A stretch of 64,000 nucleotides of DNA. It comes from Bolinopsis microptera. Lineage: Eukaryota > Ctenophora > Tentaculata > Lobata > Bolinopsidae. The stretch is taken from the NCBI RefSeq assembly GCF_026151205.1, contig NC_087084.1, positions 7,489,394-7,553,393 of the forward strand. The letters run 5' to 3'. Both the position numbers and the translations under genes were made by a program. A model generated the notes under the pieces. It was not told the origin of the DNA and made no database searches. It worked only from the letters and a program-made list of their open reading frames with translations. Below, piece after piece: positions 1 to 64,000 of this stretch; position 1 is the first letter of the stretch; each line of letters begins with the position of its first letter.

Positions 1-3000
1 GAGGGAAGTTCAGGGAGGGGTTAACTGCTGATGAGACTTGTACCGACTGTCTTGTTAACCAGTATTCTAGTGGTAAGTGTATTTTAGGATGAAGATGTAA
101 CCATGGTAACTAGGCACGATTGGTAGTTGGTATGTTTAAGTGTGTTTTTAGGTTATCTGACCCAAGTTTGGGATTAGCAATATATTGCTGTAAACCTCCG
201 GTTAAAGCACCACAATTGTGAGATTCAATGTTAAATATTAAACTCTATCTACCACAGTTTGTGCAGAAGTTTGCTCACATATTGCACATATTGCACATAT
301 TATTATTACTCAAATTACTCATATTGCACATATTACTCACATAATTATAACACATATTACCTAAAAACCCTCTCCTCCACAGTTGGAGCACCAGTCTGCA
401 AAGGATGTGAAAAACACAAGCACTCATCAGCTGGCTCTGAGACCTGCACTGACTGTCTAGGACAGACTTACCAGGATATGATAGCAAATGAAGATATGAA
501 AGAAAATGATAAAAAACTACCCGTGGACGAGTTCAACAAATGCCTCAGTAAGGATTTAGAGTATCTTCTGTAAGAGTTTCATTTTGACTGATCAGTGATT
601 TATATTTGATTGTATATATAATTATATATATATGCATTTATTATATTCATCTATTTATTTAAGTTGGAGTTTGTGCAATTTGGTAGTCAGGTTCAGAAAT
701 CAATACCATAATACGACAAGTTCAGTTCTTGAAGCTTACTCTAACCCCCTGACAACCGTTTCCACGACAACTGCCTCGACAACCCCCTGACAACTGTTGC
801 TAACCCCCACTTGTTTCAGTGGATACGGGGGAGGCGTGTGTCACCACCTCCGACACCATCTCCGCTTACGGAACCTACGACCTCGGACATGCTCAACTAG
901 GTGAGAAGAAATGAAATTTTCTAAGATGTTTATTGAATTTTTATATAGAATTTTTATATAGGGTTATTGTTATATTATGTGTATATTGTTTGAATTTATT
1001 CCTTTTACTAGGTGAGGAGAAGGCGTTTAATTGCGAGTTCGACTGCACGAATCCTGACCCTGCAGTCGTATGCGATCTGAAGGCTGTGTTCACTTGCGTG
1101 GAGCTGGAGGGTGGGAAGTTGGGATTTACGCCGTTTTATAACTGTAGTAAAACAAGGGTGACGAATGCGTATGCGGAACTAAACAAGCAGGTGCAATTCT
1201 TTAGAATTTTATAAATCTTGCAAAATGAGTAACTCATATGTTTGGAAAGCTTCTCCGGACAATTCTCTTCAGTTGAAGTATAACTCAATTTTATTATCAA
1301 CTCAATATTTTTCAGGGAGACAAAAACAAAGAATTGTCGGCAGCATTCAAAAAATTGTCAGAAGACAGTCTCAACTCCAACGGACTGGGTGACCTAGAAC
1401 AGGCTGCTGAGATCATAGACTCTATATCAGATCAGGCACAAGACGAGGTCAGCTTCATATACTTGATTTTTTATTAATTCTTAAAATCCCAACATTATTT
1501 TTGAATAACCCTGTAAATCTGTTTCTGGTGGGAGGTGAGCCTCATTGGTTTCTGACTCGTGATTTTCATTAACCAATCAGCATCCAGTATTAACCGATTA
1601 AAATCCATTAAATCACTGCCACGTGTTAGAAATCGCGTTTTTAAGTAGTTTCTGAAAACTTATAAAGAAGAATTCGTTGTAACTTTGTTTGAAAAGCATT
1701 AATATGATTGGTACTGCACACTCTACCTCACTTCTAACAGGTAAACGACGAGGTACTGAGTAACTTGATCGGGGGAGTCTCCAACATCGTGGAGGGAGAT
1801 CTGACCACCGACAACAACCAGAGGTCCAATGTCTTGAACAGGTATGTAGAAAATATGCTAAATATGCGTAATAATTATGTAAAATATGTAAAATATGCGT
1901 TATAATTATACAAGAAATTTGTAAGATTTATGTAAAACAGGCATTTTGACTTCATTCCAGCAATAGTTTCATTGATACGTTCATGTGTTCACTATTTCCT
2001 AACTATCCACTGACATAAAACTTAAGCCTTGTAAAGAAAGAATACCTGATCAAACAAAAGACTCCAAATTTTTTAGATTGAAATTATGTTCGTGCGATGG
2101 GATACTCTGCAAAGTTATACTGTTTTAAAGTAAATGTCTTATAGTCAATTCTTCAGAGTTGTTGAAAGTCTGACAAAGGTGACGAGTAACACAAAAGACG
2201 CTAATAGCCTGGCCACTTCCACTCATATCGCTGTAATGAAGGTATGTACGAAATATGCGTAATATTTGTAATACGTTAGTAGAAAATATGCGAAAATATG
2301 AGTTATAATTATGTGAGAAATACGTAAAACATGTGTAATATTTACGTAAGTCACGCGACACAAACTAACCAATAAGAGAGCTGTATTCTAATTCCCAATT
2401 TCACCAGGTGACAGGAGGAGCAAAGGTTTCAGAGGGTGGTGGAACTACCAAGTTCTCTTTACCCAAAAGTGAACTGAAGGGCCTGAGCAATTTAAAGGTG
2501 GAAACAAGTGGTGAAGAACCTTTACTAATGGTTAGTTATTCAATTAATTGTTATTTAATTAACTGTTATATAATTAATCATTTATCTAAGTTATTATTAA
2601 ACTTGATATTTTTGAGGTATTTATTGGTTGTCAGGTTGTGTCATACATTTACATATAATTATCCAGGTGTCAGCTGAAGACGAAGGGGACCTAGCAAAGG
2701 ACGTAGCAGTCCTAATATTCCAAGAATCCAACCTCTTCCCCAACACCGACTCCACACCCGACCCAGATCAGATGAAAGATGACTTTACGCTAGATACTGA
2801 TGATGAGAACAAGGCTAAACTGGTTAATTCTCTGGTGGTGGAGGTGTCCGCGGTGGGGGATAAAGATAAGCCTTATAAGCTGGGACTTTACATGAAGCCT
2901 CTTGCTAATGTGGTCAGTTCATGCACTATTACTGTAATACTACAAGTAGTTTATATGTACTATCTTACTATATAATATATATTTTGGAAAACTAAAGTGT

Positions 3001-6000
3001 AGATTTTTAAAAACTTTCAGATAACTTAAAAAGTTTAAAAGTAATCTGAACGTTTTCCAAATTCTACAATTCATAACAAACATCTCACACACAGGGAGGC
3101 AGGAACACCAGCATCAAAACATTCCCGGACGGACGGAAAGCCCAGCTGAAGAACACGTGCCACTCCTTTAACACCCACACGGAGACTTGGGTAGCGGACT
3201 GTGAGACGGTGTATGATAAGAACGAGGGAGATAGCAAGGTGCTGTGTATTTGTCAGCACAACACTAGCTTTGCTGTGTTGATGGTAAGAGAGTTATAAAC
3301 TAGAGTTAATTTTAATTGAAGTTACAGTGGAACTGAATACTGAGTGAAAAATGTTTGAGACAATATATAATTTACGGTTTCCCCCAAAAAGCTAACCATC
3401 CTAATTTCAGTCTCCGTACCCGATAGACCCGGGTTTTATAAAGTCCCAGACCCTGATGTCCACGATAATCCTCTCTTTGTCCATGATTTGTCTCTCACTT
3501 ACCATAGTCTGTCTGGCCTCTGCCGCCCCAATCAGAAAACAGGTGATTTAATTAATCAATTAATTAATTAATTTAATTGATTAGTTACTGATTGTTTTTT
3601 AACAGGTGGGTGTTCCGATTCAAACTGGAGTTTTTACCCAGATTTGGAATATCTTGAATTATGAATTAATTAATTACATAATTAACTAACAGTATCCTTA
3701 TTAACAGAGGTCAACAAAGATCAACATTTGCTTCTCATTCTCCTTGCTCCTGGCTAGTTTTCTCTTTCTTCTACAGAATGCCTTGGTAAAGTCTGATGAC
3801 AGCGGAGCCATCAAACCGGTGAGTTAAACAATTAAAAATGTAAAAATTAAAAAAATGAATTAAGATGAAAATTTTCAAACTTTTTAACAAAAAACTTTTA
3901 TTTTAAAAATAGTTCAAATAATTGCAAACAAAACTTTTTTTACCCGTTGAATTATTTTGATTCATGATTATATGAATTATCAAACTACATTATTCATATT
4001 TATTCTTAAAACTTACAAGTTACAATCATCACTTCTCTAACCATGGTAACAATATGTTGTAACCATGGTGACAATATGTTGTAACCATGGTAACAATATG
4101 TTGTAACCATGGTAACAATATGTTGTAACCATGGTAATTACATTAATCACCACGTCTCACTCTCCAGGGCAGTGCGGGGTGCATAGTGTACGCGGCTATC
4201 CAACACTACCTCTGGCTGGTGGTGTTCCTGTGGATGGTGGTGGAGGGGATCCTCATGTACCTGTCTCTGGTCCAGGTGTTCGGTTCTCACATCTCCAAAT
4301 ACATGCTCAAGTTCAACTTGCTCTGCTGGGGTGAGTAGCCAATCATAGGGAGGTGTTGTTGTTGTCACGTGACATAAATTAGCCAATCAGAGAACTGTAT
4401 TCTGGTCACGTGAAATAAATTAGCCAATCATAGAGAGGTATACACGTGACACAAGATGGTAACAAAAATATTTGGATTATAACATTTTACCCGTTACTCG
4501 TTGCAGGTGTGCCGATCATCTTTCCAATAATTGGATATTTCGCCTTCACAAAGACAGTAACTATTGGGGATTACTCAGTTGTAAAGTCAGACTTTCTTGC
4601 TGAGAGCATGTAAGTAGAATCATATAGCAATATTTGAACACAACAGTATAGTGTTTAAAAAGGTAATTTATACTATACAAGTATAGTTATACTATACAGA
4701 GTTCTGATGAAACTTGTACGACAGGTTTTTACAGAAACGTCCTGATAACACGTTGATAATTCCTGTCACGTGACTAACTTTCACACGTGACTAACTTTAA
4801 CACGTGACTAACGTTAACACGTGACTAACTTTAACACGTGACTAACTTAACACGTGACTAACTTTAACACGTGACTAACGTTAACACGTGACTAGCTTCA
4901 ACACGTGACTAACTTTAACACGTGACTAACTTGAACACGTGACTAACTTAACACGTGACTAACTTTAACACGTGACTAACTTTAACACGTGACTAACTTT
5001 AACACGTGACTAACTTTAACACGTGACTAACTTTAACACGTGACCTACTTGACACGTGACTAACTTAACACGTGTCTTACTTTTACACGTGACTAACTTT
5101 AACACGTGACTAACTTAACACTTGACTAACTTTAACCTTTTAACGCGTGACTAACTTTAACACATGACCTACTTGACACGTGACTAACTTTAACACGTGA
5201 CTAAATTTAACACGTGACCTACTTGACACGTGACTAACTTAACACGTGTCTTACTTTGACACGTGACTAACTTAACACGTGACTAACTTAACACGTGACT
5301 AACTTAACACGTGACTAACTTAACACGTGACTAACTTTAACACGTGACTAACTTTAACACGTGTTGTTTCAGGTGTTTTCTAAAACCCGGAGGTATTCCC
5401 TTCTGGGTCTTCTTCTTTCTGCCTCTGATGCTGGCGCTCCTTCTTAACGTTGTCTTCTTCATCTTGGTGCTGAGGGTCATCAAGCAATCTAAAAGTGCGA
5501 CTGCTACTGAGAGCGAGCTACTTTTGGTGAGTAACAATAACTTTTTTTAGATAGCTGTTTTAATAATGACAATTTTCATCATAGCAAGCTGGGTTAAACT
5601 CTACAAGTTATAGTTTCAGAACATTTAATACTGCCCCAATTCATTCATTCCCATTCAATTCCCGTTTAATTCCCGTTTAATTCCAGAGACAAATAAAGGC
5701 AGCAGTGGGAGTAATGGCATTACTCGGCACTGGTTGGCTGATCGGCGTATTCATGACGATTCCAGAACCTAGCACTCAGATAACGCTCCAGTACATCTTC
5801 ATCCTCCTTAATTCATCTCAGGTTATTCATTTTTAAGTTTAACTTCCTATATCCTCCTAATTGCTTAATTGACAATAATAAATAATTCTTTAATTTTAAC
5901 AACTTGAATAACAACCACAAATTTCAGGGAATCTGCGTGTTCCTCTTCTACGTAGTCCTGAACGAACAGGTCACCAACCACTGGCTAACCACCTTCGGAC

Positions 6001-6206
6001 TGAAGACCAAGGTGGCCTCCAGCTCCTCCACCGCCACCACCGCCGCCACCGCTCCAGCTAAAGATAAGGGCGCCACCACTGCCGCCGCTACTCCGGACAC
6101 GGAAAACGTGTATGAGAATGCAGCCGCTGCTAGTGATAAGGACACTGATGATCATACTTATGATACAGCATTCCCTGCTAAGTCCGAGGAAAATGGAAAT
6201 ATCTAA
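1..6206 (+). CDS. Adhesion (class B2) G-protein-coupled receptor, 5' part outside the window
   Basis: Seventeen exons join in frame, all with GT-AG borders: <1-72, 383-547, 820-900, 1012-1190, 1316-1447, 1741-1841, 2157-2241, 2408-2530, 2667-2912, 3095-3283, 3411-3542, 3708-3818, 4168-4330, 4507-4609, 5373-5526, 5687-5821, 5928-6206 (stop). They give about 815 residues. The first two exons carry cysteine patterns of GCC2/GCC3 (ephrin-receptor-like) repeats (TCTDCLVNQY, TCTDCLGQTY). A cysteine-rich stretch follows, then a GAIN-type region and a GPS motif at 3095-3283 ending CICQHNTSFAVLM. Seven membrane segments follow from 3411; TM3 (HYLWLVVFLWMVVEGILMYL) is typical of class B2. The cytoplasmic tail is short, with an Ala/Thr-rich stretch and acidic end. 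By family it is an autoproteolysed surface receptor for adhesion ligands; the ligand is unknown. The signal peptide and distal ectodomain lie upstream. Confidence 0.93.
4038..4136. repeat. 22-bp minisatellite in an adhesion-GPCR intron
   Basis: About 4.5 tandem copies of a 22-bp unit beginning AACCATGGTAACAATATG, nearly identical, just upstream of the exon at 4168. No coding role is visible. Confidence 0.9.
4757..5371. repeat. CACGTG-bearing minisatellite filling an adhesion-GPCR intron
   Basis: Dozens of tandem copies of a 15-17-bp unit (CACGTGACTAACTTTAA and shorter variants) run up to the acceptor of the exon at 5373. Almost every unit keeps the palindromic E-box hexamer CACGTG, while the AT-rich linker varies in length. 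It accounts for nearly all of this 763-bp intron. Confidence 0.95.
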
Positions 6207-7670
6207 TTAATTAATTAAATTTAATTGATTAATTTGACGATTGTTTAATCGTGTAAGGACGAGAGGATGAGGTTGTTTTAACATTGTGACTGATGCTAAG
6301 GGTGTTTTATTTAGAATTTAATTTAAATTAAGCTGTTGATTTCTGTTAATTAGTTTGTTGTTGTTGTTGGGGTTATATTTGATTTTTCATCAGGCTACAC
6401 ATTTTTATGGAATTAGATTCTAAAATAATTTTTTAGACACTGTTATTATTACTTAGAATTATGTCTTTGTCAAATTAAGTATTTGTATCGTCTACTTTAT
6501 AACCATAAGTTTCAGAAGTGTTCGATTAATTTAATTTTATACTTATTGCGTAGTTTTTGTAGAACATATCAGATCGTTGTATAGTTTATATCGAAACTGG
6601 CAAATCTTTCTGCCGAATTATCAAACTGTTTTTCTTCTTCAAACTTACAATAATTATATATATAAATTTACTTGTACTATATTTGGTTCAACGTATCCTA
6701 CTTTCGAGTTTAGACACAATTTTTAAGCTGCAGAGGTAAATTACTATATATCGTGCTCTTTAGTCTTTAACCAGCATCAGAAAGAAAACACCTCTTGATC
6801 TTTCCTTTTCTCTCTTCCTCCGTTTCTCTCACAAAAAAATTGAATCCTATCTCTTGACCCATGACACACGTGAAGAATGTACCCTGTTAGATATTCGGTT
6901 ATCAGTCGATACACGGTTGGGGCACGGTTGGGGCAACATCCGGGCACGAACCAAATATCGCTTTGGGGATTGCGGCACACTCGAGGTAATGCTTCGAAGC
7001 ACAGTTATATGGATACAATCAGAGTGGGAATCGGATTTGCGCTCAACAACGAACACTTTTGATTTATACGTCCATTTTATTTTTGTTAATAACTTTTTAA
7101 GTACTGGTACTGGTACTAATACTAATTTATTCAAAGACTGACAGACTGTCCAAACTGGAAATGAAATTTTGTAATACATTTATTGACATTTTAGAGTCGT
7201 TTAATTTACTCGTCTACAGAATTAAACTTCTAACTAAAATGGTGAGTGCAAAAAAATCATATCGAAAGATTTAATTTGTATAAGTCAACTGAAAGTTTAT
7301 CATGTTATATTATAAGATTATAGTAAATCAAAAATACAATTTTAACCATACAAATCATATTACATATTTAAAAAAAGTTATCAACATATTTCTAACTGTG
7401 CCACGTTACACATTTTCAAATTCTTCATTCTTTATTAGTTAAAAAAATATTGTTCATTCTTTACAGGAGAGATATTTTTCGTCAATACGATTAAAATTGT
7501 TTATCGCTACAATATTTAGAAATAAACACAGGGTGTTTTACACTTGGTTTAGAAATAAGCACAAGGTGCTTTACACTTGGTTTAGAAATAAACACAAGGC
7601 GTTTTACACTTCATGGTTTAGAAATAAACACAAGGTTCTTTACTGCACTTAAGAGTTGCCTGCCCGTTCT
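6207..7670. other. Intergenic region and 3' flank of the adhesion GPCR
   Basis: AT-rich DNA between two convergent genes. The proximal part should hold the 3' UTR of the receptor gene. I see no supported gene: short ORFs around 6850-7180 overlap on both strands and lack family features. At 7222-7232 an ATG is followed directly by GTGAGT, which could be a start-codon exon, but nothing downstream on the plus strand supports it. Confidence 0.6.
7505..7650. repeat. Short tandem repeat downstream of the cysteine-rich gene
   Basis: About four imperfect copies of a roughly 35-bp unit starting TTTAGAAATAAACACAAGG, next to the stop codon of the minus-strand gene and probably inside its 3' UTR. A TTTATT at 7431-7436, which reads AATAAA on the minus strand, could be its poly(A) signal. 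Confidence 0.8.
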
Positions 7671-8872
7671 TCACTTACACTTGCACTGCTTGGGACAGTC
7701 TTCCTCCTCGTCGTAAGCATTAACCTTTCCCTTTTTAGCATACCCCGAGATCAAATCCCAGTTCTTGTAGGCACATTTATCAGGACATGCCATCCGGGTG
7801 CAAGCTCCCATACCGCCCTCTTCTCCACAAGTGCATTGGTTACACCCGTCATTGTAGGAGTCACCAGGGGCAGCTCGTTTAGTCTTTCCTTTTTTGTCAA
7901 GGTATTGGCAACAGATAGTTCCCTCACTACATTTCATTTCTCCTGAGGAAAATTAGAGGTTTTTTGTGGTTTCAGTTGAGAACATGTAGCTATGATTTTG
8001 ACACATTTGGATAAATGGAACAATTACTCAATTAGCTGCGAGCATTTGTATATATATATATATATTATATACTGAAGCACCTAAGGAAAGCTGTAAAGCT
8101 AACATAAAAAAAATGTAATTAGCATGAGCCTATATCAAATTAGCATGCAATAAGCATGTAATTAGCATACAATTAGCATTTAATTAGCACTTTAGCATGT
8201 GATAAGCATGTTATTAGCACGTAATTAGCAAGTAATTAATATTTAATTGATATTAACAAGAGCCTATATTATCATCTACTTACCGTTCTTCTGGCATTTG
8301 CATGTCTCACATCCATTGTACACCTTCTGTCCACGTTTCAGGACCATCATGTTATATCTACAGCCAAATTCTTCAGGTGGGGACCTAGTAGTAGTGGTAA
8401 TTAGCATGTAATTAGCATGTAATTAGCATGTAATTAGCATGTAATTAGCATGTAATTAGCATGTAATTAGCATGTAATTAGCATGTAATTAGCATGTAAT
8501 TAGCATGTAATTAGCATGGGATTAGCATGGAATTAGCATGTTTTATGAACAGCCCACTTCTTCAAGTGGGGACCTAGTGGTAAATCCACGATTGGGTAGC
8601 ATGAGCCTACAATCTCAATACTTCAGTAGGATATTACATAAATTTACATCGTATTAATCATATTATGTTTAAACACTATGAAGAAATAAACATTTTTTCG
8701 CTCTTGTGAGTGGGAGACTCTGATAACTTCGTCCCCAACAATCAAATAACATTAATAAATATTATGATTGATCGTTTACACTATAAAATAATTTATCTAC
8801 ACTAAAAAATCACCTGCCCACAACAAGACTTGCACATATCAAGACAGCTCCGAGCAGGGCGAACCGTAACAT
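7671..8872 (-). CDS. Small secreted cysteine-rich protein (VWC/pacifastin-like repeats)
   Basis: Three exons on the minus strand join in frame to 143 residues: 8872-8814 (ATG to donor), 8384-8284, and 7942-7671 with the stop. Exon 1 encodes a clear signal peptide (MLRFALLGAVLICASLVVG). The mature part is rich in cysteine, glycine and lysine and has two related blocks: GCETCKCQKNG in exon 2 and GCNQCTCGEEGGMGACTRMAC in exon 3, followed by CPDKC and a terminal CPKQCKCK. The spacing resembles chordin-type VWC and pacifastin modules (CNxCxC...CTxxxC), but the loop before CNxC is longer than in classical pacifastins. Such modules bind growth factors or inhibit serine proteases; which applies here cannot be told. 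Exons and introns are well defined by splice sites and phase. Confidence 0.85.
8396..8542. repeat. 11-bp minisatellite in intron 1 of the cysteine-rich gene
   Basis: About thirteen copies of ATTAGCATGTA in tandem, abutting the acceptor side of exon 2. Scattered ATTAGCAT units also occur in the other intron (8110-8240). Confidence 0.93.
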
Positions 8873-11080
8873 GGTCTGGAAAGAATATTTATGAATAATA
8901 AACAATAATAAAAATATTCTTCTTCGTAGGGAGCTGTGATCAAAGTGCCCCATAAAAATGTTAGGGGTCGTCATACTTCGTAATTACTTTTTGGCCAATT
9001 TTCAGAGAATTGGTCTTTTCTATGTTTTGGCTATTTAAGTAGTAGTACTAATAGACACGTGTCTAAATTTTATTGAAATGAACAACGACTATAAATAGAA
9101 GTACAATGAAAACGACTATTGCAAATAAAGCTGTGATGTGTTATTCATCTAAGACATAAAATAAAAACGTTTTATAAATTGTGATAAAGAAATATGTTAT
9201 TTGGAAAGAATGATTGTAGAAATTAAAGGGCAGATTTTCTCGCCGGTCATTAATCAAATTTTGGAGGGCATGCAACGGGCTATGTTATCTCTCTCCTGCT
9301 GGCAAGGGAATTGTGCATCTTATCGACACTTGCAAAACAAATCGAATTATATATTATTGATATTGTTTGATTGTGCCGTAAAAGTAAATAATTGTTTTAT
9401 TAAATAATTCTGTTATTATACGTCAAGACGTATGATATAGAAATATGGTGAGAGGCTCATGTAAACTTTTAAAGATCTAACGTCAAAATAATTCAATCAA
9501 GGAGGCCTGGAGGCTGCTCAAAATCCATGGATGTTGATAAGTTATATTAATCAGGTTAGTTATGGCGACTGATAAGTGATAACGTTGGAATAAGAGTTTA
9601 GAATCACCAGGGAAATACACGTACCGCTGCGAACAGCTACAATGAACTCTCTGTTCTCTTGTTAAATGTAACTTGAGATGATATTGTTAGGGAGAGAAAA
9701 TAAATCAGGTGTTACCAAATCGCTGATTGGACATGTGGACCTCATGGAATAAGAGTCACACTCATACTCACTGCACCTGTAACACCGCACACATAAAACT
9801 TGACCACTAGACATAAACTTGACCACTAGACACCCCAATCAATGTATGGAAAGCTGCAAACATTCACATGACGGTGACTTAATGACGATGTAATGTAATG
9901 ACTTAATTGTGCGAGAAGATGAACAACAAAAAAAAAGATGAGGAAATAAAATAATGTATAATGTGTTATGCATAAGGTTAGTTAGGCATAAGCGTTAGTT
10001 AGGACTTTAGGAGTTAATTTGTTGAATCATAAGATTTGGAACCATGAGAACATTTATCAATTGTTAAAACAATCTATACGGACAACAGCTCATGAGGGTA
10101 AAGGAAATATTTCTACGAACATAGAGATAGTGAAGAATTTATACAAAGGATACCACAATGCTGGCAACATGCCGCCACCTCTAAGTCGCCCACAAAACGC
10201 CACTGGGCTGCAAAATGTTGCCACTACTCGATAGATCTAAAGATGTAAAGTGATTTAAACCTCATTCTGTCCGATAACCATAATATGCCAGAACCACGTG
10301 CCTAAGAAAAACTTGTTCACTCGAAGAAGTGAACCGTGGAAATTTCTGGAATCTACGAAAAAATACCAATTTTACACAATAGCATAAAATGTAAAATGTT
10401 TTAAAATAACCGTGTATAAACGGTTATGATAAGATAATCAGCGGGTATTTATCATTATGCTCATTAAATTTATTCGATACCTTGAATTTTTACGTATTTT
10501 GTACTATGACTTCTTCAGAAGTGAAGATCAAGATATTGATTTATTAAACTCAGGTCTCAGGCGGCCTATTTCACTTTTTGGTAATTAAAGTATCTCAATT
10601 AGTAAATCAACTCTTCTCATAAATTCATTTCCATCACCAAATTTAATTTCTAGGTCGATTTCTGATTTGTAAAACGGTAAGTTACCACAAATTTTGTATT
10701 AATGATTGTTCCAAAATGACATGGGGAATGAATGATTTGCCAGCACATGTTATGTTTCATCAATCACGCCAATATATTGAAGTATGGGTTGTTTGTAGGT
10801 TTAATTGGGGTGGAAGCAAAAGTTAAAGTTTTAGTTTTTCCACATTTGGTGAAACATTTCGTCTCGTTTATGAAGCTGTTGTGCTTTTCAATCGTGAAAA
10901 AATGGAGACGGAGGAGTTGGAACAAAAAAAGGTATCATAAAAAAAATAACAAAGGAACATTTAATCCTTTTCCCTTTTAGTAGCGCACCAGTTCTAGCAA
11001 AATGGAGCACGGTGATGGATATGTGATGCTTTGACTAGAACCAAAATTGTTCTTTCTGCAACCATATACTACCATCGAGG
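8873..11080. other. Intergenic region without a supported gene
   Basis: AT-rich DNA upstream of the minus-strand cysteine-rich gene, so its promoter should lie at the left edge. At 9351-9406 there is a copy of a dispersed repeat (TTTGATTGTGCCGTAAAA) also found at about 55172-55229 and, inverted, at about 58083-58147. The ORFs at 9201-9407, 10019-10234 and 10732-10980 show no recognisable domain and look like chance. Confidence 0.6.
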
Positions 11081-11081
11081 A

Positions 11082-11305
11082 GCAGTAAAATGGCACGGAT
11101 AAACATGTACTCCTTCACACTTGGCACAAACAACAATCTTACAATGGGAATATTTAAGTGGACACACGTCAATCTTGCATGCGTCTGCTCAATATTTAAG
11201 AGAGATTTAGAAAGCGAGTTATTGAAATTTACTAGGTCATGTATTGGTTTCTGCTAATGCTGTTTTAACTTTAAGTATACATCACGCACGTAGCCAGGAG
11301 TTTTC
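11082..11305. repeat. Dispersed repeat R1, solo copy
   Basis: Begins near GTAAAATGGCACGGATAAAC and runs through GCATGCGTCTGCTCAATATT to GGTTTCTGCTAATGCTG. The same sequence recurs at 11456-11600 (part), 11822-11985, 14198-14354 plus 14937-15000, and 16235-16420. It behaves as the terminal repeat of the Penelope-like element in this cluster. Confidence 0.8.
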
Positions 11306-11425
11306 TTTGGGGGGGGGGGGGGGCCTCGGCGCGGCGAGCGAAGCGAGTGGACGCGTCCAACCCATCTGCTCCGGCAGGGGTCTGTGAGCGCGGCCCCCAG
11401 CAGGGTCTTGGGTCGAAAACTATTG
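11305..11425. repeat. GC-rich dispersed repeat next to a G-run
   Basis: A G-run followed by a GC-rich block containing GCGAGCGAAGCGAGTGGACG and CTGCTCCGGCAGGGGTCTG. A close copy lies at about 15008-15145. Both stand out from the AT-rich surroundings and both sit inside R1 repeats, so they are probably part of a longer form of that repeat. Confidence 0.75.
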
Positions 11426-11576
11426 AGACGACTCAAAGCTCGATGACGAACAGTTTGGGAATATGGGACAATGGGAATATATAATTGTGGACACCCGTCA
11501 ATCTTGCATGCGTCTGCTCAATATTTATGAATATCTTTCCTTCTCTATCTTAATTAGTCAAAGCTTACTACTAGGT

Positions 11577-14354
11577 CATGTATTGGTTTCTGCTAGTGCT
11601 GTTTCAAGTCTATACATCCTTTCTCAAAACTAGCAGGAACCCGTTTAACCCTAAAGTGGTGTCAAGACTCGAGAGACTAAAATGATTATTACCTATTTAA
11701 TTCGCGTTTTTGACACCACTTGGGAGTCCAAGTTGTGGGCACTAATATTCCTATTGCTTGGCCAATTTTTTATTTTTTCATTCTGATTTGGAGGCCATTA
11801 AAGCGTTCAAGTTGATGCCGTGGTGTCAGTAAAATGGCACGGATAAACATGTACTCCTTCACACTTGGCACAAACAGCAATCTTACAATGGGAATATTTA
11901 AGTGGACACACGTCAATCTTGCATGCGTCTGCTCAATATTTAAGAGAGATTTAGAAAGCGAGTTATTGAAATTTACTAGTATAAGTCATGTATGATTGAT
12001 TTTGGACACGAAGGGAAACACACAAATTTGGCTTGGAAACTTCGTTTAATACATCGCTAGAGCCTACAAAAAAGAAATAAATTAGTCAGATAAAGTCAAT
12101 CATAATACTCAGTCAAAGAGATTCAAAAATTTATAAAAAGGTCATGATTAGAGAATATCATGAAAGTCGATCAGAAATTGGAATACGATCAAATTGTTTC
12201 ACTGTCAGCATGGTAGATAAAATTTATAAAGAAAAATGACGCAAAATTGGCACAAAATTGGTAAAATTAATAAATTACAGATATTGGTAAAAACCTCAAA
12301 AAACTATCTTTGTATTTCCATCCTGTTTAAACCCCAAACATTGGTCCTAAACTTTGCACAAAATCTAGCCTCTTCCCAATCTAATAGGGAAGGTTTAGTC
12401 TTTTTCACAATCCCGAATTTGAAACAGTCAAAACTGAAAGTGTCCTTGTGTACATCGTAACAATGCATTGATAAAGCTGAGTGCTCGTAGAGGGCACGGT
12501 CGTCAATGTTGAACTTGTTCCGGTGCCCATTGAGCCTAATGTGGAATGGAGTCAACGTCTGCCCAAAGTAAGTGTCCTCAGATCCCTCAATAGCTCTACA
12601 CTGCTGGCATTGTGCAACGTAAATAATGTGCTTATCTTTGCACGTGAGGGATTCGTCTAGATTAAGCTCCATGCCGTTTACCATGATCTTAGAGTCAAAA
12701 TCGAACAATACCGGGCAAGTCTTGCATCCAGGGGCTGACCGCTGAGCACTTCTGTGATGTTTTTTGGGGACATTCAGCCTTATTTCCAAGTTGTCGATTC
12801 TTCACTACCCTGTTCCCGATTGAAGGATGTTTTCGTGTGGCAAATATCACACGTATATAATGTCCACATATCCTCCTGATGTCCGGTCCAAGTTCGTGAA
12901 TCAACTTCTTCAGCTGAATGTTGTCCGAAGAGTGTTGTACTGAAAAGACTAAGTTATCCGCGTTCTCACTATCCTTAGACCTGTTGGCTCCGTGGGTGTT
13001 CTCCAGTACTCTGACAACTGCTCTCGGCTCGATCTCCTCTAACTTAACGCTGTTATGTCCGCTTTTAGATAAATCTGCTTTCAGCTCCATCAAGTCTACT
13101 ACACAGGTTGAGTCTTGCGAGTTCCTTTCTATGATTCGTATCATCTGGGAAAACGCCACAGATTTGAATACATGGTGAGGATGAAAGCTATCCGTTCGCA
13201 AGTAATTCCTAGCATCTGTCTCCTTCCTGTAGAGTCTATATTGGATCTGGTTGTAAGTATCCAAGGTTAGAGTGATGTCAAGGAAATTAACAGTTTTACC
13301 GATTTGTTGGTCAGCAAATCTGATTCCAAATGGTTCTGCCAGTTTGTTCAGTTGCACCACGAATAGGTTGAACTGTCGGACTGTTCCTAACTACACCCCA
13401 AGTACATCATCAATAAATCTCCTCCAGAGGTCTACCAAACTCAAGTTTTTCATCTTTCCTTTGATCTGTTTAAACAATAGCCAATGCATCGTCACATCTG
13501 CCACTTGTCTTGAGATGCAATTTCCCGTCGGGATACCCTCCTTGTTAATGTATCCATCTCCCTGATAAGTGACAAAGGACTCCCGGAAAATCAGGTCAGT
13601 GAACTCATGCAAAGCCGCTTTTAGCTCTTGTGGGAAGTTGGTATCACTATTGAGGGCATCCTGAAGAGCAGTAAGCGCTAGTTCAGGCCTGATGCTAGGA
13701 TATAATGCTGCCACGTCTAGAGTAAAGAGCTGCAAGTTTCTAGAAGCGCCTTTTAGCGTCTCCTTGTTGTAGCTGTTGATCTGAGAAATAATGTCTGGGG
13801 TATCCAAGATGAACTCCTCCTCACAGTATTTTCTGCTGATCTGAGTGACGTACGGGCTCACAAACTTCTCTAAAGAGTATTGGTTTCTGCTAGTGCTGTT
13901 TCAAGTCTATACATGAACATCCTTTCTCCAAACTAGCAGGAACCCGTCTAACCCTAAAGTGGTGTCAAGACTCGAGAGACTAAAATGATTATTACCTATT
14001 TAATTCGCGTTTTTGACACCACTTGGGAGTCCAAATTGTGGGCACTAATATTCCTATTCCTTGGCCAATTTATTATTTTTTCATTCTGATTTGGAGGCCA
14101 TTAAAGTATTTGACCCAGTCAAAAAAGTTTCAGTTGTATATCTTGTACAGCAATTTGCGGAAAGTCGCGTTAAAACTTAAAGTTGATGCCGTGGTGTCAG
14201 TAAAATGGCACGGATAAACACGTACTCCTGCAAACTTGGCACAAACAACAATCTTACAATGGGAATATTTAAGTGGACACACGTCAATCTTGCATGCGTC
14301 TGCTCAATATTTATGAATATCTTTCCTTCTCTATCTTATAAGTCAGAGCGAGTT
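11577..14354 (-). mobile_element. Penelope-like retroelement, degenerate, flanked by direct repeats
   Basis: Minus-strand reverse transcriptase and GIY-YIG-like coding remnants (12304-13861) lie between two direct repeats. The left copy is 11577-11985 and the right copy 13877-14354; both start with GGTTTCTGCTAGTGCTG and include GTGGTGTCAAGACTCGAGAG. The right copy has about 73 bases (near 14108-14180) missing from the left. Direct pseudo-LTRs are characteristic of Penelope-like elements. The coding part is 5'-truncated, with an in-frame stop and a frameshift, so this copy is dead. Confidence 0.85.
12304..13861 (-). pseudogene. Broken Penelope-like reverse transcriptase with GIY-YIG-like endonuclease
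   Basis: Three minus-strand segments form one decayed product. 13861-13391 carries the palm region, with LDVAALYPSI (motif A), GIPTGNCISRQVAD (motif B) and the catalytic RFIDDVLGV (motif C), and then ends at a TAG. 13360-12695 continues in the same frame with VNFLDITLTLD and the SFHPHHVFKSVAFSQ region typical of Penelope-like elements. Near 12785 the frame shifts, and 12789-12304 supplies a cysteine-bearing linker (CKTC) and YVAQCQQC...DTYFGQTLTPFHIRLNGHRNKF, which resembles the GIY-YIG nuclease core (YxGQT...R...GH). The N-terminal part of the reverse transcriptase is missing. The defects make activity impossible for this copy. Confidence 0.88.
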
Positions 14355-14355
14355 A

Positions 14356-14936
14356 CCTTACAAGAATTTTCATAACGTACGAAATGCGACGGTTTTTCCG
14401 AAATTTCGCCATATTTTCGGACCGCCAAAATTGCGGTCGTCGTAATAGAATCCGTCGCATTATTTTTAGCTTATTCCAATAAGTGTGGCTTCATCGATTC
14501 ATTTTGTTCTTGAAAAGTTAGTGATATGATGGTGGGACAAATAAACACAATATTCCATGATGAATTTAATGTCAAGTAATACCTTTTAAATTTACAATAA
14601 ATTACATTTATGTGCTAACATCAACGTTTTATAAGAAACTAAGTCAAGATAAACAATTTAATACCAAACTCAATAAGTGAAACTGAAAGAGTCGAGCCGG
14701 ACCCCTTAGAGGAAGATGAAGAAATCGATTTATAAGTTTCATTTTGTTTCAACATGATTTTACCGATTTTTAGAAAATTTTGAATTTCCTTTGTGTCAGA
14801 AAACAAAATGATGAAAAATACCCTTATTTTCTGTGACGTCCGAAATGTGACGGTTTTTGTTCAATTTCGCCATATTTTCGGACCGCCAAAATTTCGGTCG
14901 TCGCAAATTGGTCCGCCACAAAAATGTCTTGTAAGG
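14356..14936. mobile_element. Non-autonomous TA-flanked inverted-repeat element (Tc1/mariner-type MITE)
   Basis: A 581-bp insertion with ends CCTTACAAG...CTTGTAAGG, flanked on both sides by TA (14354-14355 and 14937-14938). It interrupts a copy of repeat R1; uninterrupted copies at about 11219 and 11950 read GCGAGTTATTGAAATTTACT, giving the empty site exactly. Near each end is a related direct block (ACGGTTTTT...TTCGCCATATTTTCGGACCG). No transposase ORF is present. Confidence 0.9.
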
Positions 14937-15007
14937 TATTGAAATTTACTAGGTATTGGTTTCTGCTAGTGCTGCTTCAAGTCTATACATCCTTTCTCCA
15001 AACTAGC

Positions 15008-15145
15008 AGGGGGCCCCTCGGCGAGCGAAACGAGTTGACGCGTCCAACCCATCTGCTCCGGCAGGGGTCTGGGAGCGCGGCCCCCAGCTAGCAGGGTCCA
15101 GGGACGGAGCCCCTGTGCGGGTGGCTAGGGGGCGCAGCCACCCGG
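15008..15145. repeat. GC-rich dispersed repeat, second copy
   Basis: Matches 11305-11425 (CTGCTCCGGCAGGGGTCTG) and extends further with GGGACGGAGCCCCTGTG and GGGGGCGCAGCCACCC, a hairpin-rich segment. Adjacent to an R1 fragment ending near 15007. Confidence 0.75.
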
Positions 15146-15499
15146 AAAAATTTTGAGAAATAGGGTGTTTTAGACGACATTTGGCATTAAAGAAATTTGT
15201 AGGACAGCAATAAGCTGGGACTGAAAAGAATCAAGTACTTACGTAAATTTGGTAACTTCACAACATGAATCTGCATTCTCCAATCAAAATTGACGACTTA
15301 CTCAGGCCTCATGCATAGTCTTAAGATTTTGACAATTTTGAAGATTTGGACGATTTTGAAGTCAATTGCCTGCCGTTTAAACAGTACAGCCTACAGTCAT
15401 AAACACAGCCCAGTTACCAGGTGACCATGGGGACTATGAGGCTTATTTCTCCTCTGGGGTTCAATTTTTTCCGGGGGGGGGGGCTGCGGCCCCCCACAC

Positions 15500-16175
15500 T
15501 TAGATGGCAAGTACGTACGGTACAGGGCTTTAAGTACGTACGGTACAGCTACTTTTAAAGGTACGTACCGTACAGGCACTGTAAGGTACAATTTTTTCAA
15601 ATTTTTAGAATCAACTTCAGTGAATTACTTGCAATTTTTGATTAGTATTATGAATTATCATCATAATTTTTGAGATAGAAGTCGAAAATAAACACAGTGG
15701 TTAAAACAATAAAAGATTTAAGAGGAAAATTTGTGTACCGGATCGCTTTTAACCGGTACTACACTACTACTACTTGTAATTATCGTTAAACTCAAAGCTT
15801 CATCCTTTTGTTGCAGTATACGAACACCAGCTTTTCAGCTAGCTCAGGTCGCAACCTACGCTTGTCCATAATATACTCGTAATCTCTAAAATTGGTCTCA
15901 CAAATTGACGAAGAACTTAAAACACTGAATACTATTTGGGCCAACTGTTTAAGCAGAAAAAGTTCTCCTCCAAAATATTTCCAGTATATTGACGGATTAA
16001 TAAGCTTCATAGGTTCTGATTCCGCATCAGTGTAGGGTTTTACCCTACTTCTCTGTCGCACGTACCGTCTAGTTTTTGTTTCCATTGCTATCAACTGGAT
16101 TTGTACCTTTCAGCGTACTTTATTAAGTACGTACCGTACAGCCAATTTAAAGGTACGTACCGTACGAACTTACCA
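15500..16175 (-). mobile_element. hAT transposon remnant with GTACGTACCGTAC-bearing ends
   Basis: The ends carry inverted blocks: TTAGATGGCAAGTACGTACG on the left, and on the right the inverse of TAAGATGGTAAGTTCGTACG. Each is followed by several copies of the palindromic GTACGTACCGTAC. Inside, the minus-strand ORF 16094-15792 encodes a transposase C-terminus. Exact ends and target duplication are not clear, so the borders are approximate. Confidence 0.72.
15792..16094 (-). pseudogene. hAT transposase C-terminal dimerisation domain fragment
   Basis: A 100-residue ORF whose second half matches the hAT dimerisation (hATC) pattern: YWKYFGGELFLLKQLAQIVF, then SSSSICETNF (family consensus SSSxxER.FS), then RRLRPELAEKLVFVYCN. 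The catalytic core and BED finger expected upstream are absent within the element, so this is an internally deleted copy. Confidence 0.8.
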
Positions 16176-16189
16176 TCTTAGCCCCACCT

Positions 16190-16430
16190 GGCTACGTGCT
16201 TGGTCTACATCCTTTCTTCAAATGTAAGTTAACTACTCCATCACACTTGGCCCAAACAACAATCTTACAATGGGAATATTTAAGTGGACACGCGTCTATA
16301 CTTGCATGCGTCTGCTCTGCAATATTTAAGAGAGATTTAAAAAAGCGAGTTATTGAAATTTACTAGGTCATGTATTGGTTTCTGCTAGTGCTGTATTCAA
16401 GTCTACATCCTTTCTATAAATGTAAGTATA
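16190..16430. repeat. Dispersed repeat R1, further copy
   Basis: Contains CTTACAATGGGAATATTTAA, GCATGCGTCTGCTCTG, GCGAGTTATTGAAATTTACT and GGTTTCTGCTAGTGCTG in the same order as the copies at 11.1-11.3 kb and 14.2-15.0 kb. It also preserves the empty TA site of the MITE at 14356. Confidence 0.8.
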
Positions 16431-16704
16431 TATTAACGCTTTTCAAACAAACTTACAACGAATTCTTCATGTAGTGCATCCTGGGTTTGGACAGGATATG
16501 CCCGTTTAAAATATATTTCCATCACGTTACATTACATAATTCTCAATCAATGTAATAGATTTGTAGTGTTGTAATTAGTTTAAATAGACAAGATAGATAA
16601 TATGCATTATCTATCTTGTTTGTTGATTTCTATCTAAATTGCTTTATTTTGTTACTCGAAATGGTAAGAGTGACGTATAAAAATGAAAGGTTTTGTAATG
16701 GCCA

Positions 16705-19700
16705 ATGGTTTTAAAAAAATGTTTTCTGTCGCTGAAGATTTCACAAAAAAACATTTATCCAGGCGAGGAAACATTCTACCTTCTTAACGGCGAGGGAGCA
16801 CAAGCAACGAATGGATTTGGTTTATTGTTCGTTCAGGTTGGCAAATACTCGGGACCCGTCTTATTTGATGTTATTCCAGGACTTGATCAAGACTGTCTCT
16901 TGGACTACATTTGCCAAACGATGGGGTACTCGTTTGCATACAGCTGTTTTGAGTATTATAATCCAAGTAATGACATGAAATTGATGACTGATCAATATCA
17001 TCGTTTCATAATGGAAGACGTGTCCTGTTCTGTGGATCATAATGACACTGCTTACTCCTCGTACCAACTGAGATTGAAACCTTTAACCCCTATGACGGGG
17101 AACCTTGAGCGCACCAATCAGTTGTTTTGCGGTCCTTTTAAGGGTGCCTGTCCAATTGTGGAGAGAAATAACTTCCTGAAAAGAGTTTGCACGGAAGATT
17201 TAGGGTACACTGTATTTCAATGTTCACATTCTGACGCAATATACATATCTGATCCAGTAAGGAGTGTCAAAGAGTTCACAGCATTCAGCTCAATCTGTGA
17301 CAACGACCCTAAGTTCTACCAATACTGTGGCATTAGAGACTCACTGCAGATCCCGACTACCACTGCTGCACTTTGTGACAAGTACGTTTGTGAAACTGAT
17401 AAAAGTCGTACCTCTTTTTTTGGTGGCACTGTTCCCGCCGTAACGGCTTCAGAATACACGATATGTTATGAATTTAAATATAATTCTGTTCATACACAGA
17501 GCTCATGTGCTAATTTCAATTTAACAAAAAACTTCTGTGCTGCTAAAACCGAAACAGCTGGGAATATAGTTCAGTTAAGAAGCGGCCTGAAAGTTGGCAA
17601 GAACACGGTATGTAATGGCCGGTGTGATGCTCACTACATGTGTGAGGACGAGGCTTTCTGTGGCGGTTATCTGTACGGTATGTACTGCATTGGCTGGGAG
17701 CAAGTACTCAAATACATCAAACCGAGTGAAGTATGCAATGGGTATCCAGCTTATCTATGCAACAATTATGATGATGATGAAATGAACTGTCCAGACCCTG
17801 ACTCTTTGAACATACGAGAGAAATGTTTGAAGCACTTTGATTTGTACTCTATCGAGGGGCCGACTTCTTGGTTTGTTCCCATTTTAAATAATACGAGGTG
17901 CAGCGCTCCGTTTACAGTCGACAAGTTCTCAAATACAGTATATATTGATACGTTTTGCGATAACTTCCTGGATCAAACCAACTGTACGGACCCAAACCGT
18001 TCAAGATTGATCTGCAATATCAAAGGTCATAAGTCAACCGTATCTAAATTCTTTGTGTGCCATGGTGAACCAAAAGTTCCTTCACTATGCGACAACGGAA
18101 TAGACCAGGTCTGTGAAAGAGTATCTCTCACCTGTGAGGTACATAAACACCGACTGTGTGATGGCATTGAGGATTGTCCTGATGCGGCTGACGAGAAATT
18201 GGTTATCTGTTTCTCCATGTCGGAGAAGGTATGTAACAGAGCCTATAAGCACGAGCATGCACTGGAAATACCTTTAAAATGGGTGAGAGATGGTGTGGAG
18301 GATTGTTTAGACGGAATGGATGAGGAGGATGAGTGGCAAACTTGTGGTATTGATGCGACTAAACGATATGTGGTTTCAGCCGATGAACCGTGCAAGGAGG
18401 TTTTTCTCTGTAAAAATGATCAAGCAACATTCATAGAGTTCAAAGATCTCTGTGACGGAATTGATACCTGTGGTAACGAAAAGAGAATGTGTGAGATATC
18501 GCATATGATCAGTCAAACATTTGAGAAAGCAATAACTGTTAAAACATCATCTGGAGCAATTAAAATTTTGCTGTATTGTTTGCCTGGTCTTGAGAGTATG
18601 GATGAACTAGCAATCCAATGTGTTAGCAGTGAAGTCAACCTTTCGGGTTTTGACGTTTTCGGAGTCCAAACCATTTTGTCTATTGTTCACCCTGATAAAA
18701 TGATTAACTGTGACTATACTTTCGGAGAACTTTACCTGATACTGAGTTGCGCAGGGTTTTGTGAAAATTCGATTTGCCCTTTAAAAAACAGGATACAGTA
18801 CGATTCTTGCCCTCAGCAATATTCCAAAAGAATATATACAGTCGCTGAAAATAACTTTCTTACATTTGTAATCAAATCAGGAAATGATTACAAACATGAT
18901 TTTTTCCGTTGTGACAATAACGTTTGCTTGAACTATGACAAGGTTTGCAATGTGGTAGATGATTGTGGAGATGGTTCTGACGAACAATACTGTACCAATG
19001 TGTTTTTGTGTGAATCTAAAGATCAGCTGATCCCAATAACTGAAAAGTGTGATGGAGAAATTGACTGTCTTGACTTCTCGGACGAGTGTAACTCTGACTG
19101 TGGCAAAGAAATCATACAGAGCCCGTTTCTCAAGATCACATGTTGGTGTATATCCGTGGCAGCAATTACTCTGAACATGATTTCGGTTTTACGAACTTTA
19201 ACAGGCTTGAATAAAGAAATGTCAAAGGCGGCTCTCAACAATAAAATTCTGATAATTCTCATTAATGTGGGCGATCTCTTTATTGGAGTGTATCTATTTC
19301 ATATTGCGGTTACGGATACGGTAATCTATGGGAGTAGCTACTGCTTTGAACAGCTGAATTGGCTATCAAGTGTGCATTGTGACATACTTGGTGTCATCAG
19401 CACATTTGGTTACGAAATGTCTCTCCTATCCATGGCAACTCTTGGCATAACCAGGCTGGTGGAAGTAAAACATGGGGCACGGATCAGCGGTGAAGTTTCC
19501 AGGTCGGCTATTCGGAACATTTGTTTAATTACAATGGTTATTTTTCTGATGTCTACTGCAATAGCCGTAGTTCCTTTGGTGCCTCAATTTGAAGACTTCT
19601 TCGTCAATGGAATGACTTATAAACCTTCAATAAAACTTTTTATCGGAGCTCCTGGGAAAGGACTCCATCTTGATACCCTACAGGAGTACTATGGAAAAAT

Positions 19701-20334
19701 AAAGGAGAAAAATCTGAAATGGAGGAGGATAAATGATCTAGTTGATGGTATGTTTACCAAATATTATGGAGAAGATGCACTTGGTCGAAAGAGATTGAAT
19801 TTCTACGGCAATGAAGGGGTTTGTCTTTTCAAATTCTTTGTAAAATCAGATGACCCCCAGAGAATTTATGCATGGGTTGTCATATCAATGAACATGATTT
19901 GCTTTGCAATAATCTCAGTATGTTACATCTTCATTAATATCCGGGCCCGTGCCACTTCCAAAGTGCTCACTCAGGAGAAAGCAGGACATGAGATCAGGAA
20001 AAGAAACAGAAGATTACAGCGCAAAATATCACTTATTATTGGGACAGACTTTTTCTGCTGGCTACCGGTTACCATAGCTTCTGGCCTACACTCGTGGGGT
20101 GTTATCGACGCAACTCGCTATTATGCCCTCATTTCTATAGTCTTCCTTCCAATCAACTCTGTCATCAACCCTGTACTTTATAATGATTTCTTTTCCGTTC
20201 TTTCGGGAAGATGTTACGAAAAAGTGGTAGGAATTTGTTCACAAAATATAGATTCGAAAGAGAACCAAAACACCATTAAAGCCAATGATGGCAATCCTGA
20301 AATAATAGAAATGAAAATTATAAAAACTGATTAA
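16705..20334 (+). CDS. LDL-receptor-A-repeat rhodopsin-family GPCR (LGR/GRL101-like)
   Basis: A single open frame of 1209 codons. Residues about 21-150 resemble a divergent scavenger-receptor cysteine-rich domain (LLNGEGAQ...CLLDYICQTMGY). A long cysteine-rich ectodomain follows, with LDL-A repeats at about 475-502 (LCDGIEDCPDAADE), 734-763 (VCNVVDDCGDGSDEQYC) and 768-796 (KCDGEIDCLDFSDEC). The 7TM domain starts at about 805. TM2 (INVGDLFIGVYL), the FYGNEGVC motif before TM5, TM6 (TDFFCWLP) and TM7 (INSVINPVLYN) match the LGR/relaxin-receptor/GRL101 group. No leucine-rich repeats are visible. The second extracellular loop is unusually long (about 95 residues), and the DRY position reads ITR. 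The frame start has no signal peptide and TTTATCCAG at about 16754-16762 looks like a splice acceptor, so a 5' exon is probably missing. Ligand unknown. Confidence 0.9.
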   Translation: MVLKKCFLSLKISQKNIYPGEETFYLLNGEGAQATNGFGLLFVQVGKYSGPVLFDVIPGLDQDCLLDYICQTMGYSFAYSCFEYYNPSNDMKLMTDQYHRFIMEDVSCSVDHNDTAYSSYQLRLKPLTPMTGNLERTNQLFCGPFKGACPIVERNNFLKRVCTEDLGYTVFQCSHSDAIYISDPVRSVKEFTAFSSICDNDPKFYQYCGIRDSLQIPTTTAALCDKYVCETDKSRTSFFGGTVPAVTASEYTICYEFKYNSVHTQSSCANFNLTKNFCAAKTETAGNIVQLRSGLKVGKNTVCNGRCDAHYMCEDEAFCGGYLYGMYCIGWEQVLKYIKPSEVCNGYPAYLCNNYDDDEMNCPDPDSLNIREKCLKHFDLYSIEGPTSWFVPILNNTRCSAPFTVDKFSNTVYIDTFCDNFLDQTNCTDPNRSRLICNIKGHKSTVSKFFVCHGEPKVPSLCDNGIDQVCERVSLTCEVHKHRLCDGIEDCPDAADEKLVICFSMSEKVCNRAYKHEHALEIPLKWVRDGVEDCLDGMDEEDEWQTCGIDATKRYVVSADEPCKEVFLCKNDQATFIEFKDLCDGIDTCGNEKRMCEISHMISQTFEKAITVKTSSGAIKILLYCLPGLESMDELAIQCVSSEVNLSGFDVFGVQTILSIVHPDKMINCDYTFGELYLILSCAGFCENSICPLKNRIQYDSCPQQYSKRIYTVAENNFLTFVIKSGNDYKHDFFRCDNNVCLNYDKVCNVVDDCGDGSDEQYCTNVFLCESKDQLIPITEKCDGEIDCLDFSDECNSDCGKEIIQSPFLKITCWCISVAAITLNMISVLRTLTGLNKEMSKAALNNKILIILINVGDLFIGVYLFHIAVTDTVIYGSSYCFEQLNWLSSVHCDILGVISTFGYEMSLLSMATLGITRLVEVKHGARISGEVSRSAIRNICLITMVIFLMSTAIAVVPLVPQFEDFFVNGMTYKPSIKLFIGAPGKGLHLDTLQEYYGKIKEKNLKWRRINDLVDGMFTKYYGEDALGRKRLNFYGNEGVCLFKFFVKSDDPQRIYAWVVISMNMICFAIISVCYIFINIRARATSKVLTQEKAGHEIRKRNRRLQRKISLIIGTDFFCWLPVTIASGLHSWGVIDATRYYALISIVFLPINSVINPVLYNDFFSVLSGRCYEKVVGICSQNIDSKENQNTIKANDGNPEIIEMKIIKTD

Positions 20335-22560
20335 ATCGTGTAGTGTTATTGAGTTTCATGATTTGATGCTTCTTTCATTCAAATTTAATGATTGTTTCTG
20401 AATAGATTCAGTGAAGACCGATGGAAATAAATAGCTGAATAACGTATCGACATTTCTACGTCATAATCATATTCTGAAATGGTGTTAATTAAATTATAAA
20501 AACTTGACCACTAGATTAAAACTTCATTTTTTAAATTAATTATCTTTTTAAGATCACAGAGAAGCTGATTCTTTTTCTAAGATCATTGGGAAACCGACCC
20601 TATCTCATTTTAATCAACCACTTGCTATGAATAAAGAATTGTTAAATGAAACTTATCGTTTCATTTATACCGGTTCCGGTTGGATAAAAATATAAGTTTA
20701 ACGATATTGAGTGACTATCAGGTTTTCTCCCCTCAGATTCATGATGATACTTTGAAAATTCTTGTCGGCATTGCGGTTCGGCACATATGCAGTCTTTGGA
20801 TCATTTTCCGATCAAACTTTTGAAATTTGGTGTATTTAATAATTACAAATTTGGAAAAGACTGCAGCAGTTAAACAACAGTTAAACATGTACACTTTCAG
20901 AACCACTTGTAGCAAATAATAAAAACCTTGTCCTCCTACACGCATTGGATGTACAAAAAAATCATTATTCCAGTTCTTTCTCATAGATCAGTGGTATAGA
21001 CTATGGAGTCATATATTGGACTTCAAAATAATATATTCGGATTCTACAACCTACAGACCAAAACCCTATAAGTGCTGTACTCAGACGCCTATCCTAACGT
21101 TATAACCGACTCCCTAACCCAAGCAAATGCCCAAACTAACTCTAACAAGAAATTTAACTTCATTATATGGTCTATCACGTGAACGAAACAGTTTCTTGCT
21201 GGTAACTAAAACTTGTCAGAGAAGCGTTTTGTCATGACTCATGTGGGGTGATTCTCAAATATCGTCCAAGAATACGTTGATTAAGTTGGTTTCAACTGCC
21301 TGTGGCTCATTTAGAAAAATCTGGAATGTTAAATGTAGATCATAACTAAGTCTTAAGAGAGACAAGAGAGACAATGTATCATCGAGAAGTATCAGCGAGA
21401 GACAAAGTATCAGCGTAAAGAATTATTAATAGGTCCGGATTCTGGGCGTGGATTCCATAAAACGGGCATTATTTGGTTATGGAATTTGAACATTGGCTTG
21501 AATTCCAATTCCATCTCGTACTCCATTTTGAACGGTGCAGTTCAGAGTCAGAACTCAGAGTACGGTGTCCATTAGTAATCAGACCACCACGTCTCGTCAT
21601 TTATCGGCAGGATTCGTCTACAAAAAAACGTGCCGTCTGTTTAATGTAACTAATAATTGAAGCTACTTTAGCATTTAGTTACCAGCTCCTTTATTGTGAG
21701 AATTAGTTTTCCGACCGTATATAAGCTTATAAGTAACTAAATATTCATATATTTGGCCACATGAAAATGTTTGCGTTTCTCCAGCACGTTATTTGTCTTC
21801 AGTAACTACTTAACTACAATCCACAAGCTGGTTATGAAGCACATGCTGTCTGGACCAATCGTTAAACGGAAACGAAGGGAATATTCATCACAGAAAAATG
21901 TGCAAACTACAATCCATTCTTCAATCTATTCGTGGAGCTAACTGCGGATACAACAGCAGCACCTCCCAGAAGAAATCCTACCCGAGCCAGAAATGCACCG
22001 AACTTCCTACAGCTATTTAGGGGTACGAAGAGCTACGGATAGAGCGTTAGTATGTGCCGACCTTGCGCTGGGGAAGTAAGTCGTTAAACTACAAGCCCCA
22101 GCTATAACCATATCATTGATTGGTTTAACCGTGCAAGTTGATGCACATCTTAGTACACGTCTCATGAAGTACTTTGGACACATATTTCAGAATGACGTAA
22201 GTCACTGTGGATTACGGTGAATATGCAGGGTATTCATGCAGTATTGCTTCATTTGTAATCAGTTACAGTCAGTTACAGCTTGTAATCAGTTACAGTCAGT
22301 TTGAAATGATCATCAGATTATATCACTGACAGTCTGATACCTCATTAGGCACTCTGCGTACCTACTGCATCAAGACGAATGAGTTTTTCTAAAAACTCAG
22401 TTTTGGAGAAAGGAAGAAGGATCATCATCTACACACTACAACCTCTGGCTACGACAAGGAGACTAGCACCTACGAGTCTACAAGAGTCTAGAGTCAGATC
22501 GTGGACTGTTTATCGAACGTTCAGAGTTATGGACACGTTCATTGAAGTTTGAGGATATTG
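20335..22560. other. 3' flank of the LDL-A GPCR and gene-poor DNA
   Basis: AATAAA at 20426-20431 is a good poly(A) signal about 95 bases after the stop. Beyond it I see no ORF with recognisable features and no RNA gene. A small tandem repeat of CAGTTACAGTCAGTT type lies at 22258-22305. Confidence 0.6.
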
Positions 22561-25330
22561 GTAAATATTAGTGACCCTACTGAATGGCACGAAGATGTAA
22601 AATGTGTCACACTATGACATTATATAAACCCTCTCTGCCTAGGATAATCATTTCCTCGTCTAGATAAGCTTTGTCGCATAACGATGTCTTTATCAGACGA
22701 TAAGATATCGCTTAAATGCTGCCGGCAGTGAGTTGTAAACTTTGTCACACTATAAAACCGTGACAGAGTTTATATGGACCCCTTGTTGCCGTGTTTGACC
22801 AAATTTTCGAATTTCCAATTCATAGGATAGTTGCATATGACTATTATCTACATATTTAGCGACTTTTTTCGTTAAATGGTAGCACCATGTAAACTCCGTC
22901 ACAAATTTAAGAAATTTATATGAGGGATGTTTATGACATCCTGACAAGAAATGCCGAATAGTCTAGCATTATTTGTGAGCTAAATGTGTTCGGAATTGTT
23001 CACATATTTCATTGTTATAGGCAAATACAAATACAGAAGGCAGAAATAGGTTAACTTTGTCACATACATTTGTATGATATCTCAACATGTGTGAAATTGA
23101 GTAAATATTAGTATACCAACTTAAACACCCTATATTACGTACTACTATGGATAAGTTAACAATATTTCAACCACACACCGGTCATGTATAAATTATTATA
23201 CTATGGCAGTGATATGTTAACATTGGAAAAATTTCAACACCTGAACAATATTTTTTTGTGACGAAATTTACAAATTTTGGCCATGTTCAGTGAACATGGC
23301 CAAAATTTGTAAATTTCGTCACAAAAAAATATTATAACTTTATTTGCTTTTTGTTGGCAAAATAATTAGTCTAGTTTATCGACATAGGTATGATAATAAA
23401 GTAACATTATATCCTTATCGAGGTATGATTCTTCAAAATAGGGGCAAGAAATATAAATTTCGTCACATCAGCCATTGCATTAGTTAGATAGATTTCATAT
23501 CAACAGTCCTTATTATAGGTGGAATGGATTTATACAGGAAATATAGGAACCCATGCCAATTTTTCATCACATTGAAATTATACTGTTGGGGCAGGAAAAG
23601 TAAATTTCGTCACATTTCAGTAACTTAGTAAAATTAAACTCAGCATTGTTAAACTTGAGTTCTAATTTGCTGAACAATAACCAACCAATAATTCCTGGAA
23701 GAACATTGAATTCTAACCGAGGTATGGTTCTTCAAAATAGGGTCAAGAAATGTAAATTTCGTCAGATACGTCATTGTAAAATTAAGATACAATTTCTTTC
23801 ACGTGAACAGTCCTAATGATAGGCTGAAATGATTAATACAGAGATACAGGAAATATAAAAACCCAAATGAATTAATTTAATTCAAATTTATTACAGATCA
23901 TAGTAACATACTGAAGTGTAGCACAGTTTACCTACCATACTATAAGTTACATCTTGATGCAAGCTAGTAAGGCCAAAGTATCTTGATTCTTGATGCAAGC
24001 AAACTACAGTGGAATTCTTATTTAGAACAGCCTTCTTTTACTTGGACATTTACAAATTTAAATTTATCATAGATCATAGTAACAGACTGAAGTGTAGCAC
24101 AGTTTGAATACTACGAGACTACAGATATATATCTTGATACAAGTAAGCAGATAAGGAGGAATGTTGAGACCAATTATGATGAGCACAGCTGTCCTTGTAT
24201 AGCTGCTCCACTTCCAGTTCACTAACATTTAGTTCTCTTTAAGTTTAAGTTCTTTGTTTAAGACTCTGGGATGATATTTCAACGAATGGTTATCTATTGA
24301 TGACTCTCGCCCAGACTGTATCCATTTAAGGCATCCGCTCCCTTCTTTGATTTGCGATAATTATCGTGAACAAAATTAGATTCTGTTATTTTTAATAAAT
24401 AGGTATAGTTCTTCAAAATAGGGGCAAGAAATGTCAATTCCGTCACATATGTCATTTTAAAATTTAGATAGATTTTCTTTCATATCAACAGTCCTTATTA
24501 TAGTTGGAATGGATTTATACAAGAAATGTTGAAACCCATGATGCCAATTTTTCGTCACATTGAAATTATACTGTTGGGGCAGGAAAAGTGAATTTCGTCA
24601 CATTTCAGTAACTTAGTAAAATTAAACTCAGCATTGCTAAACTTGAGTTCTAATTTGCTGAGCAATAACCAACCAATAATTCCTGGAAGAACATTGAATT
24701 CTAACCGAGGTATGGTTCTTCAAAAAAGGGTCAAGAAATGTAAATTTCGTCACATACGTCATTGTAAAATTAAGATACAATTTTTTTCACGTGAACAGTT
24801 CTAATTATAGCCTGAAATGATTAATACAGAGATACAGGAAATATAAAAACACATGCCCATTTTATAATGCACGTAATATGTTAATCACAGACTATTTCAT
24901 TCTATAATAATCATAGTTTTTTCAAATTTAACCTATTTACGATGTCGTATCATGACGATGTTTACATCAACAGCCCTATACTTGAATCAACTGTATCCGT
25001 GTATCGTCCTTATATAGAGTTTTCCCGCCTTCCAAACCAAAATCAGATATAAATGATTTCGGAAATTCACCCAGAATTTCAAATTCCATATAATGTGACA
25101 GAAATTATAAAAGAGGTCTCGTTTTCTGAGTGTGACAAAGTTTACGAAATATTGTTTTAAAGCCGTTCGATCACTGCCCTTTAGGCCTACGTTGTATCAT
25201 AATTGTTAGATTGACCTTATCTACTATATTTTAGACCAAAAAATGCTAATTGAGCAGCTATGGTAAACCATGTCACAAAAATGTGACATTTTTTACATTA
25301 TAGTGCCTAAAAGCAATAAATTTTATTTCT
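22560..25330. repeat. Diverged tandem array with recurrent TTCGTCACA motif
   Basis: A unit of about 985 bp is present twice (about 23418-23875 and 24400-24850 align best). Each holds two sub-units beginning near GAGGTATGGTTCTTCAAAAT and continuing GTAAATTTCGTCACATACG. The motif AAATTTCGTCACA and its complement TGTGACGAAATT also recur across the flanks. I see no coding potential. It may be a satellite-like relic or the body of an unknown element. Confidence 0.7.
23247..23333. repeat. Perfect palindrome with 43-bp arms
   Basis: The arms 23247-23289 and 23291-23333 are exact reverse complements around a single central base. Each arm has the GTGACGAAATTTAC motif of the surrounding array and GGCCATGTTCA at its inner end. 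It could extrude as a cruciform or, if transcribed, form a very long hairpin. Confidence 0.97.
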
Positions 25331-26025
25331 GAGCAGTGCATATAGGAGTATGGGTCACGTGGCTAATGTTCAGAACTTATGAATACGCTAGATTGATTGA
25401 TGCTAAAATTAAGCCACTAAATGCTATTTTAGAAATTTACCAATATCCTCAAACTTCAATGAACGTGTCCTTATATGAACTTTATTATGAATTGTTATTA
25501 TTGAGGACTTTATTATCGCATGAGGTTTTTAAAATGTCGGTTATTCGGACGATGAATACTTTGGATGATGATTAGTTTTATAGAGTTCTCCTGTTTTAAG
25601 ATTCTTCTTAAAGTTTGTTAGGCCACTTAAGAGTTGTTTGTCATAATATTTTTCAAGTTAAATTATTCCAATTCTTTAGGGGGTGAGACGTTGTACCCTG
25701 CATTGGATCGCTTTACATTCCTTGGCGCCCTCTGTCCTTTAGTCACTTACCCTGATTTCACCCTCCTGCGGCGATTTGTTTCATGTTTATTTACGGGTAA
25801 CTGCGCTCCTGGTACTGTGATTGGAACGGGAGCGGCAGGGAGCCACGTTACGTTTGCCACGTCTTTTGTTTACATTGAGAGAACTATTCTGTATTTACTG
25901 TAGTTGCTGACTTCTGATTTTGTTTACTAGAGAAATGATCTATTTCTTGTATATCATACCTCACACTACCTAGCAGCATTCTAAATAACACAGTAACACA
26001 GCTCACTCATTTTGATATCAGCAGG
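25331..26025. other. Upstream flank of the pentraxin gene
   Basis: Holds ORFs at 25336-25575 and 25634-25903 with no recognisable domain; the second lies in a locally GC-rich patch (25680-25860) that looks inserted. The last 100 bases should contain the promoter and 5' leader of the pentraxin gene. ATATCAGCAG just before the ATG also resembles a splice acceptor, so an upstream non-coding exon is possible. Confidence 0.5.
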
Positions 26026-27654
26026 ATGATGTTTGCATTGACAACTTTACTAGCAGTGGTGGGACTGGTGACCGGTGATGGGGTTGGACACAACAAGCTT
26101 CTCAACTTCCCCTCAGCCTCCATTGCCAACTACATCAGCTACAAGACTGATCTACCTGCTATGACTGGATTGACCGTGTGTGCCTGGCAGCAGAAGAGTT
26201 ACTCCGATGATAAAAGATGCTGGTTCAGCTACGCGGTCTCAGGATCAACCAACGAGATTCTCTTGGGAGAGAGGGAAAAGGGTGTCTACGTCTTCTACTT
26301 TGCTGGAAGCAACTTTGGAGCTAACGTGGGGAGTTTAGAGAACCAGTGGGTGCACGTCTGTGCAGCCTGGGATTCAGAAAGTGGAGTAGCCGTCATCAGT
26401 GTCAACGGAGAAGCAGCAGCAACGCAAGAGAACTTTAAAAAGGGCGCTAGCGTGAGTGCAGCAGGTAACTTGGTTATCGGACAGGAGCAGGATTCTGTAG
26501 GAGGAGGCTTCGACGCTAGCCAAGCGTACGTTGGCAGACTTTACAACATCAACGTGTGGAATTACGCTCTCAACTCCACTGAAGTGTCATTCCTTTACGA
26601 GACAGGTCTTTGTGGATTCGGCTCCACTGAGGAGGACCCCATCATCTCTTATGCTGATATTCTGGGCCAGGATATGACAGGAAATTTGGCCGTTGTTGAT
26701 GGGCTCTGCATTGACCTTGAGGATCCAAGTGAAGGGCAAATCATGAGGTTCCCTCCACAGTCGAAAGCTAGCACGAAAAACTTCTTGCAGTTCACTCCCA
26801 ACTTCGAAGCAGACGATTTCGCAGAGTTCTCCATCTGCACCTGGTTCTTCAAGACATACGGAGACCAGTCTAGGTACTTCCTGAGTTACGCAGTTTCAGG
26901 TCTGGATAATTCCATCATCCTAGGTGAACAGGCCACCCTTGGCTTCTGGGTAAGCGGAGAGAAAATCCTGACAGACATTTTACTAGACCAGCAGACTTGG
27001 TATCACCTGTGTTTTACATGGGCTTCAGACAGTGGTGCTGCGATCTACGTGGACGGGGCGAAAGTAAAAGAAGGTGCTCTAGCCACGGGAAAGACACAAA
27101 ATGCTGGTGGTGTGATGAATGTGGGACAGGAGCAGGACTCAGTTGGAGGAGGTTACGATGCAAACAAGGCTTTTGCAGGGAGTCTGTACAACCTGAACAT
27201 GTTCCGATCAAAGCTGAGCGATGATCAGGTGACAAAGCTTTACGCTGAAGGAACTTTCTGTGAGAAGATTCCAGATGAGATGTGGGAAGCTGGAGCAGTG
27301 ATGGTGGCCTACAAGGACTTGTTCAGTCTCATTCCTGGCGGAGATGTTGTGTTCGACAGTGGGGAAGCAGCTTGGAGACACGGTGCTATCCACTGTAGAG
27401 GAGATGATCTGGACGTGGACGCTCACAAACCAGACTGCTGGAAAACTGAGAAGAATACCAGTTATAAGGACAGCGGAAGTTTGGGATATATTGTGGGGGA
27501 TCTGGATGCAGCTAAGGCAGCGTGTGCTGCTTACGGTAAGTGTAAAACGCTGACGTGCGCCGATAAGGATGGTGTACTGAAGTGTGAGATGAAGGAATCG
27601 ATTGAGAAGGCAAAGAAGGACAAGAAGAAAACCTCATATACTTACAGATGTTAA
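26026..27654 (+). CDS. Secreted protein with two pentraxin/LamG-like domains
   Basis: An intronless frame of 542 codons. Residues 1-18 form a signal peptide (MMFALTTLLAVVGLVTG). Two homologous concanavalin-like domains follow, at about 23-205 and 235-420. Each has the pentraxin signature HxCxxWxS: HVCAAWDS at 110-117 and HLCFTWAS in the second. Each also has IGQEQDSVGGG(F/Y)D or its close variant, matching the acidic, calcium-binding segment of pentraxins. The C-terminal 110 residues form an unrelated lysine- and cysteine-rich tail (CRGDDLDVDAHKPDCW...CKTLTCADKDG...CEM...YRC). By family it is a soluble calcium-dependent pattern-recognition or matrix protein. The start could be either of two adjacent ATG codons. 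AATAAA lies 125 bases after the stop. Confidence 0.92.
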   Translation: MMFALTTLLAVVGLVTGDGVGHNKLLNFPSASIANYISYKTDLPAMTGLTVCAWQQKSYSDDKRCWFSYAVSGSTNEILLGEREKGVYVFYFAGSNFGANVGSLENQWVHVCAAWDSESGVAVISVNGEAAATQENFKKGASVSAAGNLVIGQEQDSVGGGFDASQAYVGRLYNINVWNYALNSTEVSFLYETGLCGFGSTEEDPIISYADILGQDMTGNLAVVDGLCIDLEDPSEGQIMRFPPQSKASTKNFLQFTPNFEADDFAEFSICTWFFKTYGDQSRYFLSYAVSGLDNSIILGEQATLGFWVSGEKILTDILLDQQTWYHLCFTWASDSGAAIYVDGAKVKEGALATGKTQNAGGVMNVGQEQDSVGGGYDANKAFAGSLYNLNMFRSKLSDDQVTKLYAEGTFCEKIPDEMWEAGAVMVAYKDLFSLIPGGDVVFDSGEAAWRHGAIHCRGDDLDVDAHKPDCWKTEKNTSYKDSGSLGYIVGDLDAAKAACAAYGKCKTLTCADKDGVLKCEMKESIEKAKKDKKKTSYTYRC

Positions 27655-27778
27655 ATCTGAGAAAATAGAAGAAAAAACATCGCAGTTGTTGTTGATTACT
27701 AACTGTTTAATCTTTGGAGACTTTTCAAATCTAAATTTTTTTCTTATGATTATGAATGGTATTGATAATGAAAATATA

Positions 27779-27784
27779 AATAAA
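27779..27784 (+). terminator. Poly(A) signal of the pentraxin gene
   Basis: AATAAA followed by a GT- and T-rich stretch (GTTGTTGTACTTTGATTTTT), the usual arrangement of a metazoan cleavage site. Confidence 0.75.
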
Positions 27785-27789
27785 GTTGT

Positions 27790-30700
27790 TGTACTTTGAT
27801 TTTTGTATTATTTAACCTTAGAACAGCCATTCAAAGACTATACACCTGGTTTCATTGAACATTATTTTATAAATGACGTTTTGAATAAAATGACAAACTT
27901 CACAAAAAGTAAAGTCCCAACATGTAAAATTAAAAATAAAAGATAAATAAACAAATTATAAAATTTGCATGCTTCGACATGGACAATCAAGTAATATAGT
28001 ATATATATGATTAAGTGTTTCGAAATTGTGTGCAAAGTATTATCCAGAAAACCTACCCTCTGAATAGCTTTATTAGTATTTTATTTAAAAATAGGATATG
28101 CAGAATATCGTACAAAATTGAGAATACTAATTATCTATACTATAATTCAAAGAATTATTTCTGCTGTCTGTACGACCGCCCACGTGCAAATTATATGAAA
28201 TATGAACTTGCGTAGTAACCATGGTAACGGTCTTAAAAGTGCACTTGCACGTGCAAGGATTTGAGAGGGGCATTTTGATCGGTTTTGTGGTAATTACGTT
28301 GTGTTTAGTGCTAGCTACCTTTTAATTGGCTGTATCTTGAACGGTTGTGATGGATATTTGTTGATGCTATAAAAACTGACTACCAAAGAATACTATTAGT
28401 ATTACTAATAGCTTCCTCCCTGTGACCACGGGCTTTCTAGTTATTTATAAAGTTATAATAAGAATATCATAAAGTCAGATTCGCTTAGATGTAGGCTGAC
28501 CTCTTCTTCTTCGTAGAAGCTTTATATCTGTTTAAATGTGGATACTAAGGCGAAAAGACCACAAAAAATGAACTAAATTGCCCGTATCTTGGTTTGCGAT
28601 ATTCGCGGAATTGATCTCATTAAAATTTTAACAACTCAGTTAGTTTTCAAAATTACAGAGAATATGTAGTTTAGGCTTACCTGTTATAAAAAGTAAGTTT
28701 CATTGAAAAATATTGATATTTGACCAATTTATGGAACGAAATCTACCAAACTTGGTGCTTATGCCCAAATATGGGCATATGGTTTTTGGCTCATTACTCA
28801 GTCATTTTTGTACAATCTTGATGAAATTTCATATACGAATTCAGGAGACCACTAGCTACAAGTAGAGCACCATAAACCTGGGTTTTGGGTATGTTCAGGG
28901 TAATTGGCTAAATTGGGCCTAATTTGGACCAAATATGGCGTGGCTGCCCCGCTGTCACCGTTTGGCGGTTGGCCCCCCCCCCCCCCCCCCCCCCCCCTAA
29001 ATAAATAGTTTAATTGAAAGTTATAATTTATACTATTAGTATTACTGATTGTCCCTGGGTGAGTAGCTGTAAACTTTTATTGTTGTATTCATGAAACATC
29101 GTGCAGTACTTTGAGGATAAAAGATCTCTTATAATTTATTGTCACATCATCAAATTGTCACGTTAACATGGTTACTACTACTAGCTGTATATAATAATAC
29201 AACGTAAAGCACATGATGTCAGACCTATCAATGAGTCTATTTCTTTAAACAATCGAAATGTGAATATTGAACTAACACATGATCAGAGTAAAAAATGATC
29301 CTAATTAACATTTGATGGCTAACTGAACCCTTAAAATGTGAGGTCATGATTAGTTTAACAGCACTGCGCTGGTAGTACGTAAATGCTAGTATGCTAGTAG
29401 CGCTACGTAATCATGGTGGTGCGTCCTGTGTAAGCAATTAGATAAATCACAAGTTATTTCATTCGAAACTTAATTGTTACCATGCAAATGAAATAACAAT
29501 TTTGCACATACAAATCTTGGTTCTTTTTAGACAATTCTTGTTAGGGTTGTGTTTTATCCATTTTAAGTTTGGGGCGGTGCCGCCCTTAACTTAAAATGAA
29601 TAGCAAAAATTTGCGTCCCATAAAGCATAAAGGCAGCATCACGCCGTGAATATAATATGTTTAAATATGTCACACAATCCTAACCCTTACCAATACCATA
29701 CAAAGTTATAGGATTGGTGTTTTACCGTCACGTGACCAAAACAGTTTTTTGTCAATAACTCCTCGGGGAAGTATTTTAACACTAAGTCATGGACTCAATG
29801 GAGTTGACATAATAACAAGGACAGGAACCTTCCGTAAAATAATTAGAAATAAATTAGTACAGTAGTGGAAAATGGAAATGCTAAGTCTCATGGTGATGGA
29901 GCACTGAGAATTGTCGTTGTTTTGCCTGAGCCATTTAAAATTAATATCGTTAAGAAATTTAGATTCACTTCTTCTGTCAACTTCAAGTTCAACAACTTTG
30001 CAGGTCCTAGTTACTAAATTAAAATTTTAAATACATGGTTTGACAAAATTGAACTAATCTTACTGGGCGGCGCTCAGCTTGTCATTCCGCTGAATCTCTA
30101 ATCTATGTTTATGAACATTATAGCCTGGGTCCCCAGGTAATACTAATCGAGCATGGCGTGTCGCATGAATCTATGTTCGGGCGGCGGTGGTCATATTAAT
30201 ATAGTACAACTACTTTGTTACCAGTACCATTAGTGCACACGGGATGGTTATTTTGTGGTTAATTTAATGCTATTATTCAATTGTTACCGAGTAAGCAAAC
30301 GCAATTTTATTTATCCATTGTTATCATAGAACGATGTGGACTGCTTTCATCAAGGAGTCCGACAACAAATGCAATTTTAAAAATATTACACGCTATTTGA
30401 TATTTATTCACCATTTTGTATGAGTCGAACATTTTCTTAGTGTTTAATTACCTTGGTACTACTGGTTATTATCTGTTGTCTCCAAAAACAGGTAATTCCA
30501 GATTAAGACTGCTAATAGAATTGTATTTATTCTAAACTAAAGAGTTGTGATCTATGTTAGTTTGGTTTTTTAACCTTTATCAAGCTGATTTTAAAGCTTC
30601 ACTATTATTTTATAATTATATTGATTATTGCGCAATTCCGATTCGATCTATAGCTCTATTCGAATGAAGAAAAATTACTTTTAGAATAATTTTGACACCA

Positions 30701-30831
30701 AAAAAGAGCTATGGTAAGTAGAATTTTGCGGATGTTCATTTATTGTTTATTTCAGTCCCTCAATTCAACACGATTTCCTTTGGAAACTCTACTAGCTGAT
30801 ATTGAAATTCTTTGCTCTTGAAGAGCTGAAG
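27790..30831. other. Intergenic region with a poly-C run and dispersed repeats
   Basis: No supported gene. It includes a 25-base C-run (28973-28997) and a repeat at 28682-28842 that recurs inverted at 31262-31423. At 30060-30145 there is a copy of a dispersed repeat containing GCGCTCAGC(C/T)TGTCATTCCG and GGTCCCCAGGTAA, also at 34420-34506 and 43240-43326. The right end carries the promoter of the orphan secreted gene. Confidence 0.6.
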
Positions 30832-33800
30832 ATGATCCGGTCACTAGTTGTGGTGTTTTCACTGTTTTTGACATGCTCAACTTACAGCGTGGGGTGTATA
30901 GATGATTTTGATCTCGACGCCAAAGATCGCCAGGTGATAATTCATAATATTTTATTTTTTTGTTTTTCGCTCTCTTGAGCGATCATAAATGATATTGATA
31001 AATATCATTTATCACGGTAAAACGAAATACAATTTGTATTGTAAACGTTTTGACTACATTTGTCGAAGACGAACCGCCGCGTTGTCAACATACGTTGCCA
31101 AGTTGTCTTCATCATTGAAGTCGACATCATCAGCATATTCAGTGTTAAAACGAAGCGGAAGGCCCATTTTTGGTCGCAATTATGCCCAATCATGCCAAAT
31201 CACGTTAACATGATTAAAACCCAAATTTTAGGTACTGTACTTCTAGCTGGTTGTCCCTGAACTCGTATATAAATTTTCATCAAGATTAGACAAAAAATTA
31301 CTGAGTTATGAGCCAAAAACCATACAGCTATATTTGGGCATACTCACCATATTTGATTGATTTTGTCCCGTAAATTGGTCAAATATCAATATTTTAATGA
31401 AACCAACTTTTTATAACTTATAACTTAAGGTCGAAACCCTTAATGTCCGTACAAAATTATGTTTGTTCACGTAATTTCCGGTCAAATAATGTCCGATAAA
31501 TAGCAAATATAAAAGGATTGATTGATATCCAACATTTATTTTTAGGGCTACGACTACCGTATACCACATTCTAACGAGGCTGGCTACTGGAGCGAAGACG
31601 TAATAAAAATAAATAACAAAGACGAAATAACTAAAGTGTTTTGGAATAGGAACTTTTACATTTTTGGAAAATTTATCGGCGAATCAAATGGAGAGGATAC
31701 CACTATTTCAGGTAAATGATCATGAATTAATCAATTATATCCTATTATTTTGATGTCAACTCATACTAAAAATCGAAACGACACCAAAATATCTGGCCAA
31801 ACCTCAATTTTCAAATAGACACAGTTTGGGAAAAAGAAAATACCGGCCGCAGTAAATAGTGAATTGTGGTTTGCAGCTGATTTACAGGTGCATTTAATTT
31901 ATAGGGTTTTGCTGTATAAGAAAACGAACACAAAAGTAAATTATCTTAGAGTATTTGTGGTATCGGGAAAACGAATCAGACAGTGAAATTATAATGCTCG
32001 AGTAATGATTAACCTTTCAGCGGGACTGTATCGTGGCAAAGAGCTTATTTACAAAACCGTGATCAACTGTGATAGTGGAACTTGGAGAAACTGGTGAGTT
32101 TTTATTGAAGATGCTTCCCTCCGTCCTTGTCACTGATCGTTTTGGCCGTACCTGTCCGTACCTGTCCGCCCCTGCCCGCCCCTGTCCGTCCCTGTCCGTC
32201 TCTGTCCGCCCCTGTCCGTCCCTGTCCGTCCCTATCCGTCCCTGTCCGTCCCTGTCCATCTATGTCCATTCATGTCCGACCCTGTCCGTTCATGTCCGTC
32301 ACTGTCCGAACCTGTCCGTTCATGTCCGTCTCTGTCCGTCCATGTCCATTCATGTCCGACCCTGTCCGTTCATGTCCGTTCATATCTGTCCATGTCCGAC
32401 CCTGTCCAGTGTCCGTTTATGTCCGTCCCTGTCCATCTCTGTCCATTCATGTCCGACCCTGTCCGTTCACGTCCGTCACTGTCCGAACCTGTCCGTTCAT
32501 GTCCGTCTCTGTCCGTCCATGTCCATTCATGTCCGACCCTGTCCGTTCATGTCCGTTCATGTCTGTCCATGTCCGACCCTGTCCAGTGTCCGTTTATGTC
32601 CGTCCCTGTCCATCCCTGTCCGTCCCTGTCCGACCCTGTCCGTTCATGTCCATCCATGTCCGTCCATGTCCGTACCTGTCCGTACCTGTCCGTACCTGTC
32701 CGTACCAGTCCGCCCCTGTCCGCCCCTGTCCGTTCATGTCCGTCCATGTCCGCCCCTGTCCGCCCCTATCCGTCCCTGTCCGTACCTGTCCGTATCTGTC
32801 CGTCCCTGTCCGTCCCTGTCCGCCCCTGTACGTCCCTGTCCGTACCAGCTGTCCGTCCCTGTCCGTCCCTGTCCGTCCATGTCCGTCCCTGTCCGCCCCT
32901 ATCTGTTCCTGTCCGTACCTGTCCGTCCCTGTCCGTCCCTGTCCGTCCCTAGTCATCTCTAGACCTAGTCTGTATAACTTTATAAGTAAAACTGTCCAGG
33001 GTTCTCGACAGAAAAACGAAGCAGAAGCGAGTTCTTCTTCATGGTAACATACAAAAAAACCTTACCTCCTGCAAAGCTGGTGAAGATTTCGACTTGATCC
33101 TCAAGAATGATAATCGCCGTTTAGCTAATTGGATATTCAACGCACAACCGCTGCAGCACGACGTTGAATTTTTTTCAAAGAAAACGGTGAGCTATTTTCC
33201 TTAATATCAGATGCCCCCTAATTATTGTTATCTATTGATATGTTTTGACTTTTCGACTAGTTTTTTAATAATATTACTACATATTAACTACACCAGCATT
33301 GCAACGTTTTCCTTGTGGCTGTGCTATTACGTATACAGCAAATATTCGAGAAAACAATTTGCCCATCGCTTTTCTTGCAAAGGGTAAATGGCATTTACCA
33401 GTATTACAACTTTACTAAATGCTGAACAACCTTGTGAATTAGGCTTCTTTTGATTGGTCGGCGTCGACAGTAAGCCTTCCCTACAATGGCTTTCACAACG
33501 CGTTTCCCCAACTCCTGCTGCGTTTTCCCAACTCCTGCTGCTGGAGAGAGAGACTCCTAAATTATATACCATAAATACATTAAACATAGATATCGACAAC
33601 AGACTCCGAGAGTCTTGAAGTTCTGTTACCACCGCTCCTGGTGCAACCCCGCCGGGTTAACAACGGAGAGACAGGGACTTCCAGGGGAGGTCATGGCCTG
33701 CTACTTGCAACTCCTAGGAGTACCCCTTTGGTTTTGGATCGGACACTCAAAAATATCGATAGAGGAGCGGTCTACACGCTCACAGGCTACCACGTCTCGT

Positions 33801-36800
33801 ATAATCCCAAGATTTGACACGTTCACAGGCTACCACGTCTCGTGTAACCCCAGGATTTGACACGCTCACAGGCTACAATGTCTCGTGTTACCCCAGGATT
33901 TGGTTTTGGATCAGACGCTGAAAACAACAATAGAGGAGCGGTTTTCACTGCCGCAGTTAAAAAGGGTAGGAGTAATTACCCGCTGAGTCAAAACCCGCAT
34001 TAGGTGAGCAATTCTATTCGGAGTGCCCTCACGTGTCCAATAGTATCTTAAGGTGGTAAAAAGTGGATATATGAGGTGGCCCGACGGTCCTACGATGTCG
34101 ACAAAAGTCTGCTCCTTCGCAATATAGACCACTCCCCTATAATTGTGTGTATTGGAAGGGTCTGTTATGCTGCGCGCGACGCTAGCCATGTGTTAATTAA
34201 TTACAGTGAAGTTCCTCCTTCGCAAAGTTATTTTCCGCAATTTTCTGGATTTATTTATTGTTGATGCGCGCGGCGCTACATAGTACATTGGTCAAATAAA
34301 TCGTCAATTTTTATAAATTTTACCATGCGCGAATCCCACTCATTTATTATTTTTTCCCTAGTCACACTTTTCACTCGAAAGAATTAATGGTACAAAATAC
34401 AAGTAGGGAAAATTGATCTTACTGGGCCGCGCTCAGCCTGTCATTCCGCGCCGCCTAATCTCTATTTTATATGTTAATGAACAGAATAGCCTGGGGTCCC
34501 CAGGTAAAAATTGATCGTGCGTGGTTTAACCGCGGCGAAATTTTTGTTTCAGACGGATTTCCCTGTACTAAAATGCTTTTGCGGAGTGACAATATTCAAA
34601 CTTCGATAAAGTATATGAAGCGGGTACTTCTCGGAAAGGAAAAATTTAGGCAAACACGATGTGACTATTTTTGGATTGATTTAATACAACTGCAGAAAAT
34701 TATTTAAACTTTAAGCAAAGAAGGGCAAATTTTGACCACCTTTTTGGATTTTTACTAACTAAGTGTGTACCTGTGCTCTGTGGTTTTGCCAGGTAGCTCT
34801 CTTTAGAACTTACGGTAGCGGTGCCGCTACCTGTCGGCCCGATGGAGTGTTGAGAATACGTTCTTACTAGTTACTAGAATGTGATCTGAACTCAAACTCG
34901 TCATCACTGTGTCGGCTGACAGTCCGGTCCGTTGGGTCGGTAAGGAAGGTCGTCCACATGACACAGTACAACTAGACTACAGCACGTTGACTATGTTATT
35001 AACAAACCATAATTAGTGAGTGAGATAACTAACGAATTGAAAATAAATTTGTATCGATTTTCATTTACTTTGTATTTGTATTTTATTCCAAATCAATTTT
35101 AAAACGGTAGCGGATCTGAGCCATAAAATTCTAATTTTATATTATTATTAAAGTTAAACTTAAAGCTTTAAAGTAGGTATTTAAGCAGAAATTGATTTGT
35201 TATTGATTTTCCGCAAATTAATTTAAAAACGGTGATGAGTCTGAGCCACCATAGCAGATTAATGACTAAATGAGTACTATTTTCAGATTAAGGTTTTATT
35301 TAACCAAGCCGTCCACGATAGATATGATACGGGGCCGGATAAATATGAGGGACGCAAGATAGACCTCGGAGCACAAGTTACAGAGAAATCAAAGCGTCCG
35401 GCAGTCAAAGTGGATTCAAAGTTAGTAGCTCAACCCATTTTATTCTGCGATTATTCGAATATCACAGTGGCAAACATGACCGTTGCAATTATACTCACTA
35501 AACTATTTACCCGGCCCTATACTATTATAGATTCGTCCGGGTTTTTGAGTGACAATTCGCGGGAAGAGCCGGGATATTATCAAATAGAGCAATAGACACC
35601 CACGCAGAATCCCTCGATAGCACATTTTCAACTTGTCAAGCGTGTCTAATTAAATTTAATCCGTTCCGTTAATCTAAATATCATTCCGTTAATCGAGATA
35701 CTGTGCTTTTATGGGAATTCCCTCAACGCGCGGTGCATGAGTGAGTGTGTCAGGCAGTGTTTTGCACGTGACTTGCGCGCGACCACTGAACAACTAGTTT
35801 TCGCGTCATGTGACAAGTGCGTACGTCACATGACCTGCCAACGTGCGGCTATATCCCTGCTTGGAAACTGGGTGAAACAAGTTTTCCATCTGAATACCTC
35901 CGCTATGCCAAACAGTTGGTCACAGCCCCTTCCCGCTAGCAGTATAACTATATAGTGTTGATCCTCGATTTGACATCAGGATAGATACTAATAAATTATG
36001 TTCAACCTGAACGAGTTACTCGAAATTAAGCAACTAAATAAGGATCAATAGCGATTATACACTCTCACTCAAAATCCCGGACTCATCTGTAATACATAGA
36101 CACTCCGCCCTCAATATTTATTTAAGTGTAAACACTCGCTCCCGCTCAGGTTTACACCTGAGAAAGTCAACTCGTGCGCTAGCGCGCACTTGTAGCTTTT
36201 TATCAAATAGAATCCGCTGCGCGAATTCTATCTCAAATAGATTACTTCGTGCGGCGTGTCTAACTAGACTCAATGTATTTTACAGTTATACCGGGTCCAG
36301 GACTCTAGGGCGTAAGAGTAAGAGTAAGACTCTAGGGCGTGAGACTTTAGGGCGGCGCCCTAACCCTAACCATCACCCTAACCCTAACCCTAACCCTTAT
36401 CCTAACCCTAACCCTAACCCTGACCCAAACCCAAACCCTAACCCTAACCCTAACCCTAACCCTAAGACCCTAGAGTCTTACGCCCTAGAGTCTTACGCCC
36501 TAGAGTCCGGACCCCAGTTATACCCCTTTACTGTTTTTCAGGCAAAGTCTCACCAAAAGTAGTTTAGCAGGCATATTTTAAGTTCAAAAAAATTCTAATT
36601 GAATGTCAAAAATGACAAAAATAAAAATTAGTCATGTGGAGGTTTTTTAAGAAATTTGCGGAAAATACGCGCCAGAACTGTTGTACAAAATTTGGTACAT
36701 TTACATAACCCAAAATCGCCATATTCAGGTGCCTTAAAAATCATGTTAAAATTGAGTTAGAGATCTGAAATTTTGCAGGGCGTGTAGATGTTGACCAAAA

Positions 36801-39800
36801 TCGACTGTGAAAAAAGTTTCAAGTTTCAGGAGTATATCGGGAAATTAGTTTTCTGGAACCCCTGTTTTACAACAGATTGTCGTGAAGTATATTAATATCA
36901 TGTATCTCATGTCAGTGGTGGCAAGCACGACCGCCGCCATTATACTCACTATACTATAATTTACCCCCCTATACTTCTATTATCACAGGAGGGGCAAAGT
37001 GCAAAGAAACTGCTGCTCACTGCTAATAACTGCTGCTCACTACTGCTCGCTGCTGCTCACTGCTGCTCAGTGAGCAGTGAGCAGCAGTGAGCAGCAGTTA
37101 GCACCAGTGAGCAGCAGTGAGCAGCAGTTAGCAGCAGTGAGCAGCAGTTAGCAGCAGTGAGCAGCAGTTAGCAGCAGTTAGCAGCAGTTTCTTTGCACTT
37201 TGCCCCTCCTGTGTTATACCCCCTTAACTGTTTTCCAGGCATTATAAGACTCACCGAAAGTAGTTCAGCAGGCATATTTTAAATTCAAAACATTCTAATT
37301 CATTGTCAAAGATGACAGGAATAAAAAATAGTTATGTAAAGGTTTTTAAGAAATTTGCGTTAAATACGCGCCAGCACTGTTATACGAAATTCGATTAAAA
37401 AACTACAAAATTGACATATTCACACATTTATTCTGGTGCCTTAAAAACGATGTTAAAATTGAGTTAGAGATCTGAAATCTTGCAGGGCATCTAGACGTTG
37501 ACCAAATCGACTGTAAAAAAAGTTCATATTTCATACATGATTTTTTACATTCCATTGAATAAAGCTTTCGACTTGCGGGTTTTTAGAAATTAGTAGTCAA
37601 TATTGGAACCAGGTGGGACAAAAGTAGGACAAAAACGCATGTGCCAAAAACAATTGTAAATGATGGCTATAGTTATAAGTTAGGCATAGGAGCCATCGAA
37701 AGTCGTACAGAATGACCCAGGCTCATGGAATAAAAGGAAATGAACGAAAATGAATATTCTCCTGAAAGTGCTCAGAATGGTTCAAAACTGTTCGGAAAGA
37801 ATTTGTGTTGGTCCTAGGACCACTTGAAACAAGTTTGGGAATCACTGCTTGGCTAGAACCGATGTAAGGGTGATGTCTATTGAATCTTTATTGCCGAATA
37901 CAGCTGCTTTTGGGCAGTTCTTCTTAATCTACCACAATTGTAAATGAATGGTAAAAGCGAGCGACCGATTTCATTCTCGGTATCATTTTGCATTTGTAGA
38001 CAGTCATTCAAATTAATATCATTTCCTTTTGTTTGGGAAAGAGAAACACTGGCAGCAGTCAACTCTACCTAATTGTGGGCTTTGGTCAAATTTAGTTTAT
38101 GTAATAAGCGCCATTAGTGGGCACAGAATATTTTCCTCCGGGTTCGATAAATTGTGTACAAAAATTTGTCTAAAAGATAATTCCATCATGAAGCAATATT
38201 AGCTAAAAATGCTAAACGGCGCTTGTAGTTGTTCGATGGATGCTTTTTTCGGTCAAATTTTTAGATTTTGGTCTATAACTTCCACAGTTTCAGTTATTTT
38301 GAAATGATTGTTATGAGTCGTAATCATTATCAACTAAGCGATCAGACGAAACTTTTGATACTAACATTTTAAGATTTAAAGGACAGTTATTTTCGAAATA
38401 TGTTATCCTGAACACAAGGCCGGTTTCCCCTCTTGTATATGAATTTTAAACGGCCCTTATAGCGAACAGGGGGATGGCTGTTCGTTTGAGTACTATGGCT
38501 ATGAGTATGACGCAGTTATACAAGTCAGGCAAAACAATTTGTGACCTGCCTATTGGCCGGGCGCCGCCATGGACTCAACACATGGTCCAAGCAAAGTCCA
38601 GTATAAAGGAAGGTAGTATTGATCAAGCTAATTATGATCCTGTAAAAATTGTTTTAAAATATTTGATATTATAGGATTTAAAGGCATTTTAAATTTAAGC
38701 AAGAAATTACCCATTTTTCTTTATTTTTACACATTTGTATTTGTAACCTGACCTTATCGTGCTGCACGGTGAATTTGCATTATTCAATATTCATACTTAA
38801 AGGCAACTATTGGTATCAAATTTATCAAACTCGGAGACAATAAATTCTGTGCTAGCGATCATGGCGCTTATTACATACTTACTATAGCGTTGAAAGTATT
38901 TATACTACTAGTGTAAACCGGCCTTCGGCCGGGATTTCATTGCCGTAGTTAAAAAGGGTAGGAGTAATTACCCGCTGAGTCAAAACCTGCATTAGGTGAG
39001 CAATTCTATTCGAAGTGGCCTCACGTATCCAATAGTATCTTAAACAATAATTTCATAATCAGTTCTTTCTCGTGGATAATTAAGTCATTATTAGGCACCA
39101 CATTCCATGATCATAAGGTCCGAACACCGAATATTACACCTCATCACTCTCGTCTTGAACCGCTTTCCATTTTTATTTAAATCGTTTAGAAATTAACCCT
39201 TATTAACTCCGCACCACGCCCGCCTTATATTTGAAAACATGCATTACATTGTCGTATGAAAGTAAACAAACAGACCGCAATTCAACGAGTGGCTCCCTCC
39301 GCCCTCCTCCCCCTCCTAATAAAGTAATAAGCTTATAGTATTACACGCATAAAAATTGTTGTATAAAAATATGAACTCTCTCTCTAGTCTCTACAGTTCA
39401 AACAGACCGGAAACAGTGCCTCCTATAATTAGCGGAGCTAATCTAATTACCAACGCTAGGTACATAATATATAGTGATGGAATTATGGAAGAGAGCGAGG
39501 AGGGAGAAAAAGTGAGCCATTTTATGTCACATTTTTGGTACAAAACCATCAATTAAGCCACTTACCACCGACCAATTTAAAAAACCTTTATAATTTAACT
39601 TCGTCAGAGTTTTGTCGGCACTTTACCGAACAAAATCAGCCCCGTAACTCTTACCGTTTTCTTGATTAAGCTGCTTGGAAATTACACACGCACACACAGA
39701 AAACACACACACATCTTGAGAATATTATTATTGATTAATAAAATATATCTATGCATATCACGACAATCTGTCGTAAAACAAGGAATCCCGATGCTCCTTA

Positions 39801-40688
39801 AACTTTAACATGTTTTTGCCATCGATTTTACCGAAGTCTAGACGCCCTGCAAAATTGAGCTAGGGATCTGAAAAACAGTTTAGATTTTAAAGGGGATTGT
39901 TCTTAACTAATACGGTCGTCCACAAAAGGGTTTTTTAGGCTTATTAAAGTATGAATTTTTAAAATCAAAGAAATAACATTAACATTATTAATTTCAGATA
40001 CTCTACTTTCGCTGCAACACGATTTGAATTCACGGCAACTGGCAGAGCGGTCTTTAGTCGTTTGGCCTTCGGGCAATGTAATGCATGGCCAAAAAACATG
40101 GAGATGCAATGCCAAAAAGTTCGAACATGGATACAGCACAGAAGCAAAGCGAACTTTACTGCTGTTACTTTGGCAGGAACAAAAAAAATTAATCCGGAAA
40201 ATGGAAACTTCTCTAGGGGACTTGGAGTTTTTGGCAACAACAAGCACACTTTCTTACCAGACTGTCTTACTGATAAATACTTTAATTTCTTTCAACCACA
40301 AATCCATGGCAACAAGTTCCTTCCATTGAAATCAGTTAGAAAGACGTATATATTAACAGACAATAACGGCCAGAACGTATATCGATATGCTGAATCAAAA
40401 AACCAAGAGCGTGCATTCTGCTGCTGTACAAACATGAAGACAGGGAGGGTACTCGATGACGATGAAAGAAAGAACTGCATATCGTTAACTGATTGTTTAG
40501 CCAATGATTGGACTTGTAGACAAGCATTCGATCCCGAAATTGGGATGGAAATTGAGGAACAATTGCAAAAGGACAAACAAGAAAAACAAGAAGCATACAT
40601 GCGAGGACTGCAAAATGGAAATGGCATTATCGTGAAGGGTCTTGCTGGGGTAAAAGCTAAAAGGATAAAGAAGTTGGGCTGGAATTAG
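30832..40688 (+). CDS. Secreted orphan protein, six exons
   Basis: Six exons join in consistent phase to 450 residues: 30832-30933, 31546-31711, 32021-32093, 33000-33186, 35287-35420 and 39998-40688. Exon 1 encodes a signal peptide (MIRSLVVVFSLFLTCSTYS). The mature protein has few cysteines at first, then an ectodomain-like middle (TRFEFTATGRAVFSRLAFG) and a cysteine cluster (AFCCCTNMKTG...CISLTDCLANDWTCR). It ends in a highly charged Lys/Glu/Gln-rich stretch that is probably helical. I recognise no domain family. Exons 1-4 and 6 are well supported. The donor of exon 5 (AAA|GTTAGT) is weaker; it was chosen because it restores phase, and because the sequence just after it is repeated at about 36915-36980 in non-coding DNA. 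Introns hold minisatellites and fold-back insertions. Confidence 0.75.
32135..32955. repeat. 10-bp GTCCGTCCCT minisatellite in intron 3 of the orphan gene
   Basis: About 80 copies of a 10-bp unit (TGTCCGTCCC with CAT, ACC and CCC variants). An internal higher-order duplication is visible: about 32280-32410 matches 32465-32590. Because the unit lacks stop codons, all three plus-strand frames and some minus frames stay open, giving long spurious ORFs of SVPVRPCPSL-type repeats. The intron borders GT (32094) and AG (32999) enclose it. Confidence 0.95.
33187..35286. other. Intron 4 of the orphan gene
   Basis: Contains a tandem repeat of about 46 bp at 33770-33905 (units with CACGCTCACAGGCTACCACG). 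A dispersed repeat at 33948-34051 (GGTAGGAGTAATTACCCGCT) recurs at 38938-39040, and the CTCAGCCTGTCATTCCG repeat lies at 34420-34506. No coding content is supported. Confidence 0.65.
36283..36523. mobile_element. Telomere-repeat-bearing fold-back insertion
   Basis: A 221-bp segment (36293-36513) with inverted ends GGGTCCAGGACTCTAGGGCG / CGCCCTAGAGTCCGGACCC. Its centre is about 110 bp of CCCTAA-type telomeric repeat (36358-36468). The segment is flanked by direct copies of AGTTATACC (36284-36292, 36515-36523), which look like a 9-10-bp target duplication. It lies in intron 5 of the orphan gene. Confidence 0.75.
36516..37520. repeat. Two tandem copies of a ~300-bp intronic sequence
   Basis: 36516-36820 and 37213-37520 align over about 300 bp: both run from TTATACCCC through AGCAGGCATATTTTAA and GAGTTAGAGATCTGAAAT to GTTGACCAAA. 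Each copy begins directly after a fold-back insertion (36293-36513 and 36984-37213), which suggests this site attracts hairpin elements or is their source. Confidence 0.8.
36984..37213. mobile_element. CAGCAG-rich fold-back (hairpin) element
   Basis: The ends CACAGGAGGGGCAAAGTG and CACTTTGCCCCTCCTGTG are exact reverse complements, and the inverted arms continue into AGCAGCAGT / ACTGCTGCT repeats. The whole 230 bp can fold into one long hairpin with repeat slippage in the stem. TTAT on each side may be a short target duplication. Confidence 0.82.
39190..39690. repeat. Dispersed ~450-bp repeat, copy 1
   Basis: Resembles 44340-44710: both have CGCC..TATATT.GA.AACA, a pyrimidine-rich CCTCCCCCTC.TAATAA tract, a GAGCG.GGAG..AGGGAGAAA purine tract, and then TCATCAATTAA...CACTTACCACCGA. 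It lies in intron 5 of the orphan gene. Confidence 0.7.
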
Positions 40689-41001
40689 GGATATACCGGA
40701 CAATAAGCTCCTCTTTGGATAGGACAATTTCTAATTTCTAATTTCTAATTTTCTTCTACAATGAAACTGTGATTAGAATTATAAACGTAGCACTTTGATT
40801 TAAAATAAGTTGGGAGAGGATTTTTTTGTCATGTTTCAATATTTATGATAGTTTAATCAAGCGTACAATTAGATTTTATGAATTGTTTTCATGCATATTA
40901 AATCTATCGTAAATTATAGATCCTCTATAAGTCTATAGTAAACTACAGATCCTCGATAAATACAACGGTGAATGCTAAAAAATAGTTAAATGAACACTGA
41001 A

Positions 41002-41007
41002 AATAAA
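41002..41007 (+). terminator. Possible poly(A) signal of the orphan secreted gene
   Basis: AATAAA about 315 bases after the stop codon at 40688; the intervening DNA is AT-rich and non-coding, as expected for a 3' UTR. Confidence 0.5.
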
Positions 41008-41819
41008 ATCAAATTGTACTAATGCAATATTCACTTGATAAGTTGATATGAGTTTAAATTCAACACATTTGACGATAACAATTCTCGAAACTGAAAGATT
41101 ATTGATAGCCAACTTCAAAAAATACTTTTAACAACCCGAGTTTATTCAAAGAATCTCCCAGCTGACCAATGAGGCAGTTGAAGCACTGAATAGGCAGATT
41201 ACAGAATTCATAAATGATTTAGCTAAAGAAAGCTCGATATCTCTAAACAGACCCAGAATCCAAAACCCAAGTTCTACTCAAGGTTTGATCGACAGCAAGT
41301 GCACGACAGCACGACGCCTTTAAAAAAAAGAGAAGTTGGGCCTGACTGGCCCACGAGAGGATAGCATGAGGATGCTCTGCCTGCCTCTGGAGCATGGCAG
41401 CTCTATAAGGGGAAGTTGCCAATGAAATCGAAGTGTATAGTGTAGGATGTTAGTAATTGTTATGAGAGGGTTGAGCCTGACGTGATATCATGGATCACTT
41501 AGGTTCCACAGGGACACGTCCAACTTGATTGGAAATTGCTAAAATCACTGAAAACTGCTATTGATAATATTATTTTCACGATTTTATCAACTTTGGTGTC
41601 CCGCTACCTATAACGTAAATTTTTTTGTTCGAGACAATTTGAACAAGAATTGCGCCTGTTTTTTCGTTATACTTATAGCGGACGCTAGATTTTCATTCAC
41701 TATAACTATAAGTATAAGCTCTAATCAGTTCACTTCATAATAATAATATTGATAGATTATGCTTTATATACGGAAAACACTTGAAATTGCCGTAAGACTT
41801 AACTTGTATCTGTCCTTCC

Positions 41820-42290
41820 ATCCGCGACAAACAAATCGAGCTGGTCTCCAGCTATCTTGGAATTATTATCTCATTATATAAGCAGCACAGGGACATTTTG
41901 GCAAGCGACTGACTCTCTCTACCGTAAAGGACTTGGAGTTTACTTCAGCCTGAGAGGAACTATGGACTGGAGATTCATCGATGCATCCTGCCTTTACAAA
42001 TTATTTAACACCCTTGTAAAGCAAATTCTACTTTACGCTGTCAAATACGTCCCCGGCTCAGCGGTGCTACCCACCGTCAACAAGATCGTCTCTTGCTTCA
42101 ACAAACATCATGCAGTTACTCACATGGCAAAACAGCAACTGGAGCGGGTGCACCTACGTCATTCAAATATCTGCTTGGTATAAATAGAAGAGCAATCAAT
42201 GACGCAGACTGGCTAGGAACTGGCTCATACCCACAACCCAATCATCATTGATTGGGTATGAGCCATATTGACCTTATTATCAGATTTCGT
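41820..42290 (+). pseudogene. LINE reverse-transcriptase C-terminal fragment
   Basis: Frame remnants include SYLGIIIS, then GTFWQATDSLYRKGLGVYFSL and YKLFNTLVKQILLYAVKY. These match the thumb and C-terminal pattern of LINE reverse transcriptases (YLGI.IS..G....A...L..KA...LF..LV.P.LLY). Frameshifts occur near 41865 and after 42140. Its C-terminal end seems to continue at 43534, with about 1.2 kb of other DNA between. Confidence 0.75.
42212..42256. repeat. Short hairpin within the LINE fragment
   Basis: TGGCTCATACCCA and its complement TGGGTATGAGCCA flank a smaller inverted repeat, ACCCAATCATCATTGATTGGGT. A local stem-loop with no assigned role. Confidence 0.8.
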
Positions 42291-43533
42291 TGTAACTCTC
42301 CTCGCGTCCTAAGATGGCGTTTCTATGTCTCGTATGTACTATAGGAGACATTTAATATGTGTGGCACCCCACTGTATTACCTTATGTCGGCACGTGACAG
42401 TGATCAGAGTGATCAGAGTGATCATGCACATGGCTACCTGCTACAGTTATTATACCTGTCAGCATGCAAATGCCTCTTAGTATTTCTAAAATGACACGCT
42501 GATTATCCAAGTACCGAATATTTACAAAAAATTCCACTCATGAATTAGTTTCAATCGCATGATATGAGGCTGAAAGTGTTGACAACAGTGAAATCTGAAT
42601 TGTGTCGGGTCTTCTTAAGACCTGTTTTCGACAGGTCATATGGTACATTCCGTATACTCACGATCTACATTAGTGTCTTTTCCCTATTTTTTCATAAAAT
42701 GAAAATGCTTTGAGATTATTAAAATTAAATAAAAGCTCTAGACAAGGAATAGTTAAAAAATAATGCGCAAGTCTAATCTTTCCCTAAAACAAATTACTAA
42801 ATGTCAGAACTTCATTGTAGTTTCTGCCAATATGTTTTATCATAAGCTAAAGTACGGAGATAATATTAATACAATTCAAAAATAATAAAATATTTATATA
42901 TTTTTTGAGATACGGCTTTCAATTTTTTACACGAATTACGTGAGTTATTAGAATGTTGCGTGTGGGTAGTAAATTTTGGCCCACTCTAGTGAAACTGAGT
43001 TAGAAATATCCAAAATACATTTCCTGACGTGATAGCGAAAAGCCAATCAAATCCCAAAATCGCTCGAGCGTGCTAAATCACTCTAAGTCTACATGGTCGA
43101 TCTTCAAGATTGTTCTAAAAGGCCCCCCGATAGTTGTAACCGACTTCAACGGATGTATTTTCGGACGCTGATTCCGAATCACCCGCCATGACATAGGGTT
43201 CGCTGTCACGTATCAAACCAAATTTTATTTATCTTTACACTTACTGGGCCGCGCTCAGCCTGTCATTCCGCCTAATCTCTATTTTATCTCTGTTTATAAA
43301 CATGATAGCCTGAGGTCCCCAGGTAACCTTACACCAGAATCCACATTCATTTTTATCCAGATTATTATCTGAAAAGTTGAATTTTTGCGCGAGTTTTCAT
43401 ACTTTAATCCCTGTAAGATACGAAAACTATACGAATCCACCAAAAACACAGTGAAACAATTATCAGGAGGAAGCGATCTTTCAATCCCTCTGTAAATCAG
43501 CGAGGCTATGATCAAAACCGTTTTTGTTCAACA
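42290..43533. other. Non-coding DNA splitting the LINE remnants
   Basis: No supported gene. It includes a copy (43240-43326) of the dispersed repeat with GCGCTCAGCCTGTCATTCCG and GGTCCCCAGGTAA seen at 30060 and 34420. Confidence 0.55.
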
Positions 43534-43900
43534 ATGGAACAATTAGAGCGAAAACTGAACAGAGAATTGGGATTCTACATCCTCATTAAGGCAAGCTTCG
43601 GTTGCGAAACATATCTGTCGATCAACCTACGGCCACAGCAGACTAAGAGACTTGCGGAACTCAGAACAAGCTCGGATCAATACAACATTGAAACAGGAAG
43701 ACACGGGTCACAGCATGAACCGCCATAAACTAGGGTATGCAAACACTGTTCTACTACAGATGTGGAGGCACTCGACCTTCTTCTAGCTTTCTAGAGCTTC
43801 CTTTCCCTGATCTAATCATCGAAGATGAGCTTCATGTATTGCGCACTTGCCCTCTTTATGAAGATTTCCGTCACTGAAGGTTCCAATTACCGAAGCTCAT
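43534..43900 (+). pseudogene. LINE C-terminal fragment with cysteine/histidine tail
   Basis: EQLERKLNRELGFYILIKASF continues into a frame with CKHCSTTDVE and then, after a shift, EDELHVLRTCPLYEDFR. This CxxC...H....C arrangement is usual at the C-terminus of many LINE ORF2 proteins. Same strand and likely the same decayed element as 41820-42290. Confidence 0.65.
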
Positions 43901-44339
43901 GAACGAAGATTCCCTAAAAAGCTAAAAGCCTAAAGCATCCTCCTAACAATAACAATATTGCCTAATGTAAGACTCAGAATACTTTTAGAAGAGTCCATTT
44001 ATTTTATAAAATGATAAATCTCATTCTGAAGATTTGCGGGGATTATTTCTTTGTTTATTATAGTGGTTTCAATTTTATTCTCATTCTCTTGTATATATCT
44101 ATATAATATACTTTTTGACTTTTGGGTAATATAAAGTTACTTTATATAATACATATTGGGTCAGACATTACCATTGTAATTTGACTTTTGAAGTCCTAAT
44201 GAGTGTTTATTTAATTGTCCGTTCAAATAAAGTGTTCAGATCTCTTCCCAAAAGCATTTCATTACAAACTTATTATTGTCCAGTTTATGAATAATTATGT
44301 TGGACAATTTAAATTTCTATTATCTGATTCAATTATATC

Positions 44340-44710
44340 AACACTAGTGTAACCCGCCTAGTATATTCGAGAACACATATTACGTTGTCGTAATTTGGTG
44401 CAAAAGTATGAACTCAGTTAGTCCAAACTGACCGAAATTTAATTCTGAGTGCCCCCCCCCTCCCCCTATAATAACAGGCAATCTTGCGGATTATCCACTG
44501 CCAAATAACCTAATATAATTATACAGCAAAACTGTAATGCTGCAATGGGGGAGGGGGCGATGAGGAGCGGGAGAGAGGGAGAAAGCATTATATTTATAAT
44601 GTCACATTTGTGGTACAAAATCATCAATTAAATCACTTACCACCGATTTAAAAAATGTACGCTGTAAGAGTTGTGTCTGGAATATACCGAAAAAACCGTT
44701 TTACTGCTTA
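44340..44710. repeat. Dispersed ~450-bp repeat, copy 2
   Basis: Counterpart of 39190-39690: ATTACGTTGTCGTA, a CCCCCCCCCTCCCCCTATAATAA tract (44451-44473), a purine tract and TCATCAATTAAATCACTTAC in the same order. Confidence 0.7.
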
Positions 44711-45317
44711 CTGCTATTTTTACTTATGGTATGTATTAAAAGTCGATTGAAAAATTATATGCTAAAATTTTTTTTTTATTTTATTGAAAATCTTTTCAAA
44801 ATAGTACATACATCAATGTAATTGCATGAAAATAACACGGTCAAAAAGTGATTTCTATGTACTATAATGACGGGAAACCAGAACGTAGTTCGTGCAAAAA
44901 TTACACCTACAAAGTATGGTCCCTGACAAAACATTTCATACAATCAACACATATAAATGTAAGATATATAGTAATAGAGATGATTGTGCAATAATAAAAT
45001 ACAGCGTGCATAAAATATCATAATGTTAATAATTTGTTAACTTTTTAATGAAATAGATTATATCATACAATACTTTTAAAAACCCAACCCACAACCCAAC
45101 CCACCCCTAACCCCTTAAATAGTTTGGATCGGTTATTTTAGATTAGAGAATTGGCATTGGGAGAAATGAGATGCATCTAATCATTATCAGACAGGTAGAA
45201 TTCAGCGTGACTATCGTTTGGATCTGTGGGTAGCATTTCCGACCATAGGTGATCCTTAAGTTTGGCCTTGAAGATATCAGGACAGCTATGGTCTCTTATT
45301 TCGAGAGGAAGTTTATT

Positions 45318-48300
45318 CTAGAGCAGATGTGTCCGATAAAAGAATGATTTCTTAAGGAGACTGCTATTACACTGTGTTTGAACAAGAGTCGTTACATAAC
45401 TTAGGCTGTCATGGTGACATGATCTTAAGCGTGTGCTTCCTTTGTATAGTTGTAAGTAATTAGGAAGCTCTTGTGTGCATACACCATTGACTATTTTGTG
45501 AAACAAGGTCAGGTCATTCAATTCAAACCTCTTGCTGAGAGGAAGGATTTTCAATTGATGACATTTGTAAGTATAGTTTTCAAAGGACTGATAGCTTGTG
45601 AATTCCTCATCAAAAATCCACTTAATACACCTTTTTTGAAAAGCATCCATCTTATCTAGTTGTGTTTTATTAAATGGACGCCAGATTTGGGAACAGTGTT
45701 CAAATTGACTTCTAACAAGTGCAAGGTATAAATTTCTTCTTCGTCTCACATCATGGACAAATGAGCAAGTGCGTTTCAGCAGCCCAAATTTTTGGTTAGC
45801 TTTGGAAAATATTTTAGTTATGTGTTCTTCAAAACGAAAGCCCTGATTTATAACGACTCCAAGATCTGTTTCCGTACTGGTGTAATCTAAGGGAGTATTA
45901 CCGAGCAAATATTGAAATCTGATAAATGGAATAGGTAATATCCTACTGCTGAATTTCTTTCCAGGAATAGAGAGGACTTTACACTTTGATGGATGGAATC
46001 GCATCTTATTTTCTATGCTCCAAGAATTAAGTTCATTTATGTTATTCTGAAGTGTGCAATAATCGTTGTATGATTTAATAGGACTCCATATTTTCGTGTC
46101 ATCAGCATAAAGTACCAAATTTGTGCCTGAACTTAATCTCATGGGAAGATCGTTTATGAATAAGACAAATAGAATGGGACCTAGGACGGAGCCTTGAGGA
46201 ACTCCAGACAAAACAGGTTTGATCTCTGAATGTCTACCATCAACTAAAACACATTGTTCCCGTTCACTAAGATAGTTGGTTAGGAATTTGAGTAGCCTTC
46301 CTTCAATATTAAAGACGAGTTTAAGTTTCTTAAGAATAAGATCATGATTTACAGAATCGAAGGCCTTAGCAAAATCAAAGTAAATGATGTCTACACTCAT
46401 AGTCGAACAGTCATTGAGGGATAGCGTGACACTGTCAATAAAGTTAATCATATTTGTGGTACAAGATCTGTCTCCAAGAAATCCATGCTGTCTATCATCA
46501 AGAAGATGCATTGTTTTATTCAAGAGTTCCTGTTTAATAAGGCGTTCAAATGTTTTCATTATAAGACTAGTTAGGGAAATCGGCCGATAATTCTCAATGT
46601 CCTCCTTACTACCCTTCTTGTGAACCGGAACTACGTGAGCCAGCTTCCATTCAGTTGGAATAATACCGGAGTTATATGATATCTCAAATAAAATTGAAAG
46701 TGGGCAAGCGAGACTACCAGCACAGTTCTTCAGTATCTTACCATGGATACCGTCAGGGCCGCAAGCTTTGTTAGAATTAATGTTCCTTAAGAGATGTTTT
46801 ATATTCTCTGCACAGAAAGTTAAGTCGAATTCAGTATCACTTCTCCAATCAATATCAATATCATACTTAGATTCGTCAGAAAATTGTTCTGAGAAATACT
46901 GATTGAACATATTTGCTTTGTCTAATGGAGATTCTCTGTATGTTTCTCTAAGGTACATCCTATCCGGTATTCTTGAATTCTTTGAAGAGGATTTTACATG
47001 CGACCAGGATTTCTTTGAGATCAATGCAGGGTCATCATCGTTATATAGATTATCGTTCATCTTCTGATCAGATAGATTTTTGAACTGTGTTCTTAGTGAG
47101 CAAAACTTAAAATAATCCTTTTGTTGGCCGGTTAGTTTCCACTTTTCATGAGCTCTTTTTTTCTTCAAGTATGCCTCATGGGCCTCTGAATCAAACCAGG
47201 GATTTCTATATGCTAACTTTAAAGTAATAGTAGGGATATGCTTTGAGATACTTTTCGATATTACAGACTTTAAGGCAAGCCAACAATATTCAGGATCTCC
47301 TAGCTTTAAAAACATAGCATTCCAGTCAATAGAATTCAAGTCTTCGTTAATGGCCGTCCAGTTTGCCTTCTTAAAGTTGAGAATCTTTCTTTTAGGACAT
47401 TTAGAATAAGTGATTTTTGTAGCAACTTTAAAAGCTATTGGATAATGGTCAGATTTGCAAGCACCGTGACCCTTCAATACCGTAAGATCTCTTACTAAAT
47501 TTTTACAATTACTCAAAAGAAGGTCTAGTATGTTACCCTTAACATGTGTAGGACTACTTATACATTGATCTAGATCAAAGTTATGGAATGTTGTAATGAA
47601 GTCCTCTTCAATTAAACTAGAAGGTGTAACAATTCCGTCCTCAGAAAACCAATCTACTCCATTGAGATTAAAATCACCAACGATGAGAAGTTTTTTAGGG
47701 CGTTTGCTTGAGTAGAAAGACTTGATTGTACTGGCAATACTTTCATGGTTTACTGTTCCTAAAGTTCCGACTCTGTAAACCACACAAAAAATGTATTTAC
47801 TTTCACCTATGTTTATTTCAATAGCGGCCATTTCGGACCCCTTACGTACAGACAGTATTTTGATTTCAGCTTGAATATCAGATCTGATTGCTATCAAGAC
47901 TCCTCCACCATTTTTCCTATATTTTTTCGGATTGTTATTATCAGGTGGATGTGATACTTTTGAGCGATCATTTCTAAATACTTCATAGTTAGAGCTTTGA
48001 ATGACCTCTCTATCCATTACAGAGTTTTTAAGCCAAGTCTCTGTAAGCAGAATAACGTCAGGATGTGAATCTTCAATATGTGCATTAAGTTCATATATTT
48101 TGGATTTATCAAGATGAGGTTGCTTACTGTTAAGTTGAGAAAACGGTATCAAGCCTTGAACATTCTGATAATAGACTGATATGTGATTAGGGCCGGGATT
48201 AAGCATACTAGGGTTTGATATTGCAATAAGCAAGAAGTTTAAGGTCAATAGAAGTAAAATCGACATACTCAGAACTTGCCTAGATGTGCTAGTTACTGCA

Positions 48301-48752
48301 CCAAACATTATATTAGCGGCAGTCAGCCTTTCAACTCGGTATCTCCGACTGAGTCTTTGGTACTGAGTAAAGATGAAGTTCTTAATTGCAAAACCAAAGA
48401 TATACAGGTATGCACAATTAATATGAGACACAAGTGGGAAGGCCTTACTGGTATTAAAGTAGAATCTACTGGGATGAATAAACCTATCAATCTCATTGGA
48501 CTCTTTCGAGCTTGTTAAAATCATACCAATTAGACAAAACATGATGAACAAGTGCAGAACATAGATACCAATGTTAGATGGTCTAGAATTGAAGATAAGT
48601 GCATCTTCAAATATCCTAGTCCTGATATCCGATCCAAACCTAACCCCCCTACCCCAAGCAGAACTATCCACTTGACAGGAATTCTTTGGTGCTCTAGAAT
48701 TACAAAAGCAGCCGATTCGCATCCTGTAAAGTGTTAGATCGATCATTGTCAA
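45318..48752 (-). CDS. LINE ORF2: AP-like endonuclease plus reverse transcriptase
   Basis: 1144 codons. The N-terminal 190 residues are unusual, with two or three hydrophobic segments (VLHLFIMFCLIGMIL; MSILLLLTLNFLLIAI). An apurinic-type endonuclease follows from about 193 (VYYQNVQGL, LTETWL, GDFNLNGVDW, SDHYPIAF). The reverse transcriptase starts at about 690 (AHVVPVHKKGSKEDIENYRP), with FDFAKAFDSVNH, SGVPQGSVLGPILFVLFIND and the catalytic YADDTKIW near residue 880. The C-terminal region includes FLLKRTC-type thumb sequence and LVRSQFEHCSQIW. It carries out target-primed reverse transcription of the element RNA. The motif set fits the CR1/jockey group. The hydrophobic N-terminus could be read-through of leader sequence, so the true start may be a later methionine. 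Confidence 0.93.
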   Translation of the reverse strand: MTMIDLTLYRMRIGCFCNSRAPKNSCQVDSSAWGRGVRFGSDIRTRIFEDALIFNSRPSNIGIYVLHLFIMFCLIGMILTSSKESNEIDRFIHPSRFYFNTSKAFPLVSHINCAYLYIFGFAIKNFIFTQYQRLSRRYRVERLTAANIMFGAVTSTSRQVLSMSILLLLTLNFLLIAISNPSMLNPGPNHISVYYQNVQGLIPFSQLNSKQPHLDKSKIYELNAHIEDSHPDVILLTETWLKNSVMDREVIQSSNYEVFRNDRSKVSHPPDNNNPKKYRKNGGGVLIAIRSDIQAEIKILSVRKGSEMAAIEINIGESKYIFCVVYRVGTLGTVNHESIASTIKSFYSSKRPKKLLIVGDFNLNGVDWFSEDGIVTPSSLIEEDFITTFHNFDLDQCISSPTHVKGNILDLLLSNCKNLVRDLTVLKGHGACKSDHYPIAFKVATKITYSKCPKRKILNFKKANWTAINEDLNSIDWNAMFLKLGDPEYCWLALKSVISKSISKHIPTITLKLAYRNPWFDSEAHEAYLKKKRAHEKWKLTGQQKDYFKFCSLRTQFKNLSDQKMNDNLYNDDDPALISKKSWSHVKSSSKNSRIPDRMYLRETYRESPLDKANMFNQYFSEQFSDESKYDIDIDWRSDTEFDLTFCAENIKHLLRNINSNKACGPDGIHGKILKNCAGSLACPLSILFEISYNSGIIPTEWKLAHVVPVHKKGSKEDIENYRPISLTSLIMKTFERLIKQELLNKTMHLLDDRQHGFLGDRSCTTNMINFIDSVTLSLNDCSTMSVDIIYFDFAKAFDSVNHDLILKKLKLVFNIEGRLLKFLTNYLSEREQCVLVDGRHSEIKPVLSGVPQGSVLGPILFVLFINDLPMRLSSGTNLVLYADDTKIWSPIKSYNDYCTLQNNINELNSWSIENKMRFHPSKCKVLSIPGKKFSSRILPIPFIRFQYLLGNTPLDYTSTETDLGVVINQGFRFEEHITKIFSKANQKFGLLKRTCSFVHDVRRRRNLYLALVRSQFEHCSQIWRPFNKTQLDKMDAFQKRCIKWIFDEEFTSYQSFENYTYKCHQLKILPLSKRFELNDLTLFHKIVNGVCTQELPNYLQLYKGSTRLRSCHHDSLSYVTTLVQTQCNSSLLKKSFFYRTHLL

Positions 48753-48931
48753 AAATTTAATTCAAATGTAATTTAAAATATGCATACAGCCTACCAGTGT
48801 GAACCATTGGGTTGCACCCTGGCAATTAAAAATCATTTGTGTTAATGAAAACATATTTCAAAATTGTTCAACCCTGAATTGACTCCATTACCGCAGCACA
48901 GTAGGTATCAAATTTTTAATTGAATTGCGGT

Positions 48932-50272
48932 TTAGAAACCAAGAGGATTGAACCATTTTGAATGAATAATAAATATGTAGAATCTTGCAAGAACACCCAT
49001 GCCTTTATTATTTGGGTGAATATCAAAACGCTGTTTCTTAGTGTCAAAATGCGGGAAAAGTCTCGTGTTGATGCAGCCCCTAGCATCCAAGAAAGCAGGA
49101 AAGATATCTAAGAAATAATGCCTATACCGGGAGCACATATTGTAAATCAGATTGTTCATTCGAATAACATTTCTCTCAGTAAATTTACAACCATTAGGAT
49201 TAATTGGAGGAATAGATTGAAACCATACTTTTGCAGTTGGAAGTATCAACTTTATGGAACTCATTAAACTAGATACCGCACTTTTAAGATGTGCTATTCC
49301 ATTATCACAGTACCGTATATCATTAGTACCAACAGACACAAATAATTTAACAACTTCTAAATTAGGGTTATCTTTCACGAATTTCTCGATATCTCTCTTG
49401 ACCTTATCAAGTTTACTGCCTCCAACGGCGATGTTCTTAACTACTTGCTTATTCTTTCCTAACAATTTTTCATCTAATCTAGCAGCAAAAGAGTCCCCAG
49501 CAACAAGAACAATCTTCTGCTTTTTCGTGACTTGTTCATTGACTTGGGATAAATCCACTTGATCCTCTTCAGGAGGTTTAATCTTACGGAACGAGAGACT
49601 AAAACGTACTTGTTCATTTTCACCGACAACATTACCAGAATAAACTGCATGTCTCATTTTAGATTGAGCACCAGGTTTCATAATGTTCATGGTTTTATCA
49701 GTGGCTGGTAGCACATGATCAGGACTATCGCTGTTTTTATTACTATCAAGAACGATTGAAAGTTCTCGTGGTGCACCTAGTGAAACAGTACAAATTGAGC
49801 TAGTCTGAGATATGAGTGGCTCGTTATCACGATGGAGTCGGAGAGTAGACTTGCTCGATGCATAACGAGTTATCAGGCAGGAGTCCATATCACCAGATGT
49901 TGAAGGGTGATTGTTAACCACTTCCATGAGCTTGCAAAAATTGGGGTAATCGTTTATAGGAATTGGTTTGTTCATAACATGACCATAGTTATAAGAATGA
50001 GTGGTCGGACTAAGCCACTGAGTAGTGACTGGACGACCCCTCTGTTTTAAGTTAAGAGAGTCAAGCTCTTTTCGGAGGTCATCACAAAGGGTTTTGTCCA
50101 AGTTAAGGTCGTTAACATGTTCAACAAGGGATACAATGTCATCAGACGAGGCAGTAGATTCTGCAGCAGATTCAGAAGCAACGTCGAGGGTTAGGGCTTC
50201 CAACATTGCACGTTTTTCAGCTAGAGTGGCTGTTTTGAGAAGATCGACGAACACTTTGGGTAATTCTTGCAT
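48932..50272 (-). CDS. LINE ORF1: AlkB-like dioxygenase fused to SGNH hydrolase
   Basis: 446 codons. Residues 1-85 are acidic and helical. About 105-231 form an AlkB-like 2-oxoglutarate/Fe(II) oxygenase: CLITRYASSKSTLRLHRDNE holds the HxD pair His147/Asp149, SICTVSLGAPRELSIV the core strand, MKPGAQSKMRHAV the second iron ligand His208, and RFSLSFR the 2-oxoglutarate arginines 223 and 229. About 253-440 form an SGNH hydrolase: VLVAGDSFAARL (Ser261), AVGGSK, SVGTND (315-318) and FDIHPNNKG (Asp417, His419, one residue closer than the usual DxxH). AlkB enzymes remove alkyl groups from RNA or DNA bases; SGNH domains in CR1/L2-type ORF1 proteins are esterases that may act at membranes. A joint role in protecting or trafficking the element RNA is inference. 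Confidence 0.86.
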   Translation of the reverse strand: MQELPKVFVDLLKTATLAEKRAMLEALTLDVASESAAESTASSDDIVSLVEHVNDLNLDKTLCDDLRKELDSLNLKQRGRPVTTQWLSPTTHSYNYGHVMNKPIPINDYPNFCKLMEVVNNHPSTSGDMDSCLITRYASSKSTLRLHRDNEPLISQTSSICTVSLGAPRELSIVLDSNKNSDSPDHVLPATDKTMNIMKPGAQSKMRHAVYSGNVVGENEQVRFSLSFRKIKPPEEDQVDLSQVNEQVTKKQKIVLVAGDSFAARLDEKLLGKNKQVVKNIAVGGSKLDKVKRDIEKFVKDNPNLEVVKLFVSVGTNDIRYCDNGIAHLKSAVSSLMSSIKLILPTAKVWFQSIPPINPNGCKFTERNVIRMNNLIYNMCSRYRHYFLDIFPAFLDARGCINTRLFPHFDTKKQRFDIHPNNKGMGVLARFYIFIIHSKWFNPLGF

Positions 50273-50947
50273 TGTTTGTCGAAGTAGGACGCCAGGTGAT
50301 CAAGGGGCAGATCAGGAGTACAGCAGTGTCGGCAGGACAACTATCAGTGATCAGAGACCTTGTTAAGATTTCAGAGATGTCCCAGCCAAGCTGGGACAGA
50401 GAATAAAAGACTGCCGTACACCGCTACACTGCCTCACTACCCCCGTCTCAACCCGGGACACCGGCTGACTTTACTCCAGCGACATTCTGTCCACGAGTGG
50501 ACCCATCGTCTTAGCCATGCCTAATAAATGTAATAGATTTGTAGTGTTGTAATTAGTTTAAAACTAATAAAAAAAAATTGATAATGGTACTACGTAGGCA
50601 GGGAAGCATTACATACTTCGCCTACCCATGGGTTTCTACTGTCTACAATCAAAGGCCCTAGCGTTAATTTTAATGTCCATTCCAATAAACTCCGACAAGG
50701 TATAGTTAAATTAAATATATTAAACGAATGCCTTTGAGCGTTCATTTCAATGTCCGTTCAAAATTATGTCAGTTCACGAAATATCCGATCAAATAACGTC
50801 CGATACTGTACAATTATTGAGGACGTTACACTTACAGAAGGAATTTATTTAATGTTGTCTGCGAGATCCCTAATACTCCTCGCCTCCTAAGATGGTATAC
50901 TGCAGCCGGGGAGGGCTATGGTTAGTCCATAGTCGAGCACATCACAT

Positions 50948-51140
50948 GCTGTCTGAACATGCCGTTTGAACGTGCCGTCTGAACATGCCGTCTGAACATG
51001 CCGTCTGAACATGCCGTCTGAACATGCCGTCTGAACGTGCCGTCTGAACATGCCGTCTGAACGTGCCGTCTGAACATGCCGTCTGAACGTGCCGTCTGAA
51101 CGTGCCGTCTGAACATGCCGTCTGAACATGCCGTCTGAAC
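50948..51140. repeat. 13-bp minisatellite CATGCCGTCTGAA
   Basis: About 14 tandem copies with single A/G variation (CATGCC or CGTGCC). The minus-strand ORFs here that read FRRHVQTA repeats are produced by the 13-bp unit cycling through frames and are not genes. Confidence 0.95.
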
Positions 51141-51433
51141 GAGAGACGCAGATTATTATTCACATCACACATAATTAACAATGCGTATTATAATAGCTAA
51201 TAATATATATTATTAATATTATACATTATTCGTATAAGTAATCATTGGAGAACACAGTGACAGGACCATTATAATACCATGCTTCAAACGTCATTAGGGG
51301 CTAGGCTAATGTTTACAGTGAGCACAGTATTATTGCTAATGAAAATAAATTCGAAATAGATTCGGATAGAAAACGGACTACAGACTACAATACAAGACAT
51401 TTCCCGATGATGTCTACGATTTCTTAGATTTTC

Positions 51434-51439
51434 TATAAA
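51434..51439 (+). promoter_or_regulatory. Possible TATA box of the kringle/lectin gene
   Basis: TATAAA 40 bases before the start codon at 51479. This would place transcription start close to 51465 and give a very short leader. No independent support. Confidence 0.35.
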
Positions 51440-51478
51440 TGTCGTGATTTCTTTTCGAGTGCAAGTTCCACTAGTAAA

Positions 51479-54400
51479 ATGAGATTTTTCGTTGCATTTG
51501 CTGTTCTTGGGGCCATCGCCCTCGGACAAGGTTAGCTAATTTGTAACCAATTATTATCCAGATTTCTTTTTGTAATTGTATCTTTGGCTTCTGTAATAAA
51601 CTGTTTACAATTACATATAATCGGTTGTTCAATAAACCGTAGCCTAATATATACAGACTCTGTAATTGGTAATCTTAAAGAACCCAAGCTAACTATACCA
51701 GCGTTCTCATAAAATTATACTTTGAAGAAGTATGGTTTATAGATAATCAGTATTTAATTGTTCCACTGTACTATAGTTCACTGACTTTTAAAATGCTCCG
51801 CAACGTTTCCAATCTTAAATGATGTTAAGTTTTATATTTCGTCAAAGAAAAGAATTACTACTCGATTCAGTTAATTTATTAAATTTAATTAATTCAAATT
51901 TCAGATTGTACTGAAGAGGGAGATGCTAAAAGTGTCAACTACAGAGGCAAAGTAGCCGTCGGCGCAAATGGATACCGATGCCAGAAATGGGCATCTCAGT
52001 CACCTAATGCACATACATACACTCCTGAAAAGTAAGTCTGACTATTATATTTAGAATTTCGACATTTCTTGACCATATATATATATATGGTCAAAAAATG
52101 TCGGAATTCTAAACGTGGTCTTTGGGCTAGGGTAATATGATGTTGATTAGTGTAATATTTATGAATAGGGTCGGATTCGAGCTAGAATTATCAAGTTGAG
52201 GTTGTGATTCAGATTGTAAATGTTTAGTCACGTTTATCAATCTCTAGTCAGTAAACATGGATTAATAGTATTTCTCACCATGTTGAAATTCAAATGTTTT
52301 GCGTCCTAGGTCTAAATTTCAACACATGAATATTTTCAGATACCCTGATGCGGGTCTTGATGAAAACTACTGCCGTAACCCTTCTGAGTAAGTGACTATA
52401 GCAGATTATTTTTTCACTCCATTTATCATATTTTGGTCTGTGGCCCTTATGTTCACCTTTTATCTCAATGGGGAACCTTGCCCCTTTCGTATTATTTCCG
52501 TATTATATATAAAGCTAAGTTAGAAGGATTAACATTTCCACAAAAAAGGACACCTCATTTTCTCTAAAGAGACGTAATAAACTAAAAAGTAACTAACCGA
52601 TATTTCCCAAAGTCACACTGGTCTATGGTGCTATAATGATGAGGGTACAAGTCCAAGGTGGGTCAACTGTGACGCACCAAAATGTGGTGAGTTAGCTTAA
52701 TTTTTGCAGCTTCATATTATTTAATTAATTAATTAATTAATATCAACATGAGTGGTCACCACTTACCATAATGGTAGTTGTATTGTCCACATACACAGCT
52801 TAACTTCTCATCTTATCTCATTAAACATAAGATTATACATTGTACTTCCATTAACAATCACACGCGGAAGTAACATCGTGAGTAACATAATATAAACATA
52901 ACATAAACGATATAGTGACTTTTGTACTTTTAGTTGGACTGACGTATTCACAGAACAAATATAATAATATGATAGATTTTTGCAACTATTTGAAGACTGA
53001 GAAGAACATGAGACTAACAGTGGTTATACTTTATAGAATGGAGCAAAACATTTCCTTGTGATTGAATAATACAATAATTAATGAATTAATTAATTAATAA
53101 CAACCAATACATATAACAGACTCACAATATCGCAACTTAAGTTTAAAACTATAAATTTCAGGACAATACCTCGTGAAGGTTATCTGTGATGACATCGCCA
53201 ACATCTTCATTGATGGTGTAGAGAAAGTTGTCCCCGGAACCGGAGCCTGGAACCAGCTCTCCAAGTTTTACGTGCCAGCAACTACCACTACCATTGGAAT
53301 CAAATGCCGCAACACAGGTTTCAATTTCGTGAATTCGTGACGCGGTTAAATCTTAAAATTTTATTTTTCGATTTATAGTTTTCCCTGGCATATTTTCAGT
53401 TCTAATCGTTTTAATTTTTGTATTGAATTGATGTATATAAATAGCCAAAACGAGTCCGTTTACAGTGTTCTGCTTGGTAATTTTATGTCCAATGTTTAAT
53501 TCCTGTTTAATTCCTGTTTAATTCCTGTTCAATTCCTGTTTAATTCCTGTTTAATTCCTGTTTAATTCCTATTTAATTTCTATTAAATTCCAGGCGGACC
53601 CTACGGTATCATGGCTACAGTACAGAATGAAGTTGGAGAGACGTTTGTTGTGTCGGACAACTCGTGGAGTTGCTCTAATGCTGCTCAGGATGGCTGGGCA
53701 GCCGGTAGTTTTACAGGTAAAATGTCATTTAGTTTGTGATTAAATTTGTGATTCGTTATGTCTCCATATTCGGTGCTTATTTTTGGTATGATTGAAGAAT
53801 TTGGTTGAATAATTTTCTTTTAAAACTTCAGTTTTGATCTGACATATGTTAAATTGTAAAGACCTTTCTAATTTCTAATGTCTAATTTTTTCAGAGGATG
53901 ATAGCTGGAAGCCTGCTGCTTATTATTATGGGCATCCTCCTTATCTTATTAATAAGGACGCTTGGAGGGGAATGTCTAATGTGAGTTGGATGGTTAGGCG
54001 GATAGAATATAACGAGTCCAAATATGATTAGTAAAAAATAACGAGTAAAAATATAACGAGTAAAAATTTAACTAGTAAAAAAATAACGAGTATATATTTA
54101 ACGAATAAAAACACACATGATTACGATTAAAAATAACAATTTGTGCTTCAGGATAAGAAAGTTATCTGGACGGCTTCTGCTGCTGATACGACAGTTTACT
54201 GCCGCAAGGATCTTCCAAAACCAACAGGTAAATCAGTTTTGTTTTGAAAATTCTATAGTTTTGGTACTTTATCTATTTTTTACTGCCACAACATGTAGCA
54301 TCTTACGGTTTTAATTCTGTTTTGCAATTTCGGTAGTTTTGATACTTTATTTAACAGGGTTGTGTTTTAATAGTTTAATAGTTTAATGATGTGTGCGTAA

Positions 54401-57400
54401 TGGAGGTAATAAGATGTAAGTTTTATTCAACTAATAACTATGCAGTTATGTAACCGTGAAAAATGCATTTAACCAATTAATTCAGACCTCACCCTGGACG
54501 TGATCTGTGACGATGTCTCCACCATATTTGTTGACGGAGAACAGCAGGATGTTGCAGGAACTGGGGCCTGGAACCAGCTCGCCAGTGTCCGTATCTCTGG
54601 AGATACCAAAGTAGTAGGAGTTCAGTGCAGGAATACTGGCGGTCCTTACGGTATCATGGCTCAGATCCTTGATGGGTCCAAGAAGGTTATAATAATTATT
54701 ATTAATCGTTATACAATTTAAGCACCTTAGCTAACTCATTAAGTTGTTAAAATATCAATCAACTCTACCCAGTTCGCACCATAGTACGTTGAATTAAACT
54801 AATCATTACAATAAACACAAACAACATTCAATATTTCTTCAAATAGCAAATAACTAGCGATCACCATTCACCAAGTGTTTAGCACACCTGTGCCCTGACT
54901 CGGAAACACAACAGGATCCTAATACTTCCCATTCTTCGGAGAGAGATTTAATACCGCTCTCACCCCAGGTTGTTGCTGTCTCTGACGACTCCTGGAGTTG
55001 CTCCAACGCTGCTGAAGACGGCTGGTCTACAGGTGATTTTGTGGAGGGGGACAACTGGAAACCCGCAGCTTACTACAACGGACACCCACCGTACAAAACA
55101 GCTCAACAGGTCACTTTAAAAGCCAAATATAAGCACATAAAACCTTCTCAAGCCTCCACTGATTCATCTATTATTGACATTATTTGTTTGATTGTGCCGT
55201 AAAAATAAATGATTGTTTTGTTAAAATAATTGTTTTCTTAACAGGCCTGGCGGAGCATGTCCCTCAATAAAAGGATTATATGGACCGCCTCTGGAGCTGA
55301 TACAACTGTTTACTGCCGTAAAGTCATGCCTGCAGCTGCTCGTTAGTTTTTATTTTTATGTTTTAGTCGGGGACTTCCTTGATTTTATATTAAGATTTTT
55401 ATTCTACAGTCCCTAACTAGTATAGTTAGGGACTGTTTTGCATTTTTTAGGTTAGGACTTTCTTGATATGCATTGTTTAAGTTATTTCATCACCAAAACT
55501 ATATTTTGACCCCTGATTAATATCCCAGCACCAAAGCTAGCCGTATCAGCAGCCTGGAAACTCATCCCTGGAGGCCTTACTAAAATAAGCAAGGGAAAAT
55601 CTGGTGTATGGGGTGTAAACAGAGTTAATGGTATCTATAGACTCAATGGAGATGGTAAGGAATACATTATTTAACTAAGCAATTAGCTAGTCAGTTAATT
55701 ATTTAATAATGTTAACATTTTACTAATTAACGTGACAAGGAATACATTATAAATATTTGAGTAATCAATGTAATACATTATTAATATACATATTATATAT
55801 AATTAATTGATAAACTAATTATTGATACATCACAGGAACTAGCTGGACTAAAATAGCCGGAGGTTTAGTCCAGGTCTCGTCAGGAGCTTCAGTTTGGGGT
55901 GTCAATAGAAACGACATGATTTACAGATATAAGGGAGGAAACCAGTGGGAGAATATCGGTGGCCGCCTTACAAATGTTAGTTAATTATCTTATACTTAGC
56001 TAATTTATTAGTTAATTACTAATTAGTTTATTGATAAATGTATATAAACTTACCGTTATGATTCTGCTCAGTAAACAAACGTTGGTGAACAAAATTTTAG
56101 TTTTAATAACTAAAACGTTCAGCAGATTAAGGTTTTTGTCTGTAGGCTGTGATGTTGTTTTTGTAAAACCAACATAATTAACATAATGATTAATTTACTA
56201 ATCAATTAATTAACATAAGGATTAGTAAATTAAATAGCATAATTAACATAATGATTGATTAATTATGCAACATAATCACTATAATGTTACAGGTGGATGT
56301 GAGTGAAAACGATAACGTCTGGGGAGTTAACCGAGGAGGAAACATCTACAGATGGCTGGGAACCAGGTTTAATTAGTTGACTAACTAGTTAATTATTTAG
56401 TTATTCAGTTAATTAGTTAATTATGTATTTAATAAGTTAGTTAATTAGTTAGTTGTTAAAAACTGATTTGGTTGGCAAAAATCGATGGAGCAGATATTAA
56501 TTAGTTAATTATTTAGTCAATTAGTTAATTAATTAGTTAGTTAATAAGACAGTTTATTGGTTAGTTATTTAGTTAATTAACAACACATATCAGATGGGAG
56601 CAGATCGGTGGAGCAGCTATTCAAGTCAGTGTGGGAAATTCTGGAGTATGGGTTGTAAACAGCGCAAACAATATTTACTACAGAGTCGGAACATATGGTG
56701 ATTCTGGAACTGCTGGAACTGGTGTAAGTTAATTAGCTAATTAGCTAATTAGAACTGGTGTTAATTTATCTATTATTCGCACTGGACATTGAAAACATTA
56801 ATAAATCTTTTGTATGATTTTATAAAATATAGATACATCCTTGTTCCAGCTGAGAAAATTTAGAATATTCATAATTTGTAACTGGTTCGACTCATGATTT
56901 TATCTTCTACCAGTGGACTCACGTACCAGGAAAACTGAAATGGATCTCATCGGGAAATAACATAGTGGTCGGTGTGAATGCTAATAACGATATCTACTAC
57001 CGATCTGGTATGAGTGCAGATACTCCTACTGGAACTGGATGGAACAAAGTCAATGGAAAGCTAATGAACATCGACCTTCTGGATGATGAGGTACTTTACG
57101 CTCCATATATGGGGATCACGCGATGTTTTTATAGCTGACCCCCCCCCCCCCTCTAAATAGTTATAGTCTACCATAAGATACTAATAAGAACATTTTTAAA
57201 AAGTTGAATAAAACTGTGCCCGAGTAAAAATTTTCCAAAAATCTGGCTTAATTTTTAGACCAAATTTGCTGCATCCAGATTTTACTCAAATTTAATAATG
57301 ATAATAACGTTAATTGACGACGTTAACAACGTTGATTGACGACGTTAACAACGGTAATTTAAACTAACGATGTGGATAACATCAAATCTCTTCTTTTCAG

Positions 57401-60400
57401 GTAGTGGGAACGAACACGGCTATGAACATTTTCAGATGCCCCATGGTGGCCCCACCACCTCCTGTTAAATACTCCCCCTGTGATGAAACTGATAGTTGTG
57501 TCAGGGAAGTGGGAATTGGAGCTCTTCTTGCAGCTGGTAATTATTTATTCGGTTATCTAATTAGTTTGGTAATATATTAGTTAATAGTTGGTGCCACCTC
57601 CTCTCATATCAAGTACACTCTTTCACTTTGTGATAAGACTGATAGTTGTGTGGCATGTTAAGCATGTTAAGCATCCTTTCCCCTCCGTAAGGCACCCTAA
57701 AAGTGTTTCTAACAACAAACAAGGATAATGAAGTAGATCTACAGTGTATCTATATACACTGATAAAAACTAAGCGAGTAATAAAAAACTGCAGGAAGTCA
57801 GCTGGTTTCGAAGAACGGTCGAGCTAAGCTAGTTATGCAGGATGACGGTAACCTGGTCCTATACTGTGTGGTCGGAGGAGCAGTGTTGTGGAACAGTGAG
57901 TCTAACGGAAAGGGAGTCGACTCCGGACTCAAGCTTCAAGTGAGTTTCATTATGTGATAATCATATCATGTCGTAACACTCCTTATATGGGTATCACGTG
58001 ATAATGTCATGTTAAAATATCACGTGATACCCAAATAAGAAGTGTTTTATTGTGCGATAATGCCATGTTGGAAGGGTAGTTAATAAAACAAATATTTAAT
58101 AAAACAAATATTTATTTTTACGGCACAATCAAACAATATCAATAATAAATAAATCAGGGGAGGTTTGAAGAGGTTTCAAGTGCCGAAGGCCACTGCTTAT
58201 CTTTAGGATTTGAGAGTGACCTGTGCTTAAAACCCCCTCAACCATCCACTACGTCAATATACAGGGTGGGCCAAAAGTCAGTGTGCAAACGTTGGGTCTT
58301 ATACCTCCGCCGTGTTTTAAATTTGAGAGCTGTTGCTTTGCAAATGACATACTGTACTTACTGGTTCGAGGATTCCGTCGTCAAAATTTGAAAATTCGAA
58401 TATTTTAGACCACGCCCATTCAATATTAAAACACCTATATTGTTTTCTCAGAACATGCTGAACGCCTAATTTTTTCAGAGACGGTAGATTATCAAATGTT
58501 GCATATGATCTGAAAACATGAGGCAAAACGGATTAGAAATGACGAAGTTATCAAGCATTTTGTGTATCTCGTTAACAAAATTGACTGGGTGATTATGTGA
58601 CACCGTGACACGACACCTTAATTGGGCACCCTTAACAATTCCCATAATGTTTAACGGGGTAGTTAACGGGGTCACCTTATCACGTGATTAGGTAAACCAA
58701 TCACCTGATCACACGTAATGAATAAACTCGTTATGCTTCATATCTCGGTCATCTGAGAAGCTACAGTTCTAATTCTTTCAGGACAAACGTAATTCGAATG
58801 GCCAAACACAATTCAATAATATTTAGCTTGATCCGACTATCCAAACTATCAAATAAATGTGAAAATGAACCTCCATTTGAAAAAAATGAACGCGAATATT
58901 TTTCGAGTTGACAAATTCCTCGAACCAGTGGTGGTACTAAGTCATACCAGAAGGAAGTATTTCAATTGGGCAATCAGTGACTGAGCTATTAAGGCCAACG
59001 TTTGCACACTGACTTTTGGCCCACCCTGTACTTATTATACAAATATAGAAAAATATAATTATTTAAGCTAAAATTGCTTATTGGTCTAGTTTGGTGACAT
59101 AGGAGAGCCCAGTTGAGTTTTAGTTTAGGTTTATGTTTTAAATCATAGTTTGAAAGGTTAGCCATGTTTCATGGCAGAGAGAGATATCATGTGTGCAGAG
59201 CCGTACCGGATGTAGAATTTGAGATATAATATAGATTAGTTACCATATATTAGGGTCACCTCGATTTTGGAGGGATAGCAAGTGCTTTTTAAGGTTAGAT
59301 TTAATAATACCTGACGAGGCTGATAAGTCTGAATTTTTGGAAGAACCCGGGATTATTATCCCATCTTCATTAGCATCACATATTTCGAATACATAGGGGA
59401 TGAGATCATTCCAAATTTTGGCAGTATCGAGATAGCCCGACCACGGTCCGCGGACCACGGTCCGCGGACCAGTGGTCCGCGGACCACTGTCTGCGGACCG
59501 TGGTCCGCGGACCACTGTCTACCAGATCATATTACTGTATAATAACAGTATCCCCTGAATCAAGCAACAGGTGTTTGTGAATAGTTGATTGGTTACCAGA
59601 TCATATGAATGGTATGTATGGTATCTTGGATGCAATTAGTTACGACTAGCATAATTAATTGTAGCGTAGTAAATTACTGGATCAAACTATTGATTACGAT
59701 TCAAATGTGGTCTCTCGGATATAATTAGTTACGAATAATATTGATTGCTCAATGAAATAAATGATTACGATTAAAATGTGGTATATAAGTCGTTCGGTGG
59801 ACATTGATAACAACGCAGTTGTTACATTTGGAGCGGACACGAGGAGCATGAGCAGAGGAGTTAGCAAGACCTCCGGCATCAGAAGATGCTACAGGGTCAT
59901 GAGCAGCGCATGATATACCAGCATGCCTCTTGTTGCAGAAAACGCAGAAGCTTGGGTTGGCTCTGGAGACGATGAGGGTTTTACCAGCTTGAGTCCACTT
60001 GTCGAGAGGTGAGATAGGTTTGCAGATAGGGTCGCAGGGTAGGGCTGAGTTCATCCGTTTCGTTTTCTCTGAGACCATAGTTGTAGTTGTTCAAGAAGGA
60101 GTTGATGATAGAAATGATTGATGCAGTCTGATAATAGTTATTCTTTATATATTGCATGATGTGAACTGATCTCGTAAGGTTGCTTAATCGTTTAATAAGC
60201 CTTGACACCACCGCTGATTGGAATTCGCGTGCGATAATGTGAACCCTGCTTGACTCAGGGGATGATGTGAACCCTGCTTGACTCAGGAGATGCAGATGAT
60301 GTGAACCCTGCTTGATTCAGAGGATACTGTTATTATACAGTAATATGACAGTGGTCCGCGGACCACGGTCCGCAGACAGTGGTCCGCGGACCACTGGTCC

Positions 60401-62334
60401 GCGGACCGTGGTCCGCGGACCGTGGTCGGGCTATCTCGATACTGCCCAAATTTTCGTAGAGGTGTACAAAAAGTTCTGTTGGGAGATATCTAACCTCAGT
60501 AATGGGACAATCAGACGAAGTTTTTCATTTCTAGGACAGAACTTGAAAAGATCTTTAATCGACTGGGGGACATCAAATTTAAGAATTTTGAACAGTTCCA
60601 TAAATGTATGGTACATGTGCAGATTCTCCAGGTTGATAATTTTCTGCTCAGTGAATAGCGGTTTAGTGTGTTCAAGACAGTAGTTCTTGCTAGCCATATG
60701 TTCGTTATAAGTTCTTGAACGTGCACAGGTTAAGTAGTATTCTTTATGATCAAAATTGGGAATGTTACCAAATAGCAGTCTTATACATCGTTTTTGAATT
60801 GCAAAGATTTTATTCAGCATATGTTTAGGGATCCCACCCCAGCAAATTATACAATAGCTAAGATGTGACATAAAAAGAGCATTGTATAGTTTCAAATATT
60901 CAGATTTGGGAATGAATTTGCAAATTCTCTTAATCGATACAATACTGGAGTTCAGCTTTAAAGATAAATGATTAAGATGTGGTTCCCAACATAGCTGTTC
61001 GTCTATTATCACCCCAAGAAACTTTGTACATTGAACTTTTTCTAGCTTTTTGCCATCTAGTTGCAATTTATTGTGTTAAATGGTGGACATGTTGGTGCAT
61101 TTAGATTGCTACTTTGAGATCTGTTGAGTGTTGCTCAACCAAAAGAAATATAGTGAAGTATGACATACCTTATCGGACGTTAAATTACCGGATATTGCGT
61201 GAACAGCTTATGAACAGATATTAGAATGAACGTTAGGTCCTCTATACTAGCGTCCAATTAATGTCCGTTCAAATGAAGTCCGATAACGTAAACTTGTACG
61301 CCCCAATCTAAACACCTCCCTCAGGATGATGGCAACATGGTCCTCTACGCTGGAGACGCTGCCATCTGGGACAGTAAAACTAATGGAAACACCGACGCTG
61401 TGGAGCTTGTTGTCCAGAACGATCACAATGTTGTTTTGTACAGCTATGAAGATAGAAGTGTCTTGTGGAAGACTGATACTAACGGAAACAACTGTCCTGA
61501 TGCCCAATTCGTTGAGAGTAAGCAGATTAATGATTTGTTATAATATAATCTGCTTCTTTTTATATCTTTTCTGTTTAATTGATTGATATTTGTAGGCTTT
61601 TTAGTTTGATGTCAAAGTGATGATATCATTGAAGACTAAAAGGTTTGTCCCACAAAAGCTTAGACAACATCCTCTTTCAGACTGTGCTGCAGATAAATGT
61701 ATCCGGGAATCTCAGGTCGCTTCAATTCTTTCTCTTGGTAAGAATTTAAATGATCTGGCGATTGTTTATAAGGCGCAAATATTACATGTATTAGGATGCA
61801 GTGAAACTATATAAAATGTTGAATGTTGATAATTTCTTCTCGCAGCTTGACATTTGAACAAATTAACACGACGATTTAATAGGTAAGAAGATCGTCTCAA
61901 AGAACGGAAAAGCTGTGTTCACAATGCAAGCTGACGGTAACCTAGTCCTGACTTGTTCTATTAACAAGAATGTTCTGTGGAAGTCAGACACCAGTGGAGT
62001 TGCTGGAGGACTCAAATTCCAGGTACAATAATTATAAAATCATTCCAAATTGTTACCCAATCAATTAGATAACTTAACGAAGTTACCAATTTAATCCAGA
62101 TTAATTAATTCATCGATTAATTAGTCAATTTAATCCAGAGTGACGGTAACCTTGTCCTCTACGACGCAGACAGAAAGGACCTCTGGGCATCAGACTCTAA
62201 CGGTAACTATGACAACGCCGAACTAGTAGTACAGGACGACATGAACGTGGTTCTTTACTACTCTGCTGATAGAAAGGCTCTGTGGGCTACCGATACTGAT
62301 GGGGCTGAGTGTGCTGATCCTCCTAGCACTGTTG
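51479..62334 (+). CDS. Secreted mosaic protein: kringle, paired novel repeats, tectonin and bulb-lectin domains (3' end not found)
   Basis: Twenty-two exons join in phase to 898 codons: 51479-51530, 51905-52031, 52340-52387, 52613-52686, 53162-53317, 53594-53716, 53895-53980, 54152-54227, 54486-54685, 54969-55109, 55245-55341, 55529-55654, 55836-55975, 56293-56366, 56594-56723, 56914-57090, 57401-57536, 57794-57939, 61325-61517, 61681-61737, 61883-62022, 62139-62334. Signal peptide: MRFFVAFAVLGAIALGQG. Kringle, residues 18-100: GYRCQKWASQSPNAH, ENYCRNP, GLWCYND. Two homologous ~146-residue modules, 101-247 and 248-393: CDD...FxDG, GAWNQL, CRNTGGPYGIMA, SWSCSNAA, DTTVYCRK. Six tectonin repeats, about 394-625 (VWGVNR..IYR). 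Then two bulb-lectin units with QxDxNxVxY mannose-binding motifs (QDDGNLVLY, QDDGNMVLY, QSDGNLVLY). It is likely an extracellular glycan-recognition protein. The last exon is phase 1, so the gene continues. Confidence 0.88.
53485..53592. repeat. 11-bp TTTAATTCCTG repeat in an intron of the mosaic lectin gene
   Basis: About eight copies of TTTAATTCCTG with small changes run up to the acceptor at 53593, whose CAG seems to be derived from the repeat edge (AAATTCCAG). Confidence 0.85.
58262..59028. mobile_element. Tc1/mariner-type MITE in intron 18 of the mosaic lectin gene
   Basis: A 767-bp element whose ends are long perfect inverted repeats (CAGGGTGGGCCAAAAGTCAG at the left, its complement at the right, about 34 bp). 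TA flanks both sides (58260-58261, 59029-59030). CAGGGTG...-type ends with TA duplication are characteristic of the IS630-Tc1-mariner group. No intact transposase; short internal ORFs are unconvincing. Confidence 0.92.
59031..61130 (-). pseudogene. 5'-truncated LINE reverse-transcriptase remnant split by a TIR element
   Basis: Minus strand. 61066-60455 encodes an RT C-terminal part: KLEKVQCTKFLGVIIDEQL, IISRT-like thumb sequence, ALFMSHLSYCIICWGG and IQKRCIRLLFG. The frame is interrupted within Lys-Ile-Trp by the 1027-bp insertion 59420-60446 and resumes at 59419 with KIWNDLIPYVFEICDANEDG down to about 59240. The family differs from the intact LINE at 45-50 kb. The upstream RT and endonuclease are absent. 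Confidence 0.82.
59420..60446. mobile_element. TIR DNA transposon with 8-bp target duplication, inside a LINE
   Basis: A 1027-bp element with near-perfect ~125-bp inverted ends starting GGCAGTATCGAGATAGCC and filled with iterated GGTCCGCGGACC palindromes. It is flanked by CAAATTTT on both sides (59412-59419, 60447-60454), an 8-bp duplication as made by hAT, P or Merlin families. The ends do not match a family I can name. Internal minus-strand ORF 60078-59749 has cysteine pairs (FCVFCNKRHAGISC, KCNNC) but no clear domain. A 27-bp GATGATGTGAACCCTGCTTG repeat occurs three times at 60236-60322. Confidence 0.9.
61165..61285. repeat. Small inverted-repeat element with TTATCGGAC ends
   Basis: TTATCGGACGTTAAATTACC at the left and AATGAAGTCCGATAA at the right form inverted ends. 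Related sequence occurs at 31430-31505 and 50733-50811 (TGTCCGTTCAAA...GTCCGATA). Probably a dispersed MITE-like family. Confidence 0.6.
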
Positions 62335-64000
62335 GTAAGTGACACTCCTTATTTGGGCATCACGTGACACTCCTTATTTGGGCATCATATTAATACTGTC
62401 TTAATAATCTATGAAAAATGAGGGGGCGATAGTGGCAGGTCGAATCCGGGCACTTCATAGTATAGTTATTAGACTTGGGGGGGGGGGGGGGGGGGGGGGT
62501 TATTTCATTTTTAAACGCTACAGTCTAACCTTCCTGCTGCTTCATGTCTGCTTATTTAGGCATCATATTAATACTGTCTTAACACTGTCACTGTCAGTGC
62601 TGTAGAAGTGTTATAGCGAGCAGACAATAGCTGTAATCTGATTTATCTTCCAAAGAATCAATAAGATCCCTTTTTACCGCGAACCCCGATTTCCCCCAAG
62701 CTCCACGGTAGTTGAGGGTTTTACTGTACCTTCATGTACATTGTACAGTGTATACAGCTTAAGGAACTTATTTTACCATTACACGTGTCCAGCACCCAGT
62801 TTCATGAGAGGCAAGGTGCCCACGAGAGGATAGCCTGCCTCTTGGGTGTGGCAACCCTCCTAGAATATGATGCCCGGGGGGATGGGGGCCTGCACCAAGC
62901 GTCTTATTGTGTCGGAATCACTGGATCAGACCGAGGTGAGCCTTCTTCATTCGGCTCTTCGGGGGTACTTCATCTTTAAACACTACAGTCTAACCTTCCT
63001 GCTGCTTCATGTCTAGTTATTTCTAGCTGATTGTCTGACTGTCTACACTCATGCAAGTGTTTAGTCTGCACCGCCGTCCCACTGTAGTCAACATGGAAAT
63101 TAATTCATGTAATGCGAGCGGGCCATTTCTCTGAGGAAGACTAACAGTAACGGTGGAAAAACACATAATCATGCTTACCAAGTACTAATTCACTGGATTT
63201 ATATGCTTAAAGATAATGACTATAACATGGAACATACTTTGTCACTAGTAGCAGCTGGTGAATCAGCACGGTTTGATGTGTGCTGCACGTGCTGTAATAT
63301 GTATGCACGTGGTGTCATGACGGTAGGGCATACGTAAACATAACACTAGTGCGAAACATTCTGCGTAAAGCTCATAGCATTAGAAGTATGCGTAAACTTG
63401 TGTAATTCACAGCGATAATTATATATCGTGTTATTCGGTTTTGCACCTCAGGGTATAACTCAAGGGTCGACCTCGGCCTCGGTTTTATCAAAGCAAAATT
63501 TCCTCGGCCTCGGCCGCAAATCCTGCCCTCGGTCGACCCTTGGTATAACTGTTTAATATGTTGTTGTCCTCCGGAAGGTGCCAGTAGTTCTAATGACCAA
63601 TTTAAATACAAATTTATATTCAAATAATATTATAATTAAAGAACTGCACCCCAATTTTAGTAGTCTGAAAACGTGATAAATCGAAAGTTCGCTGATTACA
63701 ATCGTACATGTCAAAATCAATTTTTTATCTCAAATACTTGATACTTCCAGTCTTGCATGGAAAATGAAATGTTATTACTCAATGTTAAAAACACTCCTTA
63801 TATGGGAATCACGTGATACTTTAATAGCGTCATCAAGGTAGACGCGAAGAGGAGGGAGTCTGTCATTGTTAACCATTATATGAACCATTATATGGCTGTT
63901 AACTTGATAGCTGCAGATTCCATTCTTTAGTCCAAACGTCACGAGCCGGCTATTATAAATGCTCCCGGCTACTAGGTGGCCTATAAGTGGCACATCAAAC
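62335..64000. other. Intron or 3' flank of the mosaic lectin gene; repeat-rich
   Basis: No further exon was found. The segment has a 23-base G-run (62477-62499) and two direct repeats: GGCATCATATTAATACTGTC at 62382 and 62559, and CAGTCTAACCTTCCTGCTGC at 62520 and 62985. A CACGTGATA-type repeat (ACTCCTTAT.TGGG.ATCACGTGA) occurs at 62344 and 63794, as at 57977. No coding evidence. Confidence 0.55.
63461..63542. mobile_element. 82-bp hAT-type micro-MITE
   Basis: The ends CAAGGGTCGACC and GGTCGACCCTTG are exact inverted repeats. The 8-bp sequence GTATAACT flanks both sides (63453-63460 and 63543-63550). End sequence and duplication length fit hAT elements. The interior is made of CCTCGG iterations. 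Confidence 0.88.

Follow-up and report, generated by a model that had tools for sequence, protein, structure and literature searches.

What is an AlkB-type demethylase domain doing in the first open reading frame of a LINE? The question is raised by a locus in a stretch of 64,000 nucleotides of the ctenophore Bolinopsis microptera (contig NC_087084.1; the window in what follows). Judged from its sequence, this locus holds a LINE copy of animal type with an APE-type endonuclease and a reverse transcriptase (see Table 1 for its features). LINE ORF1 proteins are poorly understood, and that they contain an esterase has been a puzzle in itself; a second enzyme domain, whose cofactor is defined and whose candidate substrates are few, makes the function of ORF1p assayable.

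Table 1. Features of the LINE copy, in positions of the window.
Feature	Position	Strand	Remarks
ORF1	48932..50272	(-)	446 aa from ATG; helices at N terminus, AlkB domain, short linker predicted with low confidence, SGNH esterase
ORF1 residues 1-42	50147..50272	(-)	predicted helices 6-14 and 17-41
ORF1 residues 43-234, AlkB-type Fe(II)/2-oxoglutarate dioxygenase domain	49571..50146	(-)	
Predicted HxD iron ligands H147, D149	49826..49834	(-)	coordinates calculated from ORF1 start
Predicted distal iron ligand H208	49649..49651	(-)	
R223-R229 RxxxxxR motif (RFSLSFR), predicted 2-oxoglutarate and substrate arginines	49586..49606	(-)	
ORF1 residues 250-440, SGNH (GDSL-type) esterase domain	48953..49525	(-)	S261, G285, N317, D417/H419
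ORF2	45318..48746	(-)	1142 aa from ATG; N-terminal part hydrophobic, then endonuclease and reverse transcriptase
ORF2 residues 158-186, hydrophobic segment (158-176) then NPSMLNPGP	48189..48275	(-)	hydropathy and alignment
Probable 5' leader of element	50273..50560	(-)	GC 0.49 against 0.39 in ORF1; inferred
Probable 3' tail, GGGTT-like short repeats past ORF2 end region	45080..45114	(-)	seen in sequence

An open reading frame had been placed at 48932-50272 by an earlier, sequence-only reading that gave no strand. We find it on the minus strand with a length of 446 residues: in-frame stop codons lie upstream of its ATG, and many stops interrupt the plus strand in that register. That residues 1-42 serve in multimerisation is no more than a guess. 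Using a permissive hydropathy threshold, no hydrophobic segment is seen in the window ORF1, nor in 119 of the 120 relatives, so that any membrane link of ORF1 would depend on the esterase alone.

The same reading had named H147, D149, H208, the arginines R223 and R229 in RFSLSFR, and SICTVSLGAPRELSIV; all are found at these numbers. HxD, H and RxxxxxR form the signature of AlkB homologues (PMC544882). With the single sequence as query, the PHROGs profile 'alkylated DNA repair' matches ORF1 residues 51-231 at 6.6e-11, and phmmer against ALKBH3 gives E = 0.0058 (identity to human ALKBH3 and ALKBH2 is about 18-22%). Pfam PF13532 is not called on the window ORF1 by itself; it is matched individually by 54 of the 68 sequences in alignment A1 (the window protein plus 67 relatives), the window protein not being among the 54. 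NCBIfam yields no match for the window ORF1; for three relatives it yields an AlkB match far below the cut-off (P0004, 2.7e-4) and none for P0081 and P0103, the former of which is automatically annotated as 'alkylated DNA repair dioxygenase AlkB/lysophospholipase L1-like esterase'. The structure model predicts a double-stranded beta-helix of the AlkB type, which leaves the domain claim unrefuted. Best structural matches of the model are ALKBH2 and ALKBH3 (many of these structures contain DNA), but FTO, ALKBH5 and ALKBH6 match it likewise, and hence the predicted fold alone cannot tell AlkB subtypes apart. The viral fold matches listed include several polyproteins or replicases of plant viruses, their matching domain being unspecified. 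Profiles, predicted fold and ligand conservation in relatives thus bear out an AlkB fold together with an SGNH esterase in a LINE ORF1, and we hold this identity of the two domains to be very nearly certain.

The esterase half of the window ORF1 matches PF13472 at 2.9e-12, and S261, G285, N317 and H419 are all kept in 113 of 115 relatives. In addition, a LINE ORF1p esterase of known crystal structure, 4c1b_A ('ORF1-encoded protein'), is hit by the A1 profile at 2.4e-7. This zebrafish protein, ZfL2-1 ORF1p, has an N-terminal coiled coil, and its esterase binds lipids and does not bind oligo-(A) RNA (PMC3905857); in the N-terminal part of the window ORF1 a helix is predicted at 17-41. As a separate observation, PF17182 (OSK domain) is matched by 13 of the 68 A1 members (best 1e-6), and the SGNH-like domain of Oskar may lie near the LINE ORF1 esterases.

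To which AlkB subtype the domain belongs bears directly on its substrate. A profile of the AlkB domain alone (A2), run against solved chains at E up to 1, matches only ALKBH3 (5.4e-14), ALKBH2 (4.7e-11) and E. coli AlkB (0.0035); neither ALKBH5 nor FTO is reached in this search, although both are among the fold matches. The acid two residues past the HxD aspartate contacts the methylated base. Here this residue is E151, whose counterpart in the alignment is the acid of HSDDEP (ALKBH3) and of HRDDE (ALKBH2) and which is conserved as 114 E and 2 D in 116 relatives. In 8jnk, an ALKBH3 'active site crosslink' entry, the residue matching E151 is Cys in the listed sequence, which suggests that the equivalent acid adjoins the base. 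The arginine of the GxxR strand, R169, is kept in 117 of 119 relatives and also lines up with ALKBH3 and ALKBH2. Finally, W86 (W in 111 of 112), Y94 (Y in 103 of 112) and Y96 (Y in 100 and F in 7 of 110) stand where ALKBH3 has W and YTY. Overall, the sequence points to the repair type (ALKBH3/2-like) more than to the m6A-eraser type.

Enzymes of the ALKBH3 type act on m1A and m3C, and both marks stop reverse transcriptases. E. coli AlkB reverses 1-methyladenine and 3-methylcytosine (PMC544882). Our proposal is that ORF1p would bind and package the RNA of the element in an RNP, that the esterase half would dock ORF1p onto lipids or membranes (a role already proposed for ZfL2-1), and that the AlkB half would strip Watson-Crick-face methyl groups (m1A, m3C) from the RNA in this RNP, perhaps acting also on single-stranded DNA at the target nick. 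Removal of m1A and m3C is proposed because such marks would block the element's own reverse transcriptase. That the locus is a LINE copy whose ORF1 joins an AlkB domain of the ALKBH2/3 kind to an SGNH esterase, and that the AlkB domain repairs the element's own RNA, seems to us somewhat probable as a whole; repair of the element's own template as the mechanism falls a little short of an even chance. The broader suggestion of the sequence-only reading, an RNA repair or anti-epitranscriptomic activity of the element, is plausible.

The domain might also be an epitranscriptomic eraser, taking m6A off the element RNA and thereby evading m6A-based surveillance by the host. There is a precedent for this: the AlkB demethylase of the orchid element Gypsy_Pa_2799 (Ty3/Gypsy) is active on m6A ssRNA in vitro, and m6A removal has been proposed to avoid host surveillance (PMC9289625). 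However, the orchid protein is ALKBH5-like and thus of a different AlkB subtype, the domain profile, with E values up to 1 admitted, reaches ALKBH3, ALKBH2 and AlkB chains but none of the m6A erasers, and E151 agrees with what is seen in ALKBH2/3. We therefore consider m6A erasure unlikely, though still second in order: given the A2 matches, E151 and R169, and the ALKBH5-like nature of the orchid AlkB, repair of the Watson-Crick face of the element's own RNA is preferred.

If the domain acted on DNA instead, it could repair alkylation in single strands, either where the target site is exposed or in the cDNA being made by target-primed reverse transcription. Its top structural matches, ALKBH2 and ALKBH3, are indeed DNA-repair enzymes, but ORF1 proteins are presumed to be RNP packaging proteins (PMC3905857), which makes RNA the likelier ligand and a DNA substrate rather improbable.

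Conservation of the active site in relatives bears on whether the domain is catalytic at all. All 120 relatives listed were aligned with the window ORF1; four short proteins (P0012, P0094, P0098 and P0099) do not include the HxD part, leaving 116. H147, D149, H208, R223 and R229 are all kept in 110 of these 116, and also on this point the domain claim is not refuted; the remaining six carry R223C (three rows) or R223Q, H147Y or H208Q (one row each). Counted per residue, among relatives with a letter at the column, H147 is kept in 115/116 and D149 in 116/116; for H208, R223 and R229 the counts are 119/120, 116/120 and 120/120. Only 17 of the 186 domain columns are at least 97% conserved and four of the five ligand residues fall there, with R223 (96.7%) narrowly missing; the probability of finding at least four of five in these top columns at random is about 2e-4 when relatedness is ignored. 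Since the ligands are kept at a pairwise identity within the AlkB domain of 48% (median) and down to 24% (minimum), their conservation reflects more than mere recency. The distances within the AlkB and SGNH halves are correlated (Mantel r 0.864, reached in 0 of 1000 permutations; computed on those 107 of 121 rows, window included, that have both halves). By this comparison of sequences the two halves evolved together, in keeping with a single old fusion passed on as a whole.

A captured AlkB serving only as an RNA-binding or structural module, with no catalysis, should lose its ligands, yet nearly all relatives keep all five at this divergence. The 6 of 116 rows with one ligand missing might indicate that catalysis is dispensable in a few lineages, but for the family we think this explanation quite improbable. 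As for a chance motif inside an ordinary esterase ORF1, for which the missing Pfam call on the window protein might speak, its probability is next to nil and we dropped it in view of the contradicting profile matches, predicted fold and ligand conservation.

ORF2 begins 185 nt downstream of ORF1 and starts with MID, as in the eight relatives compared. Pfam finds PF14529 and PF03372 (endonuclease) and PF00078 at 1.6e-30 (reverse transcriptase), and the YADD, ETW, GDxN and SDH blocks, which we take to be catalytic, are invariant across the 22 rows of alignment A3 (ORF2). The sequence-only reading had described an intact reverse transcriptase ORF downstream of ORF1. An endonuclease and reverse transcriptase ORF on the same strand is indeed present, but it is not complete: its closest relative, P0121, has 1189 aa and is 98% identical over residues 540-1144 (numbered in a TTG-started frame), and the in-frame stop of the window copy at 45318 falls 47 codons short of the P0121 end. 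The window copy may therefore be unable to move by itself; ORF2 relatives with a full-length ORF exist.

Just ahead of the endonuclease, ORF2 proteins carry NPS(L/M/I)LNPGP or similar (NPGP in 71 of 72 ORF2 rows, window included), and at least one hydrophobic stretch precedes NPGP in 70 of the 71 near-full-length relatives; the same permissive hydropathy threshold also flags 60 of the 71 past NPGP, in the endonuclease-reverse transcriptase part. Such a hydrophobic stretch with NPGP would fit a membrane setting, and the conserved hydrophobic N terminus would tether the reverse transcriptase to the same membranes as ORF1p. As an aside, the NPGP segment resembles a 2A/StopGo motif behind a signal-like stretch. 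D(V/I)Ex is given as conserved in the 2A motif (PMC4981915) and occurs in 0 of 71 ORF2 NPGP octamers, so that recoding at this site is uncertain.

At the ends of the element we find no convincing target-site duplication, only shared 8-mers that we take as chance. The probable 3' tail is GGGTT/TTAGGG-like, and an 18-copy CCCTAA array is present elsewhere in the window (36358-36465). A 13-nt minisatellite of 15 copies (50944-51140) lies near the 5' side of the element. Rfam gives 0 matches at gathering scores anywhere in the window. Further observations concern other parts of the window. On the minus strand, 12304-13861 holds three disrupted ORFs in which RT-like motifs occur (LYPSI, IPTGNCIS and FIDD), perhaps a Penelope-like remnant (no Pfam match at 1e-3 for the two of these three ORFs that were examined), and 60431-61066 holds a 211-aa ORF with no Pfam match at 1e-3 that to our eye resembles the C-terminal part of another LINE reverse transcriptase ORF. 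A 10-nt repeat array of about 81 copies (32146-32950) produces PCPSLSV-type repeat ORFs in all three plus-strand frames and is unlikely to be a gene. Two further plus-strand ORFs carry LDLa and 7TM receptor domains (16705-20334) and two pentaxin stretches (26026-27654), genes that indicate an animal host.

With respect to the distribution of the fusion, ORF1 relative P0013 and ORF2 relative P0165 bear names of bacterial MAGs, which is probably due to contamination. Patterns of ORF1 and ORF2 searched in IMG/VR and GTDB contigs returned 53, 33, 420 and 66 stretches, none of which was confirmed by tblastn; this absence is consistent with a eukaryotic element without proving one, since close records may be missing. 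A search with the AlkB domain only gave 56 proteins, which may include pieces of LINE ORF1s, and pointed to no AlkB donor: the sole named cellular gene outside metagenome annotation is fungal P0295 (5e-4). Tentatively, we picture a diverse animal LINE clade with its own RNA-repair enzyme, in which a membrane-docked ORF1p demethylates RNA prior to reverse transcription. If true, such LINEs would be less sensitive than other LINEs to RNA alkylation or host RNA methylation.

In a term search, 'dioxygenase', 'fused' and 'additional domain' are absent from the main text of PMC3905857, and 'dioxygenase' and 'AlkB' from that of the ORF1 survey PMC4120745. Among the literature matches listed (subscription papers, preprints and Repbase lying outside), no report of a non-LTR ORF1 with AlkB and esterase is seen; what PMC7915175 mentions is the gene alkbh6 alone. 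Within this scope, and as far as the domain assignment from sequence goes, no earlier description was found of a type IV LINE ORF1 with a second enzyme domain.

Among known systems, human ALKBH3 and ALKBH2 are host repair enzymes without an esterase. ORF1p of ZfL2-1, a zebrafish type IV LINE (4c1b; PMC3905857), likewise has an SGNH esterase in ORF1; compared with type IV LINE ORF1 proteins, the window protein has an AlkB domain between the N-terminal helices and the esterase. Plant RNA viruses are likewise RNA replicons with an AlkB showing HxD, H and RxxxxxR, but according to PMC544882 it lies within replication polyproteins and not in a LINE ORF1 beside an esterase. The orchid Ty3/Gypsy elements are likewise retrotransposons with an AlkB-type demethylase; these, however, are LTR elements with an ALKBH5-like AlkB as a separate ORF and no esterase mentioned in the accessible part of PMC9289625, whereas the window element has an ALKBH2/3-like domain in a LINE ORF1. 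Given the different element class and AlkB subtype, AlkB was probably acquired independently in the LINE and in the orchid element. After Ty3/Gypsy, a further retrotransposon class would carry a nucleic-acid demethylase, of another subtype, and if so, RNA methylation or alkylation would be a wider pressure on retroelements.
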